Under the pieces are notes generated by a model. It was not told the DNA's origin, did not search any database, and saw only the letters and a program-made list of their open reading frames with translations. Shown piece by piece: positions 1 through 34,759 of a stretch of DNA of 34,759 nucleotides. How positions within the stretch are numbered: position 1 is the stretch's first letter; each line of letters opens with the position of its first letter. The stretch comes from Coriobacteriales bacterium (GTDB lineage: Bacteria > Actinomycetota > Coriobacteriia > Coriobacteriales > UBA8131). The position numbers and the translations under genes are program-made. The stretch is taken from positions 1-34,759 of the forward strand of contig JAIRXA010000085.1 of NCBI GenBank assembly GCA_031268525.1. Reading direction: 5' to 3'.

Positions 1-273
1 GTCGGTGCGGCCTTTGGTGTCGGTGCGACCTTTGGTGTCGGCGCGGCTCCGGCTGTCGGCGCTGTTCCGGGTGTCGGTGTCGGCGGGCTGGACGCCTCTC
101 TTGACCCGTCCCTCTTTCTTTTCGACCGTGACTCCGGGCCAGTTGCCAACACGCTGATTGGCGCCCGTAAGCTCGTTGAACAGGGTGGTCTTGCCACTGT
201 TGGGGTTTCCGGCAAGTGCGATGACGGCAGTCTTTTGAGCCGCTATGGCTTTTGGGATGAGTTTCGCGGCCAT
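1..273 (-). CDS. feoB: Ferrous iron transport protein B, N-terminal part (runs off the window)
   Basis: This is the amino-terminal GTPase end of FeoB, the membrane transporter that imports Fe(II). The start is the ATG at 273, two bases after the feoA stop. The first residues include the G1 loop [16 protein letters not shown] and the switch-region motif [13 protein letters not shown], both typical of the family. After that motif one expects the DxxG (G3) motif within about ten residues. Here the reading frame instead enters a charged low-complexity stretch with repeats of the type [14 protein letters not shown] up to the window edge. The membrane part is outside the window. The identity is firm; the insertion is seen directly, but its full length is not visible. 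Confidence 0.93.
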
Positions 274-275
274 CC

Positions 276-506
276 CTACGCCTCCTCTTCCAGCTCGATT
301 AACTGAGCATCTGTCTTGCGAATAGAGACCTCCGTGCCACGCACGCGCACCTCGACCGGATCGCCGAGCGGCGCGACCTTGCGCACATAAACCTCTGCCC
401 CTCGCGTAATGCCCATATCCATGATGCGGCGTTTTACCGCGCCCTCCCCATGCAGGCGCGCCACCGTTACAGTATCGCCCGTAGACGCATCTCTCAGCGT
501 TCTCAT
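276..506 (-). CDS. feoA: Ferrous iron transport protein A
   Basis: FeoA is a small cytoplasmic SH3-like protein that assists FeoB in Fe(II) uptake. This one is 76 residues, the normal size. It shows the family pattern: an N-terminal beta segment, then [20 protein letters not shown], which matches the FeoA consensus of a conserved RLxxMGxxxG-type turn, followed by [20 protein letters not shown]. The start is supported by a GGGAG ribosome site six bases upstream. It is co-transcribed with feoB, with two bases between the genes. A perfect palindrome about 45-65 bases upstream suggests metal-dependent repression by a DtxR/IdeR-type regulator. Confidence 0.95.
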
Positions 507-549
507 TTGATTCTCCCTATTCGTCGGGTATGCTCACTTTCATGTCCCA

Positions 550-571
550 TTAGTTAGGCATTGCTAACTAA
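550..571. promoter_or_regulatory. Palindromic operator before feoAB, DtxR/IdeR-like
   Basis: The arms TTAGTTAG and CTAACTAA form a perfect inverted repeat around the six-base centre GCATTG. The TTAG...CTAA ends and the adjacent TTAGGC resemble sites of DtxR/IdeR/MntR-type metal repressors. The element sits in the expected operator position for the minus-strand feoAB genes. The repressor itself is not in the window, so its identity is inference. Confidence 0.6.
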
Positions 572-597
572 GGTTAAGTTTTTTTACCTTACCAGAA

Positions 598-628
598 GGC
601 AGTTAGAAGTCAATGACGTCTAACTGCC
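598..628. repeat. Long perfect inverted repeat between the glycyl radical enzyme gene and feoA
   Basis: Ten-base arms GGCAGTTAGA and TCTAACTGCC flank an 11-base centre that itself contains GTCA/TGAC. No T-run follows on either strand, so it is not a canonical Rho-independent terminator. It shares the core GTTAG/CTAAC with the palindrome at 550-571, so it may be a second regulator site. It could also stabilise the 3' end of the upstream transcript. Confidence 0.5.
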
Positions 629-669
629 AACGGAAGTGTTGCTTGAGTGCCAACGGAGGAGTCAGGCGA

Positions 670-735
670 CTACGTTACCGGTTCGTCGCCTTTCCGGTGC
701 CTACGTTACCGGTTCGTCGTTTTCCCGGTTCGTCG
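670..735. repeat. Short direct repeats downstream of the glycyl radical enzyme gene
   Basis: The 19-base unit CTACGTTACCGGTTCGTCG occurs at 670-688 and again at 701-719. A shortened copy, CCGGTTCGTCG, lies at 725-735. The repeats are non-coding and lie immediately beyond the stop codon at 742. Their function is unknown. Confidence 0.7.
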
Positions 736-741
736 CCTCGT

Positions 742-3456
742 TCAGTATGCGTTGTGGCTTTCGCGCGCGATGATCTCGTCTTGCAGCTCCTTGCCAACAC
801 TCGTGAAGTAGGCATTGTAGCCAGTGACGCGTACAAGCAGGTTGCGGTAGTCCTCAGGGTGCGCCTGAGCGTCGCGCAGCATGTCCGCATCGAGGATGTT
901 GATCTGAAGCGCGGTGCCACCATTTTGCACATAGCCGCGCAAGAAGGACTTGAGTTTTGCCTTGTGTTCCTCGTCGCGCATGAGCGCTGGCGAGAGCGTA
1001 ATGGTGTGCGAAGCGCCGTTGGGCAGATAGTTGATCCAATGGCCGTAATCGCCAACGCCCACAGGTAAGCTCAGGCCCGCCGTGTCTAGGCCTGCTTCGT
1101 CTCGGCCCGCTTCGTTTCGGTTCGCCCCGCCCGCACCTACCGCGTCCGCGCCTACCTCATCCGCTGCGCCCCCCTCCGCAGCAAAGCCGCCCAAGGCTCT
1201 GCCCACCGAGTTGGCATTGGCGGTTGGCCCCTGCGTATCTGCGCCATTTACCGGGCAGATCGCGTTGGAGAGAAACTGCCCTTGTGTGCGTCCATCGGGC
1301 GAAGCTGGCAGAATGTAGCCCGAACCGATCCAGTAGTTCCATGACAGCATCCCGGGGCGGAACTGCGCACCGATTGTCGTCTGGTAGCGCCAACATTCCT
1401 CAGCGAACAACTCCATGACGCGTCGCGCCAGCTCATCGGCCACCTCGTCATCGCGCCCATACTTGGGCGCGCGCATCTTCGCGAACGCCTGTAGACGCTC
1501 AAAGCCCACCCAGTTGGCCTGCAGTGCGGTGATCAGCTCATCCATCAAGCACAGGTGCTCATCAAAGACCAGATAGCGCACCGCAAGCAGCGAGTCGACG
1601 GTGGTCGCAAAGGTCACGCCCTCAATCGTAATGAAATTGAGCTCCGCACCTCCGGCAGTGATGTCGCGTGCCTTTTGGACACAGCCCTCCACCAGGCAGC
1701 TCAGATAGGGTGTTGGGTTAAACAACGAACGCGTTACGCTGGAGCGATCGTACAGATCGACCATCTTACGCAGGCAGTACCGCAGTTGCTCGGCAAAGGC
1801 TGCAAAGAACTCCTCAAAGTCCGTAAAGCTCCGGGGATCGCCCGTCTTGGGGGCCTCGCTTTCTGGTGGGTAGGGCTTGTCCCAGAGTGCGTCGGTGTAG
1901 GCGATCAGGTCGCTTCCTCCGCCGAGGGCCAACTCCACGGCTTTCAGCAGATTGAGATTGCAGTCCACGGTGGCGGAACGGTCGTTGCCACACATGGTGT
2001 TTTCCAGACAGCCAACACTCGCGTAATCAAAGACGGTGTCCTCGTTGATCAGACGCTCCACACCTGCCTTGCGCGCCTCGCGCAGCAGCCCGGCCATCGA
2101 GCGCTCGTCAAAGTTCAGCAGAAACGGCGCGCCCTGCGAGACCGAGATCATCTCCACCACCACGTCAAGCAGCTTTTCGGGCGTGTTGGTGTGGAGACGG
2201 ACGTTGGGTTTGGGCTCCAGAATGGGACCCATCTCGTCGAGGACCTCAAGCATGACATAGGTGAGCTCGTTGGTCATGTCGCGCCCATCGGGGCCCATGC
2301 CGCTGAGATTGAAGAGCTGGCCATAGCCCGCCGTGATCCCCTGATCGCCAGTCTTGATCATCGCGTCATAGGCGTAGTTGCAGTGCATCCAGAAGCATTT
2401 GAGCAGCTCCTTGCCAAAGTCGCTCGTCATACCGCCTTCGATGGAGCGCTGCCAGAAGGGGTAGAGATACTGATCAAGCCGCCCAAAGCTGACGCCGGCA
2501 CCTGGGTAGTTCTCGTCGGAGAGGATGAGCATATGCGTAAGCCAGAGCGCCTGCAGGGCCTCCCAGAACGTCTCGGCGGGTTGCTGTGGGACGCGGTCGA
2601 GATTGGCGGCCATCTGGAGAAGCTCGGCCCGACGCGTAGCATCCATTTCCTCCGATGATGCTAGCTTTCTAGCAAGTTGCGCATACCGTGCTGCCAATTC
2701 TCCGGGGACGGTCGCGGCACTACGCATAGCCCGCAACTCATCACCCGCCGCCCCCGCGCGCGCGTCCTCCGTCAGTGCCGCCAGAGCTTCGTCGAGATCG
2801 GCCAAAACGCCCGCGAAGCCGCGGGTGAGGATCTTCGGATAGTTTGAGATCAGATGTCCCGAAGTCGCACCGCAGTTGCCAAAACCCCTGTCCTTGAAGG
2901 CGAAAACCTCGCCACGGATGCCGCTTTTACCGTCGCGTCCCCAGAGACGTTCGGCGCGGGCTTTGGTCTCTTCTGGTTTCAGGCACAGGCTCGTCTGGAT
3001 GTTGAAGCGCCCACCAGCCAGCAGATCGCCAGGCAGCAGTTCCTGCGGCAGATAATCGAGCAGCACCAGACGGTTAAAGGTCGCACGCCGCTCCGGCAGA
3101 GAAAGCTCCCAGAAACCCTGTGGCAGCTCAACAGTATAGGCCGCTTGGTTGAAAGTGCGCTTGAAGGTGTCCATGAAGCAGTAGACCTCGGGTACGATGT
3201 AGAAGGGCTGTTCGTCGAACAACTCATCACTCGGCTCGCCGGTCGTAAAGGCTGTCCACTCATTGTTCCATGCGCGCGCGGTGCCCTGATAGTAGTAGTC
3301 GCGCAACCACTGAACACGCGGCGAAAGCCCGTAGGGCGTCTTGACTCCCTTGGCGTCGGTCTTTGCGGGAGTCTTGATCGTTGCTGTCGAGGCCGAGCCC
3401 GAAACTGGGCTCGCGCCTGGACTCACAGTTGGGCTTGCGGTCGTGTTCGCGGTCAT
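742..3456 (-). CDS. Pyruvate formate-lyase-like glycyl radical enzyme
   Basis: This 904-residue protein belongs to the glycyl radical enzymes, oxygen-sensitive cytoplasmic catalysts activated by a radical SAM partner. The C-terminus carries the radical loop RVTGYNAYF (Gly near residue 879). The thiyl-radical cysteine lies in VGCLENT (Cys near 483), a Cys-x-Glu pattern like that of decarboxylase and dehydratase members rather than the Cys-Cys of true pyruvate formate-lyase. FGNCGATSGHL near 192 is also typical. The substrate cannot be read from sequence; an arylacetate decarboxylase is one possibility. The start at 3456 has GGAGGC just upstream; the longer frame from 3492 lacks such a site. 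Two oddities are a Ser/Thr/Pro-rich N-terminus and an Ala/Gly/Glu-rich insertion at about 759-798. No activating enzyme gene adjoins it. Confidence 0.88.
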   Translation of the reverse strand: MTANTTASPTVSPGASPVSGSASTATIKTPAKTDAKGVKTPYGLSPRVQWLRDYYYQGTARAWNNEWTAFTTGEPSDELFDEQPFYIVPEVYCFMDTFKRTFNQAAYTVELPQGFWELSLPERRATFNRLVLLDYLPQELLPGDLLAGGRFNIQTSLCLKPEETKARAERLWGRDGKSGIRGEVFAFKDRGFGNCGATSGHLISNYPKILTRGFAGVLADLDEALAALTEDARAGAAGDELRAMRSAATVPGELAARYAQLARKLASSEEMDATRRAELLQMAANLDRVPQQPAETFWEALQALWLTHMLILSDENYPGAGVSFGRLDQYLYPFWQRSIEGGMTSDFGKELLKCFWMHCNYAYDAMIKTGDQGITAGYGQLFNLSGMGPDGRDMTNELTYVMLEVLDEMGPILEPKPNVRLHTNTPEKLLDVVVEMISVSQGAPFLLNFDERSMAGLLREARKAGVERLINEDTVFDYASVGCLENTMCGNDRSATVDCNLNLLKAVELALGGGSDLIAYTDALWDKPYPPESEAPKTGDPRSFTDFEEFFAAFAEQLRYCLRKMVDLYDRSSVTRSLFNPTPYLSCLVEGCVQKARDITAGGAELNFITIEGVTFATTVDSLLAVRYLVFDEHLCLMDELITALQANWVGFERLQAFAKMRAPKYGRDDEVADELARRVMELFAEECWRYQTTIGAQFRPGMLSWNYWIGSGYILPASPDGRTQGQFLSNAICPVNGADTQGPTANANSVGRALGGFAAEGGAADEVGADAVGAGGANRNEAGRDEAGLDTAGLSLPVGVGDYGHWINYLPNGASHTITLSPALMRDEEHKAKLKSFLRGYVQNGGTALQINILDADMLRDAQAHPEDYRNLLVRVTGYNAYFTSVGKELQDEIIARESHNAY

Positions 3457-3580
3457 GTTCGCCTCCGATATCCGCACAAATATCCTCTGCACAAGCAGTA
3501 TAGGGCTCCCCTACGGTATACTTAGCCGTCAAAACAACAAATCATGTCAACAGGGACGGAAAAGGAGACATACAGACAAC

Positions 3581-3871
3581 ATGGATTTCAGCGGTATCAT
3601 CCTCGGAGCAGCCACTTTTCTCATTATCGGCGTCATGCATCCTGTAGTCATCAAAAGCTATTATTACCTCGGATTGAAGGTCTGGTATGCCTTCCTTGTC
3701 ATCGGTATCGCCTGCGCCATAGCCTCGGTGTTCATCCCCAACCTGCTCGTCTCGATCATCGTCTCGATCGTCGGCTTTTCTTTTCTCTGGGGCATTCACG
3801 AGCTCTTCTCCGAGCGAAAGCGGGTACGCAAGGGCTGGCACCCCGCCAACCCGAAGCGAGAAACCCGGTAG
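3581..3871 (+). CDS. DUF4491 family small membrane protein
   Basis: This 96-residue protein has three hydrophobic segments (about residues 4-24, 32-52 and 54-72), then the signature SIHELFxxxKRV-like segment GIHELFSERKRV and the ending KGWHPANPKR. That pattern matches DUF4491, a family of unknown function in anaerobic bacteria. It is predicted to sit in the cytoplasmic membrane. The start at 3581 was chosen because the hydrophobic N-terminus and family length begin there; an AGGAG lies about 13 bases upstream, rather far. It is transcribed alone, divergently from the glycyl radical enzyme and convergent with the DUF47 gene. Confidence 0.85.
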   Translation: MDFSGIILGAATFLIIGVMHPVVIKSYYYLGLKVWYAFLVIGIACAIASVFIPNLLVSIIVSIVGFSFLWGIHELFSERKRVRKGWHPANPKRETR

Positions 3872-3909
3872 ACCGTTCTGTAAATAACTGCACTATACAG
3901 ACGGTCTAC
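3868..3909. terminator. Hairpin between convergent genes
   Basis: Arms GTAGACCGT and ACGGTCTAC pair perfectly, and the pairing continues through CTGTA/TACAG after one unpaired base. The hairpin overlaps the stop codon of the DUF4491 gene and lies 13 bases beyond the stop of the convergent DUF47 gene. No strong T-run follows, so termination in both directions is plausible but not certain. Confidence 0.5.
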
Positions 3910-3921
3910 GAGCCCCTGCAC

Positions 3922-4545
3922 TCAGCTGTTCTTGAGAACAATCGTGGACATCATGTCTGCAACGTTTTCGCAGGCATCGACGACTCGTTCCATGCGCGCA
4001 AACATATTGGACCAGATCATGATGAACACCGGATCGTCGGTGTGGTTTCTATACAGGTCGCGCATCGACAGCAAAAAGAGCGAGTCGGCCTCCTCTTCGA
4101 TGTCGTTGACCTCGATAATGAGCTCGCCGAGCGTCCCCTTTGCCTTGAAATTGCGGAACTCCTTGAGGGCGCTGTGTAGTGTTTCGGTTGTAAGCACGAT
4201 CAGTTCGACCATCTTCAGCATGTTGGGGTGCAGCGTACGAACATCGTACATATAGAGCTGCTGCGACACGTCTTCGATGTAGTCGACGATATCATCAAGC
4301 CGATGCGTCATTTCGATGATATCTTCACGATCGATCGGCGTGATGAACTCCCGCGCAAGATGCAGGAAGAGCTCATGGGTCTGCATGTCGGCGGCGTTTT
4401 CGATCTCATGCATCGCCCAGGAGTTCTGTTTGGCATCTGCCGGATTAAATTCCTGAACAAACTCCAGTAGCATCCGCGCTTCCTGGCACGAGTACTCGCC
4501 CTGCTGAGCCAAGGCGTCAAAGTAGTCGAATCGTGCTTTCGGCAT
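3922..4545 (-). CDS. DUF47 family (PhoU-like) protein
   Basis: This 207-residue all-helical protein resembles DUF47/PhoU-like accessory proteins, which usually accompany Pit-type phosphate or related transporters. Typical segments are a helix with EIENAADMQTHELFLHL and ITPIDREDIIEMTHRLDDI, the conserved 'temperature of contact' region of the family where D and E residues may bind metal, and a late IEEEADSLF. The start at 4545 has GGAGG seven bases upstream; the alternative ATG at 4551 overlaps the gatB stop and sits too close to that site. The ribosome site lies inside the last codons of gatB, so translation is probably coupled to the gatCAB operon. No transporter gene is adjacent. Confidence 0.85.
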   Translation of the reverse strand: MPKARFDYFDALAQQGEYSCQEARMLLEFVQEFNPADAKQNSWAMHEIENAADMQTHELFLHLAREFITPIDREDIIEMTHRLDDIVDYIEDVSQQLYMYDVRTLHPNMLKMVELIVLTTETLHSALKEFRNFKAKGTLGELIIEVNDIEEEADSLFLLSMRDLYRNHTDDPVFIMIWSNMFARMERVVDACENVADMMSTIVLKNS

Positions 4546-4547
4546 CC

Positions 4548-6083
4548 TCATCCCTCCAGTTTCTTGGTAATGATCTCGTTGATCAGTTGAGGGTTACCCT
4601 GACCCTGTGTTGCTTTCATTGCCTGCCCGACAAAGAATCCGCGCAGCCCCGTCTTGCCGCTACGGTACTCCTCGACCTTCTGCGGGTTGGCGGCAAGTAT
4701 GTCGCTGACAATCTGTTCGATGGCTCCCGCATCGCTGACTTGCTTCATGCCGCGCTCTTCAACGATGCGTGCCGGGGTGTCGCCGGTGGCAGCCATCAGG
4801 GCAAAGACCTCCTTGCCCTGATGGGAGGATATCGTGCCGTCGGCGGTGAGCTTGGCAAGCTCGGCAAGAGCAGCTGGGGTGACTTTGCCGCTCACAAGCG
4901 TCAGACCCTCAACGCTATGGGCGTTGAGCCAGGCGCTGACCTCGTTTAACAGCAGGTTCGCGATGGGTTTGGCAAGCGCAGGCTGCGCCGTCAGAGCTTC
5001 GTCGAAGAAGCGGCTCAGCTCCACATCGCCAGCCAAGGCAGCGGCATCGGAGGTGGGCAGCCCACACGTCGACACATAGCGTCGCTTCTTGGCGTCGGGT
5101 AACTCGGGCAGACGAGCTCTCACAGCCTCGATGAATTCGTCGCTCAGGTCATAGGGCGCCAGATCGGGCTCGGGGAAGAGTCGGTAGTCGTCGGCGGTTT
5201 CTTTAACACGCATCGTGATGGTGCGCTTGGCCGCGGGCTCCCAGTGACGCGTCTCCTGCCGTACGGCATCGCCCTCTTCAAGCACCTCGGCCTGACGGCA
5301 GATCTCAAAGGTAAGGCCGTCGTGCAGGTTCTTAAAGCTGTTCATGTTCTTCAGCTCGGTCTTGGTGCCAAATTGCGCAGCGCCATAGCGACGCAGCGAG
5401 ACGTTGCCGTCGCACCTGAGCGAGCCCTGCTCCATCGAGCAATCGCTGATACCCAAGGTCAGGAAAACCTGTCGGAGCTTTTGCAGGAAAAGACGAGCTT
5501 CCTCGGGGGTTCGCAGGTCAGGCTCGGTAACCAGCTCAATCAAGGGGGTGCCACAACGGTTGTAGTCGAGCAGGGAGTAGGTCGCCCCGGAGATGCGTCC
5601 ATCCGTGCCACCGACATGAACCGTCTTGCCAGCGTCCTCCTCCAGGTGGATGCGCGTGATACCGATGTGGGCGGTGTAGGCGTCGCGCTCAGGCATACCG
5701 GCTCTGGGCACTGTGGCGGCCGTATGCGGGATTTCCAAATCGATTGCACCATGCATGCAAAATGCAATCGGTCCTTGCGTGGTCTGGAAGTTCTTGCTCA
5801 TGTCGGGATAGAAGTAGTTTTTGCGATAGAACATCGAACGTTTCTGGATTGAGCAGCCAGTGGCCAAGCCAGCCAAAACGATGGATTCAATGGCTGCCCT
5901 GTTGGGGACAGGTAAGGCGCCTGGCATCCCCAGACAAACCGGGCAGGTATGCGTATTCGGATCGTCACCATAGGAAATCGGGCAGGCACAGAACATCTTG
6001 GTGTTCAGAGTGGTCAGCTCAACATGCACCTCAAGACCGATGACTGCCTCCCAATCCTGCAAAACCGTCTTGAGGCCCTTCAT
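4548..6083 (-). CDS. gatB: Aspartyl/glutamyl-tRNA amidotransferase subunit B
   Basis: GatB activates Glu- or Asp-charged tRNA for conversion to Gln- or Asn-tRNA in the cytoplasm. The 511-residue protein has the family opening WEAVIGLEVHVEL, then TCPVCLGMPGALPVPN, KNYFYPDMSKNFQ, and the C-terminal YqeY-like tail ending GFFVGQAMKATQGQGNPQLI. The length is close to the family norm (about 475-510). Cysteines near residues 32-34 and 47-50 fit the zinc site of many GatB proteins. The ATG at 6083 overlaps the gatA stop as ATGA, so it is translated with gatA. Confidence 0.97.
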   Translation of the reverse strand: MKGLKTVLQDWEAVIGLEVHVELTTLNTKMFCACPISYGDDPNTHTCPVCLGMPGALPVPNRAAIESIVLAGLATGCSIQKRSMFYRKNYFYPDMSKNFQTTQGPIAFCMHGAIDLEIPHTAATVPRAGMPERDAYTAHIGITRIHLEEDAGKTVHVGGTDGRISGATYSLLDYNRCGTPLIELVTEPDLRTPEEARLFLQKLRQVFLTLGISDCSMEQGSLRCDGNVSLRRYGAAQFGTKTELKNMNSFKNLHDGLTFEICRQAEVLEEGDAVRQETRHWEPAAKRTITMRVKETADDYRLFPEPDLAPYDLSDEFIEAVRARLPELPDAKKRRYVSTCGLPTSDAAALAGDVELSRFFDEALTAQPALAKPIANLLLNEVSAWLNAHSVEGLTLVSGKVTPAALAELAKLTADGTISSHQGKEVFALMAATGDTPARIVEERGMKQVSDAGAIEQIVSDILAANPQKVEEYRSGKTGLRGFFVGQAMKATQGQGNPQLINEIITKKLEG

Positions 6084-7690
6084 TGCCGACCTCCTTCCGC
6101 AGACGCTTGGGTAGGCGCTTTGAGGGGCGTGCCCAGACGATCTTCTATGGACGCGTGGATACCCGCCTCCAGAGGTGCACGTCTCCGGATGTCATAGGTC
6201 GCCTCCAGAGCAGCAGCAACCTGAATGATGTTCTCATCAGAGAACTGCGGCCCGATGATCTGCACACCGACAGGCAGACCGCTTGTCTCCCCCAGACCAA
6301 CGGGCAGCGACAGGCCGCCGTTGCCTGCAATATTGATGGGGATGGTGAAGATGTCGGAAAGATACATCGAGGTGGGGTCGGCGATCTCTCCAAAGCGAAA
6401 GGCCGTACGCGGGCTGACGGGCGTGATAAGCGCATCGACCTGCTCAAACGCACGCTGGTAGTCCTGAGTGATGAGCGTACGCACCTGCTGTGCGGGATAG
6501 TAATACGTATCGTAAACACCGGAGGAAAGCAGGTAGGAACCCAGCATGATACGGCGGATAGTCTCGGGACCAAAGCCGTGAGCACGTGATTGTTCGTACT
6601 GCTCGCCAAGATCGGCGGCATCAGGTTCGCGGTAGCCATAACGCACCGAATCAAAACGACTGAGGTTGCTGAAAGCCTCACAGGGCCCGATGACGTAGTA
6701 GGCCGCGAGCGCGGCGGCGGCGTTGGGTAGCTCGACCTCCACGATATGGGCACCGAGGCTCTCCAGGCGTTTCACGGCCTGATGCGTGGCCGTCACAATC
6801 TCCAACTCAATGCCAGGCGCATCGGTCAGGGCAGAAACGATGCCGATACGCATCCCAGCAACTCCACGCTCCAGATAATCGGTGAAGCAGGTGGTGACCT
6901 CCTGCGACGTGCAATCGCGCAGGTCACGACCGCTGATAGCGTCAAGAGTAGCGGCTATGTCTGCCACCGTTCGGCCGAAAGGACCCACCTGGTCAAGCGA
7001 GGAGCCAAAGGCCACGACTCCGTAGCGGCTGACTACGCCGTAGGTAGGCTTCATGCCAACGACGCCACAGAAGCTGGCGGGTTGGCGGATGGAGCCGCCG
7101 GTGTCGGAACCGAGCGCAACGGTTACCATCCCGGCAGCAACCGAGGCGGCGCTGCCTCCCGAGGAGCCGCCGGGCACACGCTCAAGGTCCCAGGGATTGT
7201 AGGTGCGCCCAAAGGCTGAGGTTTCGGTAGAAGAACCGAAGGCAAACTCGTCCATATTCAGCTTGCCAAGCGGCAGCCCACCTCCCGCGATGGCGCGCTC
7301 CACACAGGTAGCGGAGAAAGGAGCCGTATAGTCCTTGAGCATGAGTGAGGCACAGGTGGTATGGGTGCCCAGCTGATTCATGTTGTCCTTGAAGGCGATA
7401 GGCACGCCGGCGAGGGGGCCGAGTGAATCGAGGGCTGTGTTGTGCGTGGCTGCTGCGCTCGCGTCTGCCGCGTTGTGCGCATCTGTGCCCGCCAGCGCCG
7501 CGTCAATGCGCTCGGCTGCTGCCAGAGCAAGCTCGGGGGTCGGCTCCAGGAAAGCATGCACCTGGGGGTCGAGAGCATCGACGCGCGCGATCGCTGCCTG
7601 CGCCACCTCACGAGCAGAGAAATCATGGGCGGCCAAGCCCGCGCGAATAGCAGCAACCGAAAGGTCGGGATACTCGAATCCCACAGCCAT
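6080..7690 (-). CDS. gatA: Aspartyl/glutamyl-tRNA amidotransferase subunit A
   Basis: GatA is the amidase-signature subunit that releases ammonia from glutamine for the GatB reaction. The 536-residue protein shows the catalytic lysine in GVPIAFKDNMN, the glycine/serine-rich signature VPGGSSGGSAASVAAG, and GSDTGGSIRQPASFCGVVG with the cis-serine and nucleophile. Compared with typical GatA (about 485 residues) it has an Ala-rich insertion of about 20 residues before LGPLAGVPIAF and a C-terminal extension. Its start overlaps the gatC stop (ATGA), and its end overlaps the gatB start, which indicates one operon. Confidence 0.97.
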   Translation of the reverse strand: MAVGFEYPDLSVAAIRAGLAAHDFSAREVAQAAIARVDALDPQVHAFLEPTPELALAAAERIDAALAGTDAHNAADASAAATHNTALDSLGPLAGVPIAFKDNMNQLGTHTTCASLMLKDYTAPFSATCVERAIAGGGLPLGKLNMDEFAFGSSTETSAFGRTYNPWDLERVPGGSSGGSAASVAAGMVTVALGSDTGGSIRQPASFCGVVGMKPTYGVVSRYGVVAFGSSLDQVGPFGRTVADIAATLDAISGRDLRDCTSQEVTTCFTDYLERGVAGMRIGIVSALTDAPGIELEIVTATHQAVKRLESLGAHIVEVELPNAAAALAAYYVIGPCEAFSNLSRFDSVRYGYREPDAADLGEQYEQSRAHGFGPETIRRIMLGSYLLSSGVYDTYYYPAQQVRTLITQDYQRAFEQVDALITPVSPRTAFRFGEIADPTSMYLSDIFTIPINIAGNGGLSLPVGLGETSGLPVGVQIIGPQFSDENIIQVAAALEATYDIRRRAPLEAGIHASIEDRLGTPLKAPTQASAEGGRQ

Positions 7691-7998
7691 CAGCGGTCGC
7701 CTCCTGCGTCACCCAGAATGGACGGCACCAAAAACTGCCCATCCTGCTCAGCGGGAGCGTTCGCCAGCGCCTCATCATGCGTGAAACCAGAACGCACACG
7801 GTCCTCGCGCATCACGTTTGACAGCCCGGCAATGGGGTGAAAAGTCGGCTCAACGCCTCTCAGATCGTATTCGGTAATCGGCTTGAGATTTTCAATGATG
7901 CTGTTGAGATCGACGGTCATCGCCGCCACCTCGGCATCGGACAGGCCGATGCGCGCATAGGTCGCGATGCCACGCACATCCTTCTCGGTCAGATACAT
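7690..7998 (-). CDS. gatC: Aspartyl/glutamyl-tRNA amidotransferase subunit C
   Basis: GatC is the small chaperone-like subunit that stabilises GatA. The 102-residue protein has the usual opening VRGIATYARIGLSDAEVAAM and the NSIIENLKPITEYDLRGVEPTFHP region, followed by LREDRVR-like MREDRVRSG. The start at 7998 has AAAGGAG upstream at good spacing. It is the first gene of gatCAB. No clear promoter could be chosen in the 186 bases upstream. Confidence 0.95.
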   Translation of the reverse strand: MYLTEKDVRGIATYARIGLSDAEVAAMTVDLNSIIENLKPITEYDLRGVEPTFHPIAGLSNVMREDRVRSGFTHDEALANAPAEQDGQFLVPSILGDAGGDR

Positions 7999-8116
7999 GC
8001 TGCTCCTTTGTTCCTCAGGTGGCCGTCGACAATTGTAACGTAAGCCCGGAGCAGCCGCAGATCGCGCTCAAGAGCACGTTTCCTTATGCAATGTTCGTCA
8101 GGTAGACGGAACATGT

Positions 8117-8158
8117 GGTATGTGGGGCATGGGGACGTTTTCTCTTGCCTCACATACC
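8117..8158. terminator. Stem-loop between gatC and the DUF5050 gene
   Basis: A 13-base stem, GGTATGTG + GGGCA pairing with TGCCT + CACATACC (one G-T pair), encloses a loop of about 16 bases. It lies about 27 bases past the stop of the minus-strand DUF5050 gene. It could end that transcript before gatC, but no T-run follows. The rest of 7999-8184 shows no gene. Confidence 0.4.
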
Positions 8159-8184
8159 CCCGGAAGTGTCGACAGGCAGAGAGT

Positions 8185-9099
8185 CTAATCACTATAGAAA
8201 TGGTCGAAATCCACCCGCTGCCGCTCAGTCCCGTCGGTACGGATCTTGTAAAGGCTCCCGAGATCATCCCAGTTTGTGTAATATACCCAGTCGCCAACTA
8301 CGTTGATGAAGTCGCTATTGTCATCATTGAGCTTTATGCGCTCGGTCCCGTCGGTACGGATCTTGTAAAGGCCGTCATCTTCCTCGTTTCTGTAATATAC
8401 CCAGTCGCCAACTACGTTGATGAAGTTGCTACCCTCATCGTTGAGCTTTGTGCGCTCGGTACCATCGGTACGGATCTTGTAAAGGCTGCTATCATCATCC
8501 TCGTTTCTGTAATACACCCAGTCGCCAACTACGTTGATGCTGCTACTATCGTCACTGTTGAGCTTTGTGCGCTCGGTCCCGTCGGTACGGATCTTGTAAA
8601 GGCTCCAGCCATCACCAAAGTTTCTGTAATACACCCAGTCGCCAACTACGTTGATGTACGCGCTACCCCCATCGCTCAGCTTTGTGCGCTCGGTCCCATC
8701 GGTACGGATCTTGTAAAGGCTGCTATCATCATCCTCGTTTCTGTAATATACCCAGTCGTCGCTTTGGGCGACCATGCCAAGGTTTGTGAGATTTCCCACG
8801 GTGTTGCCTGCCTTGACGGCACCATCCAAAACACTGAAAAAGACAGTAAGGGCGATTGCCCCCATCAACAAGACAGCAGCGACTGCAGCACCGATGATGA
8901 TCGGTGTGCGTCGAGACTTTTTTGCCGGAGGTCCCTGCGCACGAGCGGACACCACAGGTTGCGGCATAACGGGAGGGAGCAACGTCTGTGTCGGTACCTG
9001 CCCTGACGGTGCAGGTACCGCAGGCCCAACCGGCGTTCCGCATCCGGCGCAGAAGCGCGCGCCGTTCTCAAGCGGTAAAGCACACCTGGTGCAGTACAT
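8185..9099 (-). CDS. Zinc-ribbon membrane protein with five DUF5050 repeats
   Basis: The 304-residue protein begins with a zinc ribbon (CTRC at 3-6, CAGC at 17-20), then a Pro/Gln linker, a basic KKSRR and one membrane helix (about 66-90). The C-terminal part, predicted outside the cell, consists of five near-identical repeats of about 38-39 residues built on DWVYYRN, SLYKIRTDGTERTKL and a short Asp/Ser spacer. This is the DUF5050 beta-propeller-like repeat. Function is unknown; surface sensing or binding is inference. An AGAGGGG ribosome site supports the start at 9099. High DNA identity among repeats points to recent unequal duplication. Five units may be a closed propeller or part of one. 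Confidence 0.85.
   Translation of the reverse strand: MYCTRCALPLENGARFCAGCGTPVGPAVPAPSGQVPTQTLLPPVMPQPVVSARAQGPPAKKSRRTPIIIGAAVAAVLLMGAIALTVFFSVLDGAVKAGNTVGNLTNLGMVAQSDDWVYYRNEDDDSSLYKIRTDGTERTKLSDGGSAYINVVGDWVYYRNFGDGWSLYKIRTDGTERTKLNSDDSSSINVVGDWVYYRNEDDDSSLYKIRTDGTERTKLNDEGSNFINVVGDWVYYRNEEDDGLYKIRTDGTERIKLNDDNSDFINVVGDWVYYTNWDDLGSLYKIRTDGTERQRVDFDHFYSD
8202..8770 (-). repeat. Tandem coding repeats, period about 114-117 bases
   Basis: The block containing CAGTCGCCAACTACGTTGAT recurs at 8288, 8402, 8519 and 8636, and a diverged copy lies near 8752. Each period encodes one DUF5050 unit of the minus-strand gene. The spacer between the conserved blocks varies in Asp/Ser/Asn codons. The periods are multiples of three, as expected if copy number changes in frame. 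Confidence 0.85.
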
Positions 9100-9265
9100 C
9101 GCTATCCCCTCTCTTCGGCAGTCGTAGGCTCGTTGGAACCTGTAGCTATCTCCGGACTCGGACTATGCGAACTGCCGCCCGATAATCATACAGCTTTACT
9201 CATGTTAGCAAACCTCGGCTGCGTATGCATTTCATAGTCTTCTGATGAAATAGGCCATTAAAAGT

Positions 9266-9958
9266 ATGGGACATTGCGAACACGGATTGTCCGGCAGATG
9301 TGCTACGGCGGGTACAGACTGCTATCAGAGCGGTGCTGTGCTTTCAAAAGCGAATATGACACTCGCCGATTTTAACCGCATAGCCGAACAATGCGTAGGA
9401 CGGGTAAACCAGTTCGCCCTCGGCGGCAGAGGCGACCCCGATTTGCACGAGAACTTTGAGCAGGTATTGAAGATGTGCCGCGACAACAACATCGTCCCGA
9501 ACTACACCACATCCGGTTACAGGCTTTCTGATTCGGCGATAGCGGCAAGCAAGAAATACTGCGGAGCTGTGGCGGTCAGTTGGTATCGCACCGAATACAC
9601 CATCAACGCGATAGAACGGTTTTTGTCCGCCGACGTGAAGACCAACATCAGCTGCTACATAGATTCCGAGATGAGCATGTCGCCGTGCAGTTTCGACCGA
9701 AGCGGAAAGTATGCTGTTTCATTGAAAGACACGACTATAGCCGAAGTGTGGCAATCACCGCAGTTTGAGTGTTTCCGTGAGCATTTGCGAAACGCCTGCC
9801 CCCAATGCGAAAGCCGAAGTCTGTGTATGGGCGGCTGCCCGATTGTGCCGGAGATAGTATTGTGTGCAAATCATCCCCACCAGAACAAGCTGGCGATGCA
9901 CTGTGGGCAAGGTAGAAGTGGCGAGGTAGACGTGGCGTCTGAACCTGCCAAATTTTAG
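9266..9958 (+). pseudogene. Radical SAM/SPASM protein remnant with internal deletion
   Basis: The 230-residue frame resembles radical SAM/SPASM enzymes that modify peptides, perhaps of the ACGX-system type. Recognisable parts are GTDCYQSGA, QFALGGRGDPDLHENFE, VPNYTTSGY and CGAVAVSWYRTEYT of the radical SAM barrel, then a jump after DVKTNI straight into the SPASM domain with SPCSFDRSG, CPQCESRSLCMGGCP. Family proteins are usually well over 300 residues, so roughly a hundred residues of the barrel are missing at the KTNI junction. The N-terminus before the cysteine cluster is also short. No good ribosome site precedes the ATG. I infer a decayed gene; a shortened functional protein is less likely. 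No substrate peptide gene is seen beside it. Confidence 0.65.
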
Positions 9959-10000
9959 TGCTCATCGTCTCGTTCATCGTACGGCTCATCGACGTTGGCA

Positions 10001-11164
10001 TCACAAGGCCCTCCCCTGAGATGCAACTATCAGTCCATCAGCACTGTGGCCAGGGAATTCGAGGCCCTCATTGCTCATCAATCCGATCAGTTTTTCCAAT
10101 CGCGAGAAGATGCGGTGACTGGCCCTCAGGCGCTTGTCAACAAACTCTTGCCTGAGTGCTCGCTGCCCCGCGCGGGAAGGATTCATTACTTGAAGCAGCA
10201 TGGCCTCAACGTCAGCTTTCTCCAAAAGTATGATCTCCATGCTTTCCCTAACGCTGTTGAGGATTGAAACGCTACTCTGCGAGTCGCTCAACATCCTCAT
10301 TTGCCTCGACAGATACAGGCAGCGTCTTGTCAGCTCATTAAGGTCGACCATCGCTTTTGTGGACCATCGGGAAAAGTAATCCCGCTCATCGTACGGCTCA
10401 CTCAGCAGACTACAGTGCATGAGCTGAAGGGCTCTCTCAATCCATTTGTGATGCGAAGCCAAAAGAGCTGAGATGAGCTGCGTTTCTTTCACAACATCAA
10501 GCGAGTTCATCGCAACATGAAGCTGATAGTATTCAGCGAACTCTCCGGTAATGGCCGCTCTCCCAGAGGACTCCTCAAACACCCCGCCAGGCAGGAAATA
10601 CCATTTCTCCCAGTATGGCGGTATCCAGAAGCAGGTGCATTTTGACTGCTCGCTACAAAAGTGCAGCAGGTGACGGGATTGTTCCACAGAGGGTTGCAGA
10701 GCCTCGACAATCTCATCCGTCAGTCTCTCAATGCGCTCAAGCCTTATCTCCCTGACCTCGGCTTTCCTCGATCTACGCGTTTCTGCGTAGCGACAATATC
10801 TGGAAAAGGAACGCGTCCACGGAGCAACTGGCAAGCCAAGTGCGTGCAGGGATTCTCTTCTGACCAGTTCCGCTTCGGCCTCATCTGGGATACGTTGATA
10901 CGAGTTGGCATGAAGCTGCGAATGAGCGTATTCGTGTATCAGAATACCCAGAAGCTCCAGTGAGCAGCGCCTGTAACGCAGAAGGATCAAGGGCACGTCC
11001 TCTCTTGGACGAAAGCAACCCAGAGTCGACGAGCCAGTCTTCTTGTCCTTCGGAGCCTCTCCATTGAAATACGCCTTGATGCCGAAGTGCTCCTCCAGCG
11101 GTGCGATGTACAGCCGCCGGAATTCAGCGCGGGGCATGCTCCCGGTGGCAGGATATTCTTTCAT
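10001..11164 (-). CDS. HEXXH metallopeptidase-like protein
   Basis: This 387-residue protein has a zinc-peptidase motif, LLGILIHEYAHSQLH (HEYAH at 77-81), followed by EAEAELV (95-101), which supplies a candidate third ligand. The layout resembles IrrE/ImmA and ArdC-type peptidase domains found on mobile and stress-related loci. The remaining 280 residues are mostly helical and unrecognised. Its ATG overlaps the stop of the upstream DUF6273-like gene (ATGA), so the two are probably one transcription unit. The target is unknown; cleavage of a repressor or antirestriction function would be guesses by family analogy. Confidence 0.7.
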   Translation of the reverse strand: MKEYPATGSMPRAEFRRLYIAPLEEHFGIKAYFNGEAPKDKKTGSSTLGCFRPREDVPLILLRYRRCSLELLGILIHEYAHSQLHANSYQRIPDEAEAELVRRESLHALGLPVAPWTRSFSRYCRYAETRRSRKAEVREIRLERIERLTDEIVEALQPSVEQSRHLLHFCSEQSKCTCFWIPPYWEKWYFLPGGVFEESSGRAAITGEFAEYYQLHVAMNSLDVVKETQLISALLASHHKWIERALQLMHCSLLSEPYDERDYFSRWSTKAMVDLNELTRRCLYLSRQMRMLSDSQSSVSILNSVRESMEIILLEKADVEAMLLQVMNPSRAGQRALRQEFVDKRLRASHRIFSRLEKLIGLMSNEGLEFPGHSADGLIVASQGRAL

Positions 11165-11811
11165 AGCACCATCCCCTGTGTGATCTTGTCAACCGTGCCG
11201 TCGAGCGAGTACCTCAGTTCATACTTTTCGGCTTCAGAGATACTGAGGAGGAATAGCTTATCGGTAGTCGGCTCGCAGCCTGCAACTCCATATTCAGCGT
11301 TACCGTCATTTACGAAGGTTGAGGAGGCAATGATTGATTTCTCGTTAAAAGCAAAGCTTCCATCTATAAAGTCAGTGTTGAGCCATCTTCGCAGACTGCA
11401 GTCACTCCATGAGGCGTCTTCGATAGTATCATTATACTGACGGCTGCTGACATAATCTTGGGTAATAATGAGAGCTTTGCCTTCCCTGATGTCTAAAACT
11501 AACCAGTTATGTCCACCAAATCCAGATACAACTTCGCCTATAGATAGACCAGTAGGTATCCCAAGCACTTCTGAGTTTGTTGTTGATACGAGTGATGTTC
11601 CAGAAAAAGAACCTACTACATTCTCTTCCTGCTGTTCTGTGCCCAACGCGCTCCTCAGTAAAGCAACAGTGATTGCTACGGCTGCAAAAATCCCTATAAA
11701 AACGAGGATACGCCTGGCGTGAGAGTGTGCGGGTTTTGTCCTTGAGTGATTGCCACTGGCGGTTCTTTTGGTTCTGCTCTGTATGTCTGGTTTTACTTTG
11801 CCGTAAGCCAT
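11161..11811 (-). CDS. Membrane-anchored DUF6273-like protein, domain incomplete
   Basis: The 216-residue protein has a basic N-terminus, one membrane helix (about 34-52), and an extracytoplasmic domain with NWLVLDIREGKALIITQDY, SWSDCSLRRWLN, AFNEKSIIASSTFVN and KLFLLSISEAEKYEL. These are hallmarks of DUF6273, a domain often found with surface or extracellular proteins of Gram-positive bacteria. The family domain normally continues with a region ending in WLRSPG-like sequence; here the protein stops soon after EAEKY. It may be truncated. The gene overlaps the following metallopeptidase start by four bases. Confidence 0.65.
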   Translation of the reverse strand: MAYGKVKPDIQSRTKRTASGNHSRTKPAHSHARRILVFIGIFAAVAITVALLRSALGTEQQEENVVGSFSGTSLVSTTNSEVLGIPTGLSIGEVVSGFGGHNWLVLDIREGKALIITQDYVSSRQYNDTIEDASWSDCSLRRWLNTDFIDGSFAFNEKSIIASSTFVNDGNAEYGVAGCEPTTDKLFLLSISEAEKYELRYSLDGTVDKITQGMVL

Positions 11812-11895
11812 TGCCGTCCATTATCCTCTCGTCACGTTGGCATTGAGTCTTTACATAACTAGAGCCACAGCGTTGTCCATAGGTGCCACATGAGA

Positions 11896-11941
11896 GAGCT
11901 GCGAGGGACACCCTTATTGAGCAGGATGTCCCTCTCAGCTC
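11896..11941. terminator. Strong stem-loop at the end of the TerY-P operon
   Basis: Arms GAGCTG-C-GAGGGACA and TGTCCCTC-T-CAGCTC pair over 14 bases with one mismatch around a 16-base loop. The element begins nine bases past the stop of the 30-residue zinc-ribbon gene. No T-run follows on the minus strand, so it may terminate weakly or protect the 3' end of the mRNA. Confidence 0.5.
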
Positions 11942-11949
11942 ATTCCCGC

Positions 11950-12042
11950 CTATACTGCTTCTCCGCAGCTCGGACATTCCTCGACACAACCCGCCTTGTC
12001 ATCGAACGTATAGCCGCAATGCGGGCATCTTACCTTTGCCAT
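11950..12042 (-). CDS. 30-residue double-CxxC zinc-ribbon microprotein
   Basis: The frame encodes a 30-residue protein with CPHCG at 6-10 and CPSCG at 24-28, separated by about 14 residues (YTFDDKAGCVEE), which is the spacing of a complete rubredoxin-like zinc ribbon. The start has an excellent ribosome site, GGGAGGTGA, seven bases upstream. It is the last of three short genes after the VTT gene and is followed by a strong stem-loop. Such ribbons usually bind protein or nucleic acid; the partner is unknown. The TerY-P kinase of the same operon also carries a zinc ribbon. Confidence 0.75.
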   Translation of the reverse strand: MAKVRCPHCGYTFDDKAGCVEECPSCGEAV

Positions 12043-12086
12043 GAACTCACCTCCCTCGTAATCATCACCTTTCCAATGCCTGCCGC

Positions 12087-12236
12087 CTATCGCTCGCGGC
12101 CGGTTCCCTTGCATCGCGGGCACTTACCGCTACCACTACAACCGCCGCACGGGCTGTTGAGATGAGTCCGCCCTGATCCCTTGCAACCCTGGCACTTACC
12201 TGACCCGCCGCATACCCAGCACTTCTCCTTAGACAT
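12087..12236 (-). CDS. 49-residue protein of four DnaJ-type CxxCxGxG motifs
   Basis: The whole protein is a DnaJ-like zinc finger: CWVCGGSG (6-13), CQGCKGSG (15-22), CGGCSGSG (30-37) and CPRCKGTG (39-46), with a short arm between motifs 2 and 3. In DnaJ this domain binds two zinc ions and helps hold unfolded proteins. Here there is no J-domain, so partner DnaK stimulation is not expected. The start has GGGAGGTG close upstream, and it overlaps the end of the preceding small gene by eight bases, indicating coupled translation. It is compact, complete and conserved-looking. Similar stand-alone fingers occur in other proteins, but a role here is inference. Confidence 0.8.
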   Translation of the reverse strand: MSKEKCWVCGGSGKCQGCKGSGRTHLNSPCGGCSGSGKCPRCKGTGRER

Positions 12237-12396
12237 AACACACCTCCCTTCTTCTGGTCGTAGCCGTCAGAATGTCAAGCATGTGGTCGTACCAATAGTC
12301 TCCAGGCACCTTCTCAGTTTCCTGTATAGGCTCCTGCAGGAGAAACGCTTGATGGTTACGCCTGGGGATGTCGTACCTGTTGCTGTGTTCAGTCAT
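12229..12396 (-). CDS. Small protein of unknown function
   Basis: This 55-residue hydrophilic protein (start MTEHSNRYDIPRR, end RREVCYV) matches nothing I recognise. The ATG at 12396 follows AAGGAG with only two bases of spacing, which is tight. Its last eight bases overlap the start of the DnaJ-finger gene, which favours a real coding frame. The centre has KVPGDYWYDHMLDILTAT, possibly one amphipathic helix. Between it and the VTT gene lie 100 bases with no other gene. Confidence 0.5.
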   Translation of the reverse strand: MTEHSNRYDIPRRNHQAFLLQEPIQETEKVPGDYWYDHMLDILTATTRRREVCYV

Positions 12397-12496
12397 AGCT
12401 CCTTCTTTCTTCTGGGTGTATCTGACATCAATCATTAAACACGGCTGTAGCGAGGGGCCGGAATTCGTAATTACCGCATCCGAGAGCGCCGGGGCA

Positions 12497-13066
12497 TCAA
12501 TACAAGCTCCCGAGCACAAGAACAGAGACAGCTACAGAGACAGAGATCTTCAACAGCTTGCCAAGAAAGCACAGCGTAATAAAGCGCCAGAAACTCACCT
12601 TTAAGTAGCCCGAGGCAAACCCCACGATGTCGAAGAGAGGCAGAGGAATAGCTGCCATGGTAAAGATCACCCGTTGTCTCCCGCCCTTTAGCAGGTCGAT
12701 GAGCTTGCATAACACCTTGTTCTTGGGGGTCTCGATTTGCTTTACGTTTCTGCCAGCCATCCCCGCTAGGTAGCCCATCGTTTCGCCAAGCGTGCTTCCG
12801 GCTGCGCCCATCAGGGCTACGGCAACCGGGTTGAGGAAGGTTGCTGCGCTCATAACGACAGCAAGGCTGGGCGCAGGGGCAAATACTGTGGCATTACACA
12901 GAAAGCAAAGGGTTAATACACCGAAATAGCCCAAGCCTTCGAAGTAGGTCAGCCTATCTTGAAAGACATACGCGAGCACGGACCCAGCGACAATCAATAC
13001 GATGAACGCAATGTTGGCCGCAAGGAGCCATGGGTTTTTCCTGGGATTACCGGTAGCAACATCCAT
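12497..13066 (-). CDS. VTT-domain (DedA/SNARE-associated-like) membrane protein
   Basis: The 189-residue protein has four to five hydrophobic segments. The central part contains NATVFAPAPSLAVVMSAATFLNP and GAAGSTLGETMGYLAGMAGRN, followed by FTMAAIPLPLFDIVGFASGYLKV. This fits the VTT (YqaA/DedA-like) fold, proposed to move lipids or ions across the membrane. The charged loop before FTMAAIP and the conserved small residues in GSTLGE match family features. It starts one base after the kinase stop, so it is part of the TerY-P operon. A linked membrane protein may be a target of the kinase; this is inference. Confidence 0.8.
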   Translation of the reverse strand: MDVATGNPRKNPWLLAANIAFIVLIVAGSVLAYVFQDRLTYFEGLGYFGVLTLCFLCNATVFAPAPSLAVVMSAATFLNPVAVALMGAAGSTLGETMGYLAGMAGRNVKQIETPKNKVLCKLIDLLKGGRQRVIFTMAAIPLPLFDIVGFASGYLKVSFWRFITLCFLGKLLKISVSVAVSVLVLGSLY

Positions 13067-13067
13067 G

Positions 13068-14708
13068 TCAGCCGCCGGACAGCACGCCGATAAGAATCGC
13101 CAAGATGACGACTATGCCGGCTATCATCACGGCGGCCGAGATAACCAACGCAAGCAGCAGCACTACAACCGCAGATGCAAAGGGGGCAACTACCGTCAGG
13201 AGCCCTGAGAGCCCGTAGTCCCTTAGCGCAGGCGGTCTTTGAGCGTATGCCAGTCCATATACAACTGGCAGGAGAAAGCAGGCAACGACCGACAGTATGG
13301 CGTAAACCGTTGTTGCCACAGGATCGGCAATACTCTTTCCCATAATGCCAATGAAAAGTTGGCGGACTACTGGCACAAAGTACAACGATGACAACACCGC
13401 CACTAAAAGGGAGCCGCCCATGGTGATACCCCAATATGCCTCCGGCCTTTCCCACCAGTCGGTTATCAGTGCTGGATTTTCCGCTTGCATGTTCTGTCTG
13501 GCAACCCGCCACAGCGAGCGTGGAGACTTAAGCAAAGATGGCCTGGCAACAACACCGCTGAAAGCGGTAGGGGTTGCAACCGTCGTCTTGTTTGTGGCTT
13601 GGTTTGCCGCAGGGTTTGGGGCGTGCAGGTTAATAGGTGGCTTGGGGATGAAGCTGCTAGCCTTGCTCTTGTGTCTCTTAAGCGCCGCGCAATGAGGGCA
13701 GCTGTTCAGGCCGTTGAAATAGTAATGATGCTTGTCTTTGCTGCACTGAACCCGGCAGGACTTCATGCTTCGTCCGAGCGCTTCGTGCCAGTCCGTGGCA
13801 TTAGGGCGCAGGGAGGGACTGCCGTAGCCTTTATCGAACGCAAGCGTGAACAACCTTGCTATGTCCGGATGAGTTTCACTCAGGCTGGGGGTGCGGGCAG
13901 CGAGTGGTTTGTATCCCGCTTTGAAACAGTATTCGTTGCGCTCGACGGAGTCGTTTGCCTTGCCAGGAGCGACTGATGATAGGCGCTTGCCTACCTGTAG
14001 GCCATTAAAGGGTGGTGTTCCGTTCATGGTGAGCAGGAAAATGTGCTCTGCCAGCGCAAATACATCGGTCTCTTTGGTGAAGGAGCTACCGGTTTTCCGG
14101 AACAGCTCCCCATACCCTCCTTTAAGCCCTTTGACCCTTGCCAGCAGTTCAGGCGCTACGAATCCGTCGTAGGCGACGGGGCAGGGGTAGGTGTGCCCTG
14201 TGGCATGGTCGGTGAACTGGAAAGAGTTGGTGTCCAGTATCGCCACCTCGCAGGTCTTGGGATTGACCCTGATATTATTGGGATTAAAGTCTCCAATCAC
14301 ATATTCGCTCGCATGCAGTCCAGCCACAGTGATGGCGATGTTGCGGCAGATTGTCAACCTGTAACGTAGGTCCAACGCCGCATACTTGTTGGGCGGATAG
14401 GGATGCAGCTCATTTATATCCACCCCTGATGCGAACTCCTTCATGGAAAAGCCTGCAAAGGAGCCGTTCTGGTGGTAAAACAGCTCCTGTGGCCAGGCCA
14501 AATGCTTAAGTATGCTTCCCGACGGCGGGCGTGTGATCATGTACCGAATCTTAGATTCGAGATCCGGTGCGAGGCTCTGTGGCTTGAATACTTTGGCAAG
14601 TACACCGCTCTGGCCCTTGATGCGGTGTATACAGGCCTCGCCTTCGCTGGCTATAGGTGGCTCAACAAGTTCGCATCTGCCTGAGCCGTTCTGGCTGAAC
14701 ACATGCAT
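13068..14708 (-). CDS. TerY-P-type protein kinase with zinc ribbon and membrane segments
   Basis: This 546-residue protein is a divergent Ser/Thr-type kinase of the TerY-P triad. Visible elements are a VAIK-like lysine (LAKVF, K39), catalytic loop IGDFNPNNIRV (139-147), metal site LDTNSF (DTN replaces DFG at 159-161), and VAPELL (184-189). It is followed by a zinc ribbon with cysteines at 318/322 and 337/340, typical of these kinases, then a disordered linker and three to four membrane helices (about 429-545). It probably sits in the membrane with its kinase in the cytoplasm. GGGAGGT supports the start. It lies 18 bases after the phosphatase gene. Activity is likely but the altered DFG should be tested. 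Confidence 0.85.
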   Translation of the reverse strand: MHVFSQNGSGRCELVEPPIASEGEACIHRIKGQSGVLAKVFKPQSLAPDLESKIRYMITRPPSGSILKHLAWPQELFYHQNGSFAGFSMKEFASGVDINELHPYPPNKYAALDLRYRLTICRNIAITVAGLHASEYVIGDFNPNNIRVNPKTCEVAILDTNSFQFTDHATGHTYPCPVAYDGFVAPELLARVKGLKGGYGELFRKTGSSFTKETDVFALAEHIFLLTMNGTPPFNGLQVGKRLSSVAPGKANDSVERNEYCFKAGYKPLAARTPSLSETHPDIARLFTLAFDKGYGSPSLRPNATDWHEALGRSMKSCRVQCSKDKHHYYFNGLNSCPHCAALKRHKSKASSFIPKPPINLHAPNPAANQATNKTTVATPTAFSGVVARPSLLKSPRSLWRVARQNMQAENPALITDWWERPEAYWGITMGGSLLVAVLSSLYFVPVVRQLFIGIMGKSIADPVATTVYAILSVVACFLLPVVYGLAYAQRPPALRDYGLSGLLTVVAPFASAVVVLLLALVISAAVMIAGIVVILAILIGVLSGG

Positions 14709-14726
14709 CTCGTACCTCCCGGGCCG

Positions 14727-15680
14727 TTACTCATGCGACTCAGGGTCTTCCAAGACCTGTGCCGCATCTTTGTTTTCATTGGGTAAGCTTGTTGGATGTG
14801 ATCCTGAATCGGTGCCTGTGACATCAGCATCATTCCAGCTCGGATACAGCTCGCAATCGTGCTTACGGTGCCACTCGCTCACCAGCCTCTTCCAGTCGGG
14901 TTCCCTGTAGTACGCATCCTCAAGACAGGTTGCCCTCGCGTCACCTACGATAACCACTACGGTTACGTCATCGTTGTTGGTTGCCTCGTCGGGCACCTGC
15001 TCGATAGAGCGTTTCACCCGGATGTTTCCCTCTTTGTTGGTGATGTTCAGCTTGTCAGCGGGGTAGTCTAAGAGGAAGCGTAGCGGTGGGATGTAAAGTC
15101 CGTCGCTGAAATCTTCAAGCAGCGGATTACAGACAAAGCCCAGAAAACCGTCGCTGGTCAGGAGAACCGATGACACCGGCTTTGGGTGTTTGCCAAAGAC
15201 CCACCAATCCTCGCCAAAGCTCAATGGGTATACACGCCCGTACTCGTCGTTTTGCTCTTCGGTGACCTTGGCATAGTGACCGTCTGCTTGCAGGGCGATG
15301 ATGCCACTGTCGCCAGACTGGCCGAAGTACAGGTCTTTGCCGATAAGCACGGCAGTGGCGAGGGTCGTGTCGCAGTCGCGTAGGTCGTATCCGCGCACTC
15401 TGGCAAGAAGTTCCACGGCTTCCCTGGCGCAACAATAGGCATCCTTGAGGGACTTGAACATCATCTCGATACTCGGCGTAGAGCCTTTGAGGTGCTCTGC
15501 CAGGAACACCATCGTTACAAATGAAGCCAGCTTCGACGCTTCGTCGGAGTGCGCCGCACTTCCCAGACCGTCGGCAACCACCCCAATGGCGATCCCATCA
15601 TCTGTAACGAACTCAGCGAGGCTGTCCTGGCATACGGGGTGGGAAGGACCGCCTTTGATCGCCTTGAATATGCGTGGCAT
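14727..15680 (-). CDS. PP2C-type protein phosphatase of the TerY-P triad
   Basis: This 317-residue cytoplasmic protein resembles PP2C metal-dependent Ser/Thr phosphatases. Metal-binding motifs are VVADGLGSAAHS (Asp37-Gly38), SGDSG in place of the usual VGDSR (near 122-126), LTSDGF (176-178) and NNDDVTVVVI (235-244). It probably reverses phosphorylation by the neighbouring kinase. The start at 15680 has AGGAGG six bases upstream; the longer frame to 15725 would overlap the vWA gene. The C-terminal 65 residues are acidic and likely disordered. It begins ten bases after the vWA stop, in the operon order vWA-phosphatase-kinase. Confidence 0.87.
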   Translation of the reverse strand: MPRIFKAIKGGPSHPVCQDSLAEFVTDDGIAIGVVADGLGSAAHSDEASKLASFVTMVFLAEHLKGSTPSIEMMFKSLKDAYCCAREAVELLARVRGYDLRDCDTTLATAVLIGKDLYFGQSGDSGIIALQADGHYAKVTEEQNDEYGRVYPLSFGEDWWVFGKHPKPVSSVLLTSDGFLGFVCNPLLEDFSDGLYIPPLRFLLDYPADKLNITNKEGNIRVKRSIEQVPDEATNNDDVTVVVIVGDARATCLEDAYYREPDWKRLVSEWHRKHDCELYPSWNDADVTGTDSGSHPTSLPNENKDAAQVLEDPESHE

Positions 15681-15690
15681 AGGAGCCCTC

Positions 15691-16422
15691 CTAATCGTTA
15701 AGCCAGTCGCAGGTGTCCTGCTCAAAGTTGTCCGGCTGTACTGCGGTCTTTACCTTGTCGCCAGGGCTAGACTCGGATACAGCGCGCATCGACTTATGTA
15801 CCCAATCGAATAATTTGGTAAAGTCATAGTCAGTCAGCCGCGTCACTTTCTCCCCAGCCAGCTTGTGAAGCGTCTCAGAACTGTAGCTGCCGCAGCCAAA
15901 TGCCAGCAGCTTCAGCTTGCCGTCCGCCTCCATCTGCCTCACAACCTCGGCGGCTTCGTCTACAGGCGTGTTGGGATAGCCGTCCGTAATGAGCAACACC
16001 CAAGGCTTATAGGGTCGGATGCCCTGACTGAGGTAACGGCGGTACTGGTTATCCACTTCGGTGAGGGCCGCCTTGACAGCCTTGTTCATTTCGGTGCTAC
16101 CCTCTGGTCGCAAGGTGTGATCAGCCATGGCAGTCACCGGCGCAAACGGCTGGATGTACTTGTTGGCATCGCTGAAGGTGATAATACCAACATCAAGCAC
16201 ACTGGCAGTCTTCGGGTCCTTGAGCATGTCGCGTTTGAATCGAGCAATTCCCTTGTTCAGCTCGTCGATCGGGGTACCAGACATAGACCCCGACACGTCC
16301 ACAAGTAGCATCAAGGCCTCGCGGTTCAGTGTCGACATCTCGATTGCCGTGCTTGGCCCGTCCCGAAAAAACCCGTCGTCGTGACTGTCGGAGCCTTGAT
16401 TTTTCCTGCCGAAAATAGACAT
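15691..16422 (-). CDS. TerY-like von Willebrand factor A domain protein
   Basis: The 243-residue protein has a full MIDAS metal site: DVSGSMS (42-48), Thr in EGSTEM (near 110) and Asp in LITDGYPN (147). The size and sequence order match TerY, the vWA member of tellurite-resistance-linked TerY-P modules, where it acts as a scaffold or phosphorylation target in the cytoplasm. The tail is short and acidic. A GAGGT site supports the ATG. It is the first gene of the minus-strand operon and faces the SNF2 gene across a 326-base divergent region. Confidence 0.87.
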   Translation of the reverse strand: MSIFGRKNQGSDSHDDGFFRDGPSTAIEMSTLNREALMLLVDVSGSMSGTPIDELNKGIARFKRDMLKDPKTASVLDVGIITFSDANKYIQPFAPVTAMADHTLRPEGSTEMNKAVKAALTEVDNQYRRYLSQGIRPYKPWVLLITDGYPNTPVDEAAEVVRQMEADGKLKLLAFGCGSYSSETLHKLAGEKVTRLTDYDFTKLFDWVHKSMRAVSESSPGDKVKTAVQPDNFEQDTCDWLND

Positions 16423-16748
16423 AGTGATACCTCTTTCTGTCTTGGTTGGTGGCGTCCCGTCACCTTGTCATTTCTCATACTGAAGCCTTCAGTGTATGTG
16501 TCGGAATTTTCAACTTGAGTATTCATGGCTCCACGAATTCGTTTCGGGCGAAACCGTAGGCCTATAAAGGACAGAGGAGTTCGATAGGGATTTCCATCAT
16601 CCGTTCGTGCATGCTCTGAGTGAGCTTGATTGAGTGTAACGTGCGTCGCCGACGACTATCGAGAATTCCGTTCACTCGTCCCGGGCAGATAAGCTTTTCT
16701 CATTTATTGATGGGCGTACTGCGCCCTGATTCGAGAAAGGTGAACGCA
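16423..16748. promoter_or_regulatory. Divergent intergenic region with two adjoining palindromes
   Basis: The 326 bases separate the TerY-P operon (minus) from the SNF2 operon (plus), so both promoters should lie here. Two short symmetric elements adjoin: ACGAATTCGT at 16533-16542 and GTTTCGggcGAAAC at 16541-16554. A small hairpin, GGGCG-TACTG-CGCCC, lies about 20 bases before the SNF2 start. I could not pick a clear -35/-10 pair. A shared operator is plausible. Confidence 0.4.
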
Positions 16749-19700
16749 ATGGCAATCACTGAGATCGAACTGATACCACTTGACGACCGGTCTTCGGGGG
16801 GTGCAGCAGTTAATGCTGCCTTACTTGGTCCCAGACAAGCTCTGACCTTATCGGTGCGAAACCTGGGCAAGGTAGATCCTGAGTATATCGCCCGGCTCTG
16901 TGGTGTTTCCACCGAGGATGCCATCGACAGGCTCAGTGGCCATATCTATCAAAACCCTGAAACCTGGCAAGGCGATGCAATGCAGGGCTGGGAGCTTGCC
17001 GGGGGATACCTCTCGGGCAACGTCTACCTCAAACTGGACGCCGCTTTGAGAGCCCGCAGCAACTCGAACGCCCACGGACGTTTTGAGGCCAACATTCAGG
17101 CGCTCAAGGAGGTGCTGCCAGCCGCTATACCGTTTGCCAACATCTACTACGGCCTCGGCACGCCGTGGATCAAAGAGAGCATCTACAACGCCTTTGTAAA
17201 GGAGGTGCTGTTCGGTATCAGCGGTGGGGGTCGACTAGATCTGGTCACATACGACAAGGCCAAGAACAAGTGGTGTATCCGCTCCAAGCGCAAGTTGTCC
17301 AAGTCAACACGCGGCGATTTTGGCACCACCTATCAGGGTTGCGGTACTCTTGAGCTTTTAGAGGATCGCATGAATCTCAAGTCCACAGTTGTTAAGCATG
17401 AGATCAGCGATCCTGCCGCCAAGGGCGGGACTCGCAGGGTCACAGACGAGAAGGCCACCGCTTTTACTCAACGCCAGCAGGAACGCCTTGGAGAAGCATT
17501 CGTCACATGGGTAGGTAATAACGAGGCTGTTCAGTGCAGCATCGCATCCAGTTTTAACGCTCGTTTCGGCTACATGCTCCGCAAGAGGTTCAGCGGCAGT
17601 TATCTTGATTTCCCAGGTCTTGCAGAGGGTATCGAGCTGTTCCAGTGTCAAAGGGATGCGATCGCCCGCATCCTGCTCACCCCCAACACTCTGCTTGCCC
17701 ATGAGGTAGGTGTCGGCAAGACTTACACCATGATCGTCTCTGGCATGCTGATGCGTCAGATGGGAATCTCCAGCAAAAATCTCTATGCCGTACCAAACGA
17801 TATTGTGGGGCAGTGGGAAGACTTCTTCCGTACCCTCTACCCAGAGGCAGCCATACTCGTCATCACTCCTGACGTGATGGTGCCCACACTTAGGAACGAG
17901 ACACTTAAGGAGGCCTGCACCGGCGACTACGATGCCATCATAATGTCGCACAGCGTATTTGAGCGCATCCCCCTGCGCCGCCCGCCAAAGCCTGTCGAGC
18001 GACGTGGCAGTAGCAAGAAGGCGGAGTCCTGCAAGCCCTACAAGCATGTCTTGTACTGGTTTGAAGACTTGGGCGTAAACACGCTGTTCATTGATGAGGT
18101 GCATAAGTATAAGAACATTCCGCTGCACAGCCGCATCAACAACGTATATGGCCTCAACATAACCGGCGCCGACACGTCTGCTGACGTTTTGGCCAAGGTG
18201 CGCTGTGTACAGAAAATGAACGGTGGCGGAGGCGTGGTGCTCGCCACTGGCACCCCCATCACCAATTCTCTCGCAGACGTGTTCGCCTGGCAGTCGATGT
18301 GTCAGCCCTCACTGCTCAAAATGCTCAACATAGACACCTTTGACAAGTGGGTGTCCACCTTCGCTGAGCGCACTGAGGAATACGAGATAACCCTCGCTGG
18401 CAAGCCGCGTCTGACCACACGCTTCCGGTGCTTTTGCAACCTCCCTGAGCTAGCGTCTCTCATGAGCCAGTTCACCGACTTTCACCGGCTCGACATGCGG
18501 GATGACCTGCCAAAACTTGACAAGTATAGCGAGCATGTTGTGGCTATGAATGAATATCAGGAGTGGGTATTCGAGGATTTCTCGGGCCGCATCGAGAAGA
18601 TCAGGTGCAGGCAGGTGCATCCCAAGGACGACAACATGCTGATGGTCTACACTGATGCCCGCAAGACCTCTCTGGATGTGCGTCTGTTCGACACCGCTTT
18701 CGTGAGCAAAATGGAGTGCAAGGTGCAACGCTGCGCTCGACAGATCTACGAGATCTACCTCGCGGGTGCGGATGGGCTACTCACACAACTCGTATTCTGT
18801 GACACGTCCACACCCAAGAATAGTTTTAACATATTCGACGAGTTGACCAACGAGTTGCTTGCGCTGGGAATCCCGCGCAGCGAGATCGCTTTTGTGCAAG
18901 ACAACACCACCACCGAGCAGTATAAAAAGGCATTGGTCGCCGAGATGAACTCGGGACGGGTGCGCATCTTGGTAGGCTCGACCGCCAAGGGCGGCACAGG
19001 CTTCAACGTCCAGGAGCGGCTGGTTGCCATACATCATCTCGACACACCCTGGCGCCCCGCAGACATGATCCAGCGCGAGGGGCGTGGCCTGCGCCCAGGC
19101 AACACCAATAAGCAGCTCTTTATTTACCGCTACCTCACAGAAAAGAGCTTTGATGCCTACCAGTATCAGATATTGGAGACCAAACAGGAGCTGATAGCCC
19201 AGTTCATGTCAGGGTCCTTCCCTTTCCGCGAAGTGGAGGATTTGGGAGCGGCAGTGCTGGACTACGGCCAGGTAAAAGCGCTTTTGGAGGATAACCCCCG
19301 CATCAAGGAGCGCCTGGACATCGCGAACGACATAACGCGGCTGCGTCTCCTGCTCAAGGGCGACGAGGAGAACCGTTTGGCGCTCAGAAGTGAACTGGCG
19401 GCCATACCAGCCAAGATCGCCGAGATGGACGCGCATCTGGCCGCGGCAAGTGCCGATAGTCTAACCGCCGCAGCCGCGCCCGCTCCGCTTGCAACACAAG
19501 AGGACAGGAAGCGGCACGGGGCGTACATCCTCTGGGCGGCAGAGGATATCGCTTGCGGCGAGCGCCGGGAGCTGGGTTCCTACCGAGGATTCGGCCTAAG
19601 CATTGCCAAGGAAGCCGAGGGCGAAGACCTCGCAGTGTACGCCGTACTCGACGGGCAAGGGCAGTACAGGGTCAAGCTGGGTGAGAGTGCCGCAGGCGCT

Positions 19701-19895
19701 ATAACCCGTCTGGATAACCGTCTCTCCCGCCTCGCCAAGGACATTGAGGACATGAAAGTCGACAGGGAGGCGCTCATCAATCGTCGCGACGACATCGCCA
19801 ATTCGCTGGGTACCCCCGAGAGCTACAGCTCTCAGATAAAGGCCAAACAGCTCAAGCTGGACGAGCTGGATACACAGATACAGGAAGGTGCGTGA
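16749..19895 (+). CDS. Large SNF2-type (SF2) helicase, DarB/LtrC-like
   Basis: This 1048-residue protein is a DNA-translocating ATPase of the SF2/SNF2 group. Walker A is LAHEVGVGKTYT (316-327), motif II FIDEVHKYKN (448-457), motif III LATGTPITN (498-506), motifs V-VI STAKGGTGFNVQERL and QREGRGLRPGN (744-785). The N-terminus has WELAGGYLSGNVYLKL, found in the helicase half of DarB/LtrC-like proteins of conjugative elements and phages, but no methylase motif (NPPY) is visible. The C-terminus is a coiled coil (about 985-1048). The ATG at 16749 follows AAAGGTG; an earlier in-frame ATG at 16620 has no such support. The next gene overlaps its stop by four bases (GTGA). Confidence 0.87.
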   Translation: MAITEIELIPLDDRSSGGAAVNAALLGPRQALTLSVRNLGKVDPEYIARLCGVSTEDAIDRLSGHIYQNPETWQGDAMQGWELAGGYLSGNVYLKLDAALRARSNSNAHGRFEANIQALKEVLPAAIPFANIYYGLGTPWIKESIYNAFVKEVLFGISGGGRLDLVTYDKAKNKWCIRSKRKLSKSTRGDFGTTYQGCGTLELLEDRMNLKSTVVKHEISDPAAKGGTRRVTDEKATAFTQRQQERLGEAFVTWVGNNEAVQCSIASSFNARFGYMLRKRFSGSYLDFPGLAEGIELFQCQRDAIARILLTPNTLLAHEVGVGKTYTMIVSGMLMRQMGISSKNLYAVPNDIVGQWEDFFRTLYPEAAILVITPDVMVPTLRNETLKEACTGDYDAIIMSHSVFERIPLRRPPKPVERRGSSKKAESCKPYKHVLYWFEDLGVNTLFIDEVHKYKNIPLHSRINNVYGLNITGADTSADVLAKVRCVQKMNGGGGVVLATGTPITNSLADVFAWQSMCQPSLLKMLNIDTFDKWVSTFAERTEEYEITLAGKPRLTTRFRCFCNLPELASLMSQFTDFHRLDMRDDLPKLDKYSEHVVAMNEYQEWVFEDFSGRIEKIRCRQVHPKDDNMLMVYTDARKTSLDVRLFDTAFVSKMECKVQRCARQIYEIYLAGADGLLTQLVFCDTSTPKNSFNIFDELTNELLALGIPRSEIAFVQDNTTTEQYKKALVAEMNSGRVRILVGSTAKGGTGFNVQERLVAIHHLDTPWRPADMIQREGRGLRPGNTNKQLFIYRYLTEKSFDAYQYQILETKQELIAQFMSGSFPFREVEDLGAAVLDYGQVKALLEDNPRIKERLDIANDITRLRLLLKGDEENRLALRSELAAIPAKIAEMDAHLAAASADSLTAAAAPAPLATQEDRKRHGAYILWAAEDIACGERRELGSYRGFGLSIAKEAEGEDLAVYAVLDGQGQYRVKLGESAAGAITRLDNRLSRLAKDIEDMKVDREALINRRDDIANSLGTPESYSSQIKAKQLKLDELDTQIQEGA

Positions 19896-21004
19896 TCCAG
19901 ATGAAGAAGGATGCCAATACAGGCGTTGCCCTGCAGGCAGCCATCAGTTCGGTCGCTGACCTCTATGTTGGCGCTCTCAATCAGGGGCTCTCGCCATCCA
20001 ACTTACCTCCGTTCATGCTTTGGGGGCCGCCGGGGGTCGGCAAGTCGCAGGGCGTGAGGCAGATCGCGCTCGACGTTGGGAAGCGCACTGGCAGGAAGGC
20101 CGTAGTCACCGACGTGCGTCTGATGCTCTTCAATCCCGTAGACCTGCGTGGCATACCGGTGGCCAATGCCGAGCGTACGCTAGCGGTTTGGCTCAAGCCG
20201 GAGGTTTTTGATATGGACGCCGACGACGGCATCGTCAACGTCCTGTTTTTGGACGAGATCAGTGCCGCACCACCGTCCGTGCAGGCCACGGCCTACCAGA
20301 TCACCTTGGATCGCCGCATCGGCGAACATAGGCTGCCAGATAACTGCATCGTCATAGCAGCAGGCAACCGTGTGACCGACCGCTCGGTGGCCTACAAAAT
20401 GCCCAAGGCACTCGCGAACCGGCTTTGCCACATCGACGTGCGTGCGGACCACAGGACGTGGAAGGCTTGGGCTGTGCGATCTGGCATAGACCCCCGCATC
20501 CTGGGCTTCTTGGAGTTTCAGCCAGACCGGCTCATGCGTTTTGACACTGCGACAGACGACCATGCCTTCGCCACGCCACGCTCTTGGGAGATGCTCAGCC
20601 GCGTGCTCGACTGCCTCACTGGCGATGACAGCGGGCTATTTCTACTGACGTCGGGCTGTGTTGGCGAGGGGGTGGCTACGGAGTTCCTCACCTGGATTGA
20701 TGTTTATGATAGTCTGCCCGACATTGCTGCCATCTTTGACGGCAAGGATGTTGAGGTGCCCAAATCGACTGACGCCTTATATGCGCTCGTTTCCTCGATG
20801 GTTGCCTACGCCAGGGACAACCTGGATGATGAATGGCGCATCGAACGCTCAATAGCCTACGGGACACGCCTGCCAGTGGATTATACGGTTGTACTCTTCC
20901 GCGATTACCAATCTATCAGTGAGCAGTCTAAGCGTTTGCTCATGCGCTCAGAAGCTCTCAACGACTGGAGCATAGCACACGGGAGATTCTTTAATGATAT
21001 CTGA
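19892..21004 (+). CDS. MoxR-like AAA+ ATPase
   Basis: The 370-residue protein is a cytoplasmic AAA+ ATPase of the MoxR type. Walker A is LWGPPGVGKSQG (43-54), Walker B VLFLDEISAAP (117-127) and sensor 1 IAAGNR (155-160); an ANRL segment follows. MoxR proteins act with vWA partners to remodel or insert cofactors into targets. The GTG start at 19892 overlaps the helicase stop and has AGGAAGG upstream; an ATG at 19901 is an alternative. Its end overlaps the vWA gene by 11 bases, so the three genes form one operon. Confidence 0.85.
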   Translation: MIQMKKDANTGVALQAAISSVADLYVGALNQGLSPSNLPPFMLWGPPGVGKSQGVRQIALDVGKRTGRKAVVTDVRLMLFNPVDLRGIPVANAERTLAVWLKPEVFDMDADDGIVNVLFLDEISAAPPSVQATAYQITLDRRIGEHRLPDNCIVIAAGNRVTDRSVAYKMPKALANRLCHIDVRADHRTWKAWAVRSGIDPRILGFLEFQPDRLMRFDTATDDHAFATPRSWEMLSRVLDCLTGDDSGLFLLTSGCVGEGVATEFLTWIDVYDSLPDIAAIFDGKDVEVPKSTDALYALVSSMVAYARDNLDDEWRIERSIAYGTRLPVDYTVVLFRDYQSISEQSKRLLMRSEALNDWSIAHGRFFNDI

Positions 21005-22280
21005 TGACGGATACGCGCGCAGAGCTGCGGATCGGCTCCTGCGCTCGCGCACGCGCCTGCTGCTCGACCATGGTTTCTTTGGACTACTGCTGATGCACAT
21101 GCACTTCGCCCTGGACGATACATTCGGCATGGCGGCGACAGACGGCGACTTCATCTACTTCTCCCCAGAGTTTCTGGCAAACATCAGCGACGAGGAGTTG
21201 GACTTCATCATGATGCACGAGGTGATGCATACAGCGCTTGCCCACACCTCGCGTGTCAGCGAGCGGGACAGTTTCGCCTTCAACGTGGCCTGCGACATCG
21301 TGGTTAACTCTATCATCATCAAGGAGATGGGAAGGGGGTCGTTCTCGCTCGAGAAGTATGGCCCAGCCATGCACCTGGCGCCCAGTGGCAGGGAGGGTTA
21401 TCTCTACTCCGCTGAGGAGGTCTACGAGATGCTTGGTAAATACAAATTACAGTGCGACCAGGCCTCTGATGGAGCAGGAGGAGGCACAGCGAAAGGCAAA
21501 GGTGCGGCCAGTGGCAGGCGTGAAGCGAACGGCAGAGGTACGGCCAGTGGCAGGCGTGAAACGAACGACAGAGGCGAGATACTTGATGACCACTCGCGCT
21601 GGGGCAAGCATGCTGGTGACGACAGGCATCAGGCGACTTGGCGGCAGCGCATCCTGGCTGCTGCAAAGGCTATGGAGCGCAGGGAACGGGATTGCGGCAG
21701 GCTCCCGCTGTTCGCTGAGAGGCTTGTCAGGGAGCTTGCGGAGTCAAAGGTGGACTGGCGCTCCGTACTTCAGAATTTCATTCAGGAGGAGGTCTTCGAC
21801 TACGGCTTCCAGCCACCGGACAAGCGCTACCAGGATGGCGACTTCCTGCTGCCAGACTTCAACGATAAGCGCAACGTGCTACACAACGTCATGTTCTACG
21901 TCGATGCTTCCGGGTCGGTATCCAACCAGGAACTTGTCGAAGCCATGAGCGAGGTCGTCGGGGCGGTCGAGCAGTTCGGCGGCTGCCTGACTGGCTACGT
22001 CTCCTTCTTTGACGCGAAGGTTGGCAAGCCCCTGCCATTCGATGATGTGTCCGACCTTAACAGAGCTGCCGTGTGCGGCGGTGGCGGCACCAGCTTCCAG
22101 ACCGTGTTCGATAGCCTCCAAGGTTTTGCCAAAGACAACCCCGTCTCCTGCGCCATAGTACTCACAGATGGCTATGCGCCCTACCCTGCAGAGAGTGCAG
22201 CGGCAGATATACCGATACTCTGGCTCATCAACAACGAGAAGAAGACCCCTCCTTGGGGACTGGTAGTGAGGATGGATTAA
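20994..22280 (+). CDS. HEXXH metallopeptidase-vWA protein (DUF2201-like), MoxR partner
   Basis: The 428-residue protein joins a zinc-peptidase-like domain and a vWA domain. HEVMH (75-79) with Asp in FNVACDIVVN (near 101) forms a likely zinc site; the MIDAS motif is YVDASGSVS (302-310), with Thr in GGTSFQT and Asp in LTDGYAP. This layout matches DUF2201-type proteins encoded beside MoxR ATPases. Between the domains lies a Gly/Arg-rich stretch that is a tandem duplication in DNA. The start is supported by GGGAGA upstream. Whether it cleaves protein is untested. Confidence 0.85.
   Translation: MISDDGYARRAADRLLRSRTRLLLDHGFFGLLLMHMHFALDDTFGMAATDGDFIYFSPEFLANISDEELDFIMMHEVMHTALAHTSRVSERDSFAFNVACDIVVNSIIIKEMGRGSFSLEKYGPAMHLAPSGREGYLYSAEEVYEMLGKYKLQCDQASDGAGGGTAKGKGAASGRREANGRGTASGRRETNDRGEILDDHSRWGKHAGDDRHQATWRQRILAAAKAMERRERDCGRLPLFAERLVRELAESKVDWRSVLQNFIQEEVFDYGFQPPDKRYQDGDFLLPDFNDKRNVLHNVMFYVDASGSVSNQELVEAMSEVVGAVEQFGGCLTGYVSFFDAKVGKPLPFDDVSDLNRAAVCGGGGTSFQTVFDSLQGFAKDNPVSCAIVLTDGYAPYPAESAAADIPILWLINNEKKTPPWGLVVRMD
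21501..21572 (+). repeat. In-frame 36-base tandem duplication
   Basis: Two 36-base units (21501-21536 and 21537-21572) differ at three positions, all G to A. They encode GAASGRREANGR and GTASGRRETNDR in the linker of the HEXXH-vWA protein. The linker tolerates length change because the unit is in frame. Confidence 0.8.
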
Positions 22281-22302
22281 GCAGACAGATGAAGAACTCG
22301 GA

Positions 22303-22791
22303 TTACTCTACTGTTTTGCTGGGCTTCGCCAGCACATCATTGAGGCCAATGTAGCCTCTGGAGAAAGCCAAGAGCTTGAGACTGTATGTATCCATCAGCT
22401 TGTTTGAGTAGGAGACGATCTCATCAATTATCTCAGCTGTAACTACCATGTCCTTATAGCGTGAACTGTTGCGATAGATAATCTCACGCATCTCCGTCAC
22501 CACCGAAAACGAGCCACTGAGCAAAGTCGTGTTGATGAGACAGCACGCCCACATGGCTTCTTCCAGTTTTTCTGTCGGGAGGCTGAATGGCAGGAAGCTA
22601 GCGACGGTGATCCGCTCGCCTTTTCCGTTTGTTTCTATAAAGAAGCAGGCGTCCAGGTCTTTACCTCTGATGTTGTAGTGGATGGTGAGCTCTTTGTCGT
22701 CGGCCTCATAATGCCAGCCGCGTTTGTCAAAATAACTCTTAATCGTCGCGTACGTTGCTGTTGCGTTTGATGTCTTGGTCTTGTCTCCCAT
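22303..22791 (-). CDS. YbjN-like (type III chaperone-fold) protein
   Basis: The 162-residue protein has the alternating helix and strand pattern of YbjN-like proteins: an N-terminal helix ATIKSYFDKRGWHYEADD, then strands LTIHYNIRG and ACFFIETNG, and a helix after FSLPTEKLEEAMWACCLINTT. Such domains bind partner proteins as chaperone-like adaptors. A GGGAGG site seven bases upstream supports the ATG at 22791. It follows the DUF5663 gene by two bases and is the last gene of the HerA operon, convergent with the vWA gene. The assignment rests on pattern, not on a catalytic motif. Confidence 0.6.
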   Translation of the reverse strand: MGDKTKTSNATATYATIKSYFDKRGWHYEADDKELTIHYNIRGKDLDACFFIETNGKGERITVASFLPFSLPTEKLEEAMWACCLINTTLLSGSFSVVTEMREIIYRNSSRYKDMVVTAEIIDEIVSYSNKLMDTYSLKLLAFSRGYIGLNDVLAKPSKTVE

Positions 22792-22793
22792 GG

Positions 22794-23777
22794 TTAATCC
22801 TCCCGAGTATTCATCCAAAGGCCGATCAGTCCTTTGGTGTCTATTTCGCCTTTGTTCAACGCTTCGAAGTGAGGGTAGAGATCATCCACTGTGCGAAGCG
22901 TGCTGTAGAGCATCACACCAAACAGCTTGTTCCCTGGTAGGCTGCTACGGTAGTAGGCGGAGGAAACATAGTCCAGCCTGTCACGCTCTGGGTCAAAAAT
23001 AAAGCATCCGACCGACAGATACTGGTTTATTTCGTTTATGCATCTTAGGAATTCGCTGCCTTGGGCTGCGTCGATAGCAAGTATTACCTTTGCGACTATT
23101 CGCAGACATCCAGACTGAGGAATTACCCTGAAACAAACAGGCACTCTCGTGCTCCTGAACTTGATAGCTGTGGTAATGGTGCGTTTTTCATCATCGCTGG
23201 AGTACAGCAATTCCTCATTGTCAAGAAAAGCGCAGAGTTTGCCAAAAATCAATTCAGCCTGCCCCAACTCATCCAAGCCGTCCATGTCAGCTCGCTCCAA
23301 GAGTTTGCGCCGCGCGGCATCTTCTGAAGCAATCTTCTCAAGTATTGCGGCACTGCGCTCCGTCAACTCCTTCTTAATCTCGCCGAAGACAGCAGCTACC
23401 ACCATGCGATAGTCCGGGCAATTTCTCGCAAGCCACATCATTGCGCCGAACTCGCTCATTATGGCCTCCGAATCCAAGCTCTGGCCATGCGAGGCTCTGT
23501 TCTCGTAGAAGCGCTCGAGCGTCTGACGGTTCTCGGGTATGTCGAGAGGGAAGTTACGACTCAGCCATCCGCGCATTATCTCGGTGTCTTTGTCTACAAA
23601 CGCCCCAAACTCATCGATTATCTCATCGCTCAGGCCTTCGGTTATCTTTTTTCCAACGCGCATCTCCAAATCGGCATATAGGTCCGAAATGAACCGAGTC
23701 TTCCGTTTTTCCGGCATCGAGCCAAGCCCTATCTCTTCGAGAAAGTCGTTGTCTAGTTTGAGCTTATCCATTATCAT
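22794..23777 (-). CDS. DUF5663 plus YbjN-like adaptor protein
   Basis: The 327-residue protein begins with a DUF5663-like helical domain: FLEEIGLGSMPEKRKTRFI, YADLEMRVGKKITEGLSDEI, DEFGAF (about residues 12-58). A second, partial copy of similar helices lies near WLARNCPDYRMVVAAVFGEI. The C-terminal 130 residues resemble the YbjN fold of the next gene (strands TITTAIKF, VPVCFRVI, then RCINEINQYLSVGCFIFD). DUF5663 is often attached to secretion or DNA-transfer ATPases, which fits its position. The ATG at 23777 overlaps the HerA stop (ATGA); an ATG six bases later is possible. Confidence 0.7.
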   Translation of the reverse strand: MIMDKLKLDNDFLEEIGLGSMPEKRKTRFISDLYADLEMRVGKKITEGLSDEIIDEFGAFVDKDTEIMRGWLSRNFPLDIPENRQTLERFYENRASHGQSLDSEAIMSEFGAMMWLARNCPDYRMVVAAVFGEIKKELTERSAAILEKIASEDAARRKLLERADMDGLDELGQAELIFGKLCAFLDNEELLYSSDDEKRTITTAIKFRSTRVPVCFRVIPQSGCLRIVAKVILAIDAAQGSEFLRCINEINQYLSVGCFIFDPERDRLDYVSSAYYRSSLPGNKLFGVMLYSTLRTVDDLYPHFEALNKGEIDTKGLIGLWMNTRED

Positions 23778-25582
23778 GCCTTCTTTCTGCTCTTACCCTT
23801 GCGGCCAGTTTTTCCGTCAGTTTTGTCTCCGGGCTGGTTGGGCTGGTCGCCTCCCGGCTTCTCAGTTTGCGCAGCGCTGGTCTTCTGCGTTTTCTTATGC
23901 CTCACATCCTGCCGCTTCGCTTCTAAAAACGACAAGTCGTCCCATGAGATCGAGGTGGTGCTGTCAGCCTGTTGAGACTTTGGCTCCACCTTGGCTTCTT
24001 TGTCTTGAGCAGGCGGGGTTTTACTCTCTGGTGCAGTCATGCTGGCAAGCATGTCTGCAAGTTCTTGGACGGTGCCCGTATCAGTACCACTGCCCTCGAT
24101 TTGTGCGCGGACGGTCTCTATTTTCTTCTTTTGGCTCTGCTTGGGCTTGGCACTTTTTGTATCGACCTCTTTGCCATCCCTCCGCCGCCAGATGCCCTCT
24201 TCTACCATGCGTTTGCGTATCTGTGTCGCCGTGGTGTCATCTTGCGCTTTTGGCGCAAGTGGTACAGAGACGACAACGGGCTTAAGCTCCCTGTTGTCGA
24301 ACAAGAGCCTGACCATCGCTTTGTAGCGCCCGATGTGGCGCACAGAGTCGATGTCGATGTCAAACTGGTCGGCAATCACTCGTGCATCATTGGCTCCCAC
24401 CCTGAAGCAGGCGATGGTGCCAACGTTGCCGAGGACGGCCTCCAGGAGAGAATGGTCCTGGCTTCCGGTGTGTAGATTAAAACGGATCAGCTGGCGGATG
24501 TTCTGGTTTGCGAGGATAAAGCCGCAGCCGAACTTGCGTGCCTCAGCCAACAACACAGCGAAGTCTGGGGTTGCGAAACGCTGGAACTCGTCGATGTACA
24601 CGTAGTGCTTACGCAATGGTTCGTCGCCTTTGAGGCACCGCTTCATGATGGCGTTCTTGATAAGCGCTACAAAATACGAGCCTATGAAGTCCGCTACACT
24701 GGTGCCAACGAGAGCCTCGGGTATCTTAACGATGAGTATCTTGCCGTTCTCGATAATCTCCTCAATGTCGATAGTTGTCTTGCCGCCGCCGAGAAAGAAG
24801 CGCAGCGTGGGGTCGGACACCCACTCGTGTATTTTAGAGAGGAACCAATGGATGGTGGAATCCCAATCGCTGTCACGACGGGAGCGTTTCTCCAGGTTCC
24901 ACTGTTCAACCAGACGCGTGCTCTTGATGGACTTCAGCGCATCGCCCAGATGGGCATCGTTGATGCTCAGAGCTTCAACCTCGGTAATGCTGCGCTCGAA
25001 TGGATAGCCGGGGTCCATGATGGTCTCCAGGCGCAAGCGCATAAGCTCTTCGCCACGAGGGCCGTAGTAACCTTCTGGCATCCTGCTGGATATCAGGGCG
25101 TTGAGGGTTTGCACAACAAGTGTCTTTTTTGCTTCATCGTTACAGTCAGCGTTCAAGAGATTGATTATCGGAAGGTACTCAGTGTTGGAGAAGTCCGCCA
25201 ACACTACGTCATTGAGGCGGTTTGGTGGAATTTTGGCCAATATCCTGTCGGCGGTCTTGCCGTGGGGGTCAATGAACGTAATCCCGTTGCCTTGGTTGAT
25301 ATCCTGCATTCCTGCATACTCAAACAAGTTGCTTTTGCCAGTTCCGGTCTTCCCAAAAAACCATGTTTGCTGCAATCTGTCTTCGGGAAACTGCCTGCAT
25401 TCCAGAATCTCTCCATGACTGAGGTAGTGCCCCAGGCTGACTCCCAAATCCAGGGTGTCCAACTCGTTTTTGAGATTGGAGTCCAGATTATAGCTGTCGC
25501 TTGTTTCTTTGCGATTCACTCTCTTGCCGCCTCTCCTGCTGATCTCTGAGTCGTTGATGAGTATTGTTTCAAAATCCCTCAT
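23774..25582 (-). CDS. HerA/VirD4-like ATPase
   Basis: This 602-residue protein belongs to the FtsK-HerA-VirD4 family of ring ATPases that pump DNA or protein. Walker A is FFGKTGTGKSNL (75-86), then ITFIDPHGKTADRILAKIP (101-119), typical of TraG/VirD4-like members, Walker B YVYIDEFQRF (327-336), and ILANQN (356-361). No membrane helices are seen, so it is a soluble type rather than a classical coupling protein. The C-terminal 160 residues are low complexity, ending in a basic KGKSRKK. No relaxase or mating-pore genes are in the window, which argues for a conflict-system role over conjugation. No strong ribosome site precedes the ATG. Confidence 0.85.
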   Translation of the reverse strand: MRDFETILINDSEISRRGGKRVNRKETSDSYNLDSNLKNELDTLDLGVSLGHYLSHGEILECRQFPEDRLQQTWFFGKTGTGKSNLFEYAGMQDINQGNGITFIDPHGKTADRILAKIPPNRLNDVVLADFSNTEYLPIINLLNADCNDEAKKTLVVQTLNALISSRMPEGYYGPRGEELMRLRLETIMDPGYPFERSITEVEALSINDAHLGDALKSIKSTRLVEQWNLEKRSRRDSDWDSTIHWFLSKIHEWVSDPTLRFFLGGGKTTIDIEEIIENGKILIVKIPEALVGTSVADFIGSYFVALIKNAIMKRCLKGDEPLRKHYVYIDEFQRFATPDFAVLLAEARKFGCGFILANQNIRQLIRFNLHTGSQDHSLLEAVLGNVGTIACFRVGANDARVIADQFDIDIDSVRHIGRYKAMVRLLFDNRELKPVVVSVPLAPKAQDDTTATQIRKRMVEEGIWRRRDGKEVDTKSAKPKQSQKKKIETVRAQIEGSGTDTGTVQELADMLASMTAPESKTPPAQDKEAKVEPKSQQADSTTSISWDDLSFLEAKRQDVRHKKTQKTSAAQTEKPGGDQPNQPGDKTDGKTGRKGKSRKKA

Positions 25583-25768
25583 TGCGACGGAATTTCTGAT
25601 GCTTTTCTGCCATGTACCTGCTTATCTCGATAATTCGGCTATACTATTCCATTGAAGGCAAGCACACGGTCATGCATGTAGCATTTTCATGTTTTCACGT
25701 CTGGTGCTTTCGGAATGTAGATGAGTTAAACGAATTGAAGAAGGCGTACCAATCGGAGGGCCGGGGAA
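25583..25768. promoter_or_regulatory. Divergent promoter region of the HerA and 697-residue protein genes
   Basis: These 186 bases lie between divergent genes. On the plus strand TATACT at 25640-25645 is a good -10 candidate, though the matching -35 is weak. GGAGG before the ATG at 25769 is the ribosome site of the plus-strand gene. No RNA gene or long repeat is seen. Confidence 0.3.
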
Positions 25769-27862
25769 ATGCCGAACGAAGAACGTGCAGAATCATTACA
25801 GAACCCGAATGACAACAATCCTGAAGCCAACGCGCTTGAATTCGAAGAAGCCGATCTGCCGGGAGCGCCAGGCGGAGAGGCGTATTTCAGAAAGTCCTTT
25901 GATAGGATGGGGAATCCGACGCAGGCAGCCATGCGTAGCCAGTATGAAGAAGCTTTCACAACCCCCGAAGAAACCCTCGAGTGGTTAGAGGGACTACCTA
26001 CCAGGGGGCACAATGCTTCAGAGAAGATGAAAGAGCTCGTTAATGAGAAACACTCAACTCTCTTTACTGCCATAGAACTCGCGTGCAAAAACGATAACGC
26101 CGCCTATGTTGAGACTCTCGTCGCATTGATCAGGGCTACAGCAGGGAATGACACGGCGGACGCAATGCGAGCAAACATTAGGAACTGGATTGCCGGAGAG
26201 AGTTGTCCCACCATAGAAACTCAGGCTTTCATACTCTGCTTCGCATTGCAGCTGGACGCCCTTGAGGCACAGGACTTCCTACAAAAAGCCTGCTATATGA
26301 ATGTCTATAACTTCAGGAAGACGAAGCACATTTTTTACAGCCTTGGCCTTCAGTTTGGGCTAACATACGATGGCACGGAATCAATCCTCATCAGATACCT
26401 GCATAAAACCATTTCGGCAGAGCAGAAAGAGGCGCTCCAAAACGGCGAAGCGTTGAAGTATATATTCTCCACCACACAGGGCGATGCGAAGATAAAAAAG
26501 TTCTGGGAATTTCTTATCCACAACAAAGATCTATTATCCGATACGTCGCCAGGTGCACATTTTTTGGCGTTATTGCAAGCATTACTGGCGAGTACTCCTC
26601 TGGCAAAAGAATGCCTAAAGCAGGTAGATCTCAACGCCGTTGTCGGCAATTCGTCTGAATGGATTGCAGGTTCTGACTTCGATGCGGTTTTCTCCGTAAT
26701 TGAAGACCAGAAGAGACGGGGCTCGCTCATCCGTTACCTCGACGAGCACTTTCTGCAAGGCCTCTCTCAGTATTGTGGCACACTACCACCGGAGACCGTT
26801 GCTGCAGTTTACGAGACTGCCTTTTCAAGAGTGTGGAATAACGCCGACTACATGATAAGAGTATATTACGACCTTGTAGCGCGCGATAACGCGCACAGAT
26901 ACGCGCCGAGAGGCGGGGGTACAACGCGAGCGCACGAGGCTGTCATGGATGTTGTGTTGAGAGGCGAGTATAGAGACCCGGATCTCTACGAAACGATAGA
27001 CACCATTCGTTACAAGCTGGTAGATTTACGCAACGAGCAGGATGACGTCGCAAGCCTACAAAATGAAATAGATGGCGCCCTGGATGAGATGGCCACACTT
27101 ATTGGTGGCTTATTGAGGGTGAGTTCGAAGAGCTTCATTGGCTACAGCAAAACTGCATACCAAAGGTACCTCTGGTATAGGATCAGGTTAACAAAGCAGA
27201 TAATCAGGGAATCCTCGGAAACAACAATGCCCCCGTCACCCGCAGGCGAGAGCATCGACGAGAACACCGTGGACTTGAAAGTCTTAGAAAGCTACGCCGA
27301 AGCTCTGCAAGAGCACGGCAAGGTTTCCGACCCCGAATTCGTCTTCAACCTGTATGGTAAATACGCCAACCTCACTCTACGGGCAAATGGCGAGCGACGA
27401 GACCGAAGTGAAAAAGAGATTGACATCAAGCTATTGGCACAAGCGGGCATCGAAGAGATGCCTGCAATAAATTATTTCTCGCGGGTACGAAAGAACCCGG
27501 CAACGCTTACAACAAGTGAGTGGGGCAGAAGCATTCTCTTTCTTTTCTATTTCTATGGTTTTGTCTCAGATAGCTACATCAGAGAGCTGGCAATAGAAAA
27601 GTTTTATGATGAGCACCCAGGGCTGGCAGGAGCAGAGGGCATTAGTCACGAGAATTATCTTTCATTTTATTATGGACTCTGCAAACTTGCCTATGATTGT
27701 GGCCTTGCGATACCGTATCCGAGAAGGCGATTTGACGCACTGCTACTGAGGGCAGCTGCAGAGCTGGATAACCGGAACAATGGCGATGACCAGCCGCTGG
27801 TGTACTTTGGTGAGCTTATTGAGTACGTTTACGATACTGATTCGGAGCGATATGATGCCTGA
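25769..27862 (+). CDS. Unrecognised 697-residue helical protein
   Basis: I do not recognise this protein. It looks soluble and mostly alpha-helical, with no membrane segment or signal peptide. The first 40 residues are acidic and disordered. The region about 100-200 has repeated helices around CFALQLDALEAQDFLQKA and FYSLGLQFGL, a pattern seen in some uncharacterised proteins of Gram-positive bacteria. The region about 400-500 has many Asp/Glu/Arg residues and may be coiled coil. The last part is Tyr/Phe-rich (ILFLFYFYGF). The next gene's start overlaps its end, so it is translated with the pseudokinase and may be its target or effector. No nuclease or other catalytic motif could be identified. 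Confidence 0.7.
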   Translation: MPNEERAESLQNPNDNNPEANALEFEEADLPGAPGGEAYFRKSFDRMGNPTQAAMRSQYEEAFTTPEETLEWLEGLPTRGHNASEKMKELVNEKHSTLFTAIELACKNDNAAYVETLVALIRATAGNDTADAMRANIRNWIAGESCPTIETQAFILCFALQLDALEAQDFLQKACYMNVYNFRKTKHIFYSLGLQFGLTYDGTESILIRYLHKTISAEQKEALQNGEALKYIFSTTQGDAKIKKFWEFLIHNKDLLSDTSPGAHFLALLQALLASTPLAKECLKQVDLNAVVGNSSEWIAGSDFDAVFSVIEDQKRRGSLIRYLDEHFLQGLSQYCGTLPPETVAAVYETAFSRVWNNADYMIRVYYDLVARDNAHRYAPRGGGTTRAHEAVMDVVLRGEYRDPDLYETIDTIRYKLVDLRNEQDDVASLQNEIDGALDEMATLIGGLLRVSSKSFIGYSKTAYQRYLWYRIRLTKQIIRESSETTMPPSPAGESIDENTVDLKVLESYAEALQEHGKVSDPEFVFNLYGKYANLTLRANGERRDRSEKEIDIKLLAQAGIEEMPAINYFSRVRKNPATLTTSEWGRSILFLFYFYGFVSDSYIRELAIEKFYDEHPGLAGAEGISHENYLSFYYGLCKLAYDCGLAIPYPRRRFDALLLRAAAELDNRNNGDDQPLVYFGELIEYVYDTDSERYDA

Positions 27863-29300
27863 AAATCGTCATGAGACAGCACAGGCACTGGGCGAAGTGG
27901 CCGTAGACAGCTACGAAGCGAACCCCTCTCTGCGCTTCGACAGCATAAAACAAGACTACTGGAAACGGGAGAGCCTGTTTTCGTTTGCGCGGGAAAAGTA
28001 TCCAGATACAGACCTCTATAACTACTCTGTCGATGTTGAACGGAACATCAGAATTGATCCCATCAGGGCAGCAAGTAGTCTACGCTTGGCGCTTGAAACA
28101 TTTGTCGCGATTATTCTTAAGGACAATAACATCTCCGTATCAATAAACTATTCATTTAACAATCTGTTTGAGAAGTTAAAGGACGCACTGCACTTAGATG
28201 TGAGAGCGCAGGGTTTCTTGCATAGGATGAAAGAGGGGCAAAAGAAAACGATAAATTGGCCAGATGAGTATAACAGCAATTTTAAGCGCCTGAGAGCATT
28301 GACGAACGCAGCACATCATATTGAGGACACCAAAAAAGACACCGATGCGAAATTGATGACCGAGCAGAATGTGGCGTATGCTGCGCGCGTATATTACTTG
28401 GAATTATGCAAATACGCACAACTTTATCCTGTGAACGCTATCTCATGGCCAATCGGTGACTTCTACGAACTCAAGAAACTTGCCAAGAATGCAGCGCCTT
28501 TAAACAGAATAGAAGTCCTGTCTGCCAAAAGGAGTATTTCTGCGCCTGGTTTAGATTCTCATGCGATTCTTTACGTGTATTCCCATAGAGGAGAGGGGCT
28601 GAGCGACGGCATCATCAACCGCCAGGGAATTGTCAAGGATATTGAGCGGAGCTCCGGGCTTAACCCCATTGTACCAAACGTAGAGGTTGTGGCCGACACA
28701 TACGATAGCAAGATACTGGCATATACCTTCGCCACGGAACCAATTGTGCTCTTGCCCGACAGCTTTGACTTGGAGCTTTCAGACGCCGAATACTGTGAGT
28801 TATTCACGAGAATTGCTGCAGGACTCGCGGCTCTGCAGGATTCGTCGCCCCCGGTTTTTCATCGAGCGATATCTCGATATGCTGTGGTTTTTGAAAAGAC
28901 TTCAGCCGGACGCTATCTGCCAAAGTTGATCAATTTCAACCTTGCGAAAGTCGAGGGGTTGGCAGGAACTGTAGGGCCAGATCTGAAGGGAGTTCTTATT
29001 TCTAACGCATATAAACCACCTGAACTGCACCTTGATACTTCTTGCACGGATGAGATGGGCCAAAGTAAGCTAAATGTCGATTGGGGCAAATACGATGTTT
29101 ACGCCTTAGGAGTTCTCTTTCTTGACGTTCTTAACAGGCTTACGGGTACCGTTACCTTGGCTCAGGCAAAGAAGCTCCATCCTCCTGCAGCGGATGGATT
29201 ATCAGAGGACTTCTATTACTTACTTGAGAAGATGGTTGATCCTGCACCGGAGAATCGGCCAAATATGACGATGGTAGCCAAGCAATTGGCTCAGCCCTGA
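27855..29300 (+). CDS. HEPN/DUF4145-like domain fused to a pseudokinase
   Basis: The 481-residue protein has two parts. Residues about 68-190 (RAASSLRLALETFVAIIL ... LRALTNAAHHIED) resemble DUF4145/HEPN helical domains, though a clear RX4-6H ribonuclease motif is not evident. Residues about 215-481 have a kinase fold: the loop near HRAISRYAVVF (336-346) lacks the catalytic Asp and Asn, DFG is replaced by NFN (360-362), and PPEL plus DVYALGVLFLDVL (388-426) mark the C-lobe. It is therefore probably catalytically dead and acts as a sensor or scaffold for the next gene, an active-looking kinase. The ATG at 27855 has GGAG seven bases upstream; the ATG at 27852 is also possible. Confidence 0.75.
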   Translation: MPENRHETAQALGEVAVDSYEANPSLRFDSIKQDYWKRESLFSFAREKYPDTDLYNYSVDVERNIRIDPIRAASSLRLALETFVAIILKDNNISVSINYSFNNLFEKLKDALHLDVRAQGFLHRMKEGQKKTINWPDEYNSNFKRLRALTNAAHHIEDTKKDTDAKLMTEQNVAYAARVYYLELCKYAQLYPVNAISWPIGDFYELKKLAKNAAPLNRIEVLSAKRSISAPGLDSHAILYVYSHRGEGLSDGIINRQGIVKDIERSSGLNPIVPNVEVVADTYDSKILAYTFATEPIVLLPDSFDLELSDAEYCELFTRIAAGLAALQDSSPPVFHRAISRYAVVFEKTSAGRYLPKLINFNLAKVEGLAGTVGPDLKGVLISNAYKPPELHLDTSCTDEMGQSKLNVDWGKYDVYALGVLFLDVLNRLTGTVTLAQAKKLHPPAADGLSEDFYYLLEKMVDPAPENRPNMTMVAKQLAQP

Positions 29301-29306
29301 AAGCCT

Positions 29307-30938
29307 GTGATTATTGTGAGCCATTCGACATCCTCATACTTCATTGTCGGCGACTCCCGCCAAGGCCAAGAACTGAGCTCCAAAACGCCGCCCCTCAATC
29401 TTGACGGTACTGAGGTGCAGATAGGTGGGCTGATCGGCGTTGGCACAAGCTGCCTGGCATACGACGGTAAGACCGTTGGTTTGAGCGAGCGCGTGGTGGT
29501 CAAGGAGTGGTTTCCCCGTGATCTCGCCGCCTGCAAAGCCCTGAAGCGCGATACGTCTTCTTCCTGCCTTATCGCCGACGCAGAAGTGATGAAGGACATC
29601 GAAGGCGATGAGCTCCGGAAAGGATTCGAAAAGAGCTTCATCAAGTGGCTTGAATACCAGAGAGAAGCCCCCCGTTTTACCCTCTGGCCGGAGCTGCACC
29701 CCCTTGGTGATACGGTCTACCTCCTGACAAAGCTCGGAGGGGAGGGTATGTCGCTGTCACAGTCCCGCGCGGACCTCCTGAAAAAGGATTGTTCGCGCGA
29801 ATCCCTGTGCTCGGTGCTCGAAGTTACGATTTCCCTCCTCAACAGGCTGCAGCCCTTGCACACGGCCGGACTCCTGTACATCGACGTCAAACCCGAAAAC
29901 ATCCTGCTGTTCAGCACAGACAAGACGCCTGGCGAGAGCAGGGCGGTGGCCCTGTTCGACTTTGACTCCACGGCGAGCCTCACCGATATACAGAATGGGT
30001 CTGTCATCCTCCGTCCCACGGCAGGGTGGGCACCCCACGAAGCTTGGGAGCCGACCCAGCCCGAGAGCGTGAACTTCTGCACAGACCTATACGGCGTGGG
30101 GCGCGTCCTGCTGTGGTTATTGGGTGTGGAGCCGTCAGCAGACGGAGCGGACTGCCTTGGCGAGAACTTTATACGGACGAACATCGGGGCTTACCTCGGT
30201 CGGTTTGCCAGCACCGAGTTTTCTACGAGTGCCTGCAACACCATAATTGTGGCCTTGGCGAAGGTGTTGGCAAATGCGCTACGGCACGACACCAAAAAGC
30301 GCTATCAGAGCATCGCTGAGATGCGTGCGGCCCTGATAGCCGTCCGTGAAGGCTTGGGAACGTACCATGCCGAACCTGAGCCCAACGATGATGAGCTGCA
30401 TGAGTTTAAAAGGCGCTTTGACAACATGGAGGAATTAATCCGCACTGCATTCGATAATGTCAGTCGGCAGCTCCAAAAGAGCACGACAGAGATTATTCAA
30501 GAAGTACAAAAGACGCCGGAACAGGCGTATCAGGGGGCATATCAGGGGGCAATCGATGCGGGGAAAGCAACTTCTGGCCATGGCGATCTCGACACGCAAG
30601 CCCCCGATAAAAAGAGCTCGTTGCGGGTGGAAGCATCTGGCAACGGACTTGCTATACAGATTGAGGTAACAGATTCCGGCAATGACAGCACCCCCGGAAA
30701 GCCCGAAGAAAATACTGACCCGCCCAAAGCGGACCTCCCAACTGCTCTTCCAGAAAGGCCTTATCCCGCCTTGGACGAAAAAACTAATGAGCGCATATCG
30801 TCACTGATTAACAGCTTGGGTCAACACAGTGACGATTCGGATCCTGCTGCATCGTTGACAATTGAACTGCTTGACCAGAGAGTTGCGAACGACGAATCGA
30901 CTACGGCTCTTCAGGAATGGGTAGCTATCTATCTGTAG
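29307..30938 (+). CDS. Protein kinase with long disordered tail
   Basis: This 543-residue kinase has a glycine loop GLIGVGTSCLAY (41-52), a lysine in VVVKEW (66), an intact catalytic loop LYIDVKPENILL (190-201), metal site LFDFDS (DFD instead of DFG, 217-222) and an activation end WAPHEAWEP (241-249). It is likely active. Residues after about 355 are charged, with a coiled-coil candidate and an AYQGAYQGA duplication, and no membrane helix, so it is cytoplasmic. The start is GTG at 29307, six bases past the pseudokinase stop. Its end overlaps the convergent nitroreductase gene by ten bases. Pairing with a pseudokinase suggests regulated phosphorylation; targets are unknown. Confidence 0.85.
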   Translation: MIIVSHSTSSYFIVGDSRQGQELSSKTPPLNLDGTEVQIGGLIGVGTSCLAYDGKTVGLSERVVVKEWFPRDLAACKALKRDTSSSCLIADAEVMKDIEGDELRKGFEKSFIKWLEYQREAPRFTLWPELHPLGDTVYLLTKLGGEGMSLSQSRADLLKKDCSRESLCSVLEVTISLLNRLQPLHTAGLLYIDVKPENILLFSTDKTPGESRAVALFDFDSTASLTDIQNGSVILRPTAGWAPHEAWEPTQPESVNFCTDLYGVGRVLLWLLGVEPSADGADCLGENFIRTNIGAYLGRFASTEFSTSACNTIIVALAKVLANALRHDTKKRYQSIAEMRAALIAVREGLGTYHAEPEPNDDELHEFKRRFDNMEELIRTAFDNVSRQLQKSTTEIIQEVQKTPEQAYQGAYQGAIDAGKATSGHGDLDTQAPDKKSSLRVEASGNGLAIQIEVTDSGNDSTPGKPEENTDPPKADLPTALPERPYPALDEKTNERISSLINSLGQHSDDSDPAASLTIELLDQRVANDESTTALQEWVAIYL

Positions 30939-31480
30939 CCAAGCAGTATTGCTGAAATAATCGGATGTTCAAGGCTAAGAAGGTTGGCGATTTCCACCCT
31001 TGCCTCCAGCACGTCTCCAACCCACAGGCTTTTTAGCCCAAAGCCTGTTGCTGCAAGAAGCGCATTTTCAATCGCGGCGCCAATTGAAAGCAGGTCTGCT
31101 GGATGCGAGTCCTTGCCCACTCCTGTGGTTTGAGAGTCGCATGCTATCAACACAACAGGGGCCTGTACTATTGCATCTGCACTTTTCTCTACCCCATCGC
31201 GAATAGAACTCGCATTCGTAGGTGTCCGTGCTGCTTCATAGAGAATATGTGCGATTGCAACCTTAATCGACTGATCAGTTATTACCACAAACGACCAGGG
31301 CTTCCTGTCTTTGGCAGATGGTGCCTTGTCGGCAAACTCGATAATGCTTTTGATACTACGATTATCTAGACTCCTTGAGTTAAATCTACGTGTGCTTTTG
31401 CGAGTGGCAATGGCGTCAAAAACGCTCATGTCAGAAGATTGGTCTCGCTCGCTATCATTTTTGTCGCATGATGTCTTCAA
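30929..31480 (-). CDS. Nitroreductase-family protein
   Basis: The 183-residue protein fits the FMN-dependent nitroreductase fold: AIATRKSTRRFNSR (FMN phosphate-binding arginines), ADKAPSAKDRKPWSFVVI (the usual APSA-NxQPW-F motif), SIGAAIENALLAATGFGLKSLWVG and a short C-terminus ending AILLGYR. The family reduces nitro groups or flavins with NAD(P)H. The start at 31480 is TTG and overlaps the NTPase stop (TTGA), with GAGGAA upstream; an ATG at 31429 is the alternative and would give a more usual N-terminus. Coupled translation ties it to the NTPase gene. Its substrate is unknown, and it may serve a redox-sensing or effector role. Confidence 0.8.
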   Translation of the reverse strand: MKTSCDKNDSERDQSSDMSVFDAIATRKSTRRFNSRSLDNRSIKSIIEFADKAPSAKDRKPWSFVVITDQSIKVAIAHILYEAARTPTNASSIRDGVEKSADAIVQAPVVLIACDSQTTGVGKDSHPADLLSIGAAIENALLAATGFGLKSLWVGDVLEARVEIANLLSLEHPIISAILLGYR

Positions 31481-34470
31481 GAGTTCCTCGCAGGAGTCTG
31501 CTCACGTCGTTCCAACTCGTCTTTTGCTGCTGTGCTTCGATAATCCACCTTGAGATCGATATCGCGTAATTGCGGCAACTCGTCAATGTGCAACCCGGGT
31601 CTCTCGTTGTTGTTTCTTGCTGGGTTCTGGTCTGTTTCATTCAACATTTGGACTTTAAAGTCCTCTTGCGGAGAAACTGAAGTAAGGCCGTGAACGAGAC
31701 AGAACGCGAACTCAACAAAACCTTTTAGCTTGTCCCCAAACCAAGGATTAATGAGTTTAGAACTATCGATATGAACAGCAAAGGCATCTTCGCCACAACC
31801 GTGCGCATTATTGTGAGCGCCTATTCCAACGGGTCTGGATACCGTCAAGCCTCGTATTGCACATTCAAAAATGTAAAGCGAGAGGGTGTTTTGCTCTACA
31901 AAATCCACTGATGAGCCAGCCACAAAAGCCATGGCCAGAGAGTGTGGGTTTTTGGTAGCGGACCCTGCATCTGAAGCCATGAATTTGCAATCTCGTATCA
32001 TCAGAGATGAAACACGCCCACCGAGAAGAAGCATCCCTCCCGTTTGGCTGCGAACAGTTCCAGCATTAGGATCGATTTGTTGTGAGGGAATGGCTGCAAC
32101 TCCTGATGTCAAGGAATAGAGGAGCATGGATGCCGCACTGTCCTTGTGAATCCCGCGATAATAATAAAGTGGCTCCATAGTCTTCTCGTCTGCTGGAACA
32201 TAAAAGGATGGCAGGCCGTTTTCGCGCATGTCCTGGATGCCTTCCTCGGAGAAACTGCCTGTCACATCATCTGTGTCGACCTCGCCGAGGATCGTACAAT
32301 GATCAAATACAGCGCCATCCAAGAGACAATTGACAAAGACCACTCCTTCAAAACAACAATCATGGAACTTTGACGAGCTGAAATCACAGTTTGTGAATAT
32401 TGTGTTGCGGAAAACAGCGCCTACAAATTCCGATAAGCGCCACCTCAGGTTAACCAGATGTGTCGTCTTGCCGTTATCTGAGCAAAACACATCAAACGTC
32501 TTGCTGAGGTCGCCTTGATTGAAACGCCCCCATACTCTACGTTCACCAAGCATTGCAGTAAATGAAGCAATATCAATGCTTGGGTCAACGTCTGGATTAT
32601 TGTTTCTGCTCCAAGCTGTTAAGGCTCGCCCTAACCCATCATGCGCAAAACGGACCGTTGGACTCTCTTTGCCGGTGACAAGGCAGATTTTGGTCTCTTT
32701 AAGCCATAGTGCAGCAAACACAAAGCCTTTAATTTGCTCAATTAATACAGAGCGTGGGTCACAGGCAAACATTGCTCCTGACGAAACATCATAGGGGTCC
32801 TCGAGCCAAGGCACACGATCTATGCCTGTGAGTTGTGCCGCTTCTTTTGGTAAGGCTTCTCCCATCGCGCCCAAAACAGTCTCTTGACCAGCGCTGAGCA
32901 GGAGGGAGCTTGCTCTTTGTTTTGCGCTAGGGGCATCAACATCTTCCATCTCTCTAAGGGCGTCGTCCCATATGGTTTTGAGTATGTCTTGCCACTTTTG
33001 GACAGCCTCATCGGAGCCGTCTGGCGTTCTTGAAAGTAGAGCGATTTCCTTGCCATAAGAGTCCCTGAACAATTTGTTAAGCTCAACGGATCGCTTATAG
33101 TCATCACTCTTGAGGGGTTGCGTTATTCTCCTCAAATGCTCGCGAACCATTGGTTCAACGGTACCAACGCTGATATCGGGGATATCCTTCGCGGCAAGCG
33201 CACAGTGTTGTAACTTCTGATCTATGGTGGCAGAGAATCCTGCACCCGAAATGTGTTCAGCAAATGATGTCAGCTTGGTAGCCATCTCATCAAAACTGTC
33301 TTGCGAATCTATGACCATATCGAAGAAGCCATCAATATCATGTGCGATTGATTCTCGAAGACCGTCGCGCTCATCGCGTACTGTTTTTACCTGCAAAGCG
33401 TTTGGGCTTTTTTCGATGGCCTGACGCACCGACGACAAACTGAGCCACCAGGAGAAGTCTTCAAACTCATCAAGACTGCCCTGAGAATTGATGGCCCTGT
33501 CGAAAAAGTCATCAAAACAATAAAGTGCTAAATGGAGCAGATGTTCTCTTGTTATTATTGTTCGCGTATTTTCAAAACGTTTATTGGCAGTCCAATAGAG
33601 AGCGTACAGTACTGCCTGTAGGCTGAGCAGCCAAGAAGAGTCCATCAGCTTTTCTGAGTTGTAAAATGTTTTAAAAAGCACATTCGCAACATCCCCTTCT
33701 GTTGCAAGCTCACCAGCACTATCCCTATCCTGCCCTACTTTATCAGGAGTCCCCAATGCGCCACTATTATTAATAATCCTCTCGATTGCATTTTTATCGG
33801 TAATGGGAAAGAGCCGAAACGTATCGAAGCTGCAGGCCCTCAGTTTTGCCATGATGTCCTTCAGCTTATAGTCGTATTCAGAGCGTAGAGACACAACGAT
33901 CTTCAAGCTGAAATTTCGATTGATATACGACAGCCAGTCAGAAAACAGATCTACCTCTCTTATGGTAGAGTGTCTGATGAACTCCTCAAATTGATCGAGA
34001 ATCAATACGGGTATCCCCTCAAAATCGCAAAGCGTTCTGGCAAGCCCGTACTTTGGGTCCTTGCCCATCTCGTCTGTCAGCCATCTTCTATTTTCCTCAT
34101 TAAACTGCCCAAGAAAAATGCTCTCGATATAGTGCTCAAACCCTTCGCTCCTTATTTTCTGTATCTCTTCGCGCCCTCCCCAATTGGAACAGAAAAATGG
34201 GACAAACTGGTATTTTTCCATCACAGTGCGCAAACCAACTTGAAGAAACGACGATTTTCCGACGCCTGATTCGCCATGAAGTACAACAAGACTGTTGTCA
34301 TCCAGAGAATACATAAATTTATCGAGGTCGTTACCGCGGCCCTCAAACGGCTTACCTTCCTCGTAATCCTTCAGGTCCAAGGGTCTTGGACCTGGCCATG
34401 GACACTCAGATTCAATGCAGTTAACAGCGTCGCGCCACAGCTGCAGTGGGCTGCTTGTGCAATCAGACAT
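31477..34470 (-). CDS. STAND-type NTPase (nSTAND1-like) with pentapeptide-like repeats
   Basis: The 997-residue protein begins with the STAND entry motif CPWPGPRPL (23-31), PFEGRGNDL, Walker A LHGESGVGKSSF (64-75), Walker B VLILDQFEEF (155-164) and the sensor-like VVSLRSEYD (192-200). These are typical of nSTAND1 switch ATPases found in bacterial defence and signalling. A segment VRFAHDGLGRAL near 606 fits the end of the helical region. Residues about 678-730 form pentapeptide-like repeats with every fifth position hydrophobic (FRNTIFTNCDFSSSKFHDCC). The last 265 residues are unrecognised and may be the effector or ligand-sensing part. The start at 34470 has AAGGAG seven bases upstream; the longer frame to 34500 overlaps the previous gene. 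Confidence 0.82.
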   Translation of the reverse strand: MSDCTSSPLQLWRDAVNCIESECPWPGPRPLDLKDYEEGKPFEGRGNDLDKFMYSLDDNSLVVLHGESGVGKSSFLQVGLRTVMEKYQFVPFFCSNWGGREEIQKIRSEGFEHYIESIFLGQFNEENRRWLTDEMGKDPKYGLARTLCDFEGIPVLILDQFEEFIRHSTIREVDLFSDWLSYINRNFSLKIVVSLRSEYDYKLKDIMAKLRACSFDTFRLFPITDKNAIERIINNSGALGTPDKVGQDRDSAGELATEGDVANVLFKTFYNSEKLMDSSWLLSLQAVLYALYWTANKRFENTRTIITREHLLHLALYCFDDFFDRAINSQGSLDEFEDFSWWLSLSSVRQAIEKSPNALQVKTVRDERDGLRESIAHDIDGFFDMVIDSQDSFDEMATKLTSFAEHISGAGFSATIDQKLQHCALAAKDIPDISVGTVEPMVREHLRRITQPLKSDDYKRSVELNKLFRDSYGKEIALLSRTPDGSDEAVQKWQDILKTIWDDALREMEDVDAPSAKQRASSLLLSAGQETVLGAMGEALPKEAAQLTGIDRVPWLEDPYDVSSGAMFACDPRSVLIEQIKGFVFAALWLKETKICLVTGKESPTVRFAHDGLGRALTAWSRNNNPDVDPSIDIASFTAMLGERRVWGRFNQGDLSKTFDVFCSDNGKTTHLVNLRWRLSEFVGAVFRNTIFTNCDFSSSKFHDCCFEGVVFVNCLLDGAVFDHCTILGEVDTDDVTGSFSEEGIQDMRENGLPSFYVPADEKTMEPLYYYRGIHKDSAASMLLYSLTSGVAAIPSQQIDPNAGTVRSQTGGMLLLGGRVSSLMIRDCKFMASDAGSATKNPHSLAMAFVAGSSVDFVEQNTLSLYIFECAIRGLTVSRPVGIGAHNNAHGCGEDAFAVHIDSSKLINPWFGDKLKGFVEFAFCLVHGLTSVSPQEDFKVQMLNETDQNPARNNNERPGLHIDELPQLRDIDLKVDYRSTAAKDELERREQTPARNS

Positions 34471-34471
34471 T

Positions 34472-34749
34472 TTAGCGCTCCTTACTCGAACAGCTGGCAA
34501 AGGGACTATAGTTCACAATAGTCCAATTGCCCTCGTCGGCATCAGAAACAGCCGCCTCCAGGTGCTCAATATAGTGTTCTATTGCTGGCGTAAACTCGTT
34601 AGTATTGCTTTCAACGGTGTCGAGCTCCGACCAGCGTAGTAATTCGGTAGCTCGAGGTGAGAGATCGCTATTGTTGATCACCACCCCGATTTTTGTCGGC
34701 CCGAGGTAGTTATTCTTCCTCAGCATTGGAGTAATCAGTTGGGAGATGA
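34472..34749 (-). CDS. C-terminal end of an unrecognised protein (truncated at the window edge)
   Basis: The frame is open to the right edge and ends at 34472, two bases before the NTPase start, so the two genes probably share a transcript. About 92 genuine residues are visible, including MLRKNNYLGPTKIGVVINNS and WSELDTVESNTNEF. An ATG at 34726 exists, but the frame continues upstream of it, so the gene is likely longer. No family is recognised. The last ten bases of the window (34750-34759) match sequencing adapter and should not be translated. Confidence 0.6.
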
Positions 34750-34759
34750 AGATCGGAAG
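34750..34759. other. Probable untrimmed sequencing adapter
   Basis: The window ends in AGATCGGAAG, identical to the first ten bases of the common Illumina TruSeq adapter. Chance identity at this exact position is about one in a million. It is most likely an assembly end artefact. Confidence 0.75.

Follow-up and report, generated by a model that had tools for sequence, protein, structure and literature searches.

We analyzed a stretch of DNA of 34,759 nucleotides (the window) around a short ORF on its minus strand at positions 12236-12087. The features at and around this ORF are as follows.

11161..11811, minus strand: DUF6273 protein, downstream of the 49-aa gene
11950..12042, minus strand: 30-aa CxxC...CxxC zinc-ribbon-like ORF, MAKVRCPHCGYTFDDKAGCVEECPSCGEAV, 44 nt downstream of the 49-aa gene
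12087..12236, minus strand: gene for a 49-aa twin-doublet putative zinc microprotein, ATG at 12236, TAG at 12087-12089, 8 Cys
12099..12122, minus strand: motif IV, CPRCKGTG, predicted zinc site B with motif I (putative pairing)
12126..12149, minus strand: motif III, CGGCSGSG, predicted zinc site A with motif II
12171..12194, minus strand: motif II, CQGCKGSG, predicted zinc site A with motif III
12198..12221, minus strand: motif I, CWVCGGSG, predicted zinc site B with motif IV (putative pairing)
12241..12248, minus strand: Shine-Dalgarno sequence GGGAGGTG serving the 49-aa gene, 4 bases 5' of its ATG
12229..12396, minus strand: 55-codon ORF of uncertain existence, its end sharing 8 nt with the start of the 49-aa gene
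12497..13066, minus strand: VTT-domain (DedA/TVP38-type) membrane protein, upstream of the 49-aa gene
13068..14708, minus strand: kinase-like protein of a TerY-P-like triad, weak kinase-domain similarity
14727..15725, minus strand: PP2C-type phosphatase of the triad, clear family match
15691..16422, minus strand: von Willebrand A (vWA) protein of the triad, clear family match

Translation of the minus strand from 12236 to 12087 gave a 49-aa protein, MSKEKCWVCGGSGKCQGCKGSGRTHLNSPCGGCSGSGKCPRCKGTGRER followed by a stop codon, with a net charge of +8, a pI of 9.4 and a single aromatic residue; the plus strand of the same interval held no ORF. Four CxxCxGxG motifs beginning at plus-strand coordinates 12221, 12194, 12149 and 12122 fill the protein, and no further motif of this type was found in the six frames of the 34.8-kb window. 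A J domain with its HPD motif and a substrate-binding domain were both absent, and the free-standing J-domain-less protein with four complete CxxCxGxG motifs that had been proposed in an earlier note on this DNA was confirmed on the minus strand at 12236-12087. Dinucleotide shuffling of the window (200 shuffles) resulted in a mean of 0.4 motifs per window and a largest cluster of 1 as compared to the 4 observed, and the expectation for the full four-motif DNA pattern was 0.00. Together these results ruled out a chance ORF. The Shine-Dalgarno duplex energy was -14.4, a value equalled or beaten at 0.17% of the window ATGs, and the earlier claim of a strong ribosome site (top 0.2% of window ATGs) held up. 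We consider it highly probable that the 49-aa ORF is a genuine gene whose product is a compact CxxCxGxG zinc protein. The reported overlap with a preceding gene was found as an 8-nt overlap with the 55-codon ORF at 12396-12229. However, a search for relatives of that ORF detected none and its ribosome site is weak, so its status as a preceding gene is unproven.

The 30-aa ORF downstream (11950-12042) has a ribosome site that is stronger than that of the 49-aa gene and among the strongest in the window. It also returned zinc-ribbon-like family scores and possibly encodes a second micro-zinc protein. Upstream, the vWA, PP2C and kinase-like genes at 13068-16422 resemble the TerY-P triad, which combines a vWA protein, a PP2C phosphatase and a kinase with a C-terminal zinc ribbon and has been proposed to be a metal-sensing phosphorylation switch accompanying restriction and defence systems (PMC11090510). 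The kinase-like protein (13068-14708) is the weak member of this comparison, with no Pfam match and a C-terminal Cys motif and membrane segments that were seen by eye. It was matched in 2 of 60 related genomes, one of them weakly, so this island segment is probably accessory. The interval 16620-25582 encodes an SNF2-type helicase with weak DrmD/BrxHI similarity, a MoxR-type ATPase, a DUF2201 vWA protein and a mad8-like ATPase (PADLOC E 1.2e-14), and is a possible undescribed defence/stress island. A short protein with a SPASM domain but no clear radical SAM cluster motif is encoded on the plus strand at 9266-9958, beside a minus-strand protein (10001-11164) with a weak match to aKG-HExxH hydroxylases. 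No phage structural gene was recognized among the window proteins scanned, and a prophage origin of the gene was rejected on this basis.

The description of the protein as a DnaJ zinc finger was sustained only in part. The motif type agrees and the cysteines are kept in homologues, but the linkers between motifs are 1-7-1 residues as compared to 9-18-6 in the DnaJ of the same genome (L001), the PF00684 score is 15.0 bits against a cut-off of 32.7, and the structural superposition described below is loose. The further claim that the motifs stand in DnaJ order had to be dropped, as near-identical motifs give no readable order and the spacing differs from that of DnaJ. A profile built from the window protein and its relatives aligned to the E. 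coli DnaJ zinc domain (1exk, 5.6e-6) with the motifs in order and also matched anti-TRAP (3lcz, 7.4e-6). Structural kinship of these proteins with the DnaJ zinc domain and anti-TRAP is likely, with a distinct geometry. The 49-aa protein is a DnaJ zinc finger by motif, not by family membership. A separate compact class, here called twin-doublet, in which the motifs of each pair stand one residue apart and which occurs mostly in phage contigs, is the better fit. The pattern of this class (CxxCxGxG-x-CxxCxGxG, a linker, then CxxC(xGxG)-x-CxxCxGxG in a short free-standing ORF) was found in the 49-aa protein.

Structure prediction with AlphaFold2 gave a mean pLDDT of 92.0 and a pTM of 0.65 for the window protein, and 92.1 and 0.65 with the phage relative L045 placed first, from an input alignment of 18 sequences only and for a Gly/Cys-rich type of sequence that can converge. 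The window protein model contained no helix. Its bridge residues (5, 14, 23, 29, 38 and 47) lie symmetrically around the middle linker (5/47, 14/38, 23/29), and those of the L045 model (3, 12, 21-22, 25-26, 35 and 44) are also symmetric. This is the pattern expected of a nested hairpin in which motif II pairs with III and motif I with IV, and self-closure of each motif is also compatible with it. Foldseek superimposed B. subtilis anti-TRAP (2bx9) on the window model at 0.7 A over 24 columns and, in a further comparison, anti-TRAP matched at 0.6 A over 23 columns, in each case about half of the protein. The top match for the window model was BSD2 (6ekb) with a superposition of 5.1 A, and full-length superpositions on DnaJ and BSD2 were loose (5-8 A, TM 0.41-0.46; 7.1 A for DnaJ). 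Foldseek E-values were weak, the best being 0.015. We read these models as a probable anti-TRAP-like inner unit of motifs II and III within a whole that would be a DnaJ-type array in its most reduced form. The fold and the first zinc site (II+III) are predicted by the models and the second (I+IV) is a candidate site.

Relatives were searched for in cellular and viral sequences. No match was obtained in the 60 related genomes with the window protein as query, and the exact one-doublet DNA pattern returned a single convincing case besides the window genome among 397 genomes of the phylum. This case is a free-standing 63-aa protein (L019) in a genome of the same order (G277). It adjoins what look like phage capsid and scaffold genes, the neighbor that was scanned has no match other than a PHROG without assigned function, and the locus is apparently a prophage. 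The window gene is a near-orphan within its phylum. The earlier note had taken an absence of homologues with preserved cysteines from related genomes as evidence that would speak against the gene. That absence was nearly complete (0/60 relatives and one in the 397 phylum genomes), and the homologues lie elsewhere. The protein search of genome contigs returned nine loci, of which three were ordinary DnaJ proteins (L009, L011, L013) and were set aside as such. The other loci comprised three related Lachnospiraceae proteins with C-terminal motif arrays, one archaeal and one Bacteroidales protein with motif pairs, and an 87-aa protein (L008) in which two complete doublets accompany a hydrophobic N-terminal segment.

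When viral contigs were searched with the one-doublet pattern, many short free-standing proteins came up in which the second doublet was present though not required. These proteins measured 48 aa (L045, L076, L028), 50 aa (L055), 52 aa (L039), 56 aa (L088), 57 aa (L075), 62 aa (L035), 66 aa (L040) and 73 aa (L071), and the free-standing relatives ranged from 48 to 96 aa with a spacing of 1-(6 to 22)-1. Twin-doublet copies were also found embedded in large proteins (L051, L143). Many of the viral pattern matches were Cys/Gly low-complexity repeats and were discarded. The four-motif pattern with a linker of 7 was found in three viral contigs, including the low-complexity L063, and with a linker of 6 in twelve. 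Alignment of 18 sequences, window protein included, demonstrated that all eight cysteines were invariant and the motif glycines nearly so, where the search pattern had fixed just one of the two doublets. The 1-6-1 phage relatives were mostly acidic whereas the window protein is basic (+8), and because of this opposite charge the function is possibly not common to the class. A signal-peptide-like start was seen in one twin-doublet protein (L024, 4155-4385) and a lipoprotein-like start in another (L092, 4529-4792), and judging from these N-termini some members may be exported. Using tblastn, the window protein returned nothing from plasmids and phages even at an E of 10, a result that is not evidence of absence because a large part of a protein of this type may be hidden by low-complexity filtering. 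Five matches in the phage collection were inspected; four were in or on genes annotated as hypothetical protein and one was in an unannotated stretch. Further matches in this collection fell within genes annotated as putative helicase or DNA polymerase, or within unannotated records.

No Pfam or NCBIfam model was matched over threshold by the window protein, and its matches to PHROGs were at chance level only. Among known systems, anti-TRAP (RtpA; PF15777, NF058604) is likewise a free-standing zinc protein of about 50 aa with a CxxCxGxG-x6-CxxCxGxG hairpin, the corresponding linker of the window protein being 7. This hairpin with a 6-7 residue linker is present in the window protein by spacing and by profile and fold matches, with zinc binding putative. 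However, anti-TRAP consists of one such unit and a C-terminal helix that forms the trimer core, whereas the window protein has two motif pairs and lacks the helix, and its anti-TRAP family scores are below cut-off (10.0 vs 32 bits in Pfam, 11.4 vs 65 in NCBIfam). The DnaJ cysteine-rich domain (PF00684, CR-type; 1exk) shares the four CxxCxGxG motifs and the in-order profile match, but has the longer linkers given above and belongs to a protein with J and C-terminal domains, neither of which is present here. The BSD2/ZnJ proteins are also four-motif zinc proteins without a J domain, but are eukaryotic plastid proteins with longer linkers and Rubisco or photosystem clients. The Pfam families DUF7895 and DUF5351, which have no assigned function, matched 18/18 and 14/18 members of our alignment at E-values up to 1, while the window protein remained under their cut-offs (17.8 vs 27 and 14.8 vs 27). 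The same length, the same 1-(6 or 7)-1 geometry and all eight cysteines are found in phage twin-doublet microproteins (such as L045, L088, L039 and L035), which match phrog_3931 weakly. These differ in being mostly acidic, with several encoded beside a terminase large subunit gene, while the basic window protein lies in no recognizable prophage.

The motif and the fold type are already known; for the compact free-standing twin-doublet form we found no description in the open-licence literature. The closest described protein is that of phage Riggi with two C-terminal CxxCxGxG motifs (PMC3853051). The CxxCxGxG zinc unit, familiar from DnaJ and anti-TRAP, also occurs in a minimal version that stands alone as a protein and has a tight geometry of its own, and the window copy indicates that a twin-doublet gene can occupy a cellular accessory island.

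In the explanation that we favor, the product of the gene is a two-zinc microprotein that stands alone, belongs to the compact twin-doublet CxxCxGxG class and has the predicted fold of a single short nested hairpin. One zinc is predicted to be held by motifs II and III in the fashion of anti-TRAP, and the second would be bound by motifs I and IV, as by the outer pair of DnaJ, with the linkers trimmed to a minimum. In function the protein could be an adaptor or antagonist that docks in a zinc-dependent manner, as anti-TRAP does on TRAP, with its partner presumably encoded in or near the island. It would be co-produced with the neighboring 30-aa zinc ribbon from an accessory island placed, by a presumed link, behind the TerY-P-like triad. 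Because the J domain and substrate-binding domain are absent, the protein is not an Hsp40 and would be unable to drive DnaK alone. The adaptor reading draws on anti-TRAP because it is the best-understood free-standing protein with this zinc unit at near-equal size and it docks on one target and needs zinc. This zinc protein has 53 residues and two CxxCxGxG motifs, binds and blocks TRAP, and requires zinc (PMC2896485). As a compromise figure, we give the explanation as a whole, a two-zinc hairpin adaptor from the island, an even chance; the adaptor role, taken by analogy, is tentative and falls somewhat short of even. The acidic 1-6-1 relatives set against the basic window protein warn that the same scaffold may serve different partners.

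A different role, that of a stand-alone thiol chaperone or oxidoreductase like plastid BSD2/ZnJ, whose zinc-binding cysteines would keep hold of reduced or unfolded clients or exchange disulfides without DnaK, is suggested by BSD2 (6ekb) heading the Foldseek list and by ZnJ2 and ZnJ6, J-domain-less proteins that use four CxxCxGxG motifs to bind zinc and that prevent aggregation (PMC5818400, PMC7865324). We consider this role unlikely given the loose superposition (5.1 A), the longer linkers of the BSD2 type and the one aromatic and few hydrophobic residues that would be available for clients. The charge of +8 and pI of 9.4 would suit a basic zinc protein that binds RNA, DNA or the ribosome and takes part in regulation or in the island's nucleic-acid-processing machinery. 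Short matches to the zinc fingers of UvrA and the Q antiterminator and the SNF2-type helicase encoded by the island point the same way. This reading has a small chance of being correct, as the protein has no recognized nucleic-acid-binding motif and its closest-spaced phage relatives are mostly strongly acidic.

With 8 Cys in 49 residues and a second tiny Cys-rich ORF adjoining, the protein could also be a small metallothionein-like zinc store or buffer. This is quite improbable, however, as conservation of the motif glycines comes close to that of the cysteines, the model predicts an ordered fold, and metallothioneins are not usually made of perfect CxxCxGxG repeats. Decay of an ordinary DnaJ gene would account for the motif type and the in-order profile alignment to DnaJ, but would need several precise deletions to produce the 1-7-1 spacing, which independent free-standing relatives also have. 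There are no J-domain or C-terminal-domain remnants nearby, the gene has its own ribosome site, and another locus of the genome encodes a DnaJ zinc domain. We rejected this origin as very improbable on the spacing, the absent remnants and the DnaJ zinc domain elsewhere in the genome. The remaining candidate, a precursor peptide that the radical SAM/SPASM protein encoded 2.1 kb away (9266-9958, plus strand) would modify, fits a short Cys/Gly-rich product near a SPASM protein that scores over its NCBIfam cut-off. Yet the SPASM gene is on the opposite strand with two genes in between, the SPASM protein is short with an N-terminal part without a clear CxxxCxxC, no SPASM neighbor was noticed beside the phage relatives of the same spacing, and the cysteines are already explained by perfect zinc motifs. 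There is only the slightest chance that the protein is such a peptide.

The linker-6 and linker-7 patterns yielded 11 distinct phage loci, with L024/L025/L029 and L039/L156 each counted as one and L063 excluded. In five of the 11 (L031, L035, L039/L156, L088, L154) a terminase large subunit gene was found within about 0.7 kb. At one locus (L157) the neighbor is an HNH endonuclease with an additional match to a terminase-small-subunit family, and at another (L051) the twin-doublet module is inside a protein with a head-maturation-protease domain; a linker-8 protein (L143) is a second case of a module in such a protein. As terminase is one gene among dozens, this proximity looks more than accidental for the partial contigs examined. 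It is conceivable, though rather doubtful, that the twin-doublet microproteins are a separate phage family tied to head assembly and DNA packaging, from which some cellular genomes, this one included, have co-opted a member as an adaptor that senses zinc or redox state in stress/defence islands of the TerY-P type. For the phage members, terminase adjacency provides a concrete and testable lead.

Follow-up and report, generated by a model that had tools for sequence, protein, structure and literature searches.

A three-gene SNF2-MoxR-DUF2201 cassette, possibly acting in defence by guided proteolysis, in a Coriobacteriales genome

The DNA analysed here (the window, 34,759 nucleotides from a Coriobacteriales bacterium) contains a cassette of SNF2, MoxR and DUF2201 genes, and comparison of its homologues supports its being one self-contained, horizontally moving functional unit that seems to be undescribed. 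On balance we favour an explanation in which this mobile three-gene unit acts by guided proteolysis, probably in defence, with its neighbours being separate systems; the same judgement extends to the window as a whole, which we take to be an island in which at least four conflict-type modules, unrelated and independent, lie side by side.

Organization of the window

The cassette genes form a rightwards operon that converges on a leftwards operon of YbjN, DUF5663-YbjN, and HerA/TraG-like ATPase genes, and the TerY, PP2C and kinase genes lie upstream of SNF2 (Table 1). Every gene that a first-pass annotation had named is present at or near the position given there, as judged by Pfam and PADLOC. 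The setting is chromosomal, with gatCAB and PFL on the left, and no virion genes are among the Pfam matches in the window. Rfam and tRNA scans of the window found nothing, and a simple promoter/terminator scan gave results close to chance.

Table 1. Features of the window, which is one entire contig ending at 34759
Feature	Coordinates	Strand	Matches
Divergent protein kinase with TM helices	13068..14708	-	Weak lanthionine-synthetase-kinase and MkoA matches; motifs
PP2C phosphatase	14727..15725	-	Pfam PP2C_2 4.3e-23
TerY-like vWA protein	15691..16422	-	Pfam VWA 3.3e-11
SNF2-type ATPase, 1048 aa (cassette gene 1)	16749..19895	+	Pfam SNF2-rel_dom E 9.5e-10, Helicase_C 2.6e-6
MoxR-type AAA+ ATPase, 370 aa (cassette gene 2)	19892..21004	+	Pfam AAA_3 1.3e-6, AAA 1e-5
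DUF2201 protein, 428 aa (cassette gene 3)	20994..22280	+	Pfam DUF2201_N 5.9e-33, DUF2201 5.5e-13
YbjN-domain protein, 171 aa	22303..22818	-	Pfam YbjN 1.8e-5
DUF5663 + YbjN protein, 327 aa	22794..23777	-	Pfam DUF5663 3.4e-10, YbjN 9e-4
HerA/TraG-like P-loop ATPase, 602 aa	23774..25582	-	TrwB_AAD_bind 8e-5; PADLOC mad8 1.2e-14
697-aa protein (unknown family), likely pseudokinase (506 aa) and kinase (543 aa)	25769..30938	+	Pfam Pkinase; PADLOC MkoA, mad6, PD-T4-6

The cassette proteins

The SNF2 gene is assigned an ATG start with a purine-rich stretch ahead of it; there is also an in-frame GTG at 16620, from which the reading frame is open. Its Walker A (HEVGVGKT), DEVH, TGTP and QREGR motifs are intact in every cassette long enough to show them. 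The top structural matches of the weak AlphaFold model (pLDDT 56) are SNF2 remodellers, which confirm an SNF2 fold only. Residues ~30-1041 (97% of the query) align with the helicase halves of plasmid and phage proteins at 32-35% identity, and relatives occur in ~2000 plasmid records and also in phages. In the tree, the SNF2s of the cassettes group together as one clade (SH-aLRT 100), separately from 18 plasmid, ICE and phage relatives, and at the level of sequence a single origin is demonstrated for them. Those scanned (the window, Anaerotardibacter muris, and L059) have SNF2/helicase domains only and no methylase; the one plasmid relative scanned (Vagococcus, 2355 aa) carries an Eco57I-type methylase.

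The window MoxR is 51-55% identical to other cassette MoxRs and 42% identical to a divergent one (L111), and the Walker motifs are kept in the cassette MoxRs that were aligned. Its nearest relatives outside cassettes are in large phages, on viral contigs of 158-504 kb. The DUF2201 protein has an N-terminal metallopeptidase domain (HEVMH) and a C-terminal vWA domain with a full MIDAS, and the HExxH and MIDAS residues are invariant in a nine-sequence alignment. Structure matches of its weak model (pLDDT 61) are to the vWA fold, which they confirm and nothing further. The N-terminus has a weak likeness to SprT-like peptidases (E 0.0099).

Conservation and spread of the cassette

The cassette was found on IMG/VR contigs as well as in 14 genomes of Coriobacteriia and Clostridia; in the 14 genomes and on one of the contigs (L140) SNF2 lies directly upstream of MoxR-DUF2201. 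Where gene starts are clear the overlaps are 4-8 nt (SNF2/MoxR) and ~11-14 nt (MoxR/DUF2201), and in the window they are 4 nt and 11 nt. Clustering of the proteins around 17 cassette loci gave only SNF2, MoxR and DUF2201 as common to most, the next commonest neighbour being the common family DUF6273 at 6 of the 17. Distance matrices of the three proteins correlate with r of 0.89-0.94, a level reached by none of 2000 permutations, and by this measure the three demonstrably co-diverge. Two Clostridia loci have the MoxR-DUF2201 pair without SNF2, and a 3.9-kb contig has a cassette-type SNF2 without MoxR, indicating that the parts can separate. Such rare solo occurrence is what can be said for regarding the three as unrelated neighbours, a notion to which we give almost no credence, because the overlapping operon in 14 genomes, the co-divergence, and the single shared neighbourhood core all oppose it.

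Distribution of the cassette is patchy, with 2 of 201 genomes of the order and ~7 of 391 Clostridia carrying it. The A. muris cassette groups with those of Clostridia and not with that of the window (support 100/99, AU p 0.049), pointing to transfer across phyla. Conflict-type neighbours include BREX type I genes (BrxB, BrxC, PglX, PglZ, and BrxL) in A. muris, GmrSD/SspE-like and IetA-like genes at L057, PDC-S01 in G463, and TerY-P and kinases in the window, and several cassettes are placed between housekeeping genes. The cassette of L140 is followed by two serine recombinases. In the neighbourhood of L056 there is a weak PD-(D/E)XK match.

Neighbouring systems in the window

The first-pass annotation had read TerY-P, SNF2, MoxR-peptidase and HerA/YbjN as one composite, phosphorylation-regulated conflict machine. 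All of these operons are adjacent on one contig, and TerY-P triads next to restriction and DNA-processing systems are on record (PMC11090510). The operons are nevertheless on opposite strands with no operon in common, and HerA, YbjN, DUF5663 and TerY-P are absent from the flanks examined of every other cassette locus; YbjN has no match near any of them. No clear HerA is present in seven cassette genomes (one match, 7.5e-6), and a search of the 14 cassette genomes for the TerY-P kinase gave nothing strong (one match, 3.2e-11 over 104 residues). HerA with DUF5663 occurs by itself elsewhere, with DUF5663 relatives adjoining HerA in G040 (L006) and in Rhodococcus ruber pYYL1.1 (L091). Across 201 genomes of the order, the window is the sole place where HerA, the cassette and the TerY-P kinase, each of them rare, come together; the first-pass annotation had named co-occurrence no better than chance as a result that would refute its reading. 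We consider a composite machine very improbable. What survives of the undescribed machine is the DNA translocase, MoxR and HEXXH-vWA protein, as one unit; HerA/YbjN and TerY-P are not part of it.

The HerA/YbjN operon is thus a separate system rather than a source of cassette subunits. Structure matches of the HerA/TraG-like ATPase are to DotL and HerA. The lack of relaxase genes noted earlier holds: Pfam finds neither relaxase nor T4SS pore genes in the window, and the relaxase PF03432 matches nothing in the whole host assembly (77.8% complete). A conjugative coupling protein or conjugation remnant was rejected as an identity for the HerA gene, no relaxase or mating-pore genes being linked to it in the window.

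The TerY-P operon is likewise a separate system and not a cassette component. Its vWA, PP2C and kinase genes are those of which described TerY-P triads consist (PMC11090510, PMC7699616), the kinase being called from weak matches and motifs, and they form an operon apart from the cassette. PADLOC models gave no match to the vWA or PP2C proteins. The kinase C-terminus has a zinc-ribbon-like C/H pattern, CSKDKHHYYFNGLNSCPHC, read from the sequence, which no domain model matched. The three genes beyond HerA (25769..30938) are a further separate conflict-type module, and no match among plasmids was found for its 697-aa protein or its 543-aa kinase.

A proposed mode of action

In the mechanism that we propose, the SNF2 ATPase would bind DNA and travel on it, possibly as a way of marking DNA that is invading or abnormally occupied, and the vWA part of DUF2201 would capture a protein bound at the tracked site. 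The MoxR ring could then remodel the captured protein at the expense of ATP, for cleavage by the HExxH metallopeptidase attached to the vWA. The predicted outcome is removal or destruction of invader nucleoprotein complexes, such as those of replication, transcription or packaging proteins. A search for nuclease domains in the cassette gave none, and on its own it therefore cannot restrict DNA. A role in defence against phages or mobile elements is what we would expect. The specific form of this, a mobile immune system in which SNF2, as a motor tracking along DNA, brings an AAA+ metalloprotease to the DNA-bound proteins of invaders and nucleic acid is left uncut, is one that we put forward tentatively.

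SNF2 proteins strip proteins off DNA. This activity, together with the weak SprT-likeness of DUF2201, could also fit a DNA-repair or stress device, in which SNF2 translocase and AAA+ protease clear DNA-protein crosslinks as the eukaryotic SPRTN does. We think it unlikely, as the very patchy, horizontally moving distribution is unlike that of core repair, and BREX is among the neighbours.

A nuclease is the final effector of most known defence systems that track DNA. If guided proteolysis is correct, a DNA translocase with an AAA+ metalloprotease and no nuclease would represent defence via proteolysis of invader nucleoprotein; alternatively, the cassette would be a bacterial equivalent of the proteases that act on DNA-protein crosslinks. 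The new part is the compact cassette of DNA motor, protein-remodelling ring and protease, shared across very different gut bacteria. Its small size (three genes, ~5.5 kb) and its presence in A. muris, for which a strain designation exists, make it directly testable.

Comparison with known systems

MoxR and DUF2201 are not among the families that PADLOC models, and a known PADLOC system was rejected as an identity for the cassette, there being only partial SNF2 matches. BREX and DISARM helicases (BrxHI, DrmD) and Zorya ZorD have the SNF2 core in common with the cassette protein, with partial matches (E 1e-10 to 1e-7) over short stretches and far under family cut-offs. None of BrxC, PglZ, PglX or BrxA/B is among the PADLOC and Pfam matches in the window, the only DISARM matches by PADLOC are partial ones of SNF2 to DrmD and DrmA, and no other Zorya genes are present there.

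The helicase half of methylase-helicases of the phage P1 DarB type, a dyad within polyvalent proteins, is homologous to the whole cassette SNF2. The DarB type is anti-restriction (PMC5512222), which, with the plasmid and phage relatives of SNF2, the large viral contigs carrying the closest outside MoxRs, and the L140 recombinases, fits a module of a mobile element or phage, for counter-defence, anti-restriction or particle assembly, that has stayed behind in chromosomes and serves the element. This we regard as doubtful. DarB-type proteins are larger and include the methylase that DarB-like anti-restriction requires, whereas the cassette SNF2 forms its own clade and is tied to MoxR-DUF2201; an N-terminally fused adenine methylase was not found in the cassette proteins scanned, and an intact methylase-helicase was rejected on this ground. 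Most cassettes are moreover chromosomal, and neither relaxase nor virion genes were seen near them.

Jumbo phages encode an adjacent MoxR and vWA protein with N-terminal metallopeptidase, of the same families as in the cassette, proposed to aid virion assembly and not defence (PMC7824862), and the window MoxR shares 43-49% identity with several from large phages. These pairs sit in phages and lack SNF2, save on the mobile contig L140, unlike the chromosomal window cassette with its SNF2 gene and no virion genes by Pfam. MoxR-vWA ternary conflict systems of multicellular bacteria have VMAP, iSTAND, FtsH or a beta-propeller as third component (PMC7159879). Their MoxR chaperone, peptidase-fused vWA partner and dedicated third protein are like those of the cassette, but in the cassette, whose hosts are Clostridia and Coriobacteriia, the third protein is none of these four and is instead an SNF2 DNA translocase.

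Gene organization

The sequence is the whole of a single contig (C66) of an assembly that is 77.8% complete, from the same order as Anaerotardibacter muris. The left third is ordinary chromosome with gatC, gatA, gatB, a PhoU-like gene, and a gene for a pyruvate-formate-lyase-like enzyme; five gene groups of alternating strand start at ~10 kb. On re-examination, the gene calls and coordinates of the first-pass annotation were correct.

Features of the window and of two comparison loci
Feature	Location	Strand	Content
Group (i)		-	TerY vWA, PP2C, kinase, VTT membrane protein
HEYAH/DUF6273 operon	10001-11811	-	387-aa protein with HEYAH motif (weak aminopeptidase match), sharing an operon with a DUF6273 protein
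Group (ii), cassette	16749-22280	+	SNF2, MoxR, DUF2201
Group (iii)		-	YbjN, DUF5663-YbjN, HerA/TraG-like ATPase
Group (iv)	25769-30938	+	697-aa protein, pseudokinase-like protein, kinase
Group (v)	30929-34500	-	nSTAND1-pentapeptide gene, then small nitroreductase gene (4-nt overlap)
Serine recombinase element	L063:6107-8775		Inserted in the SNF2 gene of the cassette, close to helicase motif VI
DUF2828/DUF7788-like gene	L140:5293-6858		Adjoins cassette

In PADLOC, the group (iv) genes resemble MkoA, MAD6, and PD-T4-6. No family matches the 697-aa protein, which has almost no relatives among 201 genomes of the order, and a plasmid search matched neither it nor the 543-aa kinase. The middle protein has a kinase domain with HRAISR and NFN in place of the usual catalytic residues and an N-terminal, HEPN-motif-like RALTNAAHH stretch, and the third gene encodes a kinase carrying DVKPEN and DFD. 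The two group (v) products are a possible sensor-effector pair.

A three-gene cassette

DUF2201 and SNF2 searches of the order both pointed to A. muris, where gene order and the 4-nt and 11-nt overlaps are identical to those of the window. A genome-collection scan gave eight loci, one in A. muris and the rest in Lachnospiraceae, Oscillospiraceae, and other Clostridia, and DUF2201 was matched at E < 1e-30 in nine of 391 Clostridia genomes, one of them found before. SNF2 lies immediately upstream of MoxR-DUF2201 in 14 genomes, counting the window; one further contig (G444) begins at MoxR, and two genomes (G420, G333) have the MoxR-DUF2201 pair without SNF2. When the proteins of 17 loci were compared all-against-all only SNF2, MoxR, and DUF2201 were common throughout, the next family being DUF6273 (six loci), which is a common one.

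Pairwise distances among 12 complete cassettes are correlated (SNF2-MoxR 0.89, SNF2-DUF2201 0.91, MoxR-DUF2201 0.94), with none of 2000 permutations equally high. The cassette SNF2s, including one from a 3.9-kb contig with no MoxR downstream (L016, G170:C9), group as a single clade (SH-aLRT 100) that excludes 18 relatives carried by integrative elements, plasmids, and phages. One plasmid relative (2355 aa) has an Eco57I-type methylase ahead of the helicase, an arrangement that matches the published DarB-type methylase-helicase dyad (PMC5512222). The nearest MoxR proteins outside the cassette are in large phage contigs (L141-L145, 158-504 kb) with MoxR and metallopeptidase-vWA pairs, as already reported for jumbo phages (PMC7824862); these MoxRs are 43-49% identical to the window's and have no SNF2 nearby. 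From the trees, the cassette appears to be a union of two modules, each with mobile-element relatives. A. muris clusters with Clostridia and not with the window (100/99; AU p 0.049; the long branches call for caution), suggesting transfer between phyla.

The first-pass annotation had grouped cassette, HerA/YbjN, and TerY-P genes as a candidate composite conflict system, a reading that did not hold at the HerA loci fetched or in the cassette genomes searched. The search for HerA relatives covered 201 genomes of the order and 397 of the phylum, as well as plasmids and phages. The closest, in a genome of the same family (G040), is a two-gene HerA and DUF5663-type module that adjoins housekeeping genes and lacks any SNF2, MoxR, TerY, or kinase gene of the types present in the window; a Rhodococcus ruber plasmid has HerA then DUF5663, and the remaining actinobacterial HerA loci fetched contain no cassette or TerY-P genes. 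Seven cassette genomes gave no strong HerA match. The TerY-P kinase is matched in 12 of the 201 genomes (ten at E < 1e-11, window included), whereas 14 other cassette-related genomes, including that with the contig cut at MoxR, yielded none that was strong.

Mobility, neighbors, and possible function

An IMG/VR contig (L140) carries the cassette, its SNF2 cut by the contig end, with two serine recombinase genes ~4 kb downstream, and at another locus (L063) SNF2 is interrupted by an element that carries a large serine recombinase. Cassette neighbors include BREX in A. muris, GmrSD/SspE-like and IetA-like genes (L057), PDC-S01 (G463), a weak PD-(D/E)XK match (L056), and TerY-P, kinases, and STAND in the window. 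Patchy distribution, mobility, and neighbors lead us to lean towards a conflict role, though other cassettes sit amid housekeeping genes.

The A. muris BREX type I operon (L053, L058, L052) has two similar N-terminal PglX pieces with a separate C-terminal piece between, suggesting switching of PglX by recombination. A DUF2828/DUF7788-like gene adjoins the cassette in L140 and in G463 (L103/L104), where an RtcB RNA ligase gene directly follows it.

SNF2 Walker A, Walker B, motif III, and motif VI are preserved across cassettes, as are the MoxR ATPase motifs and the DUF2201 HExxH and MIDAS residues, with divergence concentrated in one locus (L111); no nuclease domain was found in the cassette. 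The established behavior of SNF2 translocases and MoxR-vWA chaperones underlies a proposed mechanism in which SNF2 would travel along DNA, the vWA domain would hold a protein bound to it, MoxR would remodel the held protein, and the metallopeptidase would cleave it. Candidate targets are an invader protein or a crosslinked protein.

Comparison with known systems

No description of the SNF2-MoxR-DUF2201 trio was found in the full-text literature searched, a scope outside which most subscription papers fall, or in PADLOC-DB (2023 version). BREX, DISARM, and Zorya were rejected as identities for the cassette. It also lies outside the DarB-type systems, because the methylase is missing, and outside the published MoxR-vWA ternary systems, because their third component differs from that of the cassette (PMC7159879).

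Follow-up and report, generated by a model that had tools for sequence, protein, structure and literature searches.

A family of helical, HTH-containing proteins linked to Ser/Thr kinases in Coriobacteriales, and a three-gene locus with a probable HEPN-pseudokinase

What does a 697-aa helical protein do beside a pseudokinase and a kinase, and do the three proteins act together? The locus that raises this question lies in a window that is one entire contig of 34,759 nucleotides from a draft genome of the order Coriobacteriales, of gut type. Open reading frames are present at 25769-27862, 27780-29300 and 29307-30938, all on the plus strand. An earlier note, made from the DNA letters, had described three plus-strand genes that overlap or are spaced by six bases. 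This arrangement is confirmed, with the first overlap corrected from 83 nt to 8-11 nt. A GGAGGG ribosome-binding site is found at 25755, ahead of the gene for the 697-aa protein. The pseudokinase gene probably starts at ATG 27852 or 27855, preceded by GGAG at 27844, and overlaps the stop of the first gene by 11 nt or 8 nt, respectively. The kinase gene starts with GTG at 29307, 6 nt past the pseudokinase stop at 29300. The three genes are thus spaced for translational coupling, and the best explanation is that they form one signalling unit, which we propose tentatively together with the mechanism described below. At its 5' end the trio is divergent from a TraG/VirD4-like ATPase gene and at its 3' end it lies tail to tail with a nitroreductase gene. 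A promoter scan of 25583-25768 gave nothing above chance. The features of the locus are:

25583-25768, no strand: intergenic region between the trio and the divergent TraG/VirD4-like ATPase gene, a candidate promoter region by position
25769-27862, plus strand: 697-aa all-helical protein, predicted giant member of a kinase-linked HTH/helical family (open reading frame, family profile)
27852-29300, plus strand: predicted HEPN(DUF4145-like)-pseudokinase, 482 aa (open reading frame, weak HEPN profile match, catalytic alignment)
29307-30938, plus strand: Ser/Thr kinase of DFD type, 543 aa, active-looking by sequence (open reading frame, profile matches, catalytic alignment)

Searches of Pfam, NCBIfam and PHROGs gave no hit for the 697-aa protein. 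A PADLOC HamB match (15 bits) and a polyketide synthase match were both rejected as weak matches to helical stretches. The earlier note had called the protein unrecognised and helical and had proposed sensitive profile searches and structure prediction for it. The library searches agree with the first description, and the profile searches revealed a family, showing that the protein is not an orphan. The single-sequence AlphaFold model is all-helical with no confidence (pLDDT 39) and was unusable. With the single sequence as query, a search of 399 genomes from the order returned weak hits, and the genomes concerned proved to hold proteins of 400-480 aa that align with the 697-aa protein along both ends. 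A family profile built from six homologues, with the 697-aa protein itself left out, scores it at 43.8 bits in two colinear matches, whereas the highest-scoring of 300 shuffles reaches 4.5 bits. The two matches correspond to:

26111-26353, plus strand: conserved region containing a Cro/C1-like HTH, residues 115-195 (six-homologue profile, 25.1 bits)
27641-27832, plus strand: C-terminal conserved module, residues 625-688, the second colinear match (16.5 bits; BLAST pieces of 33-42% identity; alignment)

Based on these alignments, the 697-aa protein appears to be a giant, fast-evolving member of an HTH/helical family that is apparently new to description. The Slackia homologue is also all-helical in an AlphaFold model, whose confidence is best in the HTH region (pLDDT 70-91) and for which no structural neighbour was found in PDB or BFVD. 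Iterated searching added further large members (L048, L049, L050, L051, L085 and L086) and small proteins of 140-172 aa that have the HTH region only. Alignment with hhalign links the conserved HTH-containing region to these small proteins at 93%. The shared region resembles a Cro/C1-type HTH, with a weak match to HTH_31, and the kinase-linked members all fall below the Pfam cut-offs. A macro-domain protein (L052) carries the shared HTH region with HTH_26 over its cut-off; it has the HTH alone in common and was not counted as a member.

The family is sporadic, being present in 11 of the 399 genomes. No relatives of the 697-aa protein or its partners turned up in plasmids, phages or viral contigs, apart from a single weak, partial match of the kinase to a Rhizobium plasmid in the plasmid search. 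A first, low-sensitivity scan of contigs with the 697-aa protein yielded no relative, and weak phylum-wide hits (L002-L004, and a kinase in L016) were judged to be chance or generic.

We asked which genes accompany the family by running a kinase profile over all open reading frames of the fetched loci. A Ser/Thr kinase lies within 293 bp of the family member in all 17 relatives with readable context, which span 11 Coriobacteriales genera, do not include the window locus, and contain close relatives that are not independent (L027 with L028, and the g283 loci). L049 lacks readable context and was left out of this count. Because the family query profiles held no kinase sequence, the adjacency was not built into the search, and beyond the adjacent kinases the fetched loci gave one other kinase match, a weak one. 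The paired genes occur in divergent, convergent and co-directional arrangements. The conserved unit is a kinase with an HTH/helical partner, and because of this linkage to kinase genes we consider the 697-aa protein to be the dedicated partner of its kinase. In the window, the direct neighbour of the gene for the 697-aa protein is the pseudokinase gene, and the active kinase follows one gene further on. In three loci of one genus (L051, L085 and L086) family members, a pseudokinase and an active kinase occur together. The family open reading frame of L085 continues into a pseudokinase with a further kinase 46 bp away, and in L086 the family and kinase open reading frames overlap. The functional link between the large protein and a kinase that the earlier note had drawn is therefore supported by all 17 relatives. 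Its expectation that the genes are linked in relatives was correct for the helical/HTH protein-kinase pair; the full trio was seen at the window locus alone, with pseudokinases recurring in that one other genus.

These observations could also be explained by a transcriptional switch in which the 697-aa protein is a DNA-binding regulator, its HTH is controlled through phosphorylation by the neighbouring kinase, and the HEPN-pseudokinase is a non-enzymatic adaptor. The Cro/C1-like HTH in the shared region is consistent with this idea, as are the smallest relatives (140-172 aa), which have little beyond the HTH yet are kinase-adjacent. However, no HTH match of a kinase-linked member reaches the Pfam cut-offs, and the conserved C-terminal module of the large members would be superfluous in an HTH regulator. 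We consider a switch of this kind somewhat unlikely.

The partner kinases themselves are related. The window kinase scores 47-57 bits against seven partner kinases and at most 30 bits against unlinked kinases of the same family and genome and the generic partner in L050. Together with the seven it forms one clade (96/94 support), in which it sits on a long branch. All eight kinases of this clade have DFD and a [YCF]-[IL]-D loop, and are without the histidine and arginine of HRD. L050 and L051 have partner kinases of a generic type outside the DFD clade.

Alignment with the partner and unlinked kinases showed that the 543-aa kinase has intact K66, D193, K195, N198 and D218, with DFD replacing DFG. 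Its tail is coiled-coil-like and of low complexity, and the protein has no evident membrane segment. In the same alignment, the catalytic D, K and N and the D of DFG are replaced by A, S, A and N in the pseudokinase; its N-lobe is too diverged for the ATP lysine to be placed with confidence. The motifs referred to here and in the following paragraphs are:

28293-28319, plus strand: putative HEPN motif RALTNAAHH (R148-H156), matching RxxGNxAxH of DUF4145 (profile alignment)
28860-28874, plus strand: degenerate catalytic loop HRAIS, D to A and K to S (alignment)
28932-28940, plus strand: NFN, the DFG counterpart of the pseudokinase (alignment)
29883-29966, plus strand: catalytic loop D193-V-K195-P-E-N198 and DFD, D218-D220 (alignment)

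The C-lobe of the pseudokinase matches MkoA (7e-15) and MAD6 (4.7e-10), and these matches do not extend beyond the kinase fold. Against the MAD6 equivalog the scores were 38.6 and 20.5 bits, far under the cut-off of 460, and the score against the BREX PglW equivalog was 17.3 bits with a cut-off of 990. What the trio has in common with the PD-T4-6, MAD6 and MkoA kinases is the Ser/Thr kinase fold. PADLOC hits to PD-T4-6 and MAD6 were rejected as evidence for defence; almost every Ser/Thr kinase tested gives a match to these models.

The N-terminus of the pseudokinase has no Pfam match, even at an E-value of 1, and has a weak match to the NCBIfam HsdR N-terminus (E=0.039). A home-built HEPN profile, made from ten DUF4145-type HsdR N-termini, scores it at 14.1 bits in a split, low-scoring match, compared to 7.7 bits for the best of 500 shuffles. 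Both the 'dpiRAasslRlALE' helix and the RALTNAAHH motif of this HsdR-DUF4145 profile align in register. The motif keeps the conserved R, N and H, and T stands for G. DUF4145 is listed among the HEPN families, its motif being conserved in about 80% (PMC3710099), and it is likely, judging from this alignment, that the pseudokinase begins with a HEPN domain. Thus, what the earlier note had read from the letters in both kinase-fold proteins, namely a HEPN/DUF4145-like N-terminus, a dead kinase domain and a second kinase with its D, K and N residues, agrees with the profiles and alignments, the HEPN match being a weak one. The retention of R, N and H also argues against a non-enzymatic role as adaptor in a transcriptional switch. 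The HEPN-pseudokinase was found in none of the other genomes searched, so the tie between this protein and the kinase-helical pair rests on one locus.

We propose that the kinase and its helical partner control a HEPN RNase held by the pseudokinase through a phosphorylation switch. We favour this reading at a little under even confidence. At the core would stand a pair, the Ser/Thr kinase of DFD type and the 697-aa protein, its dedicated partner, which has an HTH-like region in an all-helical body. An output arm, formed by the HEPN domain and the dead kinase to which it is fused, would be added to this pair. A trigger may be read via the fast-evolving helical partner, acting as a sensor or adaptor, and this would change the state of the active kinase. 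The kinase might then phosphorylate the pseudokinase or hetero-dimerise with it, and the pseudokinase, as a regulatory platform, would let the HEPN domains form dimers and cleave RNA. Growth arrest would follow, probably directed against phages or other invaders. The earlier note had proposed an allosteric switch that controls an effector; the likely effector is the HEPN domain on the pseudokinase rather than the 697-aa protein.

This assignment of roles, with HEPN as effector, pseudokinase as platform, kinase as switch and helical protein as sensor or adaptor, is suggested by analogy to known systems. PglW and DndF have the order NERD, pseudokinase, kinase, and other DndF proteins carry HEPN (PMC12839542, PMC10853773). 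Like PglW of type 2 BREX and kinase-bearing DndF, the window locus has a predicted nuclease-type effector followed by an inactive and then an active Ser/Thr kinase, adjoining a fast-evolving part proposed as a sensor. It differs from them in having a probable HEPN domain where they have NERD, and in dividing the components among individual genes (nuclease-pseudokinase and kinase being two genes). The helical protein was not matched to PglW or DndF by profile, and the window showed no BREX or Dnd genes. A kinase-fold domain, dead in RNase L, is also fused to the KEN RNase, which is treated as HEPN (PMC3710099), in RNase L and IRE1. In the window the domain order is reversed, the HEPN is of DUF4145 type and the system is bacterial, making this an analogy in mechanism only.

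The remainder of the window bears on what the trio might serve. A TerY-P triad at 13068-16422 on the minus strand encodes a VWA protein, a PP2C phosphatase and a kinase with a zinc ribbon and membrane segments. The trio was previously suggested to be a second signalling module beside TerY-P, and the separate VWA/PP2C/kinase triad supports this. Both are phosphorylation modules in a defence-like island; unlike the triad, the trio proteins have no VWA or PP2C match. At 16620-22280 on the plus strand, overlapping genes encode an SNF2-type helicase, a MoxR-like AAA ATPase and a DUF2201 metallopeptidase-VWA protein, an apparent vWA-MoxR conflict set. The minus-strand region 22303-25582 holds the TraG/VirD4-like ATPase (MAD8-like 1.2e-14, phrog_5156 1e-23) and two YbjN-like genes beside it, one with DUF5663. 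On the other side, 31477-34500 on the minus strand encodes an nSTAND1 NTPase with pentapeptide repeats, probably a STAND-type sensor. The TerY-P, SNF2-MoxR-DUF2201 and nSTAND neighbours are compatible with a defence island without being proof of one.

Given this proximity, the pseudokinase and kinase could serve the TerY-P or TraG-like ATPase genes, with the 697-aa protein being incidental, and the L051 cluster does have PP2C-like and VWA-like genes together with two family members. However, TerY-P lies 9 kb off on the other strand, most family-kinase loci have no TerY-P genes seen nearby, and the pseudokinase gene overlaps that of the 697-aa protein by 8-11 nt, which makes such an arrangement highly improbable. 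Another explanation is an ordinary housekeeping or envelope-sensing kinase module that has no part in defence and whose HEPN-like fold is merely a dimerisation domain. Several partner kinases (L026, L027 and L030) have a probable membrane segment and an outer domain, and the pair is scattered through commensal Coriobacteriales. Yet the window copy lacks such a segment, its island holds TerY-P, SNF2-MoxR-VWA and nSTAND genes, the family occurs sporadically, and a TIR fusion is found in L050. We regard a housekeeping or envelope role as quite improbable.

That fusion is a 1502-aa kinase-TIR-membrane-beta-propeller protein encoded 13 bp after a family member (L050:9402-15212), in which ThsB_TIR and PQQ_2 are over their cut-offs. 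It suggests that effectors may recur on the kinase side. A wider reading is that the trio is a phosphorylation-gated bacterial RNase, a counterpart of RNase L/IRE1 in mechanism in which kinase and helical partner switch on HEPN via the pseudokinase, and that it belongs to a recurrent, undescribed kinase-partner family with HEPN or TIR effectors swapped on the kinase side. We consider this unlikely to hold in full. If true, it would supply the missing partner for a class of bacterial Ser/Thr kinases with unknown targets, would suggest that a kinase fold can control a HEPN RNase outside eukaryotes, and would make pseudokinase-nuclease switching of the PglW/DndF type directly testable in a three-gene system.

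Two further arrangements were observed among the relatives. One cluster (L051:747-11840) combines two family members, a stand-alone pseudokinase, a pseudokinase-kinase fusion, and PP2C-like and VWA-like genes. Pairs of a small HTH protein and a Ser/Thr kinase gene recur in Coriobacteriales (L087:3100-5009, L090:3170-5034 and L091:4506-6208), and no description of such an HTH-kinase pair was found in the literature searched. They share with the window the HTH region adjoining a kinase, whereas the member in the window has about five times their length, together with a C-terminal module, a DFD kinase and the added HEPN-pseudokinase.
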